A stretch of 64,000 bases of DNA from Peptococcaceae bacterium (GTDB lineage Bacteria > Bacillota > Peptococcia > Peptococcales > Peptococcaceae). The notes under the pieces are model-generated. The model was not told the origin of the DNA and did no database searches. It saw only the letters and a list, made by a program, of their open reading frames with translations. Location of the stretch: NCBI GenBank assembly GCA_017399005.1, contig JAFQEO010000009.1, positions 1 through 64,000 of the forward strand. The letters are read 5' to 3'. This document shows, piece by piece, positions 1-64,000 of this stretch; positions within the stretch are counted from its first letter, which is position 1, and each line of letters opens with the position of its first letter. A program made the position numbers and the translations under genes.

Positions 1-327
1 AAATATCACATAACCATCCACCTGGCTGGAAAGTCCTTCTGTTTTTATCATACCGGACTGGGTTCGCATGGTGATTGTATCCTCCTCCACTTCAAAGGCA
101 ATTACATTCATATCATGCAGGCTGTATGGCGTATTTATATTTGCTCTAACGGTCTGATTCATGCCACTCGTCCTCTTTTTATGTTCAGGCTCTGCACAGC
201 AGGTATCTTCTTGAATAATAGCACGGGAGTTTGCCCGCATTGCTGCGACACTCTGTGTAATCGCATTTTCTAAATCACCGAGAACCTGTTCCAGTTCTCC
301 GGATAACGCTGCATCTGATTTTGCCAT
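1..327 (-). CDS. Hypothetical protein, N-terminal 109 residues only
   Basis: This reading frame stays open from an ATG at 327 to the window edge, so the C-terminus is missing. The start is supported by an AGGAGT ribosome site about 7 bases upstream. The protein begins MAKSDAALSGELEQVLGDLE; the first 40 or so residues are acidic, amphipathic and probably helical. A Cys-Cys pair and a short basic stretch (HKKR) follow, then a more beta-like segment. There is no signal peptide or membrane segment. I do not recognise the family. It lies downstream of typA on the same strand, but a good terminator separates them, so it is probably transcribed alone. Confidence 0.6.
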   Translation of the reverse strand, partial: MAKSDAALSGELEQVLGDLENAITQSVAAMRANSRAIIQEDTCCAEPEHKKRTSGMNQTVRANINTPYSLHDMNVIAFEVEEDTITMRTQSGMIKTEGLSSQVDGYVIF

Positions 328-437
328 ACTATCACTCCTGTCCAGGATAATAATTTTAAAATAATCAGTATAGTTTATTATACTATGTTCTGTAAAATCA
401 GAAAAGGTATGATTAATGAAATATCGAATCTGAACAT

Positions 438-468
438 ACAAAAACGGAGCAGTAACTCTGCTCCGTTA
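438..468 (-). terminator. Intrinsic terminator of typA
   Basis: Perfect 9-bp stem ACGGAGCAG/CTGCTCCGT with a 5-base loop. A short T run follows when it is read on the minus strand, just past the typA stop codon. Confidence 0.8.
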
Positions 469-480
469 ATCGCTTTGTTA

Positions 481-2304
481 TCAGCCCTGCTGTTGCTGCT
501 GTTTTGCATAGTTTACGCGTTCTTTCGCTTTCAGGAAGCGTTTGCGCAGACGCAGGAAGTGTGGTGTTACTTCCAGATATTCGTCGTCATTCAGGAATGC
601 AATGCATTCTTCCAGAGACATATCTCTTGGTGTTTTTAAGCGTACGGTATCGTCTTTTGCAGCTGCACGTACGTTGGTCAGGTTTTTACCTTTGCATACG
701 TTTACAGCGATATCCTGCTCACGGTTGCCTTCACCGATAATCATACCTTCGTATACATCCATACCGGCACCGATAAACAGTGTGCCTCGTTCTTCTGCAG
801 GGAACAGGCCATATGCTGTGGTGGTACCGGTTTCAAATACCAGCAGAGCACCGGTACGACGTCCCACAATGTTACCGGAGTATGGGCGGTAGCTGTCAAA
901 CACGCTGTTCATAATGCCGTAGCCGCGTGTATCGGTTAAGAATTCTGTACGGAACCCTACCAGGCCGCGGGCAGGAATAATATATTCCAGACGGGTCTGG
1001 CCATTGAAGTTCTGCATGTTGGTCATTTCGCCTTTACGAGCACCTAGTTTTTCCATAACAGGGCCCATGTATTCTTCCGGTACATCTACGGTTAATGCTT
1101 CGTATGGTTCGCATCTTACACCGTCGATTTCTTTGATAACAACCTGTGGTTTAGATACCTGGAATTCCATACCTTCACGGCGCATGGTTTCGATTAAGAT
1201 AGACAGGTGCAGTTCACCGCGGCCAGCTACTTTAAAGGTATCGGCATTGTCGGTTGGAGTTACTTTTAATGCGATATCGGTTTCCATTTCTTTAAACAGA
1301 CGAGCCGCCAGTTTACGGGAAGTAACAGGATCGCCGTCTTTACCGGCAAATGGAGAGTTGTTTACCATAAAGCTCATTTCCAGGGTAGGTTCTTCGATTT
1401 TCAGGAATTCCATCGGCTCAATGTTTACGGTATCACAGATGGTTTCCCCTACATTGATTTCGCCTAAACCGGCAATTGCAACGATTTCGCCAACCGATGC
1501 GCTTTCGATTTCAAATTTTTTCAGACCCTGAAAACCAAACAGTTTGCTGATACGCGCCTGTTTAATTTTGCCTTCTCTTGTCTGCATTGCTACCATCTGA
1601 CCGTTTTTCACTGTCCCGCGGTTGATTGTGCAGACTGCAATGCGACCCAGAAAGTCGTTATAGTCCATCAGGGTAATCTGTGCCTGTAACGGACCTTCCG
1701 CATCCCCTTTTGGAGATGGGATATGTTTAATAATTGCATCATACAGCGGTTTTAAATCCACTGCTTCCACTTCTAAATCAGCAGTTGCAATACCGGCAAT
1801 ACCGGATGCAAAGATAACCGGGAATTCCAGCTGGTCTTCATCGGCACCTAAATCGATAAACAGGTCAATTACTTCATCGATTACTTCCAGCGGACGCGCG
1901 AATTCGCGGTCCATTTTATTAATAACAACGATTGGTGTCAGTTTCTGTTCCAGCGCTTTTTTCAGTACGAAACGAGTCTGCGGCATACAGCCTTCAAATG
2001 CGTCAACAACCAGCAGAACACCATCTACCATTTTCATGATACGTTCTACTTCGCCGCCGAAATCCGCATGGCCCGGGGTATCTACAATATTGATTTTATA
2101 ATCACCATAGGTAATGGCAGTATTTTTTGCTAAGATGGTAATCCCTTTTTCACGTTCCAGATCACCGGAGTCCATAACACGGTCTGCAACCTGTTCGTTT
2201 TCGCGGAAGGTACCGGACTGGCTCAGCAGTTTATCAACCAGAGTGGTTTTACCGTGGTCTACGTGGGCAATAATTGCTATATTTCTAATGTTCTCCTGTT
2301 TCAT
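481..2304 (-). CDS. typA: Translational GTPase TypA/BipA
   Basis: TypA/BipA is a ribosome-associated GTPase of the EF-G class, linked in other bacteria to ribosome assembly and growth under stress or cold. The 607 residues are full length for the family. The P-loop AHVDHGKT lies at residues 13-20, DTPGH at 75-79 and NKMD at 129-132, followed by EF-G-like domains and the BipA-specific C-terminal domain. The end is an unusual run of glutamines (KQQQQQG). The start has a clear AGGAGG site 7 bases upstream. It is transcribed alone, divergent from the HD-domain gene, and ends at a strong hairpin. Confidence 0.97.
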
Positions 2305-2517
2305 AGCAGCCTCCTAAAAATATCTCACAAAAATAGCATACAGAATATTTTAATCCTATTTCAGTAGGAATACAAGTACTTCGCCGAAAAAAATTTGTAT
2401 TTTTATGGATAAATCATGTTTTGCCTTTTCCCGAAAAGGGGCATAGAAAAAAACGCACGCCTGTGTTATGCTTTTTATACAATGAATTTTACACATGACT
2501 GACAGGAGGATACTTTT

Positions 2518-3609
2518 ATGACGCATGAAGAACACAACATCCAGTGTAATGCGCAGCCGCCAGTTGAGGAAATGCCGGCCTTTGACATGGAAGCCGTACA
2601 GCGCGACAATGCCAGACTGAATCAGGCTATTATTTTTGCCACCGAACGCCATGCGGGGCAGCTGCGCAAAGGCACAGCTCTGCCATATATTCTGCATCCG
2701 CTGGAAACGCTGCAGATTTTATCCGAAATGCAGGCTGATATGGATTTACAGATTGCCGGTGTTTTGCATGATGTGCTGGAGGACACCAATACAACTCTGG
2801 AAGAACTCATCACCCTGTTTGGCGAAGATGTGGCTTCGCTGGTGAATCATCACAGTGAGGATAAAAGCCGCAGCTGGGCAGAACGGAAAACCACAGCGGT
2901 TCTTGCAGTAAAACAGGCCGACGAGCGTATAAAAATGCTGATTTTAGCCGATAAACTGTCGAATCTGCGTGCAATCTCCCGTGATTATGCCGCCCTGGGC
3001 GACGCTCTCTGGGAACGGTTCAACGCTCCAAAAGAAAAGCAGGCATGGTATTACAACGGTATTCTGGATGCGTTATCCGACCTGCAGCAGTATACCGAAA
3101 CAGCACAAGCTTATCGGGAACTGACAGAACACTATAAAGATGCCTTTGTAATTTATAAAATCACACCGGATTATGAAAAGCTGTATCAGGCAAACACCTT
3201 TGGCGAAGCTTATTGTTTAACAAAGGGCAATCCTCAGTGGATGCCGGTAAATTATCGCTTCCGCAACAACGATATTCCTCTTACCCGTAAGGAAGCAGAA
3301 ACGCTGGAAGATAAATGGTATGATATCTTCCTGAACGCAGTAGAAGCCGATTTGCAAGATAGAACCTACCCGCTGTTTACCAGTGCCAGCCAGCAATTTT
3401 CCATTGTGCTGGAACAGTATCAGCTGACATTCCGGAGCGGCCAGAGCCGCACCACCCTGAATGAAGACGACACCTATGCCTTTCTCAGCCAGCTGCGCAT
3501 GATGCACGGCATCCATGCACCGCTGGGGCAGATTCTGCTGCAAACCTTTGGCAACGAAAACGGCGAGACTGTTTTCCGGATGATGTGTAATCAGATCGGG
3601 ATTATTTAA
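2518..3609 (+). CDS. HD-domain protein, small alarmone hydrolase-like, with C-terminal extension
   Basis: Residues about 30-180 match the HD hydrolase domain of RelA/SpoT and small alarmone hydrolases: H45 in RHAGQLRKG, H60 in the YILHP segment, the H84-D85 pair, the ED pair at 88-89 and D145 in ILADKLSNLR. This predicts a metal-dependent (p)ppGpp pyrophosphohydrolase. No synthetase, TGS or ACT domain follows. Residues about 185-363 form an extra domain that I do not recognise. The start has a strong AGGAGG site, and the gene ends at a shared terminator. The substrate is inferred from the HD motif only; hydrolysis of another nucleotide is possible. Confidence 0.75.
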   Translation: MTHEEHNIQCNAQPPVEEMPAFDMEAVQRDNARLNQAIIFATERHAGQLRKGTALPYILHPLETLQILSEMQADMDLQIAGVLHDVLEDTNTTLEELITLFGEDVASLVNHHSEDKSRSWAERKTTAVLAVKQADERIKMLILADKLSNLRAISRDYAALGDALWERFNAPKEKQAWYYNGILDALSDLQQYTETAQAYRELTEHYKDAFVIYKITPDYEKLYQANTFGEAYCLTKGNPQWMPVNYRFRNNDIPLTRKEAETLEDKWYDIFLNAVEADLQDRTYPLFTSASQQFSIVLEQYQLTFRSGQSRTTLNEDDTYAFLSQLRMMHGIHAPLGQILLQTFGNENGETVFRMMCNQIGII

Positions 3610-3643
3610 AATATAATTATACAGAAGCATTATATAGAAGCAG

Positions 3644-3676
3644 AAAAAGGTGCCGGTATCCAGCCAGCACCTTTTT
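3644..3676. terminator. Bidirectional intrinsic terminator
   Basis: AAAAAGGTGC/GCACCTTTTT stem with a 13-base loop. It has A and T tracts on both sides and lies between two convergent genes. Confidence 0.85.
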
Positions 3677-3686
3677 CAATATATCT

Positions 3687-4883
3687 TTATTTTCTGCTCA
3701 GTCGCTTACGGGTTTCCTCCACAGATTCGCCCTCGCGGGAGAAAAATGTCTTGAGATAGAGATCTGTAATATTCTGTAAACCATGAGCTGCACCATCTTT
3801 AATTTTCTGGTAGGCATCCTCGTGAGGGTGCTCTTTACTTGTTTCGGTAACATCGCAGCCGTCAATCAGACCCTCCGCAATCATCCACTGAACTTCATCA
3901 TGAATGGTTTCCTCATAGGAACGAGTGGTGTAGCCCAGTTCAGTTCTTGCTTTCGTACAGTCGAATTCATTATTCCGAGCCAGATTGTAAACAGAGAAGG
4001 TTGTCATGAGAGGCATTTTGCCGTTCTTTTCCGCCTGTTTTTCCAGACCGGCAGCAATTTTGTCGGCCAGCTCCAGAGGCAGGTAAAATTTAATTTTTCT
4101 GGCATTGCACTCTGCATGAAGCATATCACACATTTCCTTCAGAGTGACAGTTTTGTTTGCCAGAATATAACATTCACCAATGCGTCCTTTGTCCACGGCA
4201 GCGATAGTACCGGCAGCCAGGTCACGAACATCACAAAGATTGAAGCTGCCCTGCATACCCATAGGCATCTCACCTTTGATAATCTGGAGCAATGTGTTAG
4301 TTGTCTCGCCAATGGCATGATCATTTGGTCCCAGAATACCGGAAGGAAGAACAACACAAGCTCTCAGTCCCATAACCTGAACAGCATCCAGCACCATCTG
4401 AGTTGCAGCAGCTTTACTCTGAGAATAAGCACCTACCACCTTTTTGGTATCACATGGCATGAATCTGGAAACTTCAGTGATAGGAGTACCGTGAGGCAAT
4501 TCAGGAATAGCACCGGTAGACGAAACATAAACCATCTTTTCACATTCAGGATGATTCAGAACTTTGCTGATAATATTCCGGGTGCCTCCCACATTGACAT
4601 CCATCAGTTTCTCAGAGTAGTTGGGATTCACAGTAACCATGGAGGCGCAGTGGATTACCACGGAAGTGCAACCTTCAGGAACAGCAAAAAACTGCTCCAG
4701 AGAGGCAATATCCGTCAAATCTCCCAGAACCACTTCTACCTGTTCAGGAATGAACTTTACAGACTTGTCATTAGGCAGTACCAGAGCGCGAACCCTGCAT
4801 CCCTGTTCTAAAAGCTGCATACAGATATTGGTACCCAGAAAACCGGCAGCACCGGTCAGCAGATAATAGCGATTGTTATTCAT
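3687..4883 (-). CDS. NAD(P)-dependent extended SDR / epimerase-type reductase
   Basis: This is an extended short-chain dehydrogenase of the epimerase / dihydroflavonol-reductase / 3-beta-HSD type, 398 residues long. The Rossmann glycine motif GAAGFLG is at residues 11-17, and the catalytic Tyr-Lys pair (YSQSK) is at 153-157, preceded by the serines of VSSTG at about 120-124. The family oxidises or reduces sugar-nucleotide, flavonoid or steroid-like substrates; the substrate here cannot be read from sequence. The AAAGG site upstream is modest. It is divergent from menA, which may or may not be meaningful. Confidence 0.8.
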   Translation of the reverse strand: MNNNRYYLLTGAAGFLGTNICMQLLEQGCRVRALVLPNDKSVKFIPEQVEVVLGDLTDIASLEQFFAVPEGCTSVVIHCASMVTVNPNYSEKLMDVNVGGTRNIISKVLNHPECEKMVYVSSTGAIPELPHGTPITEVSRFMPCDTKKVVGAYSQSKAAATQMVLDAVQVMGLRACVVLPSGILGPNDHAIGETTNTLLQIIKGEMPMGMQGSFNLCDVRDLAAGTIAAVDKGRIGECYILANKTVTLKEMCDMLHAECNARKIKFYLPLELADKIAAGLEKQAEKNGKMPLMTTFSVYNLARNNEFDCTKARTELGYTTRSYEETIHDEVQWMIAEGLIDGCDVTETSKEHPHEDAYQKIKDGAAHGLQNITDLYLKTFFSREGESVEETRKRLSRK

Positions 4884-5141
4884 ATTTCACATCTCAACCT
4901 TTCATATGATTTCAGATTATAGACATATTTTAAAACGGAGAGTTTTCTGAAATGCTTACGAAATGTTTGAGAAATGTTAAAATGCACCTGGAATTTTATA
5001 TTTACATATACGTTACAATCCCCCCGGTTCGCAAAGCCTGGCAAAATGGTATTTGAAATGCCTGTCGTTTTGAATTGTCTTTTCTGCACAAATGGTTTAT
5101 ACTTATTAATTGAAAATACTTCCGGAAAGGGTTATCGCATT

Positions 5142-6050
5142 ATGAAAAAAGATTTTGATTTCTGGTGGCGGCTGGTTCGTCCGCATACGCTGACGGCTTC
5201 GCTGGTACCGGTGCTGGTGGGCAGTATCTGGGCATTTTCCTGCACACATACACTGCACATCGGGCTGTTTCTGGCTATGCTGATTGCCAGTTGCGCTATT
5301 CAGATTGCCACCAATTTATTTAATGAATATTATGACTATGTACGCGGTCTGGACACAAAAGATTCCGTAGGGATTGGCGGTACGATTGTACATGACGGTG
5401 CTTCTCCGAAGTTTGTGCTGAATCTTGCACTGGGCTTGTACGGCCTAGCTGCGCTGCTGGGTATTTACATCTGCTACAATAGCAGCTGGTATCTGCTGTT
5501 CATCGGTGCATTCTGCATGTTAATCGGTTATTTATACACCGGCGGTCCGTTCCCGATTTCCTCGTCTCCCTTTGGAGAACTGTTTGCAGGCGGTTTTTTA
5601 GGCACCGGTGTTATCTGTATCTCGTACTTTATTCAGACCGGTTCTATTACATGGCACACGGTTGCAATCTCGGTTCCGGTTCTGGTACTAATCGGGCTGA
5701 TTCTCACCGGCAACAATATTCGTGACCGTGTAGGCGATGCTGCAAATGGCCGTCGCACGCTGGTGATTCTGCTGGGGCATAAACGCTCGGTGCAGTTTCT
5801 GAACATCATGTTTGCGTTTTGCTATGCGTGGATTGCGGGGCTGATTCTGTTTGGAGGCCACAGTGTATGGCTGCTGGCTACATTTTTAAGTATCCCGACT
5901 GCACGAAAAGCAGTGGAAAAATTCCGTCCAGAAGGACAGACACCGCAGCAGATGATGGCTGCTATGGTTCTGATTCCAAAAACCAACACCCAGTTTGGTC
6001 TGGCACTGGCACTAGGGCTTCTGTTGGAAAGTTTTTTTGTAATGTTTTAA
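5142..6050 (+). CDS. menA: UbiA/MenA-family prenyltransferase
   Basis: This polytopic membrane prenyltransferase most resembles 1,4-dihydroxy-2-naphthoate polyprenyltransferase, which makes demethylmenaquinone. The first Asp-rich motif is in NLFNEYYDYVRGLD (N61, D65, D71) and the second in NNIRDRVGDAANG; about eight to nine hydrophobic segments surround them. I start it at 5142, where GGAAAGGG precedes ATG; a longer in-frame ORF from 4974 has no ribosome site and lacks family similarity. No other men genes lie nearby, so the quinone pathway is inferred. The end is marked by a long hairpin. Confidence 0.85.
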   Translation: MKKDFDFWWRLVRPHTLTASLVPVLVGSIWAFSCTHTLHIGLFLAMLIASCAIQIATNLFNEYYDYVRGLDTKDSVGIGGTIVHDGASPKFVLNLALGLYGLAALLGIYICYNSSWYLLFIGAFCMLIGYLYTGGPFPISSSPFGELFAGGFLGTGVICISYFIQTGSITWHTVAISVPVLVLIGLILTGNNIRDRVGDAANGRRTLVILLGHKRSVQFLNIMFAFCYAWIAGLILFGGHSVWLLATFLSIPTARKAVEKFRPEGQTPQQMMAAMVLIPKTNTQFGLALALGLLLESFFVMF

Positions 6051-6084
6051 ACCGTTTTTCGCCAACATCTTTAACTGCAAAAAA

Positions 6085-6131
6085 CAGAAAAGCTGTATCA
6101 GCAGAATTGTTTCTGCCGATACAGCTTTATT
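6085..6131. terminator. Long bidirectional terminator
   Basis: AAAGCTGTATC pairs with GATACAGCTTT, and the stem continues inward as GCAGAA/TTCTGC across one mismatch. T tracts lie on both sides. It serves menA and the convergent ABC operon. Confidence 0.85.
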
Positions 6132-6171
6132 TTTTATTATTTAGTTTCTGCCACAATTGTTCGCAGTCTGT

Positions 6172-6426
6172 TCAGCCGCCAGCAGACAGAAAACGCATTC
6201 TGAACTGTTTCTGCTGTACTCTGCAGGCTTCTTCCTCTCCAGAAAATATGACCAGTGCGCGCTGAATTTTTAACACATTATCTGGGGAATCCAGAGTTTC
6301 CAGTTTAATTACACATCCATCTGTCAGGTATCCGCCATCCGCTTCTCGTGAAAGGCACAGTTCATCTTCCAGATAAGCAATAATTCTGCACCGGTCTATA
6401 CCGCTATTAATCTGTAAAACTGCCAT
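6172..6426 (-). CDS. Small hypothetical protein coupled to the ABC ATPase gene
   Basis: This 84-residue frame starts with an ATG that shares its first base with the TGA stop of the upstream ATPase gene, a typical translational-coupling arrangement. It ends just before the shared terminator. The protein is soluble, with no signal or membrane segment; it begins MAVLQINSGIDRCRIIAYLE and ends in a basic-hydrophobic tail. I do not recognise a family. Its position makes it the last gene of the amino acid transporter operon. It could instead be chance open sequence in the 3' region; the exact overlap is the main support. Confidence 0.5.
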   Translation of the reverse strand: MAVLQINSGIDRCRIIAYLEDELCLSREADGGYLTDGCVIKLETLDSPDNVLKIQRALVIFSGEEEACRVQQKQFRMRFLSAGG

Positions 6427-7211
6427 CAGCCCTGTGTATAGCGGGACAGGAACTGTTTGGTACGTTCCTCCTGCGGATTGTCAATTACCTGCTTTGCATC
6501 ACCCTGTTCTACCACAATGCCGCCATCCATAAAGATAATCTGATCGGCTACATCGCGAGCAAAGGACATTTCATGGGTAACGATAACCATTGTGGTTTTA
6601 TTTTCAGCCAGGCTGCGAATAACTTTTAGCACTTCGCCGGTTAATTCCGGGTCCAGAGCGGAAGTAGGTTCATCGAAACACAGAATATCCGGCTTTAATG
6701 CCAGCGCACGAGCAATGGCCACACGCTGCTGCTGCCCGCCGGACAGCTGATGCGGATAATGGTCCATACGATCTGCCAGCCCCATCTGCGCCAGCAGAGC
6801 TTTGCCGTGCTCCTCGATTTCTGCATAAATCTGTTTTTTGTTCTGTTTGAAATCCGGACGTTCTTTTGCCAGCAGCTGTTCTGCCAGCATTACGTTTTCC
6901 AGTGCAGTATACTGTGGAAACAGATTAAACGACTGGAATACCATTCCGAAATGCAGACGTTTTCTGCGTAAATCTTTTTCGTTGTCACTGGCAGGCAGCG
7001 ATGCATCAAAAATCACTTTATCGTGCACCGAAATTGTGCCGTGGTCCGGTGTTTCTAAAAAGTTCAGACATCTCAGCAGAGTGGTCTTCCCCGAACCGGA
7101 AGAACCGATAATTGCCAGCGTATTGCCGGCATCCAGCGAGAAACTGACATCTTTCAGCACTTTTGTATTGCCGAAATGTTTTTCAATATTTTTGACTTCC
7201 AGAATTGCCAT
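6426..7211 (-). CDS. Polar amino acid ABC transporter, ATP-binding protein
   Basis: This is an ATPase of the GlnQ/HisP class that energises uptake of polar amino acids at the inner face of the membrane. Walker A is GSSGSGKTT near residues 36-44, the signature is LSGGQQQR, Walker B is ILCFDEPTSALD, and the switch histidine is in IVTHEMSF. The 261 residues are slightly long for the family; a 20-residue insertion lies between Walker A and the signature (around the ERPDFKQNKKQ stretch). The ribosome site is GAGGGGAGA. It follows the permease gene by 21 bases. Substrate specificity is not readable. Confidence 0.93.
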   Translation of the reverse strand: MAILEVKNIEKHFGNTKVLKDVSFSLDAGNTLAIIGSSGSGKTTLLRCLNFLETPDHGTISVHDKVIFDASLPASDNEKDLRRKRLHFGMVFQSFNLFPQYTALENVMLAEQLLAKERPDFKQNKKQIYAEIEEHGKALLAQMGLADRMDHYPHQLSGGQQQRVAIARALALKPDILCFDEPTSALDPELTGEVLKVIRSLAENKTTMVIVTHEMSFARDVADQIIFMDGGIVVEQGDAKQVIDNPQEERTKQFLSRYTQG

Positions 7212-7232
7212 AACGGTTTCTCCCCTCGCTTC

Positions 7233-7898
7233 TTATCTGAAATAGCTCAGTTTACGTTCAATAAAATTGAACAGAATTGTTAAAATCCCTACAAACAGCA
7301 GATAGAATACAGCTGTATAGAACAAAGGCCAGATAATCCCTGCCGCCTTAATGTAGGCATAACCTGCATGAGTCAGTTCCACAACGCCGATTACACGAGC
7401 CAGAGAAGTATCTTTCACCAGTGTAATAATTTCGTTAGACATTGGCGGTACAACACGCTTAATCATCTGAAGCAGTGTAATTTTAAAGAAAATCTGACTT
7501 TTGGTCATCCCCAGTACTTCACCGGCTTCCCGCTGCCCGGCAGGAACACCTTCAATACCACCGCGGAAAATTACAGAGAAATAGCAGGCATAGTTCAGGC
7601 TGAACGCTACAATAGTAGCCAGCATACGACCATCAGTACCGCTGCCCCAGATATTGTTGTGCAGCAGAATCCCCGGAATATAGAATACTACAAACAGCTG
7701 CAGCATCAACGGTGTTCCGCGGAATACCCATACAATTAAATCAATGAGGTATTTTAACGGCTTGATTTTGCTCATAGAGCCAAAGGATAGCAGCAGTCCA
7801 AGCGGAATAGCAAAAACCAGTGTACATGCAAAAATCTTAAACGTGTCAACCAGTGCAAGCAGCAACGACTGATTAACTGACCAGAACATTTCAGGCAT
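7233..7898 (-). CDS. Polar amino acid ABC transporter, permease
   Basis: This 221-residue integral membrane permease of the HisM/GlnP family has about five transmembrane helices. The start of the conserved segment is FRGTPLMLQLFVVFY, and the cytoplasmic coupling motif is GVPAGQREAGEVLGMTKSQ, typical of the EAA loop. It should form a homodimer with two copies of the neighbouring ATPase. The ribosome site AAAGGAGAC is well placed. A 205-base gap with a hairpin separates it from the binding-protein gene upstream. Confidence 0.93.
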   Translation of the reverse strand: MPEMFWSVNQSLLLALVDTFKIFACTLVFAIPLGLLLSFGSMSKIKPLKYLIDLIVWVFRGTPLMLQLFVVFYIPGILLHNNIWGSGTDGRMLATIVAFSLNYACYFSVIFRGGIEGVPAGQREAGEVLGMTKSQIFFKITLLQMIKRVVPPMSNEIITLVKDTSLARVIGVVELTHAGYAYIKAAGIIWPLFYTAVFYLLFVGILTILFNFIERKLSYFR

Positions 7899-8039
7899 AA
7901 TATGTCTCCTTTTATCTTTTTTGGATTCATAGTTTTATTGCAAAGTCAAAATCTCAATAGTTACACTCTCAATATGTTTTTCTTTATCATCGGCAGATTT
8001 GCCGCAACTATGTATAGATTTCCCGTAAACCCGAAACAA

Positions 8040-8063
8040 AGCAGAGGAGCGGAGTCCTCTGCT
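8040..8063 (-). terminator. Hairpin between binding-protein and permease genes (attenuating terminator)
   Basis: Stem AGCAGAGGA/TCCTCTGCT with a short loop and an interrupted T tract when read on the minus strand, right after the binding-protein stop codon. It probably allows partial read-through, giving more binding protein than membrane components. Confidence 0.65.
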
Positions 8064-8103
8064 ATTGTTCCAGTAGTGAGTTTATAGTTTTTGAATAATC
8101 AGA

Positions 8104-8919
8104 TTATTCAGCAGCAGGCAGAACGATTACCTGTGCGTTGTTGCAGTATGGGTTGGTGCAGTTCATTGCTTCCAGTACGGATTCGTTTAATGTCATACCA
8201 TTCCATACAACGTCGATTGCTTTGGAATCCAGTTCCATGATTTTTGCATCCCATTCGATTACTACGAATTCACATGCAACGCCCAGTTTTTCAGCAACTA
8301 AACGAGCCATGTCAGCGTCAAAACCAATCCATTCGCCGTTTTCATCTTTGTAATCCATTGGAGCAAATTCAGTGATACCAACAACCAGAGTACCTTTATC
8401 CTGAATGTAAGCTACATCGCTGTCAGCTTCAGAAGCAGCAAATGCGCTTTCAGGCTGTTCTACCAGAGAAGCCTGTACGCCGTATTTTTCAGCAACAGCA
8501 ACCAGAGTACCGTCTTCCTGTGCTTCGTACATTACCTGGTTGATGAAGCTTGTCAGGTCGGAACCAACACGGCAGCCAGCGCCGTATTTTTCTTCAGTCA
8601 GCTGATCGCCCAGTTCCATGTCAGGGTAGCTTGTGCCTTCGCCAATCATAGCACCAGCCATCAGTAAGTCGATAATAGCAGCATCGGATGTACCTGCAGC
8701 AACTTCCATCAGAGCATCGCCCTGGGAGTTAACTGCATTGTATTCCAGGCCCAGTTCTTTTGCAGCAGCTTCACCAGCGGAACCCAGTTCTACAGCGTAT
8801 ACCATAGCGGTTTCTTCACCAGCTGGTTCCTGTGCCTGTTCGCCGGAACCGCCGCAACCTGTCAGTGCCATACCTGCAACCAGTGCTGCAGCTAAAACTT
8901 TCATAAATTTCTTTTTCAT
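8104..8919 (-). CDS. Amino acid ABC transporter substrate-binding lipoprotein
   Basis: This is a periplasmic/extracellular binding protein of family 3 (SBP_bac_3) that delivers amino acids to the neighbouring permease. I start it at 8919 (MKKKFMKVLAAALVAG), with GGGGGAG upstream. The signal peptide ends in the lipobox ALTGC, so the mature protein is a lipoprotein. The familiar segment VVGITEFAPMDYKDENGEW lies in the second half, where these proteins usually have it near the N-terminus. The first half, with VYAVELGSAGEA and AAIIDLLMAGAM, looks like a lobe of another binding fold placed first, i.e. a permuted or rearranged arrangement. It is the first gene of the operon. Confidence 0.88.
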   Translation of the reverse strand: MKKKFMKVLAAALVAGMALTGCGGSGEQAQEPAGEETAMVYAVELGSAGEAAAKELGLEYNAVNSQGDALMEVAAGTSDAAIIDLLMAGAMIGEGTSYPDMELGDQLTEEKYGAGCRVGSDLTSFINQVMYEAQEDGTLVAVAEKYGVQASLVEQPESAFAASEADSDVAYIQDKGTLVVGITEFAPMDYKDENGEWIGFDADMARLVAEKLGVACEFVVIEWDAKIMELDSKAIDVVWNGMTLNESVLEAMNCTNPYCNNAQVIVLPAAE

Positions 8920-9081
8920 GTTTGTCTCCCCCAAATCATTTATCGAGATAATAACTTCTGTTCAGAATCATTTCTGAATCTTTTAGTATTTTATCACGCT
9001 AAAGCGCAAAAGTAAAGATGTATTTTCAGAGATTTTTAAAATTTGTATTTCTGATACTCGTGAGTAATTTCCTCAGAAAAA

Positions 9082-9247
9082 AGAAAGCAGAACCAATTGT
9101 TTGCTCGGCGACTTTTCCTCAATGTTTTAGACATTTTCTTCGATCGTACAGCTTTGCCAGACTTCGTCTGTCACGCCGTGTACAATCTCGAAAATCTCTA
9201 CTCCGCTTCGGAATACGTTCGCTCGCAAATCAATTGTTCTGCTTTCT
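9082..9247. repeat. Nested inverted-repeat element A
   Basis: Outer arms AGAAAGCAGAAC and GTTCTGCTTTCT, extended inward by AATTG/CAATT and TTTGC/GCAAA, enclose further hairpins. These include GTACA...TGTAC around the apical stem CAGAC-TTC-GTCTG, with an internal loop between them. The element begins 17 bases after the ysxC stop codon, between ysxC and the binding-protein gene. It fills most of this 345-base gap. I see no open frame in it. Confidence 0.75.
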
Positions 9248-9264
9248 GATATTTACGCTTCTAT

Positions 9265-9876
9265 TTACTCTTCAATCTCTGGAATCACCGAGGCAATACG
9301 GGCTTCTACCCACTGATGCAGTTCTTCCATGCCCTGACCGGTTTCAGCGGAGAAGGCAAGAATCTGCTGGCTCTTATCAGCTTTTAACCCTTCACGCACC
9401 TGTTTGATGTGTTTCAGCCACTGTCCTTTGGAGATTTTATCGCATTTTGTAGCAACCACCAGCACATCTTTGTGCATGTGCATCAGCCATTCATACATAT
9501 TGATATCGTCTTTGCTCGGCGGATGACGTAAATCCACCAGCTGAATCACACCGCACAGATTTTCCCGCTTTGTTAAATAAGCATCGATAAATTTAGCCCA
9601 TTTGTCTTTTTCCGCCTGCCTTACCTGTGCAAAGCCATAACCCGGCAGGTCAACAAAATAAAAAGCATCATTGTTGACTCTATAATAGTTCAATGTCTGG
9701 GTTTTCCCCGGTTTGCTGCTGGTACGAGCCAGATTTTTGCGGTTTACAAATTTATTTACCATCGACGATTTGCCCACATTGCTTCGCCCTGCCAGTGCAA
9801 TTTCCGGTAACCCATCGGTCGGATACTGTTTAGGCCCTACCGCACTGATGACAAATTCTGCATTTTTAATAATCAT
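9265..9876 (-). CDS. ysxC: Ribosome biogenesis GTPase YsxC/EngB
   Basis: This is an essential GTPase for late assembly of the large ribosomal subunit. The 203 residues match the family. G1 is GRSNVGKSS near residues 31-39, G3 is DLPGYGFA and G4 is TKCDK. An AGTGGAGG site precedes the ATG, and the gene starts only 3 bases after the lon stop codon. The lon-ysxC order is common in Bacillota. Confidence 0.96.
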   Translation of the reverse strand: MIIKNAEFVISAVGPKQYPTDGLPEIALAGRSNVGKSSMVNKFVNRKNLARTSSKPGKTQTLNYYRVNNDAFYFVDLPGYGFAQVRQAEKDKWAKFIDAYLTKRENLCGVIQLVDLRHPPSKDDINMYEWLMHMHKDVLVVATKCDKISKGQWLKHIKQVREGLKADKSQQILAFSAETGQGMEELHQWVEARIASVIPEIEE

Positions 9877-9879
9877 ATA

Positions 9880-12291
9880 CTATGCCTCCACTAAGGCTAA
9901 TTCTAACACCTGCTGCAGCGTCTGTACCGGATAGAATTCCAGTTCTTTCAGGATATCTGCTGGAATTTCCTCGGTGTCTTTCTTGTTTTCCACAGGCAGG
10001 ATAATTTTTGTGCAGCCGGCACGATGAGCCGCCAGCACTTTTTCACGGATACCGCCAACCGGCAGCACTTTACCGCGCAGCGTTAATTCACCTGTCATAG
10101 CAAATTCTTTACGCACAGCCCGTTTTGTCAGCGCAGAAATCACAGCTGTCGCCATAGAAATCCCGGCTGATGGACCATCTTTTGGAGTAGCACCTTCCGG
10201 AATATGAATATGAATACTGTTTTTTTCAAAGAATTCCGGTTCAATACCCAGTTCGTCTCCGATACTGCGGATATAGCTGAGACCAAGACGAGCCGATTCT
10301 TTCATAACATCGCCCATCTGACCAGTCAGCAGCAGCTCGCTTTTGCCTGGGAAGGTATTTACTTCGATATTCAGTGTTTCACCGCCAACAGAAGTCCATG
10401 CCATACCAGTAACTTTGCCGACTTCATCCTGCAGTTCCTCCAGATTGCGCAGATATTTAGCCTTGCCCAGATACCGCTCCAGATTATGCAGGTCGATACG
10501 CACCCGTTTTTTGTCTTTTTCCAGTACTTCACGAGCCGCTTTGCGGCAGATTGCCGCCAGCTGACGTTCCAGATTACGCACACCCGCCTCTCTGGTATAA
10601 TCGCGGATAATATGCAGCATGGTGTTGGAAGAAATGTAAACCTGCTTTTCTTTCAGCCCGTGTTCTTTCAGCTGTTTCGGTAATAGATAACGCTGTGCTA
10701 TCTGCACTTTTTCATCCTCGATATAACTTGCCACCTCGATAATTTCCATACGGTCCAGAAGCGGCTGGGAAATATTCTGCAGTGAGTTGGCAGTGGTGAT
10801 AAACAGTACTTTAGATAAATCAAACGGCAGTTCAATAAAATGATCACTGAAGGTATTGTTCTGCGCAGGATCCAGAACTTCCAGCAGTGCGGAAGAAGGA
10901 TCGCCACGGAAATCCGTTGTCATTTTATCGATTTCATCCATCAGGAATACCGGATTGGCTGTGCCGGCCTCCATCATGCCGCGGATAATACGGCCAGGCA
11001 TAGCGCCAACATAGGTACGGCGATGACCACGGATTTCTGCCTCGTCACGCACCCCACCCAGCGAAATACGCACATATTCACGGTTCAGCGCTTCTGCAAT
11101 AGAACGTGCCAGTGAGGTTTTCCCCACACCCGGAGGCCCCACCAGACAGAGAATCGAACCTTTGTTGTCGTTGCGCAGCTGACGAACTGCCAGCGATTCC
11201 AGAATACGTTCTTTTACTTTCTCCAGCCCGTAGTGGTCACGGTCCAGAACTTTGCCTGCATGTTTAATATCCAGACAGTCTTCACTGTATTTGTTCCATG
11301 GTAAATCCAGCACAGTTTCCACATAGTTGCGCAGTACCGAATATTCCGGCGACATATTGCTGACTTTCAGCAGCTGATTAATCTGTTTTTCGATTTTTTC
11401 ACGGATTTCATCAGATACATTCAGCGCGTCCAGTTTTTCTTTAAATGCCTGTACTTCTTCTGAACGGCTTTCGCCTTCGCCCAGTTCATCGCTGATTACT
11501 TTCATTTTTTCGCGCAGATAATATTCTTTCTGACTCTTATCCACCTGCGCTTTTACTTTTTCGCCCAGTTCACGCTCCAGTTCCGCAAAGCTGGTTTCCC
11601 TGATAATCAGTTCCAGCATCATATCGATGCGTTTTTCCACATCCCGTTCTGCCAGCAGCGCATAACGTTCTTCCAGCTTCACATTCAGATAGTTACACAT
11701 CATATTCAACTGACGAATCAGCGGATCGGCATTCATAATCTGCCCCAGCTGTTCTGCCCCAATACGGCTGCTGCGTTTCAGATACCCTTCAAACTGGTGG
11801 CGCAGAGCACGGATTTTTACTTCCAGCTCGTCCGCATCATACTGAGCTTCCGGAACTTCCTCATAAGTTGCAGTAATCCGTTCCTCGGTAATATGGTATT
11901 CATTTATTTTTACCGGACGCAGCGATGTTACCAGTACACGCAGCCCTTCGTTAGGAAGTGTAATGGTGCGTTTTACCTTTGCAACCACCCCGTACTCATA
12001 CAAATTATCGGCAGAAGGCATATCTGTCTCTGCACTTTTCTGAAATGCCAGCAGTACCTCTTTATTTTCCCGGGCACTTTCCTGTGCCGCATTTACAGAA
12101 AATTTGCGTCCTAAATCCAGCGGACTTTCCGTATGTGGAAATACAATCATCCCGCGCAGCGGAATAACAAGCATTTCTGGTTCCTGCTCCTCTGCCGCAT
12201 CCGCTTCTTCCGTGATTTCTGTCTGCAGAATTTCTTCCAGCTGCTCTTCCGGCAGCATTGTTTCAAGTTCCTGATTGAATTCTTCTGTCAT
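9880..12291 (-). CDS. lon: ATP-dependent protease LonA
   Basis: This is a cytosolic AAA+ serine protease that degrades misfolded and regulatory proteins. The 803 residues have the usual order: an N-terminal substrate-binding domain, a coiled-coil middle, an AAA+ module with Walker [10 protein letters not shown] (Lys391) and Walker B FLMDEIDK, then the proteolytic domain with the nucleophile Ser708 in DGPSAGIS and the Lys of the dyad in [10 protein letters not shown]. The N-terminus carries an extra Glu-rich stretch of about 35 residues before the canonical [13 protein letters not shown]. The ribosome site is AGAGGG. No CIRCE operator is visible upstream. Confidence 0.97.
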
Positions 12292-12331
12292 ATGCTAACC
12301 CTCTTCACTTTCATCTAGTCATGTAGATATC

Positions 12332-12360
12332 AGTTTAACGATTTTTTGCAGATTTTTCAA
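12332..12360 (-). promoter_or_regulatory. Possible promoter of lon
   Basis: On the minus strand, TTGAAA and TAAACT are separated by 17 bases and lie about 40 bases upstream of the lon start. The -10 box is weak. Confidence 0.35.
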
Positions 12361-12470
12361 CCGAAAAGAATATTTTTTCTGAATTTTCAGCTGTTTTTTG
12401 CACAAAATCATCAAATCTGAACTGATTTTCGTATTTTATTTCACCTTGAGAACTGCAAAACCCTTTTTCC

Positions 12471-12499
12471 GTGACAAATGTTATAGAAACTGTTATACT
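12471..12499 (+). promoter_or_regulatory. Promoter of the membrane-anchored hypothetical gene
   Basis: GTGACA and TATACT with a 17-base spacer lie about 60 bases upstream of the start at 12558. The -10 box is near consensus. Confidence 0.6.
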
Positions 12500-12557
12500 G
12501 GGTATACATTCTACAACTAACGCAACCGACATCACCGTTTTCCAGGGAGGGATTTAT

Positions 12558-13526
12558 ATGAACGAACGCAATTACAAAACCATCGCCATTGTTCTTGCAA
12601 TTATGCTGATTTTCAACAGCTGGCAGATATTCCAGATAAAACAGGAGCTGGCTGATTTAACTTACGACTATAACCACACGCTAAACAGCATAAAATACGA
12701 TATTGGTATCATTGAAAATATCTCTGAACACCAGTACAGTCGCGTTGAATCACTTCTGACTGAACAGGCAAGTCTGTTCTCAAAAACTGATGTCACTATG
12801 AAATTGGCTGGAAACCAGATAGCTGTTACTATGAACGCTGTTCCTAAAGAATTACAGAACGATGAAACTTTAATCGCCCGCATTACCGCCAATGGAATAA
12901 TATACAACCAGCCTGCAGATAAAAACGGCAGCGCAACTTTACTGGTTGAACCTGCTGAAATTATGCAGCCATCGTTTGTAATTCAGTCATCATCAGGGAT
13001 TCGTCAGGAAGTATTATCGGAAATTTCTCTTTGGAGTTATATTACCAGTTATGTACAAACAAGCTGGGACCACCAACAGGAAGCAACCGAACGTAAGTTA
13101 ATCCTAGATTTATATCTGGAAGATATGGCTGAACAGCCATTTACAGCTGATGAAATCGCAGAAGCTAAATGCATTGTTATAGATGTTCATAGCAACGGAA
13201 CACCAGAAGCAGCCGTTCCAGAATCGGCTGCCGTCCGTATCGATAAGCCAGACCAGTTTTCAAATTTTTCTCAAATTCCACAAGGTGATGAAATCATTGC
13301 AGTGAAACAGACTGATTCCACTGCTGATACAGTTCATTATCAGGCAGATTTCTCCGAATATTATCAGCATTATCAGTCACACGGTAGTATTTCGTATCAG
13401 GTTCACTTTATACTGACTACTAAGGACGGAATTGTTTTCACGTCAAAGCTCAATCCAGTTGCAGAGTTTAACTCATACAGCGGAAGTAGAACCGCTGGCA
13501 GAGAGCAGCTGTTTCCAGTTTTTTAA
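12558..13526 (+). CDS. Membrane-anchored extracytoplasmic protein of unknown function
   Basis: The 322-residue protein has one N-terminal hydrophobic segment (TIAIVLAIMLIFNSWQIFQI), probably an uncleaved anchor, followed by a heptad-like stretch at about residues 22-65 and then a globular domain outside the membrane. I start it at 12558, after AGGGAGGGA; the longer ORF from 12471 runs through its own promoter. I recognise no domain, and no catalytic motif stands out. It has a promoter and a terminator of its own and lies between the two Lon protease genes, which run the other way. Its base composition is more AT-rich than the neighbouring lon genes. Confidence 0.7.
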   Translation: MNERNYKTIAIVLAIMLIFNSWQIFQIKQELADLTYDYNHTLNSIKYDIGIIENISEHQYSRVESLLTEQASLFSKTDVTMKLAGNQIAVTMNAVPKELQNDETLIARITANGIIYNQPADKNGSATLLVEPAEIMQPSFVIQSSSGIRQEVLSEISLWSYITSYVQTSWDHQQEATERKLILDLYLEDMAEQPFTADEIAEAKCIVIDVHSNGTPEAAVPESAAVRIDKPDQFSNFSQIPQGDEIIAVKQTDSTADTVHYQADFSEYYQHYQSHGSISYQVHFILTTKDGIVFTSKLNPVAEFNSYSGSRTAGREQLFPVF

Positions 13527-13539
13527 TAAATATAATATC

Positions 13540-13599
13540 AAAAAGACTGCGTCTGCATTTTACACAGGCTGATGTGTAATAACAGGCACAGTCTTTTTT
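13540..13599. terminator. Bidirectional terminator
   Basis: AAAAGACTG pairs with CAGTCTTTT, and an inner stem TTACACA/TGTGTAA is nested inside. It lies between the convergent anchored-protein gene and lonB. Confidence 0.75.
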
Positions 13600-13618
13600 C
13601 TGTTTCTCACCAATTTTT

Positions 13619-15238
13619 TCAGATTATCGCCAGCTTTATCACTTCTTCCAGTTCATCCACCGGAATTACCTCAACCTCTTTCACGTGCGAGAAGGAATCC
13701 TGCCAGTTCTGTTTTGGAATCAGCACCCGTTTTAATCCGGCCTGACGAGCCGCTTCTATTTTGGCCGGGGTACCTCCCACCGGCAGAACTTTACCGCGAA
13801 TAGACACCTCCCCGGTCATTGCCAGCCGGTTATCCACTGGTTTTCTGCTGATAGCCGAATAAACCGCAGCTGCAATAGTAATCCCTGCTGATGGACCGTC
13901 AATTGGTGTTCCTCCCGGAAAATTCACATGGATATGATACTGCTCCACATCCATCTGCATAATAGTTTTTAATGCAGTGCACACATTTTCCACCGAACAC
14001 CTCGCCATACTTTTGCGCCGGATTTTCTGACCGTTTCCACCCGACAGTTCTTCCTCCTCCACAATACCGGTCACATTAATGCTTCCCTTTTCAGCACCAG
14101 CCAGACTTACGGCCACTTCCACAGCACTTACCACGCCCATATTTGGCCCGCATACCGCCAGACCATTTACAAGCCCGGTTTCCGGTTTTTCTGCAATGCG
14201 GTTGTGCGGTCTCGGGGTATAATGGCAGCTGTTGATGACCCATTCAATATCCTCCCGGCTGATTTCCTGCCGGTTTTCGGCAATGGCCATTCCGGCTGCA
14301 ATCTGCACCATATTAACAGCCTCTCGCCCGTTGGTTGCATAATCACTAATCAACTCCACAGCACGACAGGCAATGGGCAGTTCCATTCGTTTTGCTGCCC
14401 GCTCTGCCACGGAGATAATCTCCTCTGGCAGCAAACTGCGAAAATAAATTTCCAGACAGCGGGAACGGATAGCTGCCGGAATCTCGTTGGGTTGTCGTGT
14501 TGTCGCTGCAATCAGCCGGAAATCTGCCGGTAACCCGTTAGCAAAAATATCGTGAATGTGTCCTGGAATTTTTTCATTATCCTCACTGTAATAAACGCTT
14601 TCCAGCAGAACTTTACGGTCCTCCAGCACTTTCAGCAGTTTGTTCATCTGCATGGGATGCAGCTCTCCGATTTCATCAATGTACAGCACTCCACCGTGCG
14701 CTTTGGTCACAGCACCGGGTTTTGGCTGCGGAATTCCGGCAACCCCCATGGAACCAGCCCCCTGATAAATAGGGTCGTGTACCGAACCAATCAGCGGGTC
14801 GGCAATGCCTCTCTCATCAAAACGAGAGGTAGCACCATCCACCTCTACAAAAGCGGCATCAGCCAGAAAAGGGCTATCGGGCATCCGTTTTGCCTCTTCC
14901 AGCACCAGACGGGCCACGGTGGTTTTTCCCACACCGGGAGGACCGTAGATAATCACATGCTGCGGATTAGGACCGCACATTGCCGCACGCAACGCTTTTA
15001 TTCCTTCCTCCTGCCCGATTACATCGGCAAAAGAATCAGGCCTTGTGCGTGCTGTCAGCGGCTCTGTCAAATGGATTTTCCGCATCTCGTTCAGTTTGTC
15101 CCGTTCTTTCTGCGTATTAAACGTAATCTTATTTTTGTTTTCCTTCTGGCTGCGAATCAGACTGATAAAATAAATTCCGATAATCAGCGTAAAAATAATC
15201 TGCACCACACCAAATATCGTCCACATTTGTTCATTCAT
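13619..15238 (-). CDS. lonB: Membrane-anchored Lon-family protease LonB
   Basis: The 539 residues match bacterial LonB, which lacks the LonA N-domain. A transmembrane segment (IIFTLIIGIYFISLI) near residues 11-25 anchors it. The AAA+ domain has GPPGVGKTT and a Walker B in VLYIDEIGE; the protease domain has the catalytic Ser in DGPSAGIT and the Lys in GGTPAKIEAA. I start it at 15238, where GGGAGGATT precedes ATG; the longer ORF runs into an upstream hairpin. In Bacillus subtilis LonB is forespore-specific; no sporulation gene is seen here, so its role is open. Its leader holds a terminator-like hairpin. Confidence 0.93.
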   Translation of the reverse strand: MNEQMWTIFGVVQIIFTLIIGIYFISLIRSQKENKNKITFNTQKERDKLNEMRKIHLTEPLTARTRPDSFADVIGQEEGIKALRAAMCGPNPQHVIIYGPPGVGKTTVARLVLEEAKRMPDSPFLADAAFVEVDGATSRFDERGIADPLIGSVHDPIYQGAGSMGVAGIPQPKPGAVTKAHGGVLYIDEIGELHPMQMNKLLKVLEDRKVLLESVYYSEDNEKIPGHIHDIFANGLPADFRLIAATTRQPNEIPAAIRSRCLEIYFRSLLPEEIISVAERAAKRMELPIACRAVELISDYATNGREAVNMVQIAAGMAIAENRQEISREDIEWVINSCHYTPRPHNRIAEKPETGLVNGLAVCGPNMGVVSAVEVAVSLAGAEKGSINVTGIVEEEELSGGNGQKIRRKSMARCSVENVCTALKTIMQMDVEQYHIHVNFPGGTPIDGPSAGITIAAAVYSAISRKPVDNRLAMTGEVSIRGKVLPVGGTPAKIEAARQAGLKRVLIPKQNWQDSFSHVKEVEVIPVDELEEVIKLAII

Positions 15239-15260
15239 TCTGAAATCCTCCCAAATAAAA

Positions 15261-15305
15261 AACCGACATACCAAATAGCAAAGCTTCGCTACTAGTATGT
15301 CGGTT
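15261..15305 (-). promoter_or_regulatory. Terminator-like hairpin in the lonB leader (candidate attenuator)
   Basis: AACCGACATAC pairs with GTATGTCGGTT across 23 bases that contain a second small hairpin (TAGC...GCTA). Read on the minus strand, the stem is followed by six T and then, within about 7 bases, by the GGGAGG ribosome site of lonB. No gene lies upstream on this strand for it to terminate. Confidence 0.6.
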
Positions 15306-15391
15306 ATAAGAGGTTTTATGAGTTGAAAAACTCAATCAATGCTACATTCAGCTTTTTCATTTTTCACGATACCCCCATCAAAAACTGCTGA

Positions 15392-15420
15392 TGGACGATA
15401 AATATTATTTATACTACAAT
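15392..15420 (+). promoter_or_regulatory. Possible promoter of the ureohydrolase operon
   Basis: TGGACG and TACAAT with a 17-base spacer lie about 54 bases upstream of the ureohydrolase start. Confidence 0.4.
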
Positions 15421-15473
15421 TTAGGCAAGAAGTTGTTCAGCTTTTAAAACTAATTAGAAAAGAGGCGTTTACC

Positions 15474-16427
15474 ATGGACAAACAAAACTATATTGATTCT
15501 CTGAATTCTCCGCGTTTTTCGGGTATCAAAACCTTTATGCGTCTACCGCATACAACAGACTTAACCAATGTAGACTTTGCAGTTGTTGGTATTCCATTTG
15601 ATACCGGTTGTTCTTTTGCAACCGGCAGCCGTTTCGGGCCACAAAGTATCCGGGAAGCATCTACCATTTTAAAACCATATAATCCCATTCTAAAAGTAGA
15701 TGTTTTTCAATATTGTAAAGGGATTGACTACGGTGATGTGTTAGTTATCCCAGGCTATATTGAAGATACTTATACTGCAATCGAACAGGGGTTACAACCA
15801 ATTGTGGATGCCGGTGCTATCCCAGTCTGTTTAGGTGGCGACCATTCTATCACACTCGCAGAGCTAAGAGCTGTTGTAAAAAAACATGGCCCTGTCGCTC
15901 TTATCCATTTTGATTCCCACAGTGATACCGGCGATTTGTATTTCGGTCGACCTTATAACCACGGTACAACCTTCCGTCGAGCTATGGAAGAAGGTTTGAT
16001 TCTTCCAAATCACATTCTTCAGATTGGTCTACGTGGCCCGCTATATAGTCCGGAGCAGTTTGACTATGCACAGTCACACGGATTTGAACAATTAACCAAC
16101 TGGGATATCCGCGAAATGGGCTTTGAAAAAGTCATTGAAAAAATACAGGAAAAAACAGCTGGGTGTCCTGTTTTCGTCACATTTGATATCGATTTTTTAG
16201 ATGCAGCCTATGCCCCTGGTACTGGCACTCCTGAAATTTGCGGTTTCAACACATTTGAAGCACAGTTTCTGATGCTGAAAGGCTTACAAGGTACAAATAT
16301 TATTGGTATTGACTTAGTCGAAGTTCTTCCAGCAGCGGACTCACCAGGGATGATTACAAGCTATGCGGCTGCCGGAATCCTGTTTGATTTTCTGTCATTG
16401 ATTGCAGATAGAAAACGCAATTTATGA
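15474..16427 (+). CDS. Ureohydrolase (agmatinase / guanidino-acid hydrolase family)
   Basis: These binuclear manganese (or nickel) enzymes hydrolyse guanidino groups to urea. All metal ligands are visible: H124 in GGDH, D147/H149/D151 in DSHSD, and D238/D240 in FDIDFLD. The canonical DAHxD is DSHSD here. The segment NHGTTFRRAMEEG (H163) resembles guanidinobutyrase/guanidinopropionase relatives as much as agmatinase. The substrate could be agmatine, a guanidino acid or free guanidine. The ribosome site is AGAGGCG. It is followed after 39 bases by a symporter gene and then a LysR regulator, which suggests a dedicated uptake-and-hydrolysis cassette. Confidence 0.85.
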   Translation: MDKQNYIDSLNSPRFSGIKTFMRLPHTTDLTNVDFAVVGIPFDTGCSFATGSRFGPQSIREASTILKPYNPILKVDVFQYCKGIDYGDVLVIPGYIEDTYTAIEQGLQPIVDAGAIPVCLGGDHSITLAELRAVVKKHGPVALIHFDSHSDTGDLYFGRPYNHGTTFRRAMEEGLILPNHILQIGLRGPLYSPEQFDYAQSHGFEQLTNWDIREMGFEKVIEKIQEKTAGCPVFVTFDIDFLDAAYAPGTGTPEICGFNTFEAQFLMLKGLQGTNIIGIDLVEVLPAADSPGMITSYAAAGILFDFLSLIADRKRNL

Positions 16428-16466
16428 CTCTTACACCCATTATTCATATTTTAGGAGGCGAATACT

Positions 16467-17873
16467 ATGGGAACAATTGATTTTATTATTATTTTCATTT
16501 ATCTTGTCGGAATGATTTTTGCAGGTTTTGTTGGCATGAAAAAAGCAAAAAATACAGACGACTATCTAATTTCCGGGCGTTCACTTTCCCTTCCGATTTT
16601 CGTCTGCTGTATCGCCACTGTAGTAATCGGCGGTGGGGCAACTTTCGGTCAAGCAACACAAGGTTACAACAACGGTATTTCCGGTATGTGGATGGTTACC
16701 ATGTTCGGCCTTGGTGTACTGGCACTCGGTTTTCTGTTATCCTCTAAATTATCTAATCTGCGTATTTTGACAATTGGTGAAATGTTAAAATTGCGTTATG
16801 ATGATAAAGCACAATGGATTAGTTCGATTATTTCTGCATTTTATACAATCATGGTTGCTGTTACCAACACAATCGCTCTGGGTGCCTGTGTGCAGACTAT
16901 TTTTGGCTGGTCATTGCCTGTTTCTATTCTTTTTGTATCGGGCATCTGTATTCTTTACACTTTGCTAGGTGGTATGATTTCGATTAACATTACAGATGTT
17001 GTTCAGTTTATTTTAATGACTATTGCTATCTTCTTCGTTCTCATCCCAAGCGGTCTGGCTAAAGTTGGTGGGTTCAGCGGTCTGCAAGCCACTTTACCGG
17101 AAAGTTATTTTGATCCATTCGCAGTCGGCGGCATGAGAATATTCTCTTGGTTTGTACTGTTCACTCTAGGACTTATGATTGGTCAGGATATCTGGCAACG
17201 CGTTTTCACCGCTAAAAGTAACAAAGTAGCAAAACAAGGGACTATTATTGGCGGTATTTATGTCATCTTCTGGGCTGGTGCTATGACACTTGCCGGTATG
17301 CTGGCTATGGCTCTGCTACCTGATATCAATCCGCAAAATGCCTTATCCGAAATCACAGTTGCAGTTGCGCCACATGGTTTCATCGGTCTGGTATTTGCCG
17401 GTATCATGTCTGCTTTCATGTCCACCATTTCCGGTACTGTTATCGCTTCTTCAACTTTAATTATCAACGATATTCTGAAACTAAACGGTGATTCGCTGAA
17501 ACACTCTCGTATCACTGTAATTGTGATTGGCGTTTCTGTCATGGTAATAGCTATTGTAATCGGTAATGTACTGACCGCCCTGGATATTGCCTACGCAATT
17601 TTATCCGGTAGTATTACGATTCCGGTTATGGCCGCCTTCTTCTGGAAACGAGCAAATTGGCAAGGTGCTCTTGCTTCTATGGCAGCAAGTTCTATTGTAA
17701 TTCTTGCAACAATGGTAATTTTCGGAACATCTTCCCCATTCCCGATTTTAATCGGTATCGCTGTATCGTTCGTTACTTTAATAGTTGTAAGCCTGCTGAC
17801 TACTCCGACGCCGGATAAGCAGATGGAGCTCTGGGAACAGAAACTGGTTGATAATAAACCTTCCAACTTCTAA
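16467..17873 (+). CDS. Sodium:solute symporter (SSS family)
   Basis: This is a 468-residue polytopic transporter with about 13 hydrophobic segments, of the SSS family that couples sodium to uptake of sugars, amino acids, polyamine-like or other small solutes. The N-terminal DDYLISGRSLSLPIFV and the GGGATFGQATQGY segment match the conserved start of the family (TDDY-hs-GR). It shares a short intergenic gap with the ureohydrolase, so its substrate is probably that enzyme's guanidino compound or a related amine; this is inference. The ribosome site is TAGGAGGCG. Confidence 0.9.
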   Translation: MGTIDFIIIFIYLVGMIFAGFVGMKKAKNTDDYLISGRSLSLPIFVCCIATVVIGGGATFGQATQGYNNGISGMWMVTMFGLGVLALGFLLSSKLSNLRILTIGEMLKLRYDDKAQWISSIISAFYTIMVAVTNTIALGACVQTIFGWSLPVSILFVSGICILYTLLGGMISINITDVVQFILMTIAIFFVLIPSGLAKVGGFSGLQATLPESYFDPFAVGGMRIFSWFVLFTLGLMIGQDIWQRVFTAKSNKVAKQGTIIGGIYVIFWAGAMTLAGMLAMALLPDINPQNALSEITVAVAPHGFIGLVFAGIMSAFMSTISGTVIASSTLIINDILKLNGDSLKHSRITVIVIGVSVMVIAIVIGNVLTALDIAYAILSGSITIPVMAAFFWKRANWQGALASMAASSIVILATMVIFGTSSPFPILIGIAVSFVTLIVVSLLTTPTPDKQMELWEQKLVDNKPSNF

Positions 17874-17912
17874 TCTGCAAATCTATTGCTGGTTTTTTAC
17901 AAGTACATGGCT

Positions 17913-17958
17913 GTAAAAGTCCTTTTATGGTAAACTTTACTCATAAAAGGACTTTTAC
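17913..17958. repeat. Perfect 17-bp inverted repeat between symporter and LysR genes
   Basis: The arms GTAAAAGTCCTTTTATG and CATAAAAGGACTTTTAC are separated by 12 bases. No clear T tract follows, so it is either a weak terminator or a regulator-binding palindrome. It lies 29 bases upstream of the LysR start codon. Confidence 0.8.
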
Positions 17959-17986
17959 CGATTTATCTGGAAAGGCAGTGATTGTT

Positions 17987-18904
17987 ATGAAATTAGAGCA
18001 GCTTTATTATTTAACAGAAGCCATTAAATTTGGTTCTATATCCATTGCTGCACGTGAAAACTATGTACCCCAGTCAACTGTCAGTACCTCTATTACCCGT
18101 CTGGAAAAAGAACTGGAAACCTCACTGTTAAAACGTACCAACAAAGGAATCTTTGCCACCGAAGCTGGACAGGAAATCGCAGAAAAAAGTAAACAGATCT
18201 TCTCTTTACTCGACGAAATTCGCTCTTCTGCATGCAATACAGAAAACCGATTTTCCCTCAACATTGTTGCGATGCCATCTCTCGTAGATACGGTACTCGC
18301 TGATGTTTTTATCGAAATCGAACAAAATAATCACCCTCTGATGGTGAATGTCGTGACCGATGAACCAAATGTCATTTTACAAAATGTGCAACTTGGTCTT
18401 TCTGATTTAGGAATTATTTTTGATAATCAACCGTTTCATTATCCAGATTTAACCTATGAACCGTTATTTATTGATTCTTATTGCTTGTTTGTGGGAAAAA
18501 ACTCGCCATACTATGCGCGAGATTCCATTTCTATCAATGAGGCACTCTCTTGCCATCATATTGCCTATAAAACGGAATATGAACGGGAAACCAATCTGTT
18601 GACACGTATGATCAGTCCTTACGGAAAGCCGGACATCGCATTACGTGTTGACAATACAGAATCCATGCGCAGAATCATTGCTAAAAGTCAGTACGTCGCT
18701 TTTTTTCCTCATTTCACCACATACCATGACGCATATATCGAATCTGAAAAAATCAAGGCTCTTCCAATTCATGATGCCAATCTAACTCTTTATATTGGCT
18801 ATATCGAAAGCCGTAATTTCAGAGATTTACAGGGAAATCAAATATTTTTGAAGCTTTTGCAAAAAATCGTAGATGAAAATAATTATAGGCAAATCAAACA
18901 ATAA
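17987..18904 (+). CDS. LysR-type transcriptional regulator
   Basis: The 305 residues have the LysR layout: a winged helix-turn-helix at about 1-60 (YYLTEAIKFGSISIAARENY, then a second helix around VPQSTVSTSITRLEKELE) and a two-lobed co-inducer domain. The start at 17987 (MKLEQLYYL) matches the family and follows AAGGCAGTG. It is on the same strand as and downstream of the ureohydrolase and symporter genes, so it probably senses a guanidino or amine ligand for that cassette; this is inferred from position. Confidence 0.92.
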   Translation: MKLEQLYYLTEAIKFGSISIAARENYVPQSTVSTSITRLEKELETSLLKRTNKGIFATEAGQEIAEKSKQIFSLLDEIRSSACNTENRFSLNIVAMPSLVDTVLADVFIEIEQNNHPLMVNVVTDEPNVILQNVQLGLSDLGIIFDNQPFHYPDLTYEPLFIDSYCLFVGKNSPYYARDSISINEALSCHHIAYKTEYERETNLLTRMISPYGKPDIALRVDNTESMRRIIAKSQYVAFFPHFTTYHDAYIESEKIKALPIHDANLTLYIGYIESRNFRDLQGNQIFLKLLQKIVDENNYRQIKQ

Positions 18905-18910
18905 ATCTAA

Positions 18911-18949
18911 AAAAGGAGAGACCACACAACAATGAGGCTCTCTCCTTTT
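18911..18949. terminator. Bidirectional terminator
   Basis: AAAAGGAGAGA/TCTCTCCTTTT stem between the convergent LysR and TauE-like genes. Confidence 0.8.
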
Positions 18950-18966
18950 CCTGTTTACTATCCCGT

Positions 18967-19686
18967 TTATCCAATTGCCAGCAGAATACCGCTGATAAAT
19001 ATAATGCCATATATAAATTTCTGCATCTGTGGCAGGCTGATTCGTTTCAGCACCGCATGACCCGCTACAAATCCCAGCAGAACAAACACAACGGCTGCTG
19101 CGGCCATTTGTACACTGACCAGCGTAATAATTCCGCTCTGAATACGGAATATTACATCAAAAAGAACGCAAATCAGGAAAAACATCTGCATACTGCCCAT
19201 ATAGGTTTCTTTGCTGCTGGTAATGGCAAGAAAATAAAATGCCATAATCGGCGCCATACCAAACAGTCCTCCCAGAAGCCCTCCGGCTACGCCCCATAAA
19301 ATGCTATTCAACACTGTTGGCCGAATGTTGAGCTCTCTGGCTCCGGAAATCATATAACCGGCCCAGACTGCAAGCAGGACACCAAGTACACGCCCCCAGA
19401 TGTTGGCATCCGGTGTCATGACCAGAATCTGCACACCAATTTTAGTGGCAATAATATAACTAACCGTTACAGCCGGCAGCAGTTTCCACTGAACGTGCGC
19501 ACGATAGGTCCATGCATTCACGCCGACTACAATCACTGCCAGCAGTGATACCAGCCCTACCGCCTGAATATAATCAATAAAATGCGGCAGAACACCAAGC
19601 AGAATCACTGCAAAAGCAAAGCCGCTGACACCTTGTATAAAAGCGGCAGCAAAAGCTGTCAGTGCCAGTATCACATAAAACTCCAT
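18967..19686 (-). CDS. TauE/SafE-family membrane permease
   Basis: This 239-residue protein has about seven to eight hydrophobic helices and the family's opening segment FAAAFIQGVSGFAFAVILLG. TauE/SafE proteins are implicated in export or import of sulfite, sulfoacetate or other anions. It is the last gene of an operon with a sulfonate/nitrate-type ABC importer, 24 bases after the permease stop. A role in removing the anion released from the imported substrate is a reasonable inference. Confidence 0.85.
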   Translation of the reverse strand: MEFYVILALTAFAAAFIQGVSGFAFAVILLGVLPHFIDYIQAVGLVSLLAVIVVGVNAWTYRAHVQWKLLPAVTVSYIIATKIGVQILVMTPDANIWGRVLGVLLAVWAGYMISGARELNIRPTVLNSILWGVAGGLLGGLFGMAPIMAFYFLAITSSKETYMGSMQMFFLICVLFDVIFRIQSGIITLVSVQMAAAAVVFVLLGFVAGHAVLKRISLPQMQKFIYGIIFISGILLAIG

Positions 19687-19710
19687 TCTGTTCCCTTCTC
19701 TCCTGCCAGC

Positions 19711-20448
19711 CTATTTCCACTTGCACAATATATTCTCCAGCAAATCCACAATCCAGTACAGAACCAGCCCCAGCAGTGCCAGACCGATAATACCTGCATA
19801 CATGGCAGGATATTCACGGGTTTCCATACCGTCTAAAATAAAATATCCCAACCCGTCAAACGAAGCAAAGGTTTCTGCAAAAAACAGAATGGCAATGGCT
19901 GTGCCTAATGTGATACGCAGCGAGGTTAAAATCTGCGGCAGACAGCTTGGCAGAATCAGATGGCAGAATGTCTGCCACGGTGTGGCATTCAGTGAACGCA
20001 TAGACTGCAGACTTGCTTTTGGAATACTACTGGCCGCATCGCGGGTAACCACCACAATCTGAAAAAATACAACCAGAGCAATCAGAAAAATTTTCGGCCA
20101 GTTGCCCAGACCCATCAGCACAACAATAATCGGTAAAAATACTACTTTCGGCAACGGATACAATAAATACACCACTGGATTCAGCAATCTTCCCAGCCAT
20201 TCCACACGCCCCATGGCCAGTCCCAGCGGCACAGCCAGAACCATTGCCAGAAGGATACTGGCGAGTATACGGAATGTGCTGATTAAAAAATGCTGCCCCA
20301 TATCGCCGTAAATTAAAAATTCAAAAAAGGCTGCAAACGATGCGCCAGGTGTTGGCAAAAATGGTTTATTTAACGCCACACTCCCCAGCTGCCAAAGCGC
20401 CAGAACCATTACAAAGCCAATCAGGCCATTTAAAATTTTACTCTTCAT
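19711..20448 (-). CDS. ABC transporter permease (SsuC/TauC-like)
   Basis: This 245-residue integral membrane protein has about six helices and belongs to the binding-protein-dependent permease family of nitrate, sulfonate, taurine and pyrimidine importers. The coupling segment SLQSMRSLNATPWQTFCHLILPSCLPQ is partly typical (the usual glycine is N here: LNATPWQ). Its start overlaps the ATPase gene by 11 bases, with the ribosome site GGAGGTCATC inside that gene, so the two are translationally coupled. Confidence 0.9.
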   Translation of the reverse strand: MKSKILNGLIGFVMVLALWQLGSVALNKPFLPTPGASFAAFFEFLIYGDMGQHFLISTFRILASILLAMVLAVPLGLAMGRVEWLGRLLNPVVYLLYPLPKVVFLPIIVVLMGLGNWPKIFLIALVVFFQIVVVTRDAASSIPKASLQSMRSLNATPWQTFCHLILPSCLPQILTSLRITLGTAIAILFFAETFASFDGLGYFILDGMETREYPAMYAGIIGLALLGLVLYWIVDLLENILCKWK

Positions 20449-21193
20449 GATGACCTCCGATCCAGCTGCGCAGCTGATTGCAGTGCTGATAAAACTCTTC
20501 AGTCACACGGTAGGATGGCTGACCGCTATGTGCATTTTCCACCACACGACGCAGTTTTCCGCTGTTATCAGAAAAGACAGCAATCTTCTGCCCCAGAAAA
20601 ATTGCCTCCTCAATGTTATGAGTTACCATCACCAGAGTCAGATTCTGCTGTTCACATAATTCTAAAACAATATTCTGCATGGTTTCCCGAGTCAGTGCAT
20701 CCAGTGCAGAAAATGGCTCGTCCATCAACAGAACCTTGGGCTGAGCAATCAGTGCACGGGCAATAGCAATTCGCTGCCGCTGGCCGCCAGAAAGCTGTGC
20801 CGGAAATTTTTTTGCATGCTCCTCCAGCTGCAACTGTTTTAAAAGTTCTGCTGTACGCTGTTTTATTTCCACTTTCGACTTTTTCTGCAAAACCAGTGGA
20901 AGCGCCACATTCTGCTCCACCGTCTTCCATGGAAATAATCCGTATTCCTGCAGAATCACACTGATTTCCCCGTGCGGTTTCTGCAAAGACTGGTTCTGAT
21001 ACAGTACATCGCCAGAAACCGGTTTCTGCAAACCGGCAAGCAAATGCAGCATAGAACTCTTGCCGCATCCGGAAGAGCCAATCACAGCCCAGCGCTCTCC
21101 CTGTTCAATTTTCAGATTAATATGATCCAGAACCATCTGCACACCGCCGTCCGGTTTTTCATACTGCAGCATGGCATCTCTTAATTCCAGCAT
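20438..21193 (-). CDS. ABC transporter ATP-binding protein (SsuB/TauB-like)
   Basis: The 251-residue ATPase has Walker A GSSGCGKSS, Q-loop in VILQEYGLFPWKT, signature LSGGQRQR, Walker B VLLMDEPFSALD and switch His in MVTHNIEEA. The LFPWKT segment is characteristic of the nitrate/sulfonate/taurine subfamily. It follows the lipoprotein gene after a 111-base gap with a hairpin. Confidence 0.93.
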   Translation of the reverse strand: MLELRDAMLQYEKPDGGVQMVLDHINLKIEQGERWAVIGSSGCGKSSMLHLLAGLQKPVSGDVLYQNQSLQKPHGEISVILQEYGLFPWKTVEQNVALPLVLQKKSKVEIKQRTAELLKQLQLEEHAKKFPAQLSGGQRQRIAIARALIAQPKVLLMDEPFSALDALTRETMQNIVLELCEQQNLTLVMVTHNIEEAIFLGQKIAVFSDNSGKLRRVVENAHSGQPSYRVTEEFYQHCNQLRSWIGGHHEE

Positions 21194-21254
21194 AACGGAT
21201 ATCTCCTCGCTTGTATTTACTATGTTTTATTATAAGCACTTTATGTATAATAAT

Positions 21255-21290
21255 CAATCAGAGCAGAAATTTAAAATTCTGCTCTGATTG
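21255..21290 (-). terminator. Hairpin after the binding-protein gene (attenuating terminator)
   Basis: CAATCAGAGCAGAA pairs with TTCTGCTCTGATTG around a short AT-rich loop. It lies between the lipoprotein and ATPase genes, the same arrangement as in the amino acid transporter operon at 8 kb. Confidence 0.65.
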
Positions 21291-21304
21291 TCTGTAAAAC
21301 ATCT

Positions 21305-22291
21305 TTAGTTTTCAATAAAACTGGTATCTACCATTTCTGTATAGTCATACGCTTCATCCAGCAATCCGCGCTCTACCATCCAGTTGTTTACCTGTGCAAT
21401 ATCCTCTTCACCCGGGATACTGTCTGCGGTAAAGGTTGGCGTTGGATAGGTTTCTGCCAGAGCTTCCGGCACATTGGCACATTCTAAAGCAAATGCACGA
21501 TATTCTTCCGGATTGGCATTAATCATCTCAATGGCTTCGTTGTATGCTTCCAGCATAGCATCTACAGCTGCACGATTGCCGCTGATGGCATCGGCTGTTA
21601 CAGTTACAACTGACTGGGAAAAGTTTTTGCCCAGTTTTGTATCATCGATTACCACATTGGCACCTTCTGCAACCGCATAAGCTGCCAGAGGGTCCGGCAA
21701 AATAGCCGCATCAATTTCCTGTCCTTCCAGCAGAGTGGTAGTACGCAGCATTAAATCCGGCATATTTACAGTTGTAATGGCTGTTTTATCCAGCCCTAAT
21801 GTGATTTCATACTGTTCTACCAGATAATCCATCATGGTATTGTTGGAAATAGCCAGTGTTCTGCCTTCCAGATCTTCCGGAGCAGTGATCCCGCTTTCCG
21901 GTGCAGAGATTACCAGAAATCTGCCTTCTTCCGGAACAGCGCCTAATGCCATTGCCACAATACGCACATCCGTGCCGCCTTTCAGCGATAACGCAGTTAC
22001 AACAGGATCTGTCATCAGAGCATCCAGTTCACCGCCCTGCAGTGCAGTGGATAAATCACGGGCACTGCTGAAATTCTGCAGTTCAACAGTTACACCATGT
22101 TTTTCAAATAAACCTTCTTTTTCCGCCACATAGAACGGGAAGCTGTCATCAATACGCATTAACCCAACCGTTAACGGCTCCATCTGGTCCGCATTCTGTT
22201 CGTCAGTAACTGCACCGCTTCCACCGCAGCCGGTTAATAATACTGCCCCCATTAAGGCAGACGCCATAATTTTTTTCCAGTTGTTTTTCAT
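21305..22291 (-). CDS. ABC transporter substrate-binding lipoprotein (NMT1/SsuA-like)
   Basis: A signal peptide with the lipobox LLTGC ends at about residue 22, followed by a 300-residue binding fold of the NMT1/SsuA/nitrate type. Typical features are GLMRIDDSFPFYVAEKEGLF near the start and ALQGGELDALMTDPV. Partner permease, ATPase and a TauE-like gene follow. Possible ligands are sulfonates, nitrate-like anions or thiamine precursors; the TauE neighbour favours a sulfonate, which is inference. It has a good AAAGAGGAC site. Confidence 0.88.
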   Translation of the reverse strand: MKNNWKKIMASALMGAVLLTGCGGSGAVTDEQNADQMEPLTVGLMRIDDSFPFYVAEKEGLFEKHGVTVELQNFSSARDLSTALQGGELDALMTDPVVTALSLKGGTDVRIVAMALGAVPEEGRFLVISAPESGITAPEDLEGRTLAISNNTMMDYLVEQYEITLGLDKTAITTVNMPDLMLRTTTLLEGQEIDAAILPDPLAAYAVAEGANVVIDDTKLGKNFSQSVVTVTADAISGNRAAVDAMLEAYNEAIEMINANPEEYRAFALECANVPEALAETYPTPTFTADSIPGEEDIAQVNNWMVERGLLDEAYDYTEMVDTSFIEN

Positions 22292-22344
22292 AATTTTTTA
22301 TGTCCTCTTTCCCTTTATTTTACTTAATTATTACTAAATTATCA

Positions 22345-22468
22345 GGAACGCAGGATTTTTTTTGCGCAGAACGAGGCGGCTTTTGTTTTTTCGAGCGACG
22401 TGTACAAATGGTACACAAGGCGAGAAAAAACAAATACAACGCAGTTATGCACAAAAAAGACCAGTTCC
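22345..22468. repeat. Structured repeat element B (copy 1 of family shared with 39.2 kb)
   Basis: Nested hairpin. The apical stem is GTGTAC/GTACAC (22400-22405/22411-22416), then the internal loop GAGCGAC/AAGGCGA, then the stem TTTGTTTTTTC/GAAAAAACAAA (22382-22392/22424-22434). A second loop AGGCGGC/ACAACG follows, then an outer stem TTGCGCAgAAC/GTTaTGCACAA and a T7/A6 pair. The copy at 39114-39235 has the same loops with compensated stems. It ends 1 base before the nif3 stop codon and lies upstream of the NMT1-like lipoprotein gene. Confidence 0.85.
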
Positions 22469-22469
22469 T

Positions 22470-23579
22470 CTATTTATGCCAGTGTTTAAGATAATCCTGC
22501 TTTAACTCATCAAAGACGATTACTTCCAGTCCCTGTTTGCGTGCAAATGCCGCCAGCGCATCCACAATCATACGCTCTGTGCGCAAATGCCCGGCATCTA
22601 CTACACATAAATCCATTTCATCAGCTGCCTGTGCATCATGATAACGCATATCACCGGTTACATATACATCAGCGCCTGCTTTTTTAGCTGCCCCCATATA
22701 TGATGAACCACTGCCCCCGCAAAGCGCCACAGTTTTAATCTGACGGGACAAATCGCCATGATAGGTCATGTGGTCACAGGACAGTTTCGAAGCTGTGAAA
22801 TCTAAAAATTCCGCCAGTGACACTGCTTCTTTCAGCTGGCCGACACGACCGATGCCGCGGTCTTCACCGCCATTTTCCAGACGAAATACATCATATGCCA
22901 CTTCTTCATACGGATGCGCTTCTTCCATGGCACGAATCACAGCAGACAGCACAGCCTGCGGCACAACTGTTTCCAGACGATATTCTTCTGCATATTCCAT
23001 ACGACCGGCTTCACCGATAAATGGATTGGTATTTTCACCCGGAAGAAAGGTTCCGGTTCCTTTTGCCTGGAAAGTACAGCCGCTGTAATTGCCGATACAT
23101 CCCGCCCCGGCTTTACACATAGCCTGACGCACGATTTCCTCATAACCTGCCGGCACATATACAACCACTTTATAGCAGATGTCATGTGTGATATCTGCCA
23201 GAGGTTTCACCTGTTCCAGTTCCAGTGCCTGCGCCAGCACGTCATTTACACCGTCTTTTGCGATATCCAGATTGGTATGCGCACAGTACAGATTTACATC
23301 GTTGCGAATCAGTTTCAGCAGAGAACGACCTGTTGCCGTATCACTGTTAATCTGTTTCATCGAGCGAAAAATCAGCGGATGATGGGTCAGCAGCATGTCG
23401 ACCCCTGCTTCCACCGCAGCATTGACCGCATCCTCACCCGGCGATAAAGCAACCATAATCCGGCTGATTTCTTTGTTGCGGTCCCCCGCATGTAAACCTA
23501 CATTATCCCATTCTTCCGCATAATGCACCGGAGCCCACTGCTCCAGTAATTCTAAGAAAGACTGACACCTAATCGACAT
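22470..23579 (-). CDS. NIF3/DUF34-family dinuclear metal protein
   Basis: The 369 residues match the long Bacillota form of NIF3 (DUF34), which carries an inserted domain between two conserved halves. The N-terminal half has DNVGLHAGD and LLTHHPLIFR with metal-binding histidines; the C-terminal half has CGGSGSSYMG, VTGDMRYHDA and DAGHLRTER. Proposed activities include GTP cyclohydrolase I-like and metal-insertase roles; the true function is unsettled. It overlaps trmK by 28 bases, with a GGGGTGA site inside trmK, the usual trmK-nif3 pairing in Bacillota. Confidence 0.92.
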   Translation of the reverse strand: MSIRCQSFLELLEQWAPVHYAEEWDNVGLHAGDRNKEISRIMVALSPGEDAVNAAVEAGVDMLLTHHPLIFRSMKQINSDTATGRSLLKLIRNDVNLYCAHTNLDIAKDGVNDVLAQALELEQVKPLADITHDICYKVVVYVPAGYEEIVRQAMCKAGAGCIGNYSGCTFQAKGTGTFLPGENTNPFIGEAGRMEYAEEYRLETVVPQAVLSAVIRAMEEAHPYEEVAYDVFRLENGGEDRGIGRVGQLKEAVSLAEFLDFTASKLSCDHMTYHGDLSRQIKTVALCGGSGSSYMGAAKKAGADVYVTGDMRYHDAQAADEMDLCVVDAGHLRTERMIVDALAAFARKQGLEVIVFDELKQDYLKHWHK

Positions 23580-24265
23580 TTTATCACCCCGTTAATATCT
23601 TCCCATTTGCGCTGCAGCATTTTTTCCTTATGACGGCTTTCCTCACTGTCACTCTGTGCCAGCTGCGCCAGTACTCTCTGTGTTTTATCCCATTCCTCAC
23701 TGATATACAATCCCAGAAGCGGATGCTGTTTTTTCAGCAAATCCGGCCCCAGAAACAGTTCCACCGGTGTCATTGCCTGCAGATTTCTGCCCGGTTCCAT
23801 TGCAATAATCACTGAAAACCGGTCGTTTTCCCGGACCAGTTCCTCCTGCACGATGTGCCAGCGGTTTTTCTCAGCCCAGACTCTCACTGCCTCCGCACCA
23901 ACATTCGGCTGCAGGATAATCCGTTTCAGTTTATCTACCACCAGCGGTGCCGCATCCAGAATCTCAATCATTAAGCTGCCGCCCATGCCCGCAATGGTAA
24001 CTACATCCACTTCGCCCGGCTCAATAACCGCCAGACCGTTTCCAAGCCGTGTACCAACAATATGAGCCACCTGATAATCGGCTACATTTTTCCGGGCCAG
24101 AGCCAGCGGCTGGGCATTGATATCACAGGCAAATGCCTGCACTGCCTGTCCGGTCTGTGCCAGATAACACGGCAGGAAACCGTGGTCTGTTCCTACATCT
24201 GCCACACGAGAACCCTGCGGAACAAAATCAGCAATAGCCTGTAATCGCTGCGATAATTTAATCAT
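23552..24265 (-). CDS. trmK: tRNA (adenine(22)-N1)-methyltransferase TrmK
   Basis: This SAM-dependent enzyme methylates A22 of tRNA. The SAM-binding motif is VADVGTDHGFLPCYLA near residues 19-34, and the family's VTIAGMGGSLMIEIL and LQPN segments are present. I start it at 24265 (MIKLSQRLQAIADFVP), after GGAGGAGGATA; a longer frame would run back through the upstream regulator gene. It overlaps that regulator gene by 8 bases and nif3 by 28, so the set is one operon. Confidence 0.93.
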   Translation of the reverse strand: MIKLSQRLQAIADFVPQGSRVADVGTDHGFLPCYLAQTGQAVQAFACDINAQPLALARKNVADYQVAHIVGTRLGNGLAVIEPGEVDVVTIAGMGGSLMIEILDAAPLVVDKLKRIILQPNVGAEAVRVWAEKNRWHIVQEELVRENDRFSVIIAMEPGRNLQAMTPVELFLGPDLLKKQHPLLGLYISEEWDKTQRVLAQLAQSDSEESRHKEKMLQRKWEDINGVIKCRLGVSLS

Positions 24266-24476
24266 GCGTATCCTCCTCCTCATAAGCCAGTATGTCTGCC
24301 GGCTGGCAATCAAGCGCCTTGCAGATTTCCTCCAGTGTAGAAAACCGGATTGCTTTGGCCTTGTTATTTTTTAAAATAGACAGATTGGCCGGCGTAATTC
24401 CAATTTTTTCAGCCAGTTCACCGGACGACATTTTCCGTTTTGCCATCACAACATCCAGATTTACAACAATCGGCAT
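24258..24476 (-). CDS. XRE/Cro-type helix-turn-helix regulator
   Basis: This 72-residue DNA-binding protein consists almost only of a helix-turn-helix: MSSGELAEKIGITPANLSIL then NNKAKAIRFSTLEEICKALD. It resembles the small YozG-like regulators that often accompany DUF2975 membrane proteins, as here. The start at 24476 (MPIVVNLDVV) has AAAGGAGCG upstream. It overlaps trmK by 8 bases, tying regulator expression to trmK-nif3. Confidence 0.88.
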   Translation of the reverse strand: MPIVVNLDVVMAKRKMSSGELAEKIGITPANLSILKNNKAKAIRFSTLEEICKALDCQPADILAYEEEDTHD

Positions 24477-24534
24477 GTACACCGCTCCTTTCCGCAATAC
24501 ATTCCTGATTCAAACTTCCTGATAGTTTCCTGAA

Positions 24535-24945
24535 CTAAATCGTAAAATCATTTTCCTCTTTGATAAGAATCGCTTCCGTCAGCATATTTTTTATTACCCG
24601 GGCAAACAGACCAAGGAATCCAATAGCACCTGCTGCAAAAATCAGAATCGGCCAGATACAGCTTCCTGCCAGCAGAAATACAGCCGCAAAAAAACAGGCC
24701 CACGATACCAGCCGTAATGCAGAAGTGTTTTCTTTAGAAAATATCTGCCCTTTCTGAATGTTGTGCAGCATTTTATGCAGACCATACAATGCAAGCAGTA
24801 CCGGCACAAACACCAGATAAAACAGCGCCAGCACAGCCGGTTTCCTGTAAAAAAACGGCAGCACCACAGCAATTATCAGCCACACCGCCAGCGCAATACG
24901 AATCCACCAGGCTGTCAAAAGCAGCGATTTGGAATGATTCCACAT
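24535..24945 (-). CDS. DUF2975-like membrane protein
   Basis: This 136-residue protein has four hydrophobic helices (near residues 10-30, 38-54, 80-95 and 98-115) and the short loop QKGQIFSKENTSALR seen in DUF2975 proteins. These are usually encoded beside a small XRE regulator, as here, and may act as membrane partners of it; the function is not known. It is the first gene of the operon running to nif3. Confidence 0.75.
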   Translation of the reverse strand: MWNHSKSLLLTAWWIRIALAVWLIIAVVLPFFYRKPAVLALFYLVFVPVLLALYGLHKMLHNIQKGQIFSKENTSALRLVSWACFFAAVFLLAGSCIWPILIFAAGAIGFLGLFARVIKNMLTEAILIKEENDFTI

Positions 24946-25142
24946 AAAATCTCCCCCCGCATTCTAATTGTATCCTATTTATCATTGTAAAAGATTGATT
25001 ATTGTTTGTCAATTAATTTTTATCGAAAAACGATAAATCCATATTGTATGTGCACGAGCTGCAATACAAATTTCAGTAGTATCCGCATCTTTTTTAAAGT
25101 TTCGAATATATTAAATCAGAAAATATACAGGGAGGGATTGCT

Positions 25143-25382
25143 ATGCACCCCGAGTTAAATAATTTTCAGAAAAAAATGGATGTATGCCTGCAGGAATTTC
25201 ATCATCTACTGAGAGAATATGCCCAGCTTCGCCGGAATCATCCACAGTTGCGTGCTGAAGGCAGTAAAATTATGGAACGGTATCTGATTCGTCTGAACCA
25301 GATAATTCGGCAAGTGAGTCAGGAATACAACGACGATCTTATGCAGGGAATTTCTCTGTTAAAAATTAAAATGATGCAGTAA
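25143..25382 (+). CDS. Small helical hypothetical protein
   Basis: The 79-residue protein is predicted almost wholly helical, with a heptad-like pattern and many Gln, Glu, Arg and His residues. It has no membrane segment. The start at 25143 follows CAGGGAGGGATTGCT, a good ribosome site. I do not recognise a family. It is flanked upstream by the divergent DUF2975-like gene and downstream by a separate candidate small RNA. Confidence 0.65.
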   Translation: MHPELNNFQKKMDVCLQEFHHLLREYAQLRRNHPQLRAEGSKIMERYLIRLNQIIRQVSQEYNDDLMQGISLLKIKMMQ

Positions 25383-25410
25383 AAAATTTTAACTTTAACT
25401 GTTGTACACT

Positions 25411-25440
25411 TGTAAACACGGTGTCGAATGTGGTATACTA
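25411..25440 (+). promoter_or_regulatory. Strong extended -10 promoter
   Basis: TTGTAA and TATACT with an 18-base spacer, preceded by a TGG extended -10. It drives the candidate small RNA below. Confidence 0.65.
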
Positions 25441-25446
25441 TATGTG

Positions 25447-25552
25447 GAGATACATCTGCTTTTTGCAGTATGTAACACTTCGAACTATATACCCACTACT
25501 AGACAGAAAGAAAGTCGTTATGCTGCTGCATCGACTTTCTTTCTGTTTTTCT
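25447..25552 (+). ncRNA. Candidate small RNA
   Basis: A compact unit of about 105 bases begins just after a strong promoter. It has a first hairpin TACATCTGC-TTTTT-GCAGTATGTA (25451-25474), an unpaired stretch of about 28 bases, then a strong 15-bp terminator stem ACAGAAAGAAAGTCG/CGACTTTCTTTCTGT (25503-25517/25532-25546) and a T run. No open frame with a ribosome site fits inside. I do not recognise the RNA family. An alternative is a short attenuated leader, but no gene follows until 26008 and that gene has its own promoter. Confidence 0.5.
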
Positions 25553-25701
25553 TTTCTGTTTTTGGACAGTATCTCTTTTTTATATTCTTTTCAATCTTTT
25601 TGAGATTATGTTTCAGGATAATCATTACTGTGTCGCAGCACATTGTAATTTCAACACCCTGACAAAAATTTGATGCATACTTGTAACATTGTTATTTTTT
25701 C

Positions 25702-25731
25702 TTTACAACTTTTTATGAGTAATGGTATAAT
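25702..25731 (+). promoter_or_regulatory. Promoter of the amino acid permease gene
   Basis: TTTACA and a perfect TATAAT with an 18-base spacer lie about 277 bases upstream of the permease start, implying a long leader. Confidence 0.6.
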
Positions 25732-25737
25732 TCACAT

Positions 25738-26007
25738 GTGAATCACTCGTATAAAAGAAACTTTTAGTTAATTGACTGATTAAAAAGTAACTGCATAGCG
25801 TGATTCATTTTTCAGTTTATTAATATTCGTTAATTGTTTTTTCTTTTACTCAGCTTACAATTTATGTCAGTAAAGGAGCGTAAAAAGGGATCATGACGTA
25901 AGGCTTTGTAAAATAAAATGCATTTATAAAAACACTCACCTTAAAATTTAAGGTTTAAGGCGATTATTCCAAATTATTTTATTTCCCAAAATTGGAGGCG
26001 AAATATT
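25738..26007 (+). promoter_or_regulatory. Long structured 5' leader of the amino acid permease
   Basis: This 270-base stretch has no gene. It contains an inverted repeat TGAATCAC (25739)/GTGATTCA (25800) enclosing a smaller ACTTTTA/TTAAAAAGT hairpin, and a palindrome CCTTAAAATTTAAGG at 25939-25953. It ends in the ribosome site TTGGAGGCG. It matches no riboswitch or T-box that I recognise; a regulatory leader is inferred from length and structure. Confidence 0.4.
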
Positions 26008-27528
26008 ATGGCTGAACAACGTCAAGAACTTCAAAAAACATTAAACCCTGCGAATATCTGGGCAGTAGCTCTGGGTTCTATTATCGGTTGGGGTTGCTTT
26101 ATCCAGTCTCCTAACTGGATGGTTAAAGCCGGCGGTCCTCTGCCACTGGTTGTTGGTTTTGTACTGGGTGGTATTTTCATGTGCGTTATCGGTATGAGCT
26201 ACGCTTACATGATTTCCAAATTCCCTGTATCCGGCGGTGAGTTCGCTTACGCATTCGTTGGTTTTGGTCCTACCGCTTCGTTCGTTTGTGGTTGGATGCT
26301 GTTAATCGGTTATGTTGGTATCGTAGTATTAAATGCAACTGCTGTACCTGTATTATTCTCCGTAGTAGCTCCTGGTCTGTTGCAGTTTGGTCACTTGTGG
26401 ACCATCGCAGGCTGGCCTGTATATCTGGGTGAAGCTCTGGTATCCATCGTTATCGCATGGATTTTTGGTTTCATCGCTATCCGCGGTGCAAAATCCGCTG
26501 GTAACACCCAGCTGCTGATGTGTCTCTTACTGTGCGCTGCTGTAGTTGTAATCCTGTTTGGTACCATCTTAACAGGCAACTTCCAGATGGCAAACCTGCA
26601 GCCAGCTTCTAATCAGTTTGATGTTCCTTTCATCAAAGGTGTTATCCTGATTATCGCTATGGCTCCATTCCTGTATGTAGGGTTTGACTGTATCCCACAG
26701 GCTGCGGAAGAATTCAACTTCCCTGCAAACAAAACTCTGGGTCTGATTATTTCCGCTATCGCTATCGGTGCTTTCATCTACTCCGCTATCGCTGTAGTTA
26801 CTGCTGCTGTTATGCCTTGGATGGAAATGGTTGAACTGAAAAACGCTGCTGGCAATCCAGAATCCTGGAGAACCGGTGCTATGATTAAACAGGCTCTGGG
26901 TACCGCTGGTACTATCTTCGTAGTTGTTGCTGTATTAGCTGGTATGTTCACCGGTATCGGTGGTTTCTACATGAGTTCCTCCCGTCTGATGTTCGGTATG
27001 GCTCGTGCAAGAATGCTGCCGAAAATGTTCGCTGAAATCCACCCTGTATATGGCACACCTACAAAAGGTATCATTTTCGTAATGATTATCGCTACCTTCG
27101 TTCCATTTATCGGTCGTGAAGTACTGAACTGGTTCGTAGACATGGCTGCTGTTGGTACTGGTGTTGGTTACTTCTTCACATGTGCCGGCGCTTACATGGT
27201 ATTAACCAAAGGTCTGAAACCAAAATCCAGCGATGACATTTCCCCAGTTGCTGCTTTAGCTGGTGCTGTTCTGTCCGCTGCTATCATTGGTTTACAGGTA
27301 ATCCCTGGTATGCCTGCATTCCTGAGCGTTCCTTGCTGGGGTGCTCTGGCTATCTGGATTGCTCTGGGTGCTATCTTCTACTTCACATCCATGGGTCGTT
27401 TCCGTGCAACATCTGTTGGTATGATTAACTACCTGATTACTGGTGACAAATCCAAACTGACAAAAGCTGAACTGGAAGCAGTTGAAGACTGCACACCTGT
27501 AACAGACTGTGAAGTTGACCTGCAGTAG
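26008..27528 (+). CDS. APC-family amino acid permease
   Basis: This 506-residue membrane transporter has about 12 to 13 helices. The family's first-helix motif is ALGSIIGWGCFIQSP, followed by SYAYMISKFPVSGGEFAYAF and the helix-6 segment FLYVGFDCIPQAAEEF, so it is an amino acid-polyamine-organocation permease, possibly an exchanger for amino acids or amines. The gene uses a narrow codon set (GCT, GGT, ATC, TAC, TTC) much more strictly than its neighbours, which suggests very high expression. It has its own promoter, a long leader and a terminator. The substrate cannot be assigned. Confidence 0.88.
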   Translation: MAEQRQELQKTLNPANIWAVALGSIIGWGCFIQSPNWMVKAGGPLPLVVGFVLGGIFMCVIGMSYAYMISKFPVSGGEFAYAFVGFGPTASFVCGWMLLIGYVGIVVLNATAVPVLFSVVAPGLLQFGHLWTIAGWPVYLGEALVSIVIAWIFGFIAIRGAKSAGNTQLLMCLLLCAAVVVILFGTILTGNFQMANLQPASNQFDVPFIKGVILIIAMAPFLYVGFDCIPQAAEEFNFPANKTLGLIISAIAIGAFIYSAIAVVTAAVMPWMEMVELKNAAGNPESWRTGAMIKQALGTAGTIFVVVAVLAGMFTGIGGFYMSSSRLMFGMARARMLPKMFAEIHPVYGTPTKGIIFVMIIATFVPFIGREVLNWFVDMAAVGTGVGYFFTCAGAYMVLTKGLKPKSSDDISPVAALAGAVLSAAIIGLQVIPGMPAFLSVPCWGALAIWIALGAIFYFTSMGRFRATSVGMINYLITGDKSKLTKAELEAVEDCTPVTDCEVDLQ

Positions 27529-27637
27529 TTTTCAGAAACTTTAAACTGTTTTAGAAATTGTGCTTTTTTAATAACGAGTTCCTTTTCTGATCCCTTTGCT
27601 GGTGATTAAAAAGCTGCTCTATAACAGGCTCTTTAAA

Positions 27638-27676
27638 GCCGCTGATTTTGAAACTTTTGAAATCAGCGGCTTTTTA
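27638..27676. terminator. Bidirectional terminator
   Basis: GCCGCTGATT/AATCAGCGGC stem with flanking A and T tracts, between the permease and the convergent LysR gene. Confidence 0.85.
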
Positions 27677-28615
27677 TTTTGTTCTCGCCTTTTCAACAGC
27701 ACTTTCCAGATGCTGCAAAAATTTTCTGGTGATTGGCAGATTACCTTGATTTTTATCAACCAGATAACCAACCGTAGAGTATACCTTTGGTTCTACTTCA
27801 CAGCAGATTAAATCCTGCGGTACCGCTACACGTTTATAGCGAAGCAGTACATCCGGTATAAAGCCAACACATTCATCGCTTTCCGCCAGCACATTATAAA
27901 ACAGCTCCAGATTGCTGACGGTTCGCTTAATATTAGGTTTTCCATAACAGCTTAACATAGCAGAATCCAGACCAATTTCCGGATAATCCGGACTGCTGAC
28001 AATAATTTTTTCTTTCAAGAGAGACTCCATCTGAATCTGTTTCTGTCTGGCAAGATGATGACGCTGATTCATACATGCCAGCCATCTTGTTTTATAAACG
28101 GGATGAAACTGCAGAGAATCCGGTATACGGTCAAGACCAATGCCTCGTTCCTGCGGCATATGAAGAATACTGATTACCACTGCATCTTCCTGTTTTAGAA
28201 GCTGCTGCTGCAGAACCGGCATATAAAAACTGTCTTTCTCCATTGCGGTCACATCAATTTCTCCATACTGTTTTGTAAAAGATTCCAATGCCATTGGCAG
28301 TTCATCGGCAAACATCACCTGACTGCAAAGAATTATCAGTTTTCCTTTTAGCAGTTCTTCCTCCTGTACGAATGCATTCTGAAGCTGATGAATTTTATCA
28401 AGAATTTCTTTTGTCTGCTGCAGCGCCTCATATCCTTCTTTTGTTAAAGTGCATCCGCGATTGTTACGCACCAGAAGCTGTGCCCCCAATTCGTTTTCAA
28501 GATCCCGGATAGCTTTTCCAAGTGACTGCTGCGTAATAAACAGCCGCTCACTCGCTTCTGTAAGAGATGCACATTTCGAAATCATCAGCAGATATTCCAG
28601 TTGTTCAATTCTCAT
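27674..28615 (-). CDS. LysR-type transcriptional regulator
   Basis: The 313 residues have an N-terminal winged helix-turn-helix (LLMISKCASLTEASERLFIT, then a second helix QQSLGKAIRDLENELGAQLL) and a C-terminal effector domain. It is convergent with the amino acid permease and divergent from pyruvate kinase. Either neighbour could be a target, and LysR proteins often regulate the divergent gene. The start ATG begins the canonical MRIEQLEYLL segment. Confidence 0.9.
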   Translation of the reverse strand: MRIEQLEYLLMISKCASLTEASERLFITQQSLGKAIRDLENELGAQLLVRNNRGCTLTKEGYEALQQTKEILDKIHQLQNAFVQEEELLKGKLIILCSQVMFADELPMALESFTKQYGEIDVTAMEKDSFYMPVLQQQLLKQEDAVVISILHMPQERGIGLDRIPDSLQFHPVYKTRWLACMNQRHHLARQKQIQMESLLKEKIIVSSPDYPEIGLDSAMLSCYGKPNIKRTVSNLELFYNVLAESDECVGFIPDVLLRYKRVAVPQDLICCEVEPKVYSTVGYLVDKNQGNLPITRKFLQHLESAVEKARTK

Positions 28616-28917
28616 AATTTTCCCTCATTTCATCTGCCTGTCTCGCTGTTTCCACTGCACTTCTCTGTTTCTTCTTTATCATAACCCTATCATACAGAAG
28701 CGTAAACAGGCAAAAAAATTTCACAAAACTCCTAGTTAAAGTTTTAAACTTCACCACTCTTTCAACTTACACTTTATACAACAGAATGTCAAGTTATCTC
28801 CTGTTATTTTACTGTTTCAATTGCTCAAATACTGCAATCTGCCCCTTTCCGGATTTATACATTTGTGATACAGTAATATCAAATAACATATATCTTTACT
28901 GAAAGGTGGTTATTGAT
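28616..28917. other. Divergent intergenic region, LysR gene / pyruvate kinase
   Basis: No gene is seen. An interrupted palindrome AAAGTTTTAAACTT at 28738-28751 could be a regulator site. A convincing -35/-10 pair for pyk was not found, though AT-rich sequence near 28865-28885 could serve. Confidence 0.4.
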
Positions 28918-30663
28918 ATGAGAAAAACAAAAATTGTCTGCACCCTTGGCCCCGCAAGTGATGGCGAAGGAGTACTGCGCAATATGATGGAAGCCGGTAT
29001 GAATGTAGCTCGTTTTAATTTTTCCCACGGTGACCATGCCGGTCATAAAATGCGGCTGGATGCACTGAAGGCACTTCGTGAAGAAATGGGGCTTCCGGTT
29101 GCCGCCATGCTGGATACCAAAGGTCCGGAAGTAAGGCTCAAAACGTTTGCCAATGGTCCTGTTCAGTTGAAAGAAGGCTCGGAATTTACACTGCATACCG
29201 ATTTCGTGGAAGGCAACGAAACACAGTGTTCTATCACATACAGCAATCTGCCTGCCGATGTAAAACCCGGCGATAGTATTCTGTTAGACGATGGCTTAGT
29301 TCGCATGACGGTACTGGATACCACTGAAACCACTATTCGCTGCCGTGTTCTTAACGATGGAATTATGAAAAATAATAAAGGCGTTAACATTCCGGGAATT
29401 CGTCTCTCTATGCCGTATGTCAGTCAGAGAGACCGTGAGGATATTCTGTTTGGCATTGAACAGGGATTTGATTTTATTGCTGCCAGCTTTGTCCGCACCG
29501 CTGATGATGTGCGGGATTTGCGTCAGATTCTGGATGAACACAATTCTCCAATCCGAATCATTGCAAAAATTGAAAACCGTGACGGGGTAAACAACCTGAA
29601 CGAAATCCTGTCGGTTGCCGATGGTATTATGGTTGCCCGGGGCGATATGGGGGTTGAAATTGACTTCACCGAAATCCCGATGATTCAGAAAGATATGATT
29701 GCCAAATGTATCGCCTGCGGAAAACCGGTTATCACAGCGACACAGATGCTGGAATCTATGGTAGAAAAGCCGCGCCCTACCCGTGCCGAGATCACCGATG
29801 TAGCCAATGCTATTTACGATGGCACTTCGGCTATTATGCTTTCCGGCGAAACAGCCTCTGGCTCTTATCCGGTAGAAGCGGTGCAAACTATGCATGCTAT
29901 TGCAATTCGCACAGAAGCGGATATGCTGCAGAAGCCAGCTGCCCCGCTGCAGGCAGCAGGGAAAGAACGCCTTTCTATTTCCGCAGCTATGGCACATGCC
30001 GCCTGCACCACCGCCAGAGATATCGGTGCTGATGCTATTTTGAGTGTCAGTCAACGCGGTATCACCGCACAGATGGTAAGCCGGTTCCGCCCGGCCACAC
30101 CTGTTGTTGCACTGCTTCTGGATGAACAGCTTCGCCGTCAGATGAGTCTGTACTGGGGTGTTGAAGCCGTAAAAATGCCGTACGCAACAAATTCCGATGA
30201 GCTTGTTGATTTAGCAGTAGATGCTGCAGAAAAAGCCGGGCTTGTAAAAAACGGTGATTTAGTGGTAATTACTGCCGGTGTTCCTGTAGGGATTGCCGGA
30301 ACCACCAATATGATCCGTGTAAAACAGGTTGGAGGCTCTCTGATTAATGCCATCGGTATCGGCAGTTTAAAAACCAGCGGGCCACTTTGCGTATGCCGCA
30401 ATCAGGAAGAAGTAAAAGCAAAATGCAAAGAAGGCGATGTACTGGTGGTACCATACACCACCAATGATATTCTGCCATGGCTGCGAAAAGCAGCGGCCAT
30501 CATCACAGAAGATACCACACCGGAATGTCATGCAGCTACCGTTGGTCTTGCTCTGGAAAAACCGGTCATTGTTGCTGCTCTAGGGGCTACGCAGCGTTTA
30601 CAGGACGGCGTTATGGTATCCGTTGACTGCACCCGCAGTGTGGTTCAGACACTGCCGGAATAA
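28918..30663 (+). CDS. pyk: Pyruvate kinase with C-terminal PEP-utiliser-like domain
   Basis: The enzyme converts phosphoenolpyruvate and ADP to pyruvate and ATP. The 581 residues include the catalytic barrel (MRKTKIVCTLGPASDG, then NFSHGDHAGH, the IAKIENRDGV lysine-glutamate segment, and GDMGVEI) and the active-site loop ITATQMLESM. After the regulatory domain comes an extra C-terminal domain (DTTPECHAATVGLALEKPVI) resembling the phosphohistidine domain of PEP-utilising enzymes, as in Bacillus pyruvate kinases; here the Thr-Ser-His motif is ECHAA. The start at 28918 has AAAGGTGG upstream. Confidence 0.97.
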   Translation: MRKTKIVCTLGPASDGEGVLRNMMEAGMNVARFNFSHGDHAGHKMRLDALKALREEMGLPVAAMLDTKGPEVRLKTFANGPVQLKEGSEFTLHTDFVEGNETQCSITYSNLPADVKPGDSILLDDGLVRMTVLDTTETTIRCRVLNDGIMKNNKGVNIPGIRLSMPYVSQRDREDILFGIEQGFDFIAASFVRTADDVRDLRQILDEHNSPIRIIAKIENRDGVNNLNEILSVADGIMVARGDMGVEIDFTEIPMIQKDMIAKCIACGKPVITATQMLESMVEKPRPTRAEITDVANAIYDGTSAIMLSGETASGSYPVEAVQTMHAIAIRTEADMLQKPAAPLQAAGKERLSISAAMAHAACTTARDIGADAILSVSQRGITAQMVSRFRPATPVVALLLDEQLRRQMSLYWGVEAVKMPYATNSDELVDLAVDAAEKAGLVKNGDLVVITAGVPVGIAGTTNMIRVKQVGGSLINAIGIGSLKTSGPLCVCRNQEEVKAKCKEGDVLVVPYTTNDILPWLRKAAAIITEDTTPECHAATVGLALEKPVIVAALGATQRLQDGVMVSVDCTRSVVQTLPE

Positions 30664-30696
30664 ACTCTTCAGGAAGAAAAACTAAAAATAATATAT

Positions 30697-30915
30697 AAAA
30701 AGCTGGAACGAGATGTAGACAACATGCTGAAACAGTATAGTATGATTTCCCTCTCCCTCCATACAAAGACACTAGCATTTCTCTGTTCAGCGTCGTCGAA
30801 CATAAATGTTCGCCACGCTTCTGAACAGAGAAAACCGTGTCTTTCTATAGTCGGAATTCGTGGAAATATACTTATACTGTTTCAGTAGTTTAGTCATATT
30901 TCGTTCCAGCTTTTT
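30697..30915. repeat. Nested inverted-repeat element C (about 219 bp)
   Basis: The whole gap between the convergent pyk and TauE-like genes folds on itself in five tiers: AAAAAGCTGGAACGA (30697-30711) with TCGTTCCAGCTTTTT (30901-30915); CTGAAACAGTATA (30727) with TATACTGTTTCAG (30873); AAAGACAC (30765) with GTGTCTTT (30837); TTTCTCTGTTCAG (30778) with CTGAACAGAGAAA (30821); and the apical GAACA-TAAA-TGTTC. It ends directly at the stop codon of the TauE-like gene. There is no open frame with a start. Confidence 0.85.
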
Positions 30916-31629
30916 TTACAGAATAATCGACAGACCGGAAGCTACCAGCAGCACATAGGTCAGTTTCATAAACCAGTCCTGACCAATCCGTTTGTGCATC
31001 CAGTTTCCAAGCCATACCGACAGCACTAAAAGCGGAATGCAGGCACCAATCAGCATCATATTTTCTGCATTCCAGAGAGCGATATCAAAGTTGAGCACAA
31101 AGAAAGTCGGGTCAAGTACAGCCCAGGTTGCAGCAATCGTTGCTCGGAATTCGGACTTATCCAGCAGCACCAGCGTTGCATACATAACAAGCAGTGCACC
31201 GCCGGATACGAACATCCCGTGAATAATCCCGGCTGCAATCAGTACCGGCAGATAAGCCCACTTTGGCAGCTGAGCAGCCTGTGGAAACAGAAGCCGCTGC
31301 AGCGATACAATAATAATCACGATACCATAGGCAGGGAGCAGAAAATCCAGAGGAATCACGCGGTACAGCACGGTACCAAACGCCATACCGATTAACATAA
31401 CCAGCAGAATTTTTGCCAGTTCTTTTTTATTCGCATATTTCCATTGCTGAATCCCGATGAACACACAGGTCATAATGGCTGTTACATTCAAAATAAAACG
31501 GGCATCTTCCACGCCAAGCAGCAAAATAGAGGCCGGCATGGCAAGCATGGTTCCTGCAAAGCCGGTGATTGTCATAATCGCATTTGTTACAAAGAATATA
31601 ATTAAAAACAGTATTTCATTTACACCCAT
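30916..31629 (-). CDS. TauE/SafE-family membrane permease (second copy type)
   Basis: This 237-residue protein has about seven hydrophobic helices. The N-terminal region FFVTNAIMTITGFAGTMLAM and the second-half GIIHGMFVSGGALLVMYA carry the paired family motifs. The transported anion is unknown. I start it at the ATG at 31629, about 10 bases after GAGGAT; a GTG 9 bases earlier is possible. It follows a Crp/Fnr-type regulator gene by 15 bases and is probably controlled by it. It is only distantly similar to the TauE-like protein at 19 kb. Confidence 0.85.
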   Translation of the reverse strand: MGVNEILFLIIFFVTNAIMTITGFAGTMLAMPASILLLGVEDARFILNVTAIMTCVFIGIQQWKYANKKELAKILLVMLIGMAFGTVLYRVIPLDFLLPAYGIVIIIVSLQRLLFPQAAQLPKWAYLPVLIAAGIIHGMFVSGGALLVMYATLVLLDKSEFRATIAATWAVLDPTFFVLNFDIALWNAENMMLIGACIPLLVLSVWLGNWMHKRIGQDWFMKLTYVLLVASGLSIIL

Positions 31630-31644
31630 ATTTTTCACATCCTC

Positions 31645-32238
31645 TTAAATATCCTGCCGCAGAGCGCGGCGAATTCGACTTAATGAAGTCGGTGTAATAC
31701 CAAGATAGCTCGCCAGCTGATTCTGGGTAATACGCTGCTCCAGACCAGGATACCTTTTTAGAAAATCCTGATATCGTTCTGTGGCTGAGCACATCAGAAA
31801 CATGCTTTCCCGTCTGATTTTATAACGAATATTGTTCATAAGCGCCTGGATATAGGCATCTTTCATAAACTCCGAATCCTGCAGTACCGCTAAATCCGCA
31901 ATCTTAAATGCCAGAAACTCACAGTCCTCCAGTGTTTCCACACAAAGCTCCGATGGTTCATCCAGAATCTGAATTTCAGTTAAACACCAGTCGCCGGCTT
32001 CAATAAAAAAGCGCGTCACATCATTCCCCTTCTGGTCGATATAATAACTGCGACAGAGTCCTTTGCAGATGTAATAGATTTTATCCGGCTGTTCACCTAA
32101 TGCAATCATCTGACTGTCTTTTTTCCAGTGTTCCTCTACCGCAATACATTCTATTTTTTTACGAAGCTCCATCGGCATCTTCCTCCCGGCCCATTGTTCG
32201 AGCGTTGCCTGCAGCAAATCCATCTGCATTTCCAGCAT
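31645..32238 (-). CDS. Crp/Fnr-family transcriptional regulator
   Basis: The 197 residues comprise a cyclic-nucleotide-binding-type barrel (about 30-120, with YYICKGLCRSYYIDQKGNDV and FIEAGDWCL) and a C-terminal helix-turn-helix (QNQLASYLGITPTSLSRIRR). No Fnr-type cysteine cluster is present at the N-terminus, so it probably does not bind an iron-sulfur cluster. It sits directly upstream of the TauE-like permease gene in an apparent two-gene operon. The ribosome site is AGAGGTGA. Confidence 0.88.
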   Translation of the reverse strand: MLEMQMDLLQATLEQWAGRKMPMELRKKIECIAVEEHWKKDSQMIALGEQPDKIYYICKGLCRSYYIDQKGNDVTRFFIEAGDWCLTEIQILDEPSELCVETLEDCEFLAFKIADLAVLQDSEFMKDAYIQALMNNIRYKIRRESMFLMCSATERYQDFLKRYPGLEQRITQNQLASYLGITPTSLSRIRRALRQDI

Positions 32239-32351
32239 CCAGTCACCTCTTTCTGTTCCAGTTCTTTCGTAGTACTTCTGCTTTTATTATACTGACTTTT
32301 CCTTCCCCCTGCATTAACAAATGGCAAGAAATCTGCCTGTCATACAGAAAA

Positions 32352-32374
32352 ACGGGCAACCAATAGCTGCCCGT
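32352..32374 (-). terminator. Terminator of the DeoR-family gene
   Basis: ACGGGCA/TGCCCGT stem followed by TTTTT when read on the minus strand. Confidence 0.75.
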
Positions 32375-32386
32375 CCATTCATATTC

Positions 32387-33181
32387 CTATGCTTCATCCG
32401 TTAACACCAGTTCCACCTGATGTTCTTTCAAATACTCCAGATATTCCGGTTCCGGCTCCTCGTTGGTAATCAGATAATCCATATCAGCAATTTCACCATA
32501 AGTCATCAGTGCCGCATGACCGAATTTTTCGTGATCGGCCAATAAATAATGTATGCGGCTCTGTTTCAGTGCTGTCTGTTTTACGCCAAATTCTTCAAAA
32601 GTGGCATTGGTGAGCTGTCGTGTCAGCGACAGGCCAGTACAGCCCATAAATGCTTTGGAACAGTTGAACTGCTCCAGTGCCTGACAGGTGGCACTTCCCA
32701 CCAGCGATGCGGTGCGGCCAAGCACCACACCCGGAAGCCCCACTGCACGAATCTGCGGATATTTTGCCAGCTCCGCCAGTGCCGGAATGCTGTAGGTAAC
32801 AACCGTTATATTTTTCTTTTCTGCCAGATATTCAATCATCCGCAGTGTTGTAGAGCCAGAATCCAGAAAAATGGTATCACCGTGATTCACAAACTCTGCT
32901 GCTTTTCTGGCAATATCTTTTTTCTCATCCCGGTATTCTTTATTACGCACCTCAAAATCCATCAGCTCACGGCTCTGCGGTTTTGCATTGTTTTCTTCTG
33001 TCTGACCCAGTGCCACTACACCACCATACACCTTTTTTACACGACCGCTTCGTACCAGTGTATCAATGTCACGCCGAATGGTATTAATAGATACATGAAA
33101 CTCATCACATAAATCCTGAATCGAGACCGAACCCACCTGACTGATATATGCCTCTACTGCCTCTATTCGTTTAACACGCAT
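32387..33181 (-). CDS. DeoR-family transcriptional repressor
   Basis: The 264 residues have the N-terminal DeoR helix-turn-helix (VSIQDLCDEFHVSINTIRRD then DTLVRSGRVKKVYGG) and a sugar-phosphate-sensing C-terminal domain (GDTIFLDSGSTTLRMIEYL). These repressors usually respond to phosphorylated sugars or related metabolites. It is divergent from the semialdehyde dehydrogenase gene, and a 20-bp palindrome in that promoter region is a plausible site. The start at 33181 is placed 7 bases after GAGGTG. Confidence 0.9.
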   Translation of the reverse strand: MRVKRIEAVEAYISQVGSVSIQDLCDEFHVSINTIRRDIDTLVRSGRVKKVYGGVVALGQTEENNAKPQSRELMDFEVRNKEYRDEKKDIARKAAEFVNHGDTIFLDSGSTTLRMIEYLAEKKNITVVTYSIPALAELAKYPQIRAVGLPGVVLGRTASLVGSATCQALEQFNCSKAFMGCTGLSLTRQLTNATFEEFGVKQTALKQSRIHYLLADHEKFGHAALMTYGEIADMDYLITNEEPEPEYLEYLKEHQVELVLTDEA

Positions 33182-33340
33182 CAACCATCACCTCTTTGCA
33201 TATATACATTCTTATCATGATTTTATCATATTTACTATATTCCCTGCAGAATAGCTCTCCCCAGATTGCGTTCTTACCCAAAAGTTACTCAATCTTTAAT
33301 AATTATACTCGAAACTTTATCAAAAGTAAACCAAAATATG

Positions 33341-33369
33341 TTGACATTATACTATATCCATGCTACTAT
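33341..33369 (+). promoter_or_regulatory. Promoter of the semialdehyde dehydrogenase gene
   Basis: A perfect TTGACA and TACTAT with a 17-base spacer. The leader to the start codon would be about 115 bases. This 310-base gap also holds the palindrome below. Confidence 0.7.
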
Positions 33370-33436
33370 TTACTCATAAGTTAACCAGAATATTCTTATA
33401 GAAATCATTCTGATTCATTTCTGGCTCGGCTTCACA

Positions 33437-33456
33437 TATCCATAGGCATGGATATC
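33437..33456. promoter_or_regulatory. Palindromic operator candidate
   Basis: ATATCCAT-AGGC-ATGGATAT is a perfect 8-bp inverted repeat. It lies in the leader between the promoter and the ribosome site, beside the divergent DeoR gene. Confidence 0.5.
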
Positions 33457-33491
33457 TATTATATTTCTTTTATTATAAGGAGGCAGTTATT

Positions 33492-34955
33492 ATGCAGATT
33501 TTAAAAGATTACATTAATGGTCAGTGGGTTGAAGGTACTGGCGAATTTATCGATGTTTACAATCCATCTACCGGCGAAGTTATTGCAAAAGTTCCTGTTA
33601 CAACAGAAGATAAAGTAGAAGAAGCTATCAAAGCGGCGAACGAAGCGTTCAAAACATGGAAAGAAGTTCCTCTGCAGAAACGTGTTGGCTACCTGTTCAA
33701 ACTGCGCGATGTATTAATCGAACGTAAAGAAGAACTGGCTGCTATTATCGCAACCGACCAGGCAAAAACAATTGCCGATGCTCGCGGCGAAGTTGACCGC
33801 GGTATTCAGAACACCGAAATCGCGTGCGGTCTGCCTCTGATGATGCGCGGCGATAAAATTGCCATCAACGGTGACCTGGATGGCGAAATTGTTCGTGAAC
33901 CAATCGGTGTTGTTGGCGGCTTAGCTCCGTACAACTTCCCATCCTTAATTTTCGGCTGGTTCGTTCCATTTGCTATCGGTACCGGTAACACACTGGTATA
34001 CAAAGCAAGCGAACAGTCCCCAATGTTCATGCAGGTTATCGCTCAGATTTTAGAAGATATCGGTCTCCCTGCCGGTGTATTCAACCTGATTAACGGTGAC
34101 AAACCAGTTGTAACCCAGATGCTGGAAAGCAAAGGCATCAATGCTATGGCATTTGTTGGTTCCTCTAAAGTTGGTCAGATTGTAGCAGAAGGCTGCGCAA
34201 AAACAAACAAAAAAGCTATGGTATTAGCTGGTGCAAAAAACACCATGATCGTAGCAAAAGACGCAAACCTGAAAGGGTTCGCAGACAACTTCAAAAATGC
34301 ATGCTTCGGCGCTGCCGGCCAGAGATGTATGGCTGCTGCCAACGTTGCAGTTGAAGAAGAAATCTACGATAAAGTTAAAGAAGTTATGTTAGATGTTGCC
34401 AAGAGCGTAAAAGTGGGCGATGCTCTGGATGAATCCGTATACATGGGTCCTGTTATCTCCCCTGGTGCAATTGCTCGTATCCACAACTACATTGATATTG
34501 GTCTGGAAGAAGGCTGCACACTGCTGTTAGACGGCCGCAATCCGGAACTGCCAGAGAAAAACAAAAACGGCTACTTCATCGCTCCAACCATTCTGGAAGG
34601 CGTTACTCCAGATATGCGTGTAGCAAAAGAAGAAATCTTCGGGCCTGTTGTTACTCTGATTAAAATCAAATCCTACAAAGACGGTATGCAGATTATCAAC
34701 GATTCCGAATACGGCAACGGCGGCTGCCTGTTTACCGAAAGCGCAATCGTTGCACAGGACTTCCTGCGTCACACCAACTCCGGTATGATTGGCGTTAACG
34801 TAGGCGTTCCAGCTTCCATGCCATACCTGCCATTCGGCGGTACAAAAGCTTCCCTGATGGGCGGTCAGTATAAAGCACAGATTACAGACTGCGTAGAATT
34901 CTTTACAAAACGTAAAGCATGCACCATCCGTTACTATGGTCCAAACGAAGCATAA
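33492..34955 (+). CDS. mmsA: CoA-acylating methylmalonate/malonate-semialdehyde dehydrogenase
   Basis: This NAD-dependent aldehyde dehydrogenase superfamily member oxidises a semialdehyde and captures the acyl group on CoA. The 487 residues match the MmsA subfamily: YNPSTGEVIAKVPV near the start, the NAD-binding segment FVGSSKVGQIVAEG, and the nucleophile in FGAAGQRCMAAANV, a subfamily-specific motif. The usual catalytic Glu of ordinary aldehyde dehydrogenases is replaced (VLAGAKN region), as in CoA-acylating members. Strict codon use implies high expression. It could act in propionyl-CoA, beta-alanine or inositol metabolism; DeoR control would fit the last. The ribosome site is AAGGAGG. Confidence 0.9.
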   Translation: MQILKDYINGQWVEGTGEFIDVYNPSTGEVIAKVPVTTEDKVEEAIKAANEAFKTWKEVPLQKRVGYLFKLRDVLIERKEELAAIIATDQAKTIADARGEVDRGIQNTEIACGLPLMMRGDKIAINGDLDGEIVREPIGVVGGLAPYNFPSLIFGWFVPFAIGTGNTLVYKASEQSPMFMQVIAQILEDIGLPAGVFNLINGDKPVVTQMLESKGINAMAFVGSSKVGQIVAEGCAKTNKKAMVLAGAKNTMIVAKDANLKGFADNFKNACFGAAGQRCMAAANVAVEEEIYDKVKEVMLDVAKSVKVGDALDESVYMGPVISPGAIARIHNYIDIGLEEGCTLLLDGRNPELPEKNKNGYFIAPTILEGVTPDMRVAKEEIFGPVVTLIKIKSYKDGMQIINDSEYGNGGCLFTESAIVAQDFLRHTNSGMIGVNVGVPASMPYLPFGGTKASLMGGQYKAQITDCVEFFTKRKACTIRYYGPNEA

Positions 34956-34976
34956 AACAGCTTAAAGCAAAAATTC

Positions 34977-35012
34977 AGCCTCTCCTGATTGAAAAATCAA
35001 GAGAGGCTTTTT
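34977..35012 (+). terminator. Terminator of the semialdehyde dehydrogenase gene
   Basis: AGCCTCTC/GAGAGGCT stem with an inner TGATT/AATCA stem, followed by TTTTTCTGTTT. Confidence 0.85.
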
Positions 35013-35263
35013 CTGTTTCAGTGTCCTGCCTCCCGCTCTACACATAAAGATTTCTGATACAGCAGAATATCACTATTCAGTTGCAAAGCATCTCACTTTC
35101 CGCTCAACCATTATTTTTCCCGGATTCTTGTAAAAAAAATGAGCGCATATCCTGCGCCCGCTCCCCTGTCGGTTTTTCATCCATCCTGCCAGATACAACC
35201 CCTGCCTGTCAGAATCTGTTCTTCACTGTTTCTATTTGTACCCAGATGTTTCCAATATTTTTC
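35013..35263. other. Gene-free stretch
   Basis: I see no gene, hairpin or repeat here apart from a short GAGCGCA...TGCGCCCGCTC pairing near 35141-35163. Confidence 0.4.
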
Positions 35264-35292
35264 TTTACATGTAGAACTCCACTTCGTATAAT
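35264..35292 (+). promoter_or_regulatory. Near-consensus promoter of the Rpn-like gene
   Basis: TTTACA and a perfect TATAAT with a 17-base spacer, about 85 to 95 bases upstream of the start. Confidence 0.75.
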
Positions 35293-35382
35293 AGAATTAG
35301 AACAAGTCAGCAAGGTATTCACACCACTACATCACAGCACGCCTTTTTTGACATTTCCTATTTATCATCATGGAAAGGAAGG

Positions 35383-36204
35383 ATGCACTGCTTGAAAACA
35401 TTTGAAGAACACAAACAGCGTACACAACGCATGAACCTCATCGATGACCCGTTCTTTCAGAAAATTGCCGAGAACACAGAAGCCTGTGAAGAACTCCTGC
35501 GGGTACTTTTAGACAAACCCGGCCTCACCATTGTAGAAAACCAGACACAGCGCCATCTGCGTAATCTCCACGCACGCTCTGTGATTCTGGATGTACTCTG
35601 TAAAGATGCCGACGGCAACCTTTACAACATCGAAGTACAAAAAGATGACAAAAAGAACCACACCGATATGGACAAAACCTACCAGAAGCGGGTGCGGTTC
35701 AACCTGGCTAATCTGGACACCGTATTTGCCGAGAAAGGCATATCCTTTGACCAGCTGCCCGATATCTATTCGGTATTTATCTCTGAGCTGGACCCATTTC
35801 AGAAAGGTCATACCACCTATCATATTCACAGGGCCATTATCGAGACTGCGGATGTCGTGGAAAACGGCGTACACGAGATTTATGTAAATGCCGCAACCGA
35901 TGACGGCTCCGACAACGCCGAACTGATGCAGTATTTTCTGGACAGCAACGGCTATCATCCAAAGTTTAAAAAGATTTCCCAGACGGTTTTACACTACAAA
36001 GAATCATATGAGGGAGTGAATGAAATGGCAAATGTATTTGATGAATATGCAGAAGAAAGAATCATGGAAAAAGATAAAATAACTGCTATAAATATGTTAG
36101 AAAAAAATATTTCTGTTGAAGACATCCTGGACATTATTCCTTCTTTAACAAAAGAAACAGTTCTTCTACTGCAAGAACAGTTAAAAATGCAGGCGGTTGT
36201 ATAA
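35383..36204 (+). CDS. Rpn-family / PD-(D/E)XK nuclease-like protein
   Basis: The 270 or so residues match the family annotated as Rpn recombination-promoting nucleases or 'PD-(D/E)XK nuclease family transposase'. The core is SVILDVLCKDADGNLYNIEVQ, giving the D...ExQ metal-binding pattern, followed by a Tyr-rich helix (DKTYQKRVRFNLANLD). The C-terminal half is helical and ends in the variable tail typical of the family. Two starts are possible: ATG at 35383 (ribosome site abutting) or TTG at 35392 (9 bases after GGAAGG). No inverted repeats flank it, so it is not itself a complete insertion sequence. Confidence 0.82.
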   Translation: MHCLKTFEEHKQRTQRMNLIDDPFFQKIAENTEACEELLRVLLDKPGLTIVENQTQRHLRNLHARSVILDVLCKDADGNLYNIEVQKDDKKNHTDMDKTYQKRVRFNLANLDTVFAEKGISFDQLPDIYSVFISELDPFQKGHTTYHIHRAIIETADVVENGVHEIYVNAATDDGSDNAELMQYFLDSNGYHPKFKKISQTVLHYKESYEGVNEMANVFDEYAEERIMEKDKITAINMLEKNISVEDILDIIPSLTKETVLLLQEQLKMQAVV

Positions 36205-36211
36205 ACACACA

Positions 36212-36253
36212 AAGCCCTCGGAGCAGATAGATTTTTATCTGTCCCGAGGGCTT
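36212..36253. terminator. Terminator between Rpn-like and stalk-domain genes
   Basis: AAGCCCTCGG/CCGAGGGCTT stem with an inner AGATA/TATCT stem, then TTTTT. It can serve both convergent genes. Confidence 0.8.
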
Positions 36254-36306
36254 ACTTTTTCTGCATCTTTAGAATATTACAGGGCGCAGGATTTTCATGA
36301 TTCTCC

Positions 36307-39042
36307 CTACTTTTCGATTACAATCTGGCATGTACTAGCTTCCCACTGCACTTTCGCACCAACCGCTTCTGCCACATAGCGAACCGGCACATAGGTGCGG
36401 CTGTTCAGAATCACCGGTGCAGTATCGAAGCCATCGATGGTTTTGCCTACGGTCATAGATAATTCCTTACCGTCAATATTGATTGTTACCACTTTTGTTT
36501 CCCCATTCCAGCCGGCAGTGCCGCCCAGAATTTCCGTAATAACACGAATTGGAACCATAGTGCGATTATCCACAATTACCGGAGCCACATCGTTTACGAT
36601 GGTTCTACCGTTTGCCAGAATGGTGGTATTGTCAATCTGCATAACGATACGTTCTGTCTGCTCCACAAACGCATATACTGCAAACGGAGACAGGCTGTTT
36701 ACATAATAAACCGCTTCCAGCCTTTTGCCGTCTTTGGACACCGTTACTTCGCCAAATTCCGCACCGCTTTCCGTAGTGTGAACGGCAACATACTGAACAT
36801 CCTTTCTGCCCACAAAAGCAGCCGGAATAATAAATTTCTGCGTTATAGTGCCGCTTACTCTGTCGGTTCCTTCCACAGAAATCTCCTGCGCACCGATTAC
36901 ATAAGCCTCATAGGTTTTGCCTTTTTCCAGACCGCTATGCGAATCTGCACCCGGGATAATTGTGCCGAGTTCGTTTTCATCCTGCTGCTGTCTCTCTTTC
37001 ACCCTGTCCGGAGTATATTCCTCGTCAAAGTATTCGAATAAAACCTTATTTTGAGTTAGATCAAAATCCATAATGTAACCTACATTATAACATTCACCGA
37101 CAGGTTTTCCATCCAGATAGAGAACATATCTCACATCCCCTTGCCACTCTTCTTTGTAAAGTATCTGATAAACTGCACCATTGATGCTGATAAATTCATT
37201 GTCAGGGAATGTCACATTCTCGTTTCTGCCGGTATATAACAGAGTATCGCCGTCATATCTGTAGGTATTGCCATTCTTGCCGTACAGCAACAACTCTTCT
37301 TCACCGCCGCCATAAATATAATACACAAGCCCATCAATCATTATCGTTTCATATAAAGTATGTTCCACACCGTCCGGTCCCAGAAAGGTGGCACTGCCAA
37401 AACCGTGAGGGATCACCGACACATCCGATAATTCTTCCTCAAACACTCTCGGAACCGTTTTTTCCGGTTTCAGGAAGTCAAGGTCATCCAGCTCCGGTTC
37501 ATGCGGTTCAACCACAAGTTCTGCATCCTTCGGCAGTTCGGTATCGCCATTCGGTTTAAAAGATACCCGGCCCGAATTCTGTCCAGAATCTTTATCCTCA
37601 TATACCAGTTCTGTTTTTTTCGGCTCAAAATCTCCTATGGAAGAACGCTTATTGACAGTCAGGGTATATTCTTCCGATGCGGAGCCGCCGCCCGTTGCAC
37701 CCATAGAAATGGTTACATTGTAGGTTCCGGCTTTGACCGGTGTACCAGATACCACACCAGTACTCTTATCAATGGTTAATCCATCCGGCAGCCCTGTTGC
37801 GTTCCAGAACACAACGCCGCTTACTTCACCGGAATAGCTGAAGCTCGCGCTGTATGCACTGCCCACGGTAGCCTCCGGCATAGAACCGGTGATTTCTATT
37901 TCACTGCCAGCCCAGTGATGCGTCACATTCACGGTGCAGGTGGCAGTATAGTTATCTAATATTGCTGTAAAGGTATAGGTAGCTGTTTTATTCGGCAATG
38001 TAACAGCCCAGCAGTCACCCCTAGCATCTGTTTTAGTTACGGTGATACTCGCATCATTGCAGGTTACACTCTCTGCAGGAACAGTTGTCATCAATGTAAC
38101 AGTACCGCCGCCACTCAAGGCTTCCGGGGATGCAAGAAGTCTAAATCCATCGGCAAACATAAACTTCTTCTCAGACAGGACAGTTTCTGTGCCGGCATTG
38201 GCGTAAACAGGAGTCTCTCCATTCTTATTTGAACCTATAGTATATGTCCAGACATTCGGATCATTGTCACTTCTGGTAAATTGATAATAACTGCCGATAT
38301 TGACATTATGCGCATATTTGTTTGTGGTTACTGTAACCGTTCCTCCGCCAATCAGATAAGACGGACTTACGGTAATAGTTAGTGGCACCGATGAATAGTG
38401 ACAAACACTACAGCCTTCCACCGTATCAACATTGTCGGTATGCACTTCTATTTGTTTGCCTTTATTTTCATCCGGGCAGTCCTGGGCAGTACATAACTTA
38501 TAATGACCAGCGCCATTGTCAAAGGTATAGACATTGCTATAGGTGTGTTCGTGTAGTTTATATACAACATAGATACCGTCAGAAATTGGAGCAAACCAGT
38601 CAAACCATGCCTCATTTTGCTCTCCATCACTTTCATACTTTTGCGGTTCTGCGGCAATGGTGTAAGTATCTACACATGAATAACTATCTGTCTCTGTCGC
38701 TTCATCATATTCATGGTGTAAAAAACCAGCAAACTCATATATCGCATCGCCAACGGTAATCGAAGAAGGAATGCCTTCTGTAGCACCAGAGAGTGCAATT
38801 TCCTTTGAAAAATCAGTGAGTGTCGGCATTATAATACCAGATGCTACTAAAATTTCTTCAGATAAATTTTCACGCTTTTCAAGTTCGTCAGCAGTAGTAT
38901 CCTCGACAACCATTACACGCAAAGGAACGGTTATCGGCTCTGCTTCTTCTCCATTTGCAAATACCGCGCCTGCCGGGGCAACGGTAAAAAGCATCATCAT
39001 TACTAAAAACATGGCTACTGGTTTCATATATCTCAATTTCAT
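36307..39042 (-). CDS. Exported protein with Ig-like (He_PIG) and C-terminal stalk (copper amine oxidase-like) domains
   Basis: The 911-residue secreted protein has a signal peptide (MKLRYMKPVAMFLVMMMLFT, cleaved near AFANG), an N-terminal region of unknown fold, and a putative Ig domain around residues 380-465 (TVGSAYSASFSYSG through SGTPVKAGTYNVTI). A beta-rich middle follows. The C-terminal 110 residues form a copper-amine-oxidase-like N domain (VIVDNRTMVPIRVITEILGG and SRTYVPVRYVAEAVGAKVQW), common in Clostridia and Negativicutes and thought to bind the cell surface. The ribosome site is AAAGAGGTG. It is the paralogue of the next minus-strand protein in both ends. The role is unknown; surface adhesion or sensing is inferred. 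Confidence 0.82.
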   Translation of the reverse strand: MKLRYMKPVAMFLVMMMLFTVAPAGAVFANGEEAEPITVPLRVMVVEDTTADELEKRENLSEEILVASGIIMPTLTDFSKEIALSGATEGIPSSITVGDAIYEFAGFLHHEYDEATETDSYSCVDTYTIAAEPQKYESDGEQNEAWFDWFAPISDGIYVVYKLHEHTYSNVYTFDNGAGHYKLCTAQDCPDENKGKQIEVHTDNVDTVEGCSVCHYSSVPLTITVSPSYLIGGGTVTVTTNKYAHNVNIGSYYQFTRSDNDPNVWTYTIGSNKNGETPVYANAGTETVLSEKKFMFADGFRLLASPEALSGGGTVTLMTTVPAESVTCNDASITVTKTDARGDCWAVTLPNKTATYTFTAILDNYTATCTVNVTHHWAGSEIEITGSMPEATVGSAYSASFSYSGEVSGVVFWNATGLPDGLTIDKSTGVVSGTPVKAGTYNVTISMGATGGGSASEEYTLTVNKRSSIGDFEPKKTELVYEDKDSGQNSGRVSFKPNGDTELPKDAELVVEPHEPELDDLDFLKPEKTVPRVFEEELSDVSVIPHGFGSATFLGPDGVEHTLYETIMIDGLVYYIYGGGEEELLLYGKNGNTYRYDGDTLLYTGRNENVTFPDNEFISINGAVYQILYKEEWQGDVRYVLYLDGKPVGECYNVGYIMDFDLTQNKVLFEYFDEEYTPDRVKERQQQDENELGTIIPGADSHSGLEKGKTYEAYVIGAQEISVEGTDRVSGTITQKFIIPAAFVGRKDVQYVAVHTTESGAEFGEVTVSKDGKRLEAVYYVNSLSPFAVYAFVEQTERIVMQIDNTTILANGRTIVNDVAPVIVDNRTMVPIRVITEILGGTAGWNGETKVVTINIDGKELSMTVGKTIDGFDTAPVILNSRTYVPVRYVAEAVGAKVQWEASTCQIVIEK

Positions 39043-39113
39043 AGTCTCACACCTCTTTCTGCTGATATGTATGCCCTCTCAGTCAGGCATAAACCTGACC
39101 GAGAGGAATATGT

Positions 39114-39235
39114 GGGCGTAGGATTTTTTTGTCGAGAGCTAGGCGGCTTTCAGATTTTCGAGCGACGCGTACTTTAAGGTACGCAAGGCGAGAAAATCTG
39201 AAAACAACGACGCTATCGGCAAAAAAGACAAGCCC
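39114..39235. repeat. Structured repeat element D (copy 2 of family shared with 22.4 kb)
   Basis: Same architecture as 22345-22468: apical GCGTAC/GTACGC (39167/39179), internal loop GAGCGAC/AAGGCGA, stem TTTCAGATTTTC/GAAAATCTGAAA (39148-39159/39192-39203), second loop AGGCGGC/ACAACG, outer stem TTGTCGAgAGC/GCTaTCGGCAA and a T7/A6 pair. Stems differ from the other copy by paired changes, while loops are identical. It ends 2 bases before the stop codon of the papain-like gene and lies upstream of its stalk-domain paralogue. Confidence 0.88.
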
Positions 39236-39237
39236 TG

Positions 39238-41754
39238 CTACTTCTCAATCACAATCTGCTGAGTCTCTGCAATCCACTCAACCTTCGCGCCTAATTTTTC
39301 AGCAATATAGCGAATCGGCACATAGGTGCGGTTATCGATGATTGTTGCACCGGTGCCGTAGCCCGGAATTTCCTCATCAATCACCAGTGTCAGTACCTTG
39401 CCATCAATGGTTAAGGTAACAGTTCTGGTTTCCGCATTCCAGTCGGCTTTGCCGCCTAAGAGTTCGGTTACAATACGCACCGGAACCAGAGTACGGTCAT
39501 CTACAATAACCGGAGCCACATCGTTGGTAATAGTTTTATTGTTTACTACAATATTTTTATTGTTAATCTGCATTACGATGCGTAAATCGATGGTAAAGGT
39601 TTCACTTGTTACGGAAGTACTGATTGTATCATCTTTTTCAATTTCCACACCATTGGCAGCTGCAATGGCTTTCACATTGCCTTTGCCCGAGCCGGTGATG
39701 GTATATACTACATAGCCGCTGCTGCCGTTCTGAGCGGTTACCTGCATGGTGAAATCACCGTTGTTGTTTTTAATTTCTGCAGTGCCGCTGTTTGTGCTGA
39801 GTGTTACCGCAGAAGCATTTTTCACTGTTGCGGAGGAAATCTTATTGCCATCCACTAAAGCCAGTCTGCCGGTCGGATTATCGATTGTGATATCATCCGC
39901 TTTATCCAGAACTGCAATTGCAGAAACCGAATCGCTGGCCTTATTCACTTTTACCTGACCGCCCGATACGGTTGGAGAAGCAGTTGCACCAGCAATATAG
40001 TATATCCTTCCTGGCGGGAACTCTCTGTCACTCACGTATGCATCTGCATCCTCTGAATAGAAATATACGATTTCACGAGCCGCAGGGATTGGATCACCTT
40101 CCGGCATAAAATCTGCATATCGGTCAATCATTGTGGAAGATGCATCCGCCTTCATCGCTTCATACGCCACCACATATTCTGTGTTGCCGCCGGAGAAGGA
40201 ATAAGTGTTTCCACTGGTATCGCCCTGCATTGTAATGGTTCCTGTTGGCGGCTTAACGGTACACTGGCCATTTTTATCAATGACTACATCAATGAATACC
40301 GGTTCACCATCGATTTTAGTGTTTCCGCCATTTCCTTCCCAGAAATATTTGTGATAACGGTTGTCATAGCCTCTCAGCGTATAGCTGCCATCGGCATGTT
40401 TTTCACCGCCGTCCAGCACGATTGCATGACCGTACTGTACCGTATTTGTTCCATTATAGTTAAAGAAATAGCTGAACATATAGCGTTCGCCGTTTACCAC
40501 ATTTTCCGCCATTGCCTGAATCATGTCGTTGCCGTCACCATACTGCATACTTCGCATAGCCGGTACAAACTGAGTCAGATAATAATAGTTCAGTAACGAG
40601 CGAACATCTTTATCGTTGTCCTGTGCCGGTGCCGGAACCGCTTCCAGCGTTTTTTCCTTGTGATACGCTCTGATATTCAGCTTATCCAGATTTGCCAGCA
40701 CTTCTACCGATGCATATCCATAGCAGGAGCCGCCCCAGCTGCTGTTTTCCTGCACTTTTACATTGTTCAGAGTGCCAATCCAACTGTTTGGATACAGCTC
40801 TTTTAACGCAGCTTCAAAGTCATCACTATATTTTCCCATGTTGTAATTACGAGGTTCTCCCGAAGCAAAGAAATCATCTGTGCTGTTGTTGAAGGAGAAG
40901 TATTCCCATTCATCTTCGTCCTGTTCTATAACCGGCGGGGTATACGAACTTACGGAAGAACCGCCGCTGCGGTATGGGGTAGCCAGAATGGTACAGGTCT
41001 TAGAGATACTATAACCACCGGTTTCATTACCCAGCAGGACGATAACGCTCAGATAACCGTCTGTGCCATTACGGTTAGACGATGTACCTGCAACGGCTTC
41101 CTGAAAACCTGTATGCTCTCCATTACCCTCAGTTAGCGGGGTAACGGTAATCGGGTTCCTGTCATTCCCAAGTTTTTCTACCAGTTCCATATATCCATCC
41201 AAGCCTGGAAGCCATTCATCCTTAATCCAGTTAGCCACTGCCTCTGGAGTATTGGCCTTAGTCATTGAAACTTCGCAGGTTGCACCTTGAATCAGTTCAT
41301 CCAGTTTCATATCCGCTGGTGAATCGTTCACTGTAATAGAAACGTCGATAGAACCGGTATAAGTATTGCCATCATTACCCGTAGCTGTAGCAGTAATGGT
41401 AACTTCTACTGCACCATTGGTCATAGCATCAGGCGCACCTTGAAGAAATGCTTCCCCAGCCCCTCTATTCTCGTTCACTTCCAGCTCGACCCCGTTTGGA
41501 AGAGTGCCGGAGCAAGACCACTCAATATTTGTAAATGTAACACTTGATGTAGTAGTCAGTTTATAATATCCTTCATTGATGCCACTGTTATCAAAGAATG
41601 TAACACCTTTTTCCATGGTTACATCCTGATTGCCGATTACACACGCATTAATGGTCTGTGTATCGTCCCCAAATGCCATTCCCACCGGCATCAGTGTAAA
41701 CAGCATCATAATTACTAAAAACATTGCTAAAGGTTTTCTATATCTCGATTTCAT
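39238..41754 (-). CDS. Exported papain-like cysteine peptidase candidate with C-terminal stalk domain
   Basis: The 838-residue secreted protein has a signal peptide (MKSRYRKPLAMFLVIMMLFT) nearly identical to that of the previous protein. A beta-rich N-terminal region is followed by a papain/C1-like domain: the nucleophile candidate C344 in SSWGGSCYGYA, H443 in YGHAIVLDGG and the D464-N465 pair in RGYDNRYHKY, in the family order Cys-His-Asn/Asp. The C-terminal 110 residues are a copper-amine-oxidase-like stalk domain (DDRTLVPVRIVTELLGG, NRTYVPIRYIAEKLGAKVEW). I start it at 41754, 9 bases after AGGAGG; an ATG 9 bases earlier abuts that site. Peptidase activity is inferred from motifs; transglutaminase-like or inactive forms are possible. 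Confidence 0.78.
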   Translation of the reverse strand: MKSRYRKPLAMFLVIMMLFTLMPVGMAFGDDTQTINACVIGNQDVTMEKGVTFFDNSGINEGYYKLTTTSSVTFTNIEWSCSGTLPNGVELEVNENRGAGEAFLQGAPDAMTNGAVEVTITATATGNDGNTYTGSIDVSITVNDSPADMKLDELIQGATCEVSMTKANTPEAVANWIKDEWLPGLDGYMELVEKLGNDRNPITVTPLTEGNGEHTGFQEAVAGTSSNRNGTDGYLSVIVLLGNETGGYSISKTCTILATPYRSGGSSVSSYTPPVIEQDEDEWEYFSFNNSTDDFFASGEPRNYNMGKYSDDFEAALKELYPNSWIGTLNNVKVQENSSWGGSCYGYASVEVLANLDKLNIRAYHKEKTLEAVPAPAQDNDKDVRSLLNYYYLTQFVPAMRSMQYGDGNDMIQAMAENVVNGERYMFSYFFNYNGTNTVQYGHAIVLDGGEKHADGSYTLRGYDNRYHKYFWEGNGGNTKIDGEPVFIDVVIDKNGQCTVKPPTGTITMQGDTSGNTYSFSGGNTEYVVAYEAMKADASSTMIDRYADFMPEGDPIPAAREIVYFYSEDADAYVSDREFPPGRIYYIAGATASPTVSGGQVKVNKASDSVSAIAVLDKADDITIDNPTGRLALVDGNKISSATVKNASAVTLSTNSGTAEIKNNNGDFTMQVTAQNGSSGYVVYTITGSGKGNVKAIAAANGVEIEKDDTISTSVTSETFTIDLRIVMQINNKNIVVNNKTITNDVAPVIVDDRTLVPVRIVTELLGGKADWNAETRTVTLTIDGKVLTLVIDEEIPGYGTGATIIDNRTYVPIRYIAEKLGAKVEWIAETQQIVIEK

Positions 41755-41806
41755 AAACTCCATCCTCCTTTATCCTTGTCTATTCCTGTTGTTTATCCAG
41801 ATTGCC

Positions 41807-42196
41807 TCATGCATACAGTGCGGTATCGGTGAGGCAGTGTTCCAGTGCTTCTGTAATTTTTTCTGCGGTAACGGGCATCTGCTGAAACATATTGCAGTGC
41901 AGCCGGTAACTTGCCACGGCAAAACCGGCATCGTCGGAACACCACAGAAGCGGGGTTTCCGGTGCCAGCTCTCTGGCGCTGATAACGGTTTCCATTCCCC
42001 GCGCACCCGGCAGCATAATGGCTATGAAGTCCCACAGAGAATCGCGCTGCAATGCATCCAGAAATGCTGCAATGTCATGATGATAGCCCGCTTTGATAAG
42101 TACATCCCGGTTTTTACAGAACCGGCTGATTCCCTGCTCCACTTCCGGAACATCGGCGCCGGAACAGCAAACCGCCATGCGTAGCATCATAGTCAT
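41807..42196 (-). CDS. Stand-alone degenerate receiver (pseudo-REC) protein
   Basis: The 129 residues align with the receiver domain of the divergent LytTR response regulator 160 bases away. IMLPGARGMET matches IYMDGTDGMET, and FAVASY matches HAVASY. Phosphorylation residues are lost: the acceptor Asp57 is Ala59 here, the Lys105-Pro pair is Met107-Pro, and the acidic pair E7-D8 is Cys11-Ser12; only the Thr/Ser position (S87) is kept. No DNA-binding domain follows. It starts at 42196 or 42190 after AAGGAGTGA, upstream of the papain-like gene. A role as partner or decoy of the neighbouring system is inferred. Confidence 0.72.
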   Translation of the reverse strand: MTMMLRMAVCCSGADVPEVEQGISRFCKNRDVLIKAGYHHDIAAFLDALQRDSLWDFIAIMLPGARGMETVISARELAPETPLLWCSDDAGFAVASYRLHCNMFQQMPVTAEKITEALEHCLTDTALYA

Positions 42197-42355
42197 TCAC
42201 TCCTTCCATCGTTGTTACTTACACAATAACAGAAAGAGCGGCTGGAAAAAAGTATCTACGACTGAAAGACAGATTTCCTTACCGAAAAGCATTTTTTCTT
42301 TCACAGGTTTCCTGCTATAATAAAATTGGATAATTATGAGGTGGTGTAGATTATT

Positions 42356-43084
42356 ATGAAAATTGCAATTGTTGAAGATCATCCGGAGGAGCAGCGTCAT
42401 CTGCATGCTATGCTGGAACAGTACTGCGCTGCACGAAATGTGGCGGCAGATATTCAGTGTTTTGCATCGGGCGATGCTTTGCTGGCAGTATTTGAACCGG
42501 GCCGGTTTGAATGCATTTTTCTGGATATTTATATGGATGGCACTGACGGCATGGAGACCGCCCGCCGTATTTACCGGCTGGACCCTGCCTGCCGCCTGAT
42601 TTTTGCCACAGTCAGTATTGAACATGCAGTAGCCAGTTATGAGGTGCGGGCTGCGTGGTATTTAACCAAACCATTCAGTGCGGCACGGCTGGCGGAGGCT
42701 ATGGATGCAGCCTGTCAGAATCTTGTGCAGAGCAGCCGCGTGATGACGCTGCATGTACAGGGTACCGAGCTGCACATCCGCTTTGGAGATATTTATTATA
42801 TCGACTGCCACAACCGGCAGGCTCGTGTGCATCTGCGGGAACGCACGCTGGCAGTGGATGAGCCTGTAAATGATTTGCTGGCTCGAATTGCGGCCGATGA
42901 ACGGTTTCTGCAGTGTAACCGCAACACCTCTGTAAATATGGAGCATATTGATTTAGTGACAGAACACGATTTTCAGATGCAAAACGGTATTCTGGTTCCC
43001 ATTCGCCAGCGGGGCCGGGCGGTTATCAAAAAGCATTATCTGGCATGGTCGCTTCGGGAGTTACGACAGGGGGCACGGTTATGA
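42356..43084 (+). CDS. LytTR-family response regulator
   Basis: The 242 residues form a receiver domain (E7-D8, phosphoacceptor D57 in FLDIYMDG, T85, K105-P106) and a C-terminal LytTR DNA-binding domain from about residue 128 (IRFGDIYYIDCHNRQARVHL then DERFLQCNRNTSVNMEHI). LytTR regulators bind tandem 9-bp direct repeats and often control secreted or surface functions. A TATAAT at 42316 has no good -35 box, which may mean activator-dependent expression. The last codon's stop overlaps the start of the next gene (ATGA), so the set is translationally coupled. Confidence 0.93.
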   Translation: MKIAIVEDHPEEQRHLHAMLEQYCAARNVAADIQCFASGDALLAVFEPGRFECIFLDIYMDGTDGMETARRIYRLDPACRLIFATVSIEHAVASYEVRAAWYLTKPFSAARLAEAMDAACQNLVQSSRVMTLHVQGTELHIRFGDIYYIDCHNRQARVHLRERTLAVDEPVNDLLARIAADERFLQCNRNTSVNMEHIDLVTEHDFQMQNGILVPIRQRGRAVIKKHYLAWSLRELRQGARL

Positions 43085-45078
43085 AACAGCATCACGCACG
43101 CAGCATCGCTTTTGTACTTACGGTTCTGCTGCCGTTTTATCTGACAGCAGCTCCGGCATCGGCACTGACATTTCCGGGCTCTGGCGGCAGCAGTGGCCCG
43201 GTTTATTTATGCGGCGCAGCAGACGATATTGATAAAAAAATTATCGTACTGGAAGCCGGGGAACCGGTCAGCACCCATTTTTCAAAAATCCCTGCGAATG
43301 GCGAGGCATGGATTTATTTTGCCACCAACGGTTCTATGCAGATGGTACCGGTTTACTGGCAGACAGACGACCCTGCTCTTCTGGGACCGGGGCTGCATGT
43401 TATGAACGCACAGGCCACGACCAGTTCCTCCATTCTGCTGGCAGAAGGTTACGATGGTATCGTTACCTGGCCGGTATTCCGCAAAGGCGATAATGCGGTA
43501 CTGCAGCTGCAATCGCTTCAGACTCCGGGAATCCGCAATCGGCTTATAGCGGAAGGGTGTGACACCTCCAGTCTGCATGAAACACTGCAGCTGACAGAAC
43601 ATGTCACAGAATGTAAAGTCAGCGATTACTGGCTGCTGGATACAAAAAACGACCCTGCCTTCCGCTGGGTATGGGATACCTCCGCAGTAGATTCCGGCCG
43701 TATGGGTTATCAGCCTGTTACAGCCACACTGGAACATCCTGACTGGGTTGCCGTACCGGAAGAGTACTGCCGCTTTTCAGAAGCTGTATTTGTAATGCCC
43801 GATAACCGTATTGAGCTTTGGGCACCAGTCAGCGTAGATTTAAACGGCAAACTGACCTTCCGCTGGCTCTATGATGCGCAGAATGTAACCGGTGCAGCTC
43901 TGCAATGGAAAACATTGGACACGGCTTATCAGCCCTGTGATGAGAACTGGTATACATTTATCAGCGCAAACAGTGCATCCAGCGGCTCTCTTCTGCTGAA
44001 TCTGCGCAAACTGCCGGTAAATAACCCGCTGACCTTTCAGTTGAGCTATTATGATACTATTGACGGTGTTACCACACAGCACTTCACCGAACCGGTTACC
44101 ATCACGGTACCGGAAAATCTGGATGAACTGCTGCGTAAAAACATCACCGTGATTCTCGATGAACTCACCGGTGACCGGGACGGCGGCGACAGAGACGAAA
44201 CCACCCTGCCCGACTATTCGCAGCCTGCACCGGTAACACCGCCGGAAGAAAGCGAAGATAATAATAAAGATGACATCGAGGATGAAGATGCTGACAACAA
44301 AAATAATAGTACCGAAAGTTCCGGCAATTCTGGCCGTTTCGATAATTCCGACAATACGGCATTTCTGCCGGTACAGGAAACAGTGACTGATACCTGTACC
44401 GAAATTAGTGGCAAGCGGCTGACACTGTTAATCAGCCTGGGTGATTCAGTTCTTTTTGAAAAACAGGGCATATCGGCAGAAATTCCATCAGCTTTGTTAG
44501 AACATCTGGCACTGACGGAAAATCAGCTGCTAAAAGTAACACTGCTTCACCCTGATGTTAATACCGTACAGATTTCTGTTCTGGCCGACGGACAGCATGT
44601 AAACGATTTAACCGGAACCGTTATCACTATGCCGTGGAAATTATCCGGCAATGATGATAACACTGTTTTTTTCTGCAGCGACCATACAGGAAAAATTATG
44701 AGCCCCGCTGTATACGATGCACAGCACGGTATTATCCGCTTTGCCATAAATGCACCGGGCACCTGGCATATTATAGAACAGCCAGTGACAGCAGCAACGG
44801 AAACCGGAACCGATAATACTTCGGTAGCAGAAACCCTACCGAATGATGAAAAGGAAAGTATCGATAATACAGACAGCAATGCACTGGCAGATATTCCGGA
44901 GAAAACTCTGGATATTCAACCGGAAAATACTTCAGACAATAACCTGATGGACGAAACGGATGTATCTGCCATAACAGATACATCTGACACTAAAAAGATT
45001 GCGGTGCTGATTCCGGTTGTAATTCTGGCTCTGGCAGGAGGCGCAGTTCTTCTTTTCGCAGGGAGGTGGCGCCGTTGA
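43081..45078 (+). CDS. Single-pass surface protein encoded between response regulator and kinase
   Basis: The 665-residue protein has a signal peptide (MKQHHARSIAFVLTVLLPFY, cleaved near ASA), about 350 residues of beta-rich ectodomain, an Asp/Asn/Glu-rich linker near residues 365-430, a second compact domain around 435-580, an acidic tail and a C-terminal transmembrane helix (IAVLIPVVILALAGGAVLLF) with a short basic cytoplasmic end (AGRWRR). No catalytic motif or family is recognised. The start ATG overlaps the regulator stop by 4 bases, and its own stop overlaps the kinase TTG. This suggests it works with the two-component system, as receptor, co-sensor or output. Confidence 0.8.
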   Translation: MKQHHARSIAFVLTVLLPFYLTAAPASALTFPGSGGSSGPVYLCGAADDIDKKIIVLEAGEPVSTHFSKIPANGEAWIYFATNGSMQMVPVYWQTDDPALLGPGLHVMNAQATTSSSILLAEGYDGIVTWPVFRKGDNAVLQLQSLQTPGIRNRLIAEGCDTSSLHETLQLTEHVTECKVSDYWLLDTKNDPAFRWVWDTSAVDSGRMGYQPVTATLEHPDWVAVPEEYCRFSEAVFVMPDNRIELWAPVSVDLNGKLTFRWLYDAQNVTGAALQWKTLDTAYQPCDENWYTFISANSASSGSLLLNLRKLPVNNPLTFQLSYYDTIDGVTTQHFTEPVTITVPENLDELLRKNITVILDELTGDRDGGDRDETTLPDYSQPAPVTPPEESEDNNKDDIEDEDADNKNNSTESSGNSGRFDNSDNTAFLPVQETVTDTCTEISGKRLTLLISLGDSVLFEKQGISAEIPSALLEHLALTENQLLKVTLLHPDVNTVQISVLADGQHVNDLTGTVITMPWKLSGNDDNTVFFCSDHTGKIMSPAVYDAQHGIIRFAINAPGTWHIIEQPVTAATETGTDNTSVAETLPNDEKESIDNTDSNALADIPEKTLDIQPENTSDNNLMDETDVSAITDTSDTKKIAVLIPVVILALAGGAVLLFAGRWRR

Positions 45079-47012
45079 GTAAACGAAACGGGCTTTTCGC
45101 TGTTTTACTCACCATTCTTTGTGTATCCCTGTTCTGTGCCGCACTTTACCAGTGGGATAATAAATATACAAAGAATACATTGCAGCCGGTAAATGGTGTA
45201 TTTTACTACGAAGATACCGAATTGGTCAGCTGGCTTACACGGCAGTGGACAGTGTATCCCGATGTACTTTTGACACCGGAGACGCTTTCCAGTTACACCG
45301 GCTACCGCTATTATGAGGATATCGGCAGTCAAGAACAGCGTGGCCGTCACAGTATGACCTACCGGCTCACGCTGATACTTCCCGAAGAAACCGGCGATTA
45401 TGCACTGGAACTGCCGGAAGTATTCTCTGCCTGCGCTCTTTATATAAATGACCGGATGGTGCTGCAGCAGGGAAATCCGGAACCGAAAAACTATCGTGAA
45501 GCAATTTCCAGCCGGATAGTTGCCTTTTCTGCATCAGGTAAAACCGAGCTGCTGCTGGCCGTCAGCGATTATTCGGGCAGAAATATCGGCCTCACTTATC
45601 CGCCTGCTTTCGGCAATGCCGAGGATCTATTAGCCATGCGGGAACTGCGTACCGCTCTGCATCTGGGACTTGTAATACTGGCTCTTGCCGGTGCCCTTTT
45701 ATCATTCAGTTTTCTGTTTACCATGTATAAAGAGCGTGGTATTTTAACGGGGCTTTTATGTGTCTGTCTGGCTGTTGTCACCGGATATCCTCTGTATCAC
45801 GGGCTGATAAAAACCACCGTGCAGCCGTGGTATACCATAGAACCCATGTGCTATTACGGACTCCTGCTTCTTTCTGTTGTGCTGTATACCAGTCTGTGTG
45901 AAATAAATCGTAAGCGCCAGTATATACTGGCGGCACTCAGTGCTGCCGGCGCGGTGCTGTTATGCATCGCTCTTGCCAGTGCTTCGGCCCTTCCAGAATG
46001 GACACAGACGGCTGTTTCCTGGTTTTCCGCCTTTTTGAAATACAGCTGTGCCACTCTCCTGCTTCTGCTTTCCTTGCGCTGTTTCTGGCTCCAGAAATTG
46101 CAGACGGAAACAAGTACGGCTTCTAAAAACAGCCTGATACTGCTCTGCGGTGCAGCGGCGCTGGCCACCACCCTGCTGTGGGACCGGCTTCTTCCCCTTT
46201 ATGAACCGGTTTATGGAGGCTGGTTTGGCGAAATCGGCGGCGGTTTTTTAGTATTATCGCTGACAGCAGTAATCCTTCTGGATGCGCGAAAAGCATACCA
46301 TTTCCGGCTCATTTACGAAAACAATATGCAGCAGATGGAATATCGCCTGGCTATGCAGAAAGAGCATTATCAGCAGCTGTCTCATCAGGTACGGCTGGCA
46401 AGAGAAGCCGGCCACGACCTGCGCCATCATATCCGTACCATGCGCAGTCTGGCGGAACAGAACCAGTGGGAACGGCTTCAGCATTACCTGAATGAGTACG
46501 AACCTCATGTAAAAGAACGACAGCTGACAATCTGGTCCGACCATCCGGCGGCAGATGCGGTTCTTGGATATTATGCACCGGCAGCACAGAAATGCAATGC
46601 GGTATATGATGTTCGTCTTGCCATTTCACCTGACCTGGCAATTCCCGACGATGAACTATGCATCATTCTCGGCAATCTTCTGGAAAACGCCATCGATGCC
46701 GTCCAGTCACAGACATCCGGCGCAAGGCGCATTTATCTTCGCGGTGAAGTCTCCGGAGGGCGACTCGGCATTGTAATGGACAATACCTTTTCCGGCACCG
46801 TGCAGCAGAACAGCGGCATATTTACGTCAACAAAACATAACGGCTGCGGTCTGGGACTGACCTCTATTATTACAATTGCTGAAAAATACGGTGGTCTGGC
46901 AGATTTTTCAGCCTCTGGCGGTATTTTTCACGCCTCCATTCTGATTCCGCTCTCCTCTATTTCCGGACAGACAGAAAAGCAGAAAAAACTGGAAATGCAA
47001 AAAATTCAATAA
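45075..47012 (+). CDS. 7TMR-DISM-like sensor histidine kinase
   Basis: The 645 residues include a first transmembrane helix, an extracellular jelly-roll-like sensor domain (about 35-190, with LPEVFSACALYINDRMVLQ), some seven membrane helices (about 195-400), then a HisKA-like helix with the candidate phospho-acceptor H447 in AGHDLRHH and a HATPase domain (N538 in NLLENAIDAV, the G-box CGLGLTSI). This layout fits 7TMR-DISM kinases that pair with LytTR regulators. Translation probably starts at TTG 45075, 8 bases after GGGAGG, overlapping the previous stop; a GTG at 45066 would lie in the ribosome site. Confidence 0.88.
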   Translation: MSKRNGLFAVLLTILCVSLFCAALYQWDNKYTKNTLQPVNGVFYYEDTELVSWLTRQWTVYPDVLLTPETLSSYTGYRYYEDIGSQEQRGRHSMTYRLTLILPEETGDYALELPEVFSACALYINDRMVLQQGNPEPKNYREAISSRIVAFSASGKTELLLAVSDYSGRNIGLTYPPAFGNAEDLLAMRELRTALHLGLVILALAGALLSFSFLFTMYKERGILTGLLCVCLAVVTGYPLYHGLIKTTVQPWYTIEPMCYYGLLLLSVVLYTSLCEINRKRQYILAALSAAGAVLLCIALASASALPEWTQTAVSWFSAFLKYSCATLLLLLSLRCFWLQKLQTETSTASKNSLILLCGAAALATTLLWDRLLPLYEPVYGGWFGEIGGGFLVLSLTAVILLDARKAYHFRLIYENNMQQMEYRLAMQKEHYQQLSHQVRLAREAGHDLRHHIRTMRSLAEQNQWERLQHYLNEYEPHVKERQLTIWSDHPAADAVLGYYAPAAQKCNAVYDVRLAISPDLAIPDDELCIILGNLLENAIDAVQSQTSGARRIYLRGEVSGGRLGIVMDNTFSGTVQQNSGIFTSTKHNGCGLGLTSIITIAEKYGGLADFSASGGIFHASILIPLSSISGQTEKQKKLEMQKIQ

Positions 47013-47019
47013 AAAAACT

Positions 47020-47048
47020 GCCCTTCCCGAAGTAATACCGGGAAGGGC
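47020..47048 (+). terminator. Terminator of the two-component operon
   Basis: GCCCTTCCCG/CGGGAAGGGC stem directly after the kinase stop codon. The T tract is short. Confidence 0.65.
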
Positions 47049-47128
47049 TTTGTATTGCAGTAATACCCCTTTCACATCTGACACCCCTATTTGATTCTAC
47101 AAACGCTTATATTATATATATTATTATA

Positions 47129-47185
47129 AAAACATGTTTTAAAACATTATAAAACATAGATAAACCTTAAAAACATAATAAACAT
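47129..47185. repeat. AT-rich cluster of AAAACAT direct repeats
   Basis: Five copies of (A/T)AAACAT in 57 bases (47129, 47141, 47151, 47170, 47179), in the same direction with spacing 9 to 19. They lie in the 579-base gap upstream of a replication-initiator-like gene, which invites comparison with iterons. The AT-rich composition makes chance a real alternative. Confidence 0.4.
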
Positions 47186-47215
47186 TGGACGGCCTCTCCG
47201 TCAGCTCTGCGACCT

Positions 47216-47350
47216 GACACCTCTCCCAAAGGGCGAGGTGTCTCCTCATTTGTACTACCAGACATTGTGGTTCGGCCAAGAAGTCCGCACCAGCTCGGTC
47301 CCTGCACCTTGCAATTATGCCTTGTAGGGGCGGATGACCTTCATCCGCCC
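47216..47350. repeat. Dispersed GC-rich hairpin repeats
   Basis: Two inverted repeats, GACACCTC/GAGGTGTC (47216-47242) and GGGCGGATGA/TCATCCGCCC (47328-47350). They are of the kind scattered in intergenic and mobile regions of many gut Bacillota. The remainder of the gap to 47591 is AT-rich without recognised features. Confidence 0.5.
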
Positions 47351-47591
47351 GTTAATGATTGCTGAGAGGGCTGCGAGACGCAAGAGCATAATTTTCTTTA
47401 TTTTAATGATAAATTTTCTTTAGTCAAAGCAGGACTTCCAGCATTTCAGGCAGGACTTTCAACATATCGGTTCCTTTTTTCGACAAATTGTAAAAATAAA
47501 TTACAAAAAACAATATTTGACAAATTTCATTTCCAGTTTTATATTGTGCTGGAAGGAACTTCTATGCAGGATGAGAAAGGAGAGATACGTT

Positions 47592-48509
47592 ATGACAGCA
47601 GCCACTATTTACAGAGATTTTAACCGTTCCGCCATTGCCAGCAATCTGAGCGGCCGTCAGATGCAGCTCTGGCTCAAATTATACGAGTTTCTGCACAGTT
47701 ACCGCCGTCAGGATGTGCAGCTGTATACTCCAATGCTGCTGAATATGCTGAACATCAGCCTCAGCCAGTTCCGCCGTGCACGGCAGGGGCTGATTGAGGC
47801 AGGGTTTCTCTCCATCCGGCAGGATAGCCAGCAGCACACCAGTTATACATTGCTGTTAAACGGCAGGGCCATTTCGTTTGTGCCGGAAAAACAATGCGGT
47901 GAAGAAGCGGCACAGAAAAATGCGCCGGTTTGCGGGATGGGAAACCCGTCCCCTACGGGTACCAGAACCGCATATACACCGGAAAATCCTGGGATGGCAA
48001 ACCCGTCCCCTATGGGTACCAGAACCGTATATGCACCAGAAAATCGTGAGACGACAAACCTTTCCCCTGCCGCAGGGGCGGGGTCGCCCCGCCCGTTTGC
48101 ACAGGCAGAATGTTCCCGTTCGCAGTATCCATCTGGCGATATTATGTTAAACGGCGGGTATCAGGCAGATTTGCAAGAGTTTTTCCGCAGTTTTCCGGAT
48201 ACTGCCCTGTCGGGCTGGCTGCAGCAGTGGGCAGATATGCGCCGTAAAAACGGCTGGACACTAACCCGCTGGGGGCTTACCGCCCTGCTGGACAAGCTCC
48301 AGTCGCTTTCTGGCGGCAATCTGCAAACCATGGCAGCCATTGTGAAGCAATCGGTATCCCGGCGATGGAAAGGTTTTTATCCGTTAAAGGCCGAGCGCAA
48401 ACCAAGCGGCGAAAAGCTGCTCCGTATGGAACAGCAGCAGCGCAGCCGCCAGCCAATACACCAGAAGTTTAAACCGGAACAGCGGGATTTATTGTTTTTA
48501 GAGCGCTAA
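47592..48509 (+). CDS. Phage/plasmid-type replication initiator-like (DnaD-like) protein
   Basis: The 305 residues start at 47592 after AAAGGAGAGA. The N-terminal 100 form a winged helix (LKLYEFLHSYRRQDVQLYTP then LNMLNISLSQFRRARQGLIE) as in phage replisome organisers. A low-complexity linker contains two and a half tandem 19-residue units (GMGNPSPTGTRTAYTPENP type). The C-terminal domain ends SRRWKGFYPLK, typical of DnaD-like and phage replication proteins. No primase, helicase or integrase is nearby, so it is probably a relic or a domesticated copy. Function is inferred from the fold. Confidence 0.65.
   Translation: MTAATIYRDFNRSAIASNLSGRQMQLWLKLYEFLHSYRRQDVQLYTPMLLNMLNISLSQFRRARQGLIEAGFLSIRQDSQQHTSYTLLLNGRAISFVPEKQCGEEAAQKNAPVCGMGNPSPTGTRTAYTPENPGMANPSPMGTRTVYAPENRETTNLSPAAGAGSPRPFAQAECSRSQYPSGDIMLNGGYQADLQEFFRSFPDTALSGWLQQWADMRRKNGWTLTRWGLTALLDKLQSLSGGNLQTMAAIVKQSVSRRWKGFYPLKAERKPSGEKLLRMEQQQRSRQPIHQKFKPEQRDLLFLER
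47934..48103 (+). repeat. In-frame tandem repeat of 57 bp with GC-rich hairpin
   Basis: Two full units (47934-47990, 47991-48047) and a diverged partial unit. The third unit runs into GGGGCGGGG-TCG-CCCCGCCC, an intergenic-type hairpin that is here translated as part of the linker. Confidence 0.8.
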
Positions 48510-48572
48510 ACCGCATTTAAAAAAGGACCCGATGTTTATCGAGTCCTCCAACGCTATTATTCACAGATTAGA

Positions 48573-48803
48573 TTATTTGCTTTCAGCCAGTTCTTCTGTG
48601 ATATCCAGGAATTTATTCATAATCGGTACACAGGTAGCCGCAAAAACACCGCCTGCAATTAGTGCAGTCTGTGGTTTTTTCTTGCGGGTTGTTAGCACCC
48701 CCACCAGCACACCCAGTGCCATAGAACAAACCTGTAACAGAGTTAAATCCAGCAGGTTGGTGCGTTCAGTATACGCCATTGTGCCTTTCCATAATTTCAT
48801 CAT
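48573..48803 (-). CDS. Small membrane protein downstream of murI
   Basis: This 76-residue protein starts at 48803 after AAAGGAGCG, 19 bases past the murI stop codon. It has two hydrophobic segments, LLQVCSMALGVLVGVLT and ALIAGGVFAATCVPIMNKF, joined by TRKKKPQT, giving a hairpin-like membrane topology with a positive loop. I do not recognise a family. It is the last gene of the long operon that runs from the yhbY region, and probably not essential to MurI. Confidence 0.65.
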   Translation of the reverse strand: MMKLWKGTMAYTERTNLLDLTLLQVCSMALGVLVGVLTTRKKKPQTALIAGGVFAATCVPIMNKFLDITEELAESK

Positions 48804-48822
48804 TGCATTCGCTCCTTTCGGA

Positions 48823-49599
48823 TTAATAGGTCAGCATATCATCCAGCCGTTTCAGCAGCGCTTCATAAGATGGCCGCAGATGTTCTGCCGAACGGCTGGA
48901 AGTATAATAGTTTACATTACCGCTGCCAGTTTCTAAAAGCCCCTTCTGTTCCAGCACATGATACAGATTATTTACCGTACCGCTGCTGCCATCCAGCATG
49001 GTAATCTCTTCCGGCAGAATTTTATGAAAGCTGTCTTTAAAATAATTGAAGTGGGTGCATCCCAGCACTACGGTACAGTACCGTTCCAGATTATATGGCG
49101 CCAGTACATCGCGCAGATATGCCTCTGCCTGTCCGTCATTAAAACTGCTGGATTCGGCAAATTCCACAAGCTTTGGCAGCGGCAGCAAATCCACCTGATG
49201 GTTCTGATCCACCTGGTGCAGCAGATTTTTCAGTTTTTCCTCCCGAATGGTAACCGGTGTGGCTGTCACCAGAATCCGCTTGGTACAGCGAGTATCTGAA
49301 ACAGCCGGTTTTACTGCCGGTTCCATACCCAGAATCGGAAAACTGTAGCGGGCACGTAAATCTTTAATTGCCACACTGGTAGCCGTATTGCAGGCAACCA
49401 CCAGAGCTTTTACATCCTGCTCGGCAATAAAATCCACTGCCTCCTGCACATACTGACGAATCTGATATTTGGTTTTTCTGCCATAGGGAACATGATCGGT
49501 ATCCGCATAATACAGGTAATCTTCCTGCGGCATTTTTCGCATTGCCTGATGCAGCACAGTCAATCCACCGATACCCGAATCAAAAAATGCAATCTTCAT
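48823..49599 (-). CDS. murI: Glutamate racemase
   Basis: MurI makes D-glutamate for peptidoglycan. The 258 residues are the usual length, with DSGIGGLTV near residues 7-15, the first catalytic Cys in VVACNTATS and the second in VLGCTHFNYF, plus the DTDHVPYG segment. The ribosome site is GGAAGTGA. It lies 72 bases after a methyltransferase gene and before a small membrane-protein gene. Confidence 0.96.
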   Translation of the reverse strand: MKIAFFDSGIGGLTVLHQAMRKMPQEDYLYYADTDHVPYGRKTKYQIRQYVQEAVDFIAEQDVKALVVACNTATSVAIKDLRARYSFPILGMEPAVKPAVSDTRCTKRILVTATPVTIREEKLKNLLHQVDQNHQVDLLPLPKLVEFAESSSFNDGQAEAYLRDVLAPYNLERYCTVVLGCTHFNYFKDSFHKILPEEITMLDGSSGTVNNLYHVLEQKGLLETGSGNVNYYTSSRSAEHLRPSYEALLKRLDDMLTY

Positions 49600-49671
49600 T
49601 GCGTCACTTCCACTTCAACTAAATCTTACAGAATCGAATCTTCCATCGTCTATACATGTTTAATAGTCATC

Positions 49672-50526
49672 TTAAAAATCGTCATCAAAGAAATAATCAT
49701 TTTCGTCAGCAAAGTCCGGCAAATCCGCCAGCTCTTCATCAGACCAGTCATCTGCGCCGTCATACAGCATCGGCTTTGCCACAAACACAGCTCTGTGAGC
49801 CTCCGGCTGCAGTTTTTCATCCGATAATTCCCCGTACACGCCGATTAGTTCAAAGTCACTGTATTTCAGCCACATTTGCAGTAATTCCAGGTCATAGACC
49901 CGTTCTTCCTGACACATGGTTTCCCGCTGGTATAAACCGTTTTCCTGCCGGACAAAGAATGTAATATCCATAGTGCATATCTGACTTTCCTCATCAAAAT
50001 GATTTTCCCAGATATACTCGATATCATCCCGATGCAGGGTAAAAATATGATTGCCCAGATACTCCTGCAGCTTATACGGTGTCTGCACATCAAACAGCAG
50101 TATCCCTTCATCGGCCAGAAACGGATTCAGCGAATGAAACAGCATCTGTAAATCTTCCGGGCTGGTTAAATGATTAAACACATCAAATGTGGCAATAATG
50201 GCATCGAATACCGGCTCTGCACCGGCATCATCCAGCAGCTGCAGCTCGGTTAAATCCTGCTGCTGCCAGTCGATTACAAGCCCTGCCGCTTCACTTTTGC
50301 TGCGGGCAATGTCCAGCATTTCTGCTGATAAATCCACACCTGTTACCTGATAGCCTTTCTGTGCCAGCGGAATTGAAATATTTCCGGTTCCGCACCCCAA
50401 ATCCAGCAGCCGCTTTCCAGGGCAGCCGTTTTTCTGCAGCATAGTATCAATGTAATCGGCCCACTCCTGATAATTCACATCATCCATCAGCGCATCATAC
50501 ATTTTCGCCAGAGTTTCATAAGCCAT
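49672..50526 (-). CDS. Class I SAM-dependent methyltransferase (YqeM-like)
   Basis: The 284-residue protein has the SAM-binding motif LLDLGCGTGNISIPLA and follow-on VTGVDLSAEML, and it follows rsfS by 14 bases, the position of Bacillus YqeM. Its methylation substrate is unknown. The start is placed at 50526, a few bases after AGGTGAG; a GTG 9 bases earlier is possible. The C-terminus is strongly acidic (DWSDEELADLPDFADEN onward). Confidence 0.88.
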   Translation of the reverse strand: MAYETLAKMYDALMDDVNYQEWADYIDTMLQKNGCPGKRLLDLGCGTGNISIPLAQKGYQVTGVDLSAEMLDIARSKSEAAGLVIDWQQQDLTELQLLDDAGAEPVFDAIIATFDVFNHLTSPEDLQMLFHSLNPFLADEGILLFDVQTPYKLQEYLGNHIFTLHRDDIEYIWENHFDEESQICTMDITFFVRQENGLYQRETMCQEERVYDLELLQMWLKYSDFELIGVYGELSDEKLQPEAHRAVFVAKPMLYDGADDWSDEELADLPDFADENDYFFDDDF

Positions 50527-50540
50527 AGGGCTCACCTGCC

Positions 50541-50900
50541 TTATTCAGCAATCCATGCAGACAGATCGACTTCCGGACTGTCGCCCCACAGTTTTTCCAG
50601 ATTGTAATATGCACGTTCTTCCGGTTTGAAAATCTGCACAATTACCACACCATAATCCAGCAGAATCCAGCTGCCGCCCTGATACCCTTCGCGGCGCAGA
50701 ATGGTTTCGCTTAATTCTTTTTCTACTTTTTCTTCCACAAAGTCAGACAGTGCTTTTGTGTGCGGTGCACTGGTACCGTTGCAGATTACAAAATAATCAG
50801 CAATACCAGTCTGCGCATGAATATCCAGCACTTTAATATCTATCCCTTTTTTCTCATCTAATGCTTTTACAATCTGTTCTACTAAAGTAATGCTATCCAT
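50541..50900 (-). CDS. rsfS: Ribosomal silencing factor RsfS
   Basis: RsfS binds ribosomal protein uL14 and blocks subunit joining when nutrients are scarce. The 119 residues match the family, with VLDIHAQTGIADYFVICNG and the conserved WILLDYGVVIVQIF segment. The ribosome site is CAGGAGG. It follows the nadD-yqeK fusion gene by 50 bases, the normal nadD-yqeK-rsfS order. Confidence 0.96.
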   Translation of the reverse strand: MDSITLVEQIVKALDEKKGIDIKVLDIHAQTGIADYFVICNGTSAPHTKALSDFVEEKVEKELSETILRREGYQGGSWILLDYGVVIVQIFKPEERAYYNLEKLWGDSPEVDLSAWIAE

Positions 50901-50950
50901 AATATCCTCCTGATAAGTAACACATCCGCAATAAAAAAGATATGTTTTTG

Positions 50951-52144
50951 TTAATTTATACTTTTTTCCTGTTTTTCAGCTAACAGCCGGTTTCTTGTTG
51001 CTATCGACAAAGGATGCATATATCCATCCTTTTGAATCAGGAAACCCAGCGTATGGTCAATTCCTGCAAGCACCCCCAGATTGAGATCCTGATGCGTCAG
51101 CTGACGAAGCAGATCCACACCCGGGAAATCGCGGTTTGGTTCAATATAATCCGCAATATAGATAATCCGCGCCAGCTGGTCCATGTCCGGATGCCCGGTG
51201 GTATGCCAGCGAATCGCATCCAGTACCTGTTCATCCTCTAGAATGCCCTGCTCTTTCAGCATCCATGCGCCAACCGGACCGTGCAGCAGACTAGGCTGCA
51301 GCAAATCCACCGCATCACTGTAAAGGTTGTGTTCCACAGCCAGCTCCAACAACTCTGCATTTGGCACTTCTCTGGCATAATCATGCAGAAGCCCTGCCAG
51401 ATACGCTTTTTCAATATTGCCGTTAAAAATACCTGCCAGTCTGGCAGCTGTATTGGCCACCCCTATGGAATGCATATAGCGTTTCACGGACAGACGCTTT
51501 TTCAGTATCTCTTTGTAGCCTTCTATCTTAACTTCCACGCTATTATTCACCTCATCTATAATGATTTCCGGAATCAGCTGCCGTACATCTTTGCGCAGGG
51601 CCACCTGTTCCCTCACACCAGTTGATGATATATCCAGCGCATCAATCTGCAGACAGATAATTCCGTATTTTCGTTTTTCCGATTCTGCCCGCAGAACCTC
51701 CGACAGTTTACCTGCGTAACCCGGACGGCTGGTTGCTACAAAATAACATAAATCCAGAATATCCTGCCAGCGATACCAGGTATCCAGTTTTTCCAGAGAA
51801 TCGGCACCAGTCAGGAAATAAAACTCACAGTCAGGCTCTCGTTTATGCAGTTCTACCAGCGTATGATAGGTATAGGATTTACCGTCCCTTTCTTTTTCAA
51901 TGTCCAGAATCCGGCATCCCGGCGTATCACCCAGAGCCTTTTTCAGCCACTCGCATCGTTTTTCCAGCGAACTTGGCTGCCAGTCTTTATGCGGCGGCTG
52001 AGCAGCCGGTATAAACCAGATTTCCTCCAGCTGCAGTTTTGTTCTGCATTCTTCTGCCATACGCAGATGGCCAAAATGCACTGGGTCAAAAGTGCCGCCA
52101 AACAGACCTATTTTTCGTTTTTTTGTGTTGCCCTGCAAACTCAT
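50951..52144 (-). CDS. nadD: NadD-YqeK fusion: nicotinate-nucleotide adenylyltransferase plus HD phosphohydrolase
   Basis: Residues 1 to about 200 are NadD, which makes nicotinate adenine dinucleotide: GGTFDPVHFGHL at 16-27 and ISSTGVRE at 172-179. Residues about 208-397 are a YqeK-type HD domain (H225 in YMHSIGV, H254-D255 in LLHDYARE, later IRWHTTGH and YIADYIEPNR); YqeK relatives hydrolyse diadenosine tetraphosphate symmetrically. In most Bacillota these are two adjacent genes; here they form one uninterrupted frame. The start ATG overlaps the proA stop by 4 bases. Confidence 0.93.
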   Translation of the reverse strand: MSLQGNTKKRKIGLFGGTFDPVHFGHLRMAEECRTKLQLEEIWFIPAAQPPHKDWQPSSLEKRCEWLKKALGDTPGCRILDIEKERDGKSYTYHTLVELHKREPDCEFYFLTGADSLEKLDTWYRWQDILDLCYFVATSRPGYAGKLSEVLRAESEKRKYGIICLQIDALDISSTGVREQVALRKDVRQLIPEIIIDEVNNSVEVKIEGYKEILKKRLSVKRYMHSIGVANTAARLAGIFNGNIEKAYLAGLLHDYAREVPNAELLELAVEHNLYSDAVDLLQPSLLHGPVGAWMLKEQGILEDEQVLDAIRWHTTGHPDMDQLARIIYIADYIEPNRDFPGVDLLRQLTHQDLNLGVLAGIDHTLGFLIQKDGYMHPLSIATRNRLLAEKQEKSIN

Positions 52145-53388
52145 TTGCGAACCTGCCCGCTTCCGTTGATAATGTATTTATAGCTGGTCAGTTCTTTTAA
52201 TCCCATTGGCCCGCGCGCATGCAGTTTTTGCGTGCTGATGCCGATCTCTGCGCCAAAGCCGAACTGGAATCCGTCACTGAAACGGCTGGATGCATTGACA
52301 TACACACATGCTGCATCCACCATCTGCTGAAACTGACGGGCATGCGCATAATCGTTGGTTACAATTACTTCCGAATGTTTTGTGCCAAACCGGCGGATAT
52401 GCAGAATCGCCTCTTCAATGCTGTCCACCACTTTCACAGATAGAATCAGGCTATGGAATTCTGTAGCATAGTCCTCTTCAGTAGCCGGTTTCCCCTGTGT
52501 GATATACTGCATGGTTTCTTCACAGCCGCGCAGTTCCACGCCTGCCTGCAGCAGTTTTTCCGCCGCCGCCGGCAGCACCTGTGCTGCAATATTTTTATGA
52601 ACCAGCAGCGATTCGGTGGCATTGCATACACCCGGACGCTGCACTTTGCCGTTCATAATAATTTCCACTGCCATATCCACATCGGCAGTTTCGTCTACAT
52701 AGATGTGGCAGTTACCCACACCAGTTTCAATAACCGGAACGGTTGCATTTTTTACCACATTCTGAATCAGCCCTGCCCCGCCGCGCGGAATCAGAACATC
52801 CAGATATTCGTTCAGTTTCATCATTTCATTTACAGTTTCCCGACTGGTGTCTTCAATTAACTGAATAGCACCGGCTGGAATTCCGGCTTCTTCAGCCGCT
52901 TTACTCAGCACCTCTGCAATTTTCAGATTGGACTGAATCGCATCGCCGCTGCCGCGCAGCATAACCGCATTCCCTGATTTCAGGCAGAGTGCCGCTGCAT
53001 CGGCAGTCACATTAGGCCGCGCCTCATAAATCATCCCGATTACACCCAGAGGCACTGCCACTTTCCCGATTTGCAGATTATCTTTATTGAGCCACATTTC
53101 CTCTACATGACCAACCGGGTCTGGCAGTTCTGCCACTGCACGCAGTCCATCTGCCATATCCTGCACCCGTTTTTCGGTAAGCAGCAGACGGTCTAGAAAA
53201 GATTGCGGCTGACCTTTTTCTTTTGCCCGCTGCATATCCAGCTCGTTAGCAGCCAGCACTTCTGCACATGCGGCTTCCAATGCATCGGCCATAGCCAGCA
53301 GACCTCTGTTTTTCTGTTCCGTTGTCAGCACTGCCAGCTGATAGCTGGCTTCTTTGGCCAGGCGGCCTTTTTCCTGCAATTCTCCCAT
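52141..53388 (-). CDS. proA: Gamma-glutamyl phosphate reductase
   Basis: ProA reduces gamma-glutamyl phosphate to the semialdehyde in proline synthesis. The 415 residues match the family. The aldehyde-dehydrogenase-like nucleophile is in RPGVCNATES, and GAEIGISTQKLHARGPMGL is the typical end. Its AGGAGG site overlaps the proB stop codon, so proB-proA are coupled. Confidence 0.97.
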   Translation of the reverse strand: MGELQEKGRLAKEASYQLAVLTTEQKNRGLLAMADALEAACAEVLAANELDMQRAKEKGQPQSFLDRLLLTEKRVQDMADGLRAVAELPDPVGHVEEMWLNKDNLQIGKVAVPLGVIGMIYEARPNVTADAAALCLKSGNAVMLRGSGDAIQSNLKIAEVLSKAAEEAGIPAGAIQLIEDTSRETVNEMMKLNEYLDVLIPRGGAGLIQNVVKNATVPVIETGVGNCHIYVDETADVDMAVEIIMNGKVQRPGVCNATESLLVHKNIAAQVLPAAAEKLLQAGVELRGCEETMQYITQGKPATEEDYATEFHSLILSVKVVDSIEEAILHIRRFGTKHSEVIVTNDYAHARQFQQMVDAACVYVNASSRFSDGFQFGFGAEIGISTQKLHARGPMGLKELTSYKYIINGSGQVRK

Positions 53389-53400
53389 TTCTGCTACCTC

Positions 53401-54537
53401 CTATAAAATCAGGGACAGATTATCCCTGTGAATTACTTCGTCAAAATCCTTATATCCTAAAATCGGACAGATATCTTTGCTTTTCTGTCCTTTGATTCTG
53501 TTCAGTTCCTGTGTGCCATAATTGGTAATTCCTCTCGCAAACTCTTTTCCGTTTGCGTCGATAATCCCGACTACATCACCGGCTGAGAAACTGCCTTCTA
53601 CAGCCACAATACCACTTGGCAGCAGACTTTTACCCTTGTGTATCAGCGCTTCTCTGGCACCGTCATCCACTACAACACGACCATCTACATGAGAACCAAA
53701 GGCTATCCATTTCTTACGCAGATGCGGTTTTATCTCAATTGGCAGGAATAACGTACCTGCATCTTCACCGTTTGTTAAACGACGAATAATATGTTCTTCT
53801 GCCCCGTGGGCAATCATCAGCGGAATCCCTGCATTAACTGCAATGCTGGCTGCTGTGATTTTCGTCGCCATGCCGCCGCTGCCAAATTTGCTGCCCACAC
53901 TTCCGGCCAGCGACTCAATCTGTTCGTCAATCACTTCTACCACAGAAATCCGTTTTGCCTGCTTGTTTTTGCGCGGGTCACCATCATAAAATCCATCAAT
54001 ATCAGTCAGCAGAATCACCAGATCTGCGTCAATTAATGTACCAACCAGTGCTGCCAGTGTATCGTTGTCACCAAATTTGATTTCCTCAAAGGCAACGGTA
54101 TCGTTTTCATTTACAATGGGGATAACCCCCAGCCGCAGCAGTGTCAGCAGAGTATTACGACCATTTAAAAATCGCTGCCGATGCTCTAAATCTGCTTTTG
54201 TCAGGAGCAGCTGTGCTGTTGCCTGTCCGTATTCCGAAAAGATTTTTTCATAAATATGAAGCAGAATCCCCTGCCCTACAGCCGCTACCGCCTGTTTTTC
54301 CGGAATTGTTTTCGGTCGTTCCTCCAGATTAAGTTTGCCCATACCGGCACCGATAGCCCCGGAAGATACCAGCACCACATCTTTGCCCTGGTTGCGCAAA
54401 TCACTGAGCTGACGCACCAGTTTCTCAATCTGTTCCAGATTCAGTTTTCCGTTTTTGTGGGTCAGCGTACTGGTGCCCACTTTTACTACGATTTTCTGCG
54501 CATTGGCAACCAGTGCCTGATATGTTTCGCGTCCCAT
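53401..54537 (-). CDS. proB: Glutamate 5-kinase
   Basis: ProB phosphorylates glutamate at the first step of proline synthesis. The 378 residues contain the amino acid kinase domain (VVKVGTSTLTH, VSSGAIGAGM, PIVNENDTVAFEEIKFGDND) and a C-terminal PUA domain from about residue 280. The ATG at 54537 follows AAGGTGTG; an in-frame GTG 12 bases earlier is less likely. Proline feedback residues were not checked. Confidence 0.96.
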   Translation of the reverse strand: MGRETYQALVANAQKIVVKVGTSTLTHKNGKLNLEQIEKLVRQLSDLRNQGKDVVLVSSGAIGAGMGKLNLEERPKTIPEKQAVAAVGQGILLHIYEKIFSEYGQATAQLLLTKADLEHRQRFLNGRNTLLTLLRLGVIPIVNENDTVAFEEIKFGDNDTLAALVGTLIDADLVILLTDIDGFYDGDPRKNKQAKRISVVEVIDEQIESLAGSVGSKFGSGGMATKITAASIAVNAGIPLMIAHGAEEHIIRRLTNGEDAGTLFLPIEIKPHLRKKWIAFGSHVDGRVVVDDGAREALIHKGKSLLPSGIVAVEGSFSAGDVVGIIDANGKEFARGITNYGTQELNRIKGQKSKDICPILGYKDFDEVIHRDNLSLIL

Positions 54538-54588
54538 ATTCTCACACACCTTATCGGTCAGTCTATCCTGCTTTGTTTCTGTAAGTTT

Positions 54589-54885
54589 TTATTTTTTCGG
54601 CAGTTCAATGCCCGGTTTTTCCGGATTCGGACGATACAGTACCACATTACGGCCAATTACCTGCACCAGTTCCGCATTGCCCTGTTCTGCCAGTTCCTGT
54701 GCCACATCTTTCACTTCATCCAGACAGTTTTTCAGCACTTTTACTTTTACCAGTTCACGAGCTTCCAGCGCTTCGTTCAAACTAAACAGCACACTTTCAT
54801 TCACGCTGGCTTTGCCTACCTGTACAACCGGATCGATAGTATTTGCCAGACTTCTCAGATAACGTTTCTCTTTTCCACTTAACAT
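54589..54885 (-). CDS. yhbY: YhbY-family RNA-binding (CRM domain) protein
   Basis: This 98-residue protein is a single CRM domain that associates with the large ribosomal subunit. The family start MLSGKEKRYLRSLA, the GKASVNESV segment and the C-terminal VLYRPN are present. I start it at 54885; the alternative ATG at 54894 overlaps the upstream small gene. It is followed by proB after about 50 bases. Confidence 0.94.
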   Translation of the reverse strand: MLSGKEKRYLRSLANTIDPVVQVGKASVNESVLFSLNEALEARELVKVKVLKNCLDEVKDVAQELAEQGNAELVQVIGRNVVLYRPNPEKPGIELPKK

Positions 54886-54886
54886 C

Positions 54887-55051
54887 TTATGCATTCCCCT
54901 TGTCTTTATTCTTTTTATACTGTGCAGCCAGTGCCTGCAGCCGTTCCTGCTTTGCCTTCTGCTGATCTTTCATAACCGGTTTTTCGCCAGACTGCTCCAC
55001 CCATTTACCTGCCGGCCCCTTGCGCGGTGCCGCATAAACATTTTTACCCAT
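54887..55051 (-). CDS. 54-residue basic protein upstream of yhbY
   Basis: The frame begins MGKNVYAAPRKGPAGKWVEQ after GGGAGGAC and ends with TAA one base before the yhbY ATG. The protein is strongly basic and Gln/Lys-rich (MKDQQKAKQERLQALAAQYK), probably a helix that could bind RNA. It has a good ribosome site and tight spacing, which is why I call it real. I do not recognise a family name. Confidence 0.7.
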   Translation of the reverse strand: MGKNVYAAPRKGPAGKWVEQSGEKPVMKDQQKAKQERLQALAAQYKKNKDKGNA

Positions 55052-55145
55052 TATTGATTCAGTCCTCCCGCTAAAATTTCTTAATGTTTAATTATATCAT
55101 ATAACCGGATATCTGTCATTTTTCTAAAACAGATTTTTGCAAAAA

Positions 55146-55188
55146 AATAAGGTCTGTTTCATATTTCATCTACGAAACAGACCTTATT
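55146..55188 (-). terminator. Terminator of ftsH
   Basis: AATAAGGTCTGTTTC/GAAACAGACCTTATT, a 15-bp perfect stem, followed by a T run on the minus strand. Confidence 0.88.
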
Positions 55189-55207
55189 AAAATCAATCAT
55201 CTACATA

Positions 55208-57274
55208 TTATTTTACTTCATCCTGTTTTTCTGTAACCAGCTCTGTGGATTTCTGCTCTGCGTCGTCAGCTTCCATTACAGGTGCTGCCGTAACATCCTC
55301 TGCTACTGTTTCTGCCTGCATGATTTCTTTCTGCGCAGGTGTTTCTTCCGCTACCGCTTCGTTGTGTTCTGCTTCAGCGTCCGTTTTTTCTACACCTTTC
55401 TGTTCCTGCAGAACTTCTTCTTTCTGACGGTCCAGTTCGTCTAAAGAACGGCCTTCCATCAGGGCAATAAACTCATCGGCCTGAATAACTTCACGCTCTT
55501 TCAGAGTCTCTGCAATCAGAGTCAGTTTATCCAGGTTTTCCGTTAACAGACGGGTTGCCTCTGCATGACAGTCATCCATCATACGTTTAACTTCCTTATC
55601 GATGGAGTAGGCTACCGCTTCACTGTAGTTACGGTCGCGGCCTAAATCACGGCCCAGGAATACCTGGTCACCATTGTTGTTGCCAAAGGTGATGGTACCC
55701 AGCTCATCACTCATACCCCACTCGGTAATCATACGGCGAATCGTGCCGGTTGCACGTTCGATATCATTGGATGCACCAGTACTGATTTCGTGCAGTACAA
55801 TTTCTTCTGCTACACGACCGCCCAGCATCATGACAATCTGCTGACGCAGATGTGTACGAGTCATATAGTTGCGGTCCTCGGTAGGCAGCAGCAGTGTATA
55901 ACCACCAGCCCGGCCGCGTGGAATAATCGATACTTTATGCACAGGGTCACATTCCGGAAGCAGATATCCGCACAGCGCATGACCGGCTTCGTGATAGGAT
56001 ACCAGATTTTTTTCGTATTCGCTCATCGCTGCACGGGATTTCTTTTCCGGCCCTGCAATGACACGTTCAATAGATTGTTCCAGCTGGAGCTGACCAACTT
56101 TTTTGAGTCCAAGACGAGCAGCCAGCAATGCTGCTTCGTTTACCAGGTTGGCTAAATCAGCACCAGTAAAACCGGCAGTCTGTTTTGCAATGATAGCTAA
56201 ATCTACATCGCTTGCCAGCGGTGTTTTGCGTACATGCACTTTCAGAATTTCTTCACGGCCTTTTACATCCGGACGGTCTACGGTTACCTGACGGTCAAAA
56301 CGACCTGGACGCAGCAGCGCAGGGTCCAGAATATCCGGACGGTTGGTTGCCGCTAAAATAATAATCCCTTCATTACTGTTGAATCCGTCCATTTCTACCA
56401 GCAGCTGATTCAGTGTCTGTTCGCGTTCATCATGACCGCCACCTACACCGGCACCGCGCTGACGACCAACAGCATCAATTTCATCGATAAAGATAATACA
56501 TGGTGCATTTTTCTTTGCCTGATCAAACAGGTCGCGTACACGGGACGCACCTACCCCTACAAACATTTCAACAAAGTCCGAACCGCTGATGCTGAAGAAT
56601 GCCACACCAGCCTCCCCTGCAACCGCACGAGCCAGCAGAGTTTTCCCGGTACCCGGAGGGCCGTATAATAAAACACCTTTTGGAATTTTTGCACCGATTT
56701 CATTAAATTTCTTCGGTGCTTTCAGGAATTCCACAATTTCCTGCAGTTCTTCTTTAACTTCATCAGCACCGGCTACATCATTAAAGGTAACCTTGTTCTT
56801 TTCATCAATGGTAACTTTGGCTTTGCTTTTACTGAACTGCATCACTTTGCCGCCGCCACCCTGGCTCTGCTGCATGATAAAGAAGAACAGCCCCACCATC
56901 AGAATCAGCGGGAGCAGTGTGCCAAGCAGACTAATCCACGGCGATGGCTGCGGTGTCTCCTTCTGGTCAATCACTACCAAATTTTCCTGCATGATGGTCA
57001 GTGTTTCCTCTGCGTTCTCACGAGGAATGATAACCCCGTTGAATACACTGCCGTCTGTTAACTCCCCGTTTACAGTCTGAGTATTCTCGTAGGTGGTGAT
57101 TTCCACACTGGCTACTTTGCCAGCCTCTACATCCTCCATCAGCTGTGTGTAATTCGTAATATCTGCTACTTTAACATCTTGCTGTTCCACCGGTTCACCC
57201 AGCCGCACAAATGTCATAGCAAGCAGCACAATCACCATATAAATGGCTACTGTTCGCATACCTCTATTGTTCAA
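55208..57274 (-). CDS. ftsH: ATP-dependent zinc metalloprotease FtsH
   Basis: This membrane-anchored AAA+ protease degrades membrane and cytosolic proteins. Two transmembrane segments flank an external loop near residues 8-125. Walker A is [10 protein letters not shown] (K211), the second region of homology is in [19 protein letters not shown], and the zinc site is HEAGH at 428-432. The C-terminal 80 residues form an acidic, low-complexity tail. Translation probably starts at TTG, 7 bases after GAGGAGG. It follows tilS, as is usual, but no hpt gene lies between. Confidence 0.96.
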
Positions 57275-57401
57275 TGATATTCCTCCTCAACCTGTTTTTC
57301 CATATATATGCCCACTTATAGAAACAGCGAAATTTATACTAGCTGTTTTTTTCCCCGTTATTTCTGCAAAATCCTTTTCTTCTTTCAATATATTTTCGAA
57401 A

Positions 57402-58793
57402 TCATTTTCGATAACAGGACAATCGGCAAATCCGTTTCGTTTCACCGGTTATTCTGACACAGTCAGCCAGATAATAACCTGGAATCCAGATAATTTCTTC
57501 ACCGGATAGAACCAGCGGAATTCTACCACGCTCACTGGCCGGCACTTTTTTATCAATGAAAAACTGTTTCAATTTTTTGTGCCCATACGGCATAACCAGC
57601 CGGTCACCCGGCTGTCTGGAACGAATCTGTAACGGTGCCCTCAGCTGGTCGGCATCTATAGCAATCTCCATACTGCTATCTGCGGCATATTCTGTATTCT
57701 GATGTTTTGATTCTTCCGACAATCCCTTTTCAGAAACGACAGCCTGAAACATACCGTTCCATTCCGGCACAGACAGCATACCCTCCAGATTCCAGATATA
57801 CCTGTATGCCTCCGTCTGCTTTTTTTGACGCCACGCTATATTCAAGGTATTATACTCTCGAAAAAAGATGACACCGTCCGTCAGATGAATCTGCTGGCTG
57901 CCGTTCTGCTGCAGCGCAATATGCTGCATCTGTTCCACCTGCCGAAAGGTGAGATTGGTCTCACTGCCCGTCAGCTGACGATACAGATATCGCAAAATAC
58001 GGCGCTGTAACGCTACATGCTGTTTTTGCAGTACTTCGGCAGGAAACAGAATCTGCCCTGCTGTTCTGCTGCCATATTGTTCCCATAAAGCGGCTGTAGA
58101 TCGTTCCAGATAATCGGCATCAGCTGCACAGCTGTCCTGCAAACGCAACAGTGCATCGGTAATCTGAGGATTCAACTGCCGAAGTTCCGGCAGAATCTCC
58201 AGCCGAATTCTGTTGCGCAGAAATTCGGTTTCCAGATTGCTGCTGTCGATGAAATAATGCAGTTTCTCAGCTTCACAGTATGCAATCAGGTCCTGTTTTC
58301 GTATCTCGGCCAACGGACGGATTATCCAGCCATCCTGCGGCGGCATAGCCGTTAATCCATCCAACCCACAACCCTGCACCAGATGCAGCAGCACACTTTC
58401 TGCCCGGTCATCACCATGATGACCCAGAGCTAGTTTCGTAATCTGCCACCGCTCTTTGCATTCCCGAAAACAGTTGTGCCGCACCTCATGCCCGGCCTGT
58501 TCCAGCGACATCCTGTTCTGTCTGGCATAGGTCTGCACATCAACGGAAAACATCTGAAACGGAAGATTCCGTTCACGGCACACCTGCTGCACATAGATTG
58601 CCTCCTGTTCCGCCTCTGTCCGCAACTGATGATTCACATGCACCACAAACAGTTCAATGCCGTATTTCTCCTTCTGCTTATCTAACAGATGCAGAAGCGC
58701 TATGGAATCAGGTCCGCCAGAAACGGCAACCAGAACCCGATCTCCCGGTTCCAGCATATGAAACTGTTCAACTGTTCGCCACACCTGTTCCAA
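57402..58793 (-). CDS. tilS: tRNA(Ile)-lysidine synthetase
   Basis: TilS converts C34 of the tRNA reading AUA to lysidine. The 463 residues have the PP-loop SGGPDS at 25-30, LGHHGDDRAESVLLHLVQG and the RNRIRLEILPEL segment, and a C-terminal domain (YGHKKLKQFFIDKKVP). The start is a TTG after GCAGGTGA. It is the first gene of the tilS-ftsH pair. Confidence 0.94.
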   Translation of the reverse strand: MEQVWRTVEQFHMLEPGDRVLVAVSGGPDSIALLHLLDKQKEKYGIELFVVHVNHQLRTEAEQEAIYVQQVCRERNLPFQMFSVDVQTYARQNRMSLEQAGHEVRHNCFRECKERWQITKLALGHHGDDRAESVLLHLVQGCGLDGLTAMPPQDGWIIRPLAEIRKQDLIAYCEAEKLHYFIDSSNLETEFLRNRIRLEILPELRQLNPQITDALLRLQDSCAADADYLERSTAALWEQYGSRTAGQILFPAEVLQKQHVALQRRILRYLYRQLTGSETNLTFRQVEQMQHIALQQNGSQQIHLTDGVIFFREYNTLNIAWRQKKQTEAYRYIWNLEGMLSVPEWNGMFQAVVSEKGLSEESKHQNTEYAADSSMEIAIDADQLRAPLQIRSRQPGDRLVMPYGHKKLKQFFIDKKVPASERGRIPLVLSGEEIIWIPGYYLADCVRITGETKRICRLSCYRK

Positions 58794-58897
58794 ATGGTTT
58801 CACCTGCTTTTATACAAATATCTAACTGATTATTATATCAGAGTCTGACAGTATAAGAAAGTAAATTTCACAAATAAATAGTGTAACACCGAAAAAC

Positions 58898-58945
58898 AAA
58901 GAAGACTGCCATTCCTCAGTTATCTGAAAAACAACAGCCTTCTTT
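58898..58945 (-). terminator. Terminator of the efflux operon
   Basis: AAAGAAG...CTG / CAG...CTTCTTT stem, with T-rich sequence after it on the minus strand, past the tetR stop codon. Confidence 0.65.
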
Positions 58946-58959
58946 TATTTCATCTTATT

Positions 58960-59550
58960 TTATTTTGCCAGCCCGTGCAGCACCATAGCCAGCAGAGATT
59001 CCTGCATCTGAATTTTTTCTTCATCCGTCAGTTTTCTCATGCCCACCATATGCGCAATCCCCACAAACATGCCGCTCATACAGGAAATCGCCAGTTCTGC
59101 ATCTACATCCCGGATTTCTCCGCGCTGTTTTGCAATGTCAAGAATCTGATACTGTTCAATACCAAGCTGATGTCTTACTTCCTCCATCATGGCATAGTCT
59201 TCCGCACAATGCTCTTCACCCGGTTTCATTTTAGACATAAACTGTACGCCAAACTGCATCAGATCCTGCAGATTATCCAGATGGAACCGGATAATCCGTC
59301 GCATATTTTCCTCAAATGTACTGTCAGTCTGAATCAGAGCACTCACACTTTCGCTGTATTGCTGCAGATACTGGATATGCATTTGCAGAAAAATATCCTG
59401 TTTGCTTTCAAAATACTGATAAATGGTACCTTTCCCGACCCCGGCCCGTTTTGCAATTTCTTCGGAGGTTGTGTTATGATACCCTTTCTCGCCAAAAATC
59501 TCACGGGCAGCTGCAAGAATCAAATCTCTTTTGTTTGCTTTTTCCGCCAT
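58960..59550 (-). CDS. TetR-family transcriptional regulator
   Basis: The 196 residues have an N-terminal TetR helix-turn-helix (TTSEEIAKRAGVGKGTIYQY, residues about 24-43) and a helical ligand-binding domain of about 150 residues. It is encoded directly after the RND pump gene and probably represses that operon on sensing a pump substrate. The inverted repeat at 59590-59618, upstream of its start, is a candidate operator. Confidence 0.92.
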   Translation of the reverse strand: MAEKANKRDLILAAAREIFGEKGYHNTTSEEIAKRAGVGKGTIYQYFESKQDIFLQMHIQYLQQYSESVSALIQTDSTFEENMRRIIRFHLDNLQDLMQFGVQFMSKMKPGEEHCAEDYAMMEEVRHQLGIEQYQILDIAKQRGEIRDVDAELAISCMSGMFVGIAHMVGMRKLTDEEKIQMQESLLAMVLHGLAK

Positions 59551-59589
59551 AAGAATCCCTCTTGTATCAAATCACTTCTTATCAAGTCA

Positions 59590-59618
59590 CTGCAGACACC
59601 TTTTTACAGTGTCTGCAG
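59590..59618. promoter_or_regulatory. Inverted repeat upstream of tetR
   Basis: CTGCAGACAC and GTGTCTGCAG, 10 bp perfect, separated by 9 bases. It has no following T run on the minus strand. It may be a TetR operator or a weak terminator of the RND gene. Confidence 0.5.
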
Positions 59619-59624
59619 ATTCTC

Positions 59625-62600
59625 TTAACCTCTTCCGTGCTCTTCTTCCAGTTTCCGTTCCGCTTCCAGCTGTGCCTGCAGTTCTTCCCAGTCATGCCAG
59701 CAGCCTTCTTCCAGTGCCTGCATTGCAGCCAGATGTTCCTCTTCCGGATTATTCTTCATAATCTTACGGCGGATTTTCCGCGGCAGACTTTCAAATTTTT
59801 CATACAGAATCGGAATTACCAGTAAGCTGATAATGGTGGAGCAGCTTAACCCAAAGATAACGGTTGCCGCCATCGGTTTCCATACTTCGGAACCTTCACC
59901 GCTTGCCAGAAGCATTGGAATCATAGCCAGAACAGTTGTCAGCGTTGTTACCAGAATCGGACGCATTCTTGTTTTACCAGCCTCTACAACCGATTCACGT
60001 TTGCACAAGCCTTTTGCACGCAGCTGCTGGATGTAGTCAATCAGCACAATAGCGTTGTTTACTACGATACCTTCCAGCATAACAATCCCTAAGAGCGACA
60101 TCATACTGATGCGCTGACCTGTTAAGAACAGACCAACAAATACCCCGATAAACATAACCGGTACACTGGCCATAATCAGTAATGGATTCCACAGGCTTTC
60201 AAACTGACATGCCATTACCATGTATACCAGAATCATAGCCATGCCGATTGCCAGGAATAAATCACTGAATACTTCCATCATGCTTTCTACATCACCGCCG
60301 GTAACAATGCTGCAGCCTGCTGGAATTGGAAGCTGATTTACCTGATTCATAATATCATTATTTACACTGCCTAAGTCACGCCCGTATACATCACAGGATA
60401 CAGTTTCCACACGGCTCTGGTCCTGACGTGTGATACTCTTCTGACCAAACCCGTGTTCAATACTTGCAATTTCACTCAGCGGAACCTGACCGCCTGTGTT
60501 AGAGGCAATCATCAGGTTTTCCAGATGAGCCAGCGAAGTGGTCATATTTTCTGGATACTGCAGAACAATATCCAGTTCTTCTTCACCACCGCGATATTTG
60601 GAAATGGTAGAGCTGTTCAGCGCCAGCGACACTGTCTGGTACACTGTGGAAGCGCTGACATTGTAATATGCCGCACGTTCACGATTGATAATAATGTTCA
60701 GTTCCTCGTTGGTGTCAGCTACACTGTTGTCAATATTGATTGCACCGTCAACGGACTGCATAATATCTTCAATCTGACCGGCCAGCTGCTCCAGTTCATC
60801 ACTGTTGTTGCCCTGAATCTGTACCGAAATAGAGCCGGAACCGGACGACATCGACATCATATCCGTCGCTGTAACTTTTACGGTCGCACCTGGGAAGTCG
60901 TTTACTTTCTGCTGCAGTTCCTGTGCAATATCTCTGCTGCTGCGGTCACGCTCACTCATTGGAGTTAAAACCACAGTCAGCGAAGCACTGCTGCTTCCTC
61001 CACCCATCATCGAACTGCTACCGCCAACACTGTTCATCACCAGATCTACTTCCGGTATTTTTTCAATGATATATTCAACCTCATTGGCTACTTTCTGCGT
61101 TTCTTCCAACACAGTATTGCTTGGCATGGTGATAGATACGGTAATCTGCCCTGCATCCTGGCTCGGGAACAGTTCGGCACCGAGTGTAGGCACCAGAGCA
61201 CAGGAAGCCGCCAGTGCTATACTTACTGCAATAAGTGTAGTTTTTTTATGATTCAGAGCTGCTACCAGTACGCCCTGATACCAGTTAATAAATTTATCAA
61301 ATTTACCGTTAAACCATACCTGGAATCTTGCAATACCTTTTGGCCGGTTTGTTTCATTGTACTCATGCATAATCAGCAGTTTAGACGACATCATCGGTAC
61401 AACAGTTACCGATACCACCAGCGAAGCCACCAGTGAGAAGCAGATAGTCAACGCAAACGGAATAATAATCTGCTCCGTCATACCGCCTACAAATACAAAC
61501 GGCAGATATACCGCTATGGTTGTCAGTGTCGATGCGGTAACTGCACTTACTACTTCCTGTGTCCCTTCGACAGCCGCCTGATATTTGCTCTTGCCCATGC
61601 TGCGGTGACGATAAATGTTTTCCAGTACTACCGTGGAGTTATCGACCACCATCCCTACCGACAGCGCCAGCGCCGCCAGAGTTACAAGGTTCAGCGTATA
61701 ATCGCCGAAATACAGCATTACAAATGTGGAAATAATCGACAGTGGAATCGCAACCCCGATAATAACGGTACTGCGGAAGTTCCCCAGGAAAATGAAGATA
61801 ACAAACATCGAAATAACAACTGCCAGCAACAGGTTTGTTACTACATTGTCTACCGACTGATTAATCATATCAGCAGAGCTGTATACAACCGAAATGTCAA
61901 TATCTTCATATAATTCTTCTTCCAGTTCTGCCAGAGCTTTCTGTACTTCGCGGTCTACGTCAACGGTATTCCCGTCACTTTCTTTCTGAATAGACAGAGA
62001 AATTACTTTTTCCCCATTCAGTGTTACGATTGACTCTTCATCCGATAAGCCAACCTGAATATCCACCACATCACCAAGGCGTACAGTGCCGCCGGTCGGC
62101 AGACTCACCTGAGTGTCTGCCAGCTGTTCTATCGTTTCATACTGCCCCAGTGTACGCACCAGAATTTCCTGTGTACCCTGTGTTATATATCCGCCCGGAT
62201 GGTTTGCATTCTCGCCCATGACAATCTGAGTAATGGTACCGCTGTTTAACCCATAAGCACTCAATTTATACGGGTCAGCTGTAATGCTTACCTGCTGATC
62301 ACGCCCACCGGACACATCGACAGAGGCAACCCCTTCAATACGTTCCAGACGCGGAGCAACTTTGTCTTCTACAATTTTTTTGATGTCTTCCAGACTTCGT
62401 TCCCCGCTGACACCCAGCGTGATAATCGGCATACTGTTAATATCCAGTTTCAGAATTGTAATATCCTGCGCCTCTTCCGGAAGTATCATCTTGGCAAATT
62501 CCAGTGCATCACGCACATCATTGGTTGCCGAATCCAGATTAGTTCCATAGTCAAACATAATCATAACAACAGAACTGCCGGCAGAGCTGATAGATGTAAT

Positions 62601-62837
62601 ACCACTCATCCCGGAAATACTGGCCATAGAACTTTCTAACGGTTTGGTAACACGCTCTTCTACTTCTTCCGGCCCCGCACCATCATAGTTGGTCATAACG
62701 GCCATAATCGGCAGATCCATTTTCGGCATTAGGTCGATAGACATTCGGGTGAAAGAAACCACCCCGAATAAAATCAGCACCAGTGCCGCCATGGCAATGG
62801 TAACCGGCCGTTTTACGGAAAATTTACCAATATTCAC
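59625..62837 (-). CDS. RND-family efflux transporter (AcrB/HAE1-like)
   Basis: This 1070-residue inner-membrane pump has the RND layout: about 12 membrane helices and two large external loops. The helix-4 motif reads GMVVDNSTVVLENI, with Asn where AcrB has the second Asp. It probably uses proton or sodium motive force to export drugs, lipids or metabolites together with the adaptor encoded upstream. Translation probably starts at GTG 62837, 7 bases after GTGAGGTG (a TTG lies 6 bases earlier). The C-terminal 50 residues are an acidic, Glu-rich extension. No outer-membrane channel gene is seen in the window. Confidence 0.93.
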   Translation of the reverse strand: MNIGKFSVKRPVTIAMAALVLILFGVVSFTRMSIDLMPKMDLPIMAVMTNYDGAGPEEVEERVTKPLESSMASISGMSGITSISSAGSSVVMIMFDYGTNLDSATNDVRDALEFAKMILPEEAQDITILKLDINSMPIITLGVSGERSLEDIKKIVEDKVAPRLERIEGVASVDVSGGRDQQVSITADPYKLSAYGLNSGTITQIVMGENANHPGGYITQGTQEILVRTLGQYETIEQLADTQVSLPTGGTVRLGDVVDIQVGLSDEESIVTLNGEKVISLSIQKESDGNTVDVDREVQKALAELEEELYEDIDISVVYSSADMINQSVDNVVTNLLLAVVISMFVIFIFLGNFRSTVIIGVAIPLSIISTFVMLYFGDYTLNLVTLAALALSVGMVVDNSTVVLENIYRHRSMGKSKYQAAVEGTQEVVSAVTASTLTTIAVYLPFVFVGGMTEQIIIPFALTICFSLVASLVVSVTVVPMMSSKLLIMHEYNETNRPKGIARFQVWFNGKFDKFINWYQGVLVAALNHKKTTLIAVSIALAASCALVPTLGAELFPSQDAGQITVSITMPSNTVLEETQKVANEVEYIIEKIPEVDLVMNSVGGSSSMMGGGSSSASLTVVLTPMSERDRSSRDIAQELQQKVNDFPGATVKVTATDMMSMSSGSGSISVQIQGNNSDELEQLAGQIEDIMQSVDGAINIDNSVADTNEELNIIINRERAAYYNVSASTVYQTVSLALNSSTISKYRGGEEELDIVLQYPENMTTSLAHLENLMIASNTGGQVPLSEIASIEHGFGQKSITRQDQSRVETVSCDVYGRDLGSVNNDIMNQVNQLPIPAGCSIVTGGDVESMMEVFSDLFLAIGMAMILVYMVMACQFESLWNPLLIMASVPVMFIGVFVGLFLTGQRISMMSLLGIVMLEGIVVNNAIVLIDYIQQLRAKGLCKRESVVEAGKTRMRPILVTTLTTVLAMIPMLLASGEGSEVWKPMAATVIFGLSCSTIISLLVIPILYEKFESLPRKIRRKIMKNNPEEEHLAAMQALEEGCWHDWEELQAQLEAERKLEEEHGRG

Positions 62838-62848
62838 GACCAATCACC

Positions 62849-64000
62849 TCACTCTGTTTTTTCTGCCGCTGCATCTTCTCCGTCAGCAGACTGTTCTTCT
62901 GCATCTTCTGTATCAGCTGCATCTGTTTTACCATCCAGATTCAGCTCCTGTTCTACACCGTCCAGTGTGATAACGGTTACCGGTTCCCCTTCTACAAGGT
63001 TGCCGTTCCCTTTCACTACAATTTTGTCACCGGCTTTCAGGCCTTCGGTAACGACATAATTATCACCATCGTTGATACCCAGCGTCAGCTGCACTTCTTT
63101 TACAGTGCCGTCTTCCTGTGTAATAAACGCAATTGGTTTTGCTTCTTTATAAACAATGGCATCTACCGGAATAACCAGCACATCCTCCGCACGGTCAACT
63201 ACAACCTGCACTTCGGCATACATCCCGGCTACCAGAGCATCATCTTTATTGTTCATAGCAATGGTAATTGGATATGCTTTGGTCTGCGTATTCATCACTT
63301 TGCTGATTTCTGTAATGGTGCCGCTCATCCACTGGTCCGAAACAGAATTGATTTTCAGCAGAACTTCCTGTCCGATTTTAATTTTGCTTACATTCTGCTC
63401 GTTAATCCCTGCAGAGATTTCCAGTGTATCCACATTGGCAATCTCAAACATTGGCGAGCTGGCAGTTGCATAGGAACCCACATTGGCATTTACCATGGTT
63501 ACTGTCCCGCTGATTGGTGCCGTTACTGTGGCATAATCCATAGCCATCTGTGCCTGGCGCAGTGTATTATTCGCATTTTCGTAAGCCATTTTCAGCTGAT
63601 TTAAGTCGCTCTGGCTCACAGCACCCAGCTCAAACAGCTGTTTTGCGTTTTCGTAATTGGTATAGGCATTGTCATAAGCCATCTGTGCATTGCTCAGATT
63701 GATTGCAGTTGCTTCATTATCCAGCTGTGCCAGCACCTGCCCCGCCTGTACTTTATCGCCCACTTTTACGTTGACTGCTTTAATCTGCTCCATACCGCTT
63801 ACTTTGGCAATAACATGCACGGTATTTTCCGCAGCAGTCAGACCGCCCAGTGTAATCAGCTTGTCAAAATCCTGCACTTCTACGGTTTCTACATCAACCG
63901 GAACACGAGATACTACCTCCTCCTGTTTCGCTGCATCCTGCGAACCGCAGCCGCATACTGTTGACATCAGAAGAAAACCGCCCAGCGTTAACGCCGCAAT
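62849..64000 (-). CDS. RND periplasmic adaptor (membrane fusion) lipoprotein, 5' end cut by the window
   Basis: The frame continues past the edge; its first visible residues, IAALTLGGFLLMSTVCGCGS, form the end of a lipoprotein signal peptide with a Cys near SQDAA. An HlyD/AcrA-type adaptor follows: a lipoyl half (VKVGDKVQAGQVLAQLDNEA), a helical hairpin (about residues 90-150), the other half (ATVTAPISGTVTMVNANVGS) and a beta-barrel. The C-terminus is an acidic low-complexity tail of about 40 residues. It is followed at once by the RND gene, with tetR behind it. Confidence 0.92.
   Translation of the reverse strand: MAALTLGGFLLMSTVCGCGSQDAAKQEEVVSRVPVDVETVEVQDFDKLITLGGLTAAENTVHVIAKVSGMEQIKAVNVKVGDKVQAGQVLAQLDNEATAINLSNAQMAYDNAYTNYENAKQLFELGAVSQSDLNQLKMAYENANNTLRQAQMAMDYATVTAPISGTVTMVNANVGSYATASSPMFEIANVDTLEISAGINEQNVSKIKIGQEVLLKINSVSDQWMSGTITEISKVMNTQTKAYPITIAMNNKDDALVAGMYAEVQVVVDRAEDVLVIPVDAIVYKEAKPIAFITQEDGTVKEVQLTLGINDGDNYVVTEGLKAGDKIVVKGNGNLVEGEPVTVITLDGVEQELNLDGKTDAADTEDAEEQSADGEDAAAEKTE

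Follow-up and report, generated by a model that had tools for sequence, protein, structure and literature searches.

A dispersed hairpin family with a conserved fold at gene stop codons of gut Peptococcaceae, and the case for a mobile element recognised by shape

Two places in the window (the whole 64,000-nucleotide stretch of DNA that was analysed) carry similar hairpins whose stems differ in sequence, which raises the question of what keeps the fold and what brought it to these places. A sequence-only reading had claimed that the two copies, called A and B here, differ by paired substitutions in the apical, middle and outer stems and share their internal loops and a g/a mismatch. On re-reading of the sequence all these paired differences were found, and the common loops and mismatch were as described. 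Some details were revised. The outer stems, although differing by paired changes, are not perfectly paired, since copy B has one C.A break and copy A one T.G wobble. The sequences given for the internal loops were right, but a 2-bp GC/GC helix parts GA/GA from GAC/AAG. Copy B had been placed correctly at 22345-22468, but a terminal stem (AGGAAC/GTTCCT) extends it to 22344-22470, where it reaches a TAG stop codon.

Each copy is a single long imperfect hairpin, in which a terminal stem, an AT-rich stem, the outer stem with its g/a mismatch, a conserved internal loop and the middle stem follow one another, and above the middle stem come a tandem GA/GA, a 2-bp GC helix, GAC/AAG and an apical stem of six base pairs. 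The terminal stem P1 varies strongly between copies, and the variation is compensated. Folding energies of copies A and B were -47 to -55 kcal/mol, with z scores of -6.1 to -7.3 on either strand relative to dinucleotide shuffles. The features of both loci are as follows.

22344-22470, + strand: copy B, whole hairpin (covariance-model match, 126.6 bits)
39112-39238, + strand: copy A, whole hairpin (covariance-model match, 126.8 bits)
22344-22349, + strand: copy B terminal stem P1, 5' arm AGGAAC, pairing with GTTCCT at 22464-22469
22464-22469, + strand: copy B terminal stem P1, 3' arm GTTCCT, adjoining the stop codon
22366-22372, + strand: copy B outer stem, 5' arm GCAgAAC, pairing with GTTaTGC at 22444-22450, g/a mismatch conserved
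22373-22381, + strand: copy B conserved internal loop, 5' side GAGGCGGCT (family consensus AAGGCGGC; AGGC 98-100%)
22435-22443, + strand: copy B conserved internal loop, 3' side TACAACGCA (family consensus ACAAC[G/A]CA; CAAC 96-99%)
22382-22392, + strand: copy B middle stem, 5' arm TTTGTTTTTTC, pairing with 22424-22434
22393-22405, + strand: copy B apical module, 5' side (GA mismatches, GC bases, GAC loop, GTGTAC stem)
22411-22423, + strand: copy B apical module, 3' side (GTACAC stem, AAG loop, GC, GA)
22470-22472, - strand: TAG stop codon of the DUF34/NIF3 gene, directly adjoining copy B
22470-23579, - strand: copy B host gene, DUF34/NIF3 family (PF01784)
21305-22291, - strand: next gene, NMT1/THI5-like substrate-binding protein, 53 bases past copy B
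39238-41763, - strand: copy A host gene, PF07833 domain protein, its TAG stop (39238-39240) adjoining copy A

Other repeats were seen in the window. Copy A sits between two adjacent genes (36307-39042 and 39238-41763) that are duplicated in part and encode copper amine oxidase N-terminal domains (PF07833). A long inverted repeat with 49-base arms, 71% complementary, lies at 21224-21321 just past the substrate-binding protein gene, and a 57-base unit is present as a tandem pair, 89% identical, at 47934-48047.

The earlier reading had proposed that further genomic copies be collected with a covariance model and tested for covariation. BLASTN gave 22 matches in the 2.4-Mb draft genome of the window (G000) and matches in all seven other genomes of the genus searched. 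A covariance model built from 17 copies recovered about 27 loci in G000, more in G001 and fewer in the draft relatives. After removal of opposite-strand duplicates, 110 non-redundant copies of about 125 bases from seven genomes of gut Peptococcaceae (metagenome-assembled genomes, MAGs) were aligned. The genomes are drafts, mostly MAGs, whose contigs may be mis-binned; this possibility applies to two adjacent copies in G011 that share one small contig. In a collection of 84,980 species, all matches to an exact core pattern were in MAGs of Peptococcaceae or uncultured Clostridia, most of them from the gut of ruminants. Carriage by viruses or plasmids was not borne out, as viral contigs contained no exact match to the pattern and phages and plasmids gave no match. 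At the gathering score the window had no match in Rfam, and relaxing the threshold for copy B gave chance-level matches only. Literature searches found no paper on this hairpin family.

Among 108 copies no conserved sequence was seen beyond the terminal stem, save a weak C at position -8; the unit is thus the hairpin itself. Variants occur as well. A deleted copy (L026, G000:C9:31261-31296) apparently lost most of its hairpin by recombination between two CAAGGCG motifs. Direct tandem copies with overlapping or adjoining terminal stems lie at L212 (G011:C176:171-416), L210 (G003:C7:47712-47956) and L190 (G004:C87:1891-2200). L137 (G000:C34:36404-36528), L157, L027 and L022 have an apical part of a second type, GTGAAGCGCCGCGTAC/GTACGCAAGCAAGCA, where the loop beside the apical stem differs as a block.

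The covariation predicted by the earlier reading was found. In the 102 best copies, whose alignment was fitted to the model and so leans towards the structure, 94.5% of cells at the 40 modelled base pairs of five helices were paired, against 71.9% in shuffles, and pairing fell below 50% when one arm was slid. Changes on both sides were found in 38 of the 40 pairs, the covariation score was 0.589 against 0.179 in shuffles, and none of 500 shuffles reached any of the pairing or covariation measures. An earlier MAFFT alignment of 17 sequences, with the structure written from the fold, gave 92.8% paired against 76.5%. The internal loops are nearly invariant, with AGGC and CAAC at 96-100%. Decayed and chimeric copies do occur, but for the family overall the stems are kept and further copies abound. 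Covariation so strong, with the stem sequence saturated, is to our knowledge unusual for a dispersed bacterial repeat, and it provides a natural experiment on recognition by shape.

Orthologous genes, such as those for aconitase, NIF3 and secA, often carry a copy in several species with the fold intact. These copies are on average 66% alike, against 62% for random pairs; both-sided changes are frequent among them and broken pairs rare. Either drift under selection on the fold or replacement by other copies, or the two together, accounts for this divergence with kept pairing. Selection on the fold, as claimed earlier, is upheld by the covariation, but some double differences of the kind seen between copies A and B may stem from replacement of whole blocks, as the chimeric copy described below illustrates. 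The fold could also be kept by mutation rather than selection, through template switching from one arm to the other or through conversion among copies, and the excess of both-sided over one-sided differences between many orthologous copies, together with the recombination seen in the chimera, would agree with this. However, correction from arm to arm should erase mismatched internal loops, and these are the most conserved part of the element. Since they persist, pure arm-to-arm correction is an unlikely source of the kept pairing; conversion between copies, in turn, leaves the adjacency to stop codons unexplained. We thus regard mutational upkeep as improbable.

The position of the copies relative to genes is strict. 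In 98 of the 103 copies that have a gene on their 3' side, this gene runs towards the element, its stop mostly no more than 15 bases away. With gene calls made as longest open reading frames and not by a trained gene finder, 97 copies have a gene on each side, and 84 of these directly adjoin a stop codon in the one orientation, whereas 13.5 would be expected under uniform placement and random orientation. The median distance from element to stop is -1 base, and the stop codons occupy preferred positions of the element end. The element even encodes the last residues of some unrelated host proteins: CGGACTTGTTAA/TAG, for example, reads as RTC-stop, and RTC followed by the element's stop forms the end of NIF3 in G005 and of the host protein of copy L207. 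The hosts are unrelated housekeeping genes with no common function, namely hisF, secA, aconitase, a fumarase-type subunit, lipoamide dehydrogenase and DUF34/NIF3; the names other than NIF3 come from recognising the sequences rather than from a family search, secA being recognised by its C-terminal CPCGSGKKYKHCC motif. Placement this exact, after the stops of genes that have nothing to do with each other and even within an operon, suggests a strategy of inserting into safe harbours, and an enzyme responsible for it can now be sought.

Filled and empty versions of one site were found at the hisF-hisI junction. Directly after the hisF stop, G000 and G001 carry a full element and G004 a deleted one (three species). 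Eight genomes, comprising G002, G003, G005, G007 and four genomes of other genera, have the junction empty, with the hisF stop and the next start a few bases apart. Comparison of filled with empty sites showed no clear target duplication. In about 0.77 Mb of G005 further host genes were found without the element. The hairpin family shares with mobile palindromic intergenic repeats the combination of dispersed copies and orthologous sites that are filled in some genomes and empty in others. That dispersed copies recombine is shown by the chimeric copy after hisF in G001: over its 5' half it matches the G000 hisF copy at 94% identity, and over its 3' half it matches copy A of the window at 89%.

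The earlier reading had left open whether the fold is selected as RNA or as single-stranded DNA. The fold itself was borne out, and the better folding of the strand antisense to the host gene leans towards the template DNA strand. This strand is the more stable one in 89 of 106 copies under RNA parameters, by about 4 kcal/mol, and in 92 of 106 under DNA parameters, by about 2.5 kcal/mol. At modelled pairs it has 200 G.T against 78 A.C, a comparison that favours the antisense strand but is suggestive only; three pairs hold most of the excess, the terminal stem shows the opposite bias, and an unmodelled internal-loop column, with C opposite G or A at 55:55, adds 55 cells against the signal. The better folding of the + strand would also suit a small antisense RNA transcribed from its own promoter. 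Among the 108 copies, however, there is no conserved sequence upstream of the terminal stem and hence no common promoter, so we find such an RNA hardly credible and lean, on modelled folding, towards a folded DNA strand antisense to the host gene, with the sense-strand RNA as its main rival.

That rival would place the fold in the mRNA, as a 3' trailer hairpin that is bound or processed by RNase III or another RNA-binding protein, or that shields the transcript end, with selection acting on the sense strand. Both strands fold strongly; the element lies directly after stops and inside the hisF-hisI operon, so that sense transcription is probable; the folds are intact at orthologous aconitase, NIF3 and secA genes; and there are known cases of palindromic repeats that are transcribed and act on mRNA (PMC2229807, PMC3049150). 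On the other side, the sense strand is the poorer folder in the same 89 of 106 copies, the G.T excess is on the other strand, and the hosts share no function. The hairpin is no intrinsic terminator either, having no T-run after the stem: a scan for terminators found none, and on both strands a T-run precedes and an A-run follows the outer stems. A role in the mRNA is possible but, in our judgement, somewhat unlikely; if the fold does act there, dozens of housekeeping genes share a common structured 3' trailer.

We give about an even chance to the reading that the hairpin is a non-autonomous mobile element whose folded single strand is recognised through the loops and which is inserted, or tolerated only, at gene ends. 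Under this mobile-element reading, we infer a recombinase that would recognise the shape of a single folded strand, which is most likely DNA and antisense to the host gene, through the conserved internal loops (AAGGCGGC/ACAACGCA, GA/GA and GAC/AAG) and not through stem sequence. Insertion, in a single orientation, would take place at the stop codon or immediately next to it, the element end sometimes supplying a new stop. The inserted copy would then be co-transcribed as a structured 3' trailer, recombine with other copies, and drift under a constraint that keeps the fold. Against this reading, no mobilising enzyme was found, with Y1 transposases absent from the copy-rich genomes G001 and G041, and intact folds occur at the same gene across species in sequences as diverged as those of unrelated copies. 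Such persistence is not required of a purely selfish element and suggests a host benefit or repeated replacement.

A second family of the same class, f6, has a related core of about 107 bases inside elements of about 165 bases with long inverted ends. Its elements are often nearly identical within one genome, have near-constant ends of 20-30 bp within each subgroup, are often bounded on both sides by CTAAG, and in several cases end at a stop codon. Judged by shared loops and placement, they are likely relatives of the Peptococcaceae hairpin. An autonomous source element was sought in f6, but the partial end matches in G041 were short remnants near genes and not ends of a larger transposon. It is a tentative and rather doubtful further suggestion that the hairpins represent a previously undescribed class of mobile DNA, spread over two or more families of clostridial gut bacteria, which combines recognition almost wholly by the shape and internal loops of one folded strand with stop-codon-specific insertion in fixed orientation, and whose enzyme belongs neither to the RAYTs nor to the integron integrases.

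Among known systems, attC sites of integrons are structure-kept imperfect hairpins beside stop codons, with a bottom strand that folds better. The hairpin family resembles them in lying next to stops in fixed orientation, in conserving structure while sequence varies, and in the better folding of the antisense strand, so that recombination of a folded bottom strand by a tyrosine recombinase was considered. Its copies, however, are single and dispersed rather than in arrays; the RYYYAAC/GTTRRRY core with invariant GTT is absent, column frequencies varying at both candidate stems; and a search for the integron integrase TIGR02249 in the draft G000 gave ten sub-threshold matches, the best at 84 bits against a cut-off of 265. 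An attC-like origin is thus very improbable. The fixed terminal inverted repeat of DDE-type MITEs is likewise absent in this genus, where the terminal stem varies freely with compensation.

REPs of the GTAG class, mobilised by RAYT, are also dispersed palindromes downstream of genes, which abut stop codons or supply them (PMC3733652), their ends often giving the neighbour's TAG stop. They are 20-40 bp long with a terminal GTAG, whereas the hairpin has 125 bases, no constant end and no fixed stem sequence; a constant terminal GTAG beside the palindrome was not found in the family. A search of nine draft genomes for Y1 transposases (PF01797) found none in G001, G002, G005, G041 and G045 (in drafts such an absence is weak evidence), two in G000 (one IS200-like element, one truncated) and one in G024. 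A REP/RAYT origin was rejected, as the matches in G000 and G024 account for no part of the family. The IS200-like Y1 transposase gene, at L037 (G000:C23) 1-640, has its own terminal hairpin at a contig end and is apparently unrelated to the hairpins described here.

ERIC, compared by description only, inserts at TA, whereas the hairpin's site is the gene stop codon. ERIC (RU-1) is a dispersed intergenic element of about 127 bp (PMC2759123) with an orientation-dependent effect on operon transcripts (PMC3049150). Pneumococcal BOX and RUP are dispersed repeats too, and 36 annotated genes have their stop codon within a BOX repeat (PMC3049150). BOX differs in being modular, and RUP in having ends that tie it to an IS630 transposase, no such source element having been found for the hairpin. 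YPAL (RU-2) of Yersinia is an element of about 168 bp with internal inverted repeats and filled and empty sites, expressed with the upstream gene and possibly affecting RNA stability (PMC2229807). The inverted repeats and site pattern are shared, but YPAL belongs to other organisms and has variable target duplications, none being shown for the hairpin, which is set apart by description only. The family is therefore of the mobile palindromic-repeat kind to which REP, ERIC, YPAL and BOX belong, without the REP end and transposase, the attC core and integrase or, in this genus, fixed terminal repeats; in comparison with YPAL, its strict one-orientation adjacency to stop codons and the saturated divergence of its stems have been measured.

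Follow-up and report, generated by a model that had tools for sequence, protein, structure and literature searches.

RgsP of Sinorhizobium is a 7TMR-DISM receptor (PF07695) that works together with a membrane-anchored exported partner, RgsM (PMC6107284), and the two-component system QseG-QseE includes an accessory exported protein, QseG, which is an outer-membrane lipoprotein (PMC12691602). In the LytTR Regulatory Systems, such as HdrRM and BrsRM of Streptococcus mutans, a regulator of the LytTR family is linked to a membrane protein (PMC6193735), and bacterial pseudo-receivers are defined by homology to receiver domains together with the absence of at least one of the five active-site residues (PMC12632262). 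The locus described here resembles each of these in part. It lies in a 64,000-nucleotide stretch of DNA from a Peptococcaceae bacterium (GenBank assembly GCA_017399005.1, contig JAFQEO010000009.1, positions 1 to 64,000), to which we refer as the window.

Six ORFs form two divergent groups, P3-P2-P1 on the minus strand and P4-P5-P6 on the plus strand, and the ORF list places all six where the first-pass annotation had located them. The plus-strand genes, here called the core operon (42356-47012), are joined by the two 4-base overlaps that had been claimed for them: ATGA at 43081-43084 between P4 and P5, and TTGA at 45075-45078 between P5 and P6. The latter overlap assumes that P6 begins at TTG 45075, which is likely to be its start rather than GTG 45066 because of a Shine-Dalgarno sequence, GGAGGT. 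An intergenic region of 159 bp (42197-42355) separates the two groups and carries the sequence TATAAT on the plus strand near 42318. No Rfam family was matched anywhere in the window, and PADLOC gave no match for P1, P2, P3, P5, P6 or the neighbouring Rpn-type gene.

Both of the features by which a GHKL histidine kinase is recognized, the domain itself (HATPase_c_5, PF14501, E 4e-14) and a phospho-acceptor histidine motif (HDLRHH, at residue 450 if counted from GTG 45066 and 447 from the TTG start), are present in the predicted sequence of P6 (45075-47012, plus strand), which also has the motif NLLENA at 537. Its hydrophobic segments amount to 1+7 spans, and the structural model (pLDDT 57.7) consists of a beta-sandwich followed by seven helices, with a best Z of about 15 to the seven-helix domains of GPCRs and with WLS and TMEM87A among the top Foldseek matches. 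The layout of the 7TMR-DISM receptors, for which RgsP is an example (PMC6107284), with an N-terminal span, a beta-rich ectodomain, seven spans and a cytoplasmic output, is thereby seen in P6 as well, partly as judged from the model, and the ectodomain of P6 is similar, at about E 1e-10, to those of PF07695 proteins. The earlier description of P6 as a 7TMR-DISM kinase agrees with the span layout and the ectodomain match, but not with the family profile; P6 differs from these receptors in having no match to PF07695 at values up to E 10, and in that its output is a GHKL kinase. A single-sequence query with P6 by peptide patterns or tblastn detected no close relative in the genome contig collection.

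P5 (43081-45078, plus strand) is an exported surface protein of 665 aa with a signal peptide and one C-terminal span. It would occupy beside P6 the position that the membrane-anchored exported RgsM occupies beside RgsP, but it has no Pfam match above cut-off and hence, compared with RgsM, no sign of a metallopeptidase (PMC6107284). P5 might likewise resemble QseG in that an exported third component would act on the kinase; it differs from QseG in being a single-span protein whose gene lies between those for the regulator and the kinase (PMC12691602). Such a position for a large exported gene is unusual, since the kinase lies directly downstream in 26 of 44 other regulators. Two species of the genus (L095, L097) do, however, have genes for small exported proteins between or beside those for a LytTR regulator and its kinase. 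Relatives of P5 itself were found neither in 21 genomes of the order nor in 398 genomes of the phylum, nor, by peptide pattern or tblastn, in plasmids.

The sensor half of P6, when compared with the same 398 genomes, has one strong relative (37% identity, E 1e-50), which is encoded on contig WREE01000018.1 of a MAG (G151) labelled as Symbiobacteriaceae. At this distant locus a regulator is followed by a 769-aa exported single-span protein, with an ATGA overlap, and then by the P6-type kinase, while the divergent gene opposite the regulator encodes an exported protein of 2,626 aa that contains a Calx-beta domain. Within the set compared, the catalytic halves of the two kinases are each other's best match; P4 has its closest match, by a narrow margin, in the distant regulator (88.7 vs 87.7 bits), although this pair is not a reciprocal best match. 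Neither a stalk domain nor a papain-like protein nor a pseudo-receiver was found in the 16 kb fetched there. A second relative of P6, in Pseudoflavonifractor sp. Marseille-P3106 (L150, 10001-11200), is a decayed remnant adjoining tRNA-Thr, with a broken frame and most of the seven-span region gone. A third match, in Clostridium zeae (L151), was rejected as a P6-type operon and proved to be an ordinary PF07695 hybrid kinase.

The first-pass annotation had proposed that all six genes form one surface-sensing module, and had named as the outcome that would speak against it a related genome with the two-component operon and without the other three genes. The distant locus is such a case, as it keeps the operon without a group of the P1-P3 type, and the six genes are therefore not conserved as one module. 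The coupling of kinase and surface protein that had also been proposed fares better, in that the order of regulator, exported protein and P6-type kinase recurs in so distant a genome. The three-gene core P4-P5-P6 thus looks like a real unit, its conservation resting on the two intact loci known, those of the window and of the distant MAG. What survives of the larger proposal is this core plus some large exported protein opposite the regulator, the secreted neighbours being exchangeable. That the kinase senses what the papain-like enzyme produces, and that the pseudo-receiver tunes the response, had been suggested as well and is conjecture.

The two surface proteins show no alignment with each other (BLASTP E 0.16) beyond a short motif, GDRDGxDR, which in P5 reads GDRDGGDR (44170-44193, plus strand) and in the distant protein GDRDGSDR. 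Each of them combines this motif with a signal peptide, a linker and one C-terminal span. In the pair TGDRDGGDR/GGDRDGSDR, 7 of 9 positions are identical, a score equalled by 44 of 1000 shuffles, and these two are the only occurrences of GDRDGxDR in 1.28 Mb of fetched non-viral loci read in six frames; the window carries one match and its shuffles none. Since the motif was picked after both proteins had been seen, we treat it only as a suggestive link between them. In viral contigs the corresponding DNA pattern had 47 matches, 4 of them in frame and none adjoining a regulator or kinase.

P4 (42356-43084, plus strand) has a receiver domain (PF00072, 62.5 bits) and a LytTR domain (PF04397, 35.1 bits), both above the Pfam cut-offs, in agreement with its earlier identification as a LytTR regulator. 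An alignment shows its active-site residues to be intact, with Ala-Thr around the T position. LytTR regulators usually have 9-bp direct repeats near the promoters that they control, although such repeats do not define every member of the family. Tandem repeats of this kind had been predicted upstream of 41754, 42196 and 39042, and none above chance was found in 42197-42355, where the best free pair was no better than in shuffled sequences (P 0.35) and a scan with the LytTR consensus gave P 0.99 against shuffles. The 9-bp direct repeats described for HdrRM and BrsRM were not found at this locus, which resembles those systems in that a LytTR regulator is apparently co-transcribed with a membrane protein, and differs from them in that the regulator has a receiver plus a kinase (PMC6193735). 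A LytTR Regulatory System consists of a regulator without a kinase and a membrane inhibitor, and here the kinase P6 is part of the operon. Regulation by P4 across the divergent region is nevertheless plausible.

P3 (41807-42196, minus strand), the first gene of the minus group, encodes a true receiver homologue, which matches a receiver encoded in the same genome at E 7e-7 and the Pfam receiver family at only E 0.17. In the alignment the DD, D and K of the active site are replaced by C/S, A and M, so that P3 is, under the published definition and as had been supposed, an aspartate-less pseudo-receiver; like other bacterial pseudo-receivers that lack these residues it keeps Ser at the T position, Pro at D+4 and Gly at D+8, and it differs from them in being a stand-alone protein with no output domain, encoded opposite a LytTR regulator (PMC12632262). 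At another locus (L092, 6118-6951) the gene for a LytTR regulator is separated from those for two large exported proteins by one that encodes a protein of 277 aa, half of which resembles a receiver (PF00072 below cut-off).

The reading that we favour, with about an even chance of being right, is that P4, P5 and P6 constitute a three-part signalling unit that drives exchangeable exported genes opposite, with feedback through P3, in a strain-specific insertion. P5, anchored by its single span at the C-terminus, would form a joint receptor with the beta-sandwich ectodomain of P6; P6 would phosphorylate P4, as the intact residues in both proteins suggest; and P4, at the 159-bp divergent region, would control its own operon together with the exported-protein genes opposite. 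These opposite genes might be regarded as exchangeable cargo, represented here by P3, P2 and P1 and at the distant locus by the 2,626-aa Calx-beta protein. P3 probably gives feedback that damps the divergent promoter, by serving P4 or P6 as a decoy or as a partner in dimerisation, which is the step of which we are least confident, and the whole block may have arrived as, or grown inside, a strain-specific insertion. If this were true, the locus would offer a compact example, in bacteria, of a seven-span receptor whose surface co-receptor is dedicated to it and encoded next to it, and its output promoter would be portable, serving different adhesin- or enzyme-like proteins across hosts. A broader version, which we put forward tentatively, would see here a mobile family of three-component receptors, in which a fast-diverging tethered co-receptor, bearing GDRDGxDR and with its gene between those for the regulator and the kinase, would pass its signal to a seven-span, beta-sandwich GHKL kinase in control of any large exported protein encoded opposite, the pseudo-receiver having been added in this genome as feedback.

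The setting of the locus also lends itself to a different explanation, namely that a variable insertion site took up the two-component operon and the stalk-domain group on separate occasions, the two being functionally unrelated. In G007, the genome of a close relative, a gap of 205 bp separates the end of the ALDH gene, at 3576, from the point at which the sequence preceding a racemase gene resumes, at 3782, and the corresponding points in the window are 34955 on the ALDH side and 48573 on the racemase side. The intervening 13.6 kb (34956-48572) hold an Rpn-type gene, P1 to P6 and a replication-O-like gene, the first and last of these being flanking genes of a mobile type. The ALDH-racemase site is variable, since besides the short gap in G007 there is a different gene after ALDH, before the contig end, in G008, and a rearranged junction in G010. 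Because the P2 core is absent throughout the class (46 genomes) and P5 is absent from the order, the comparison favours a gain of the block in the window's genome over a loss in G007. The G+C content is 0.43-0.46 in the minus group vs 0.49-0.52 in most of the plus group, which, together with the absence of P1 to P3 from the distant locus, is what separate arrivals might produce. Against an accidental neighbourhood stands the recurrence of a divergent large exported protein at the distant locus, as well as the surroundings of other LytTR regulators of the order. Several of the fetched LytTR loci lie opposite or beside large exported adhesin-like proteins with stalk, LRR, InlB-repeat, lipase or lectin domains, and a head-to-head exported partner was counted for 3 of 12 LytTR regulators as compared with 3 of 98 other genes (Fisher P 0.017), by a crude signal-peptide rule that misses some loci, including the distant locus itself. 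We regard the accidental neighbourhood as possible, though somewhat unlikely.

P1 (36307-39042, minus strand, 911 aa) and P2 (39238-41763, minus strand, 841 aa) are exported proteins, the former with a He_PIG Ig-like domain, and both end in Cu_amine_oxidN1 stalk domains (E 9e-26 and 8e-25) that are 59% identical to each other, as expected of the stalk-domain paralogues reported initially. Elsewhere in the same genome there are stalk domains that share 73% and 67% identity with the one in P2, and the stalk is therefore a shared module that is not specific to the locus. The papain-like nature ascribed to P2 is plausible: Cys347, His446 and Asp467 occur in papain order, as a residue pattern, but no papain family of Pfam was matched, a sequence search of the PDB gave no match, and the structural model (pLDDT 42) matched staphopain C weakly (Foldseek E 0.2, Z 4.3, 86 residues, rmsd 3.6), in a tie with unrelated folds. 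Peptide patterns and tblastn revealed no close relatives of P2 among viral contigs, plasmids and phages. The DNA pattern for WGGSCYG in 8 viral contigs was rejected, as no ORF of at least 60 aa had the motif in frame.

Were P2 an active surface cysteine protease, it might cut P5 or some substrate and thereby release a product that activates P6. The papain-like residue order and the presence of staphopain among the top structural matches point in this direction, whereas the low confidence of the P2 model, the want of any family or PDB sequence match and the existence of the core without P2 at the distant locus make such a proteolytic relay improbable. Quorum sensing of the AgrC/AgrA kind, with a secreted peptide sensed by the kinase and the exported proteins as targets, is more improbable still, because the PF14501 domain with HDLRHH and a weak similarity of the regulator to the AgrA model (E 1.5e-8, far below cut-off) are set against a sensor with a large ectodomain and 1+7 spans instead of a short polytopic one, and against the lack of a peptide precursor, AgrB or exporter gene among the ORFs of at least 80 aa in 33000-50500.

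A few further observations concern the surroundings of these genes. The Rpn/PDDEXK-type gene (35383-36204; see also L050, 3236-4186) adjoins P1, and a stalk paralogue in contig C37 likewise adjoins a gene of the Transposase_31 type. The replication-O-like gene, together with its upstream flank (47063-48507), is found again elsewhere in this genome and in that of a sister species, with copies at L049 (5389-6763) and L094 (9427-10417), each near a LytTR operon. Between P2 and P1 lies an imperfect palindrome of ~100 bp (39125-39226), and since related sequence occurs at window position 22388 and also in L096 and L103, it is probably a dispersed repeat.
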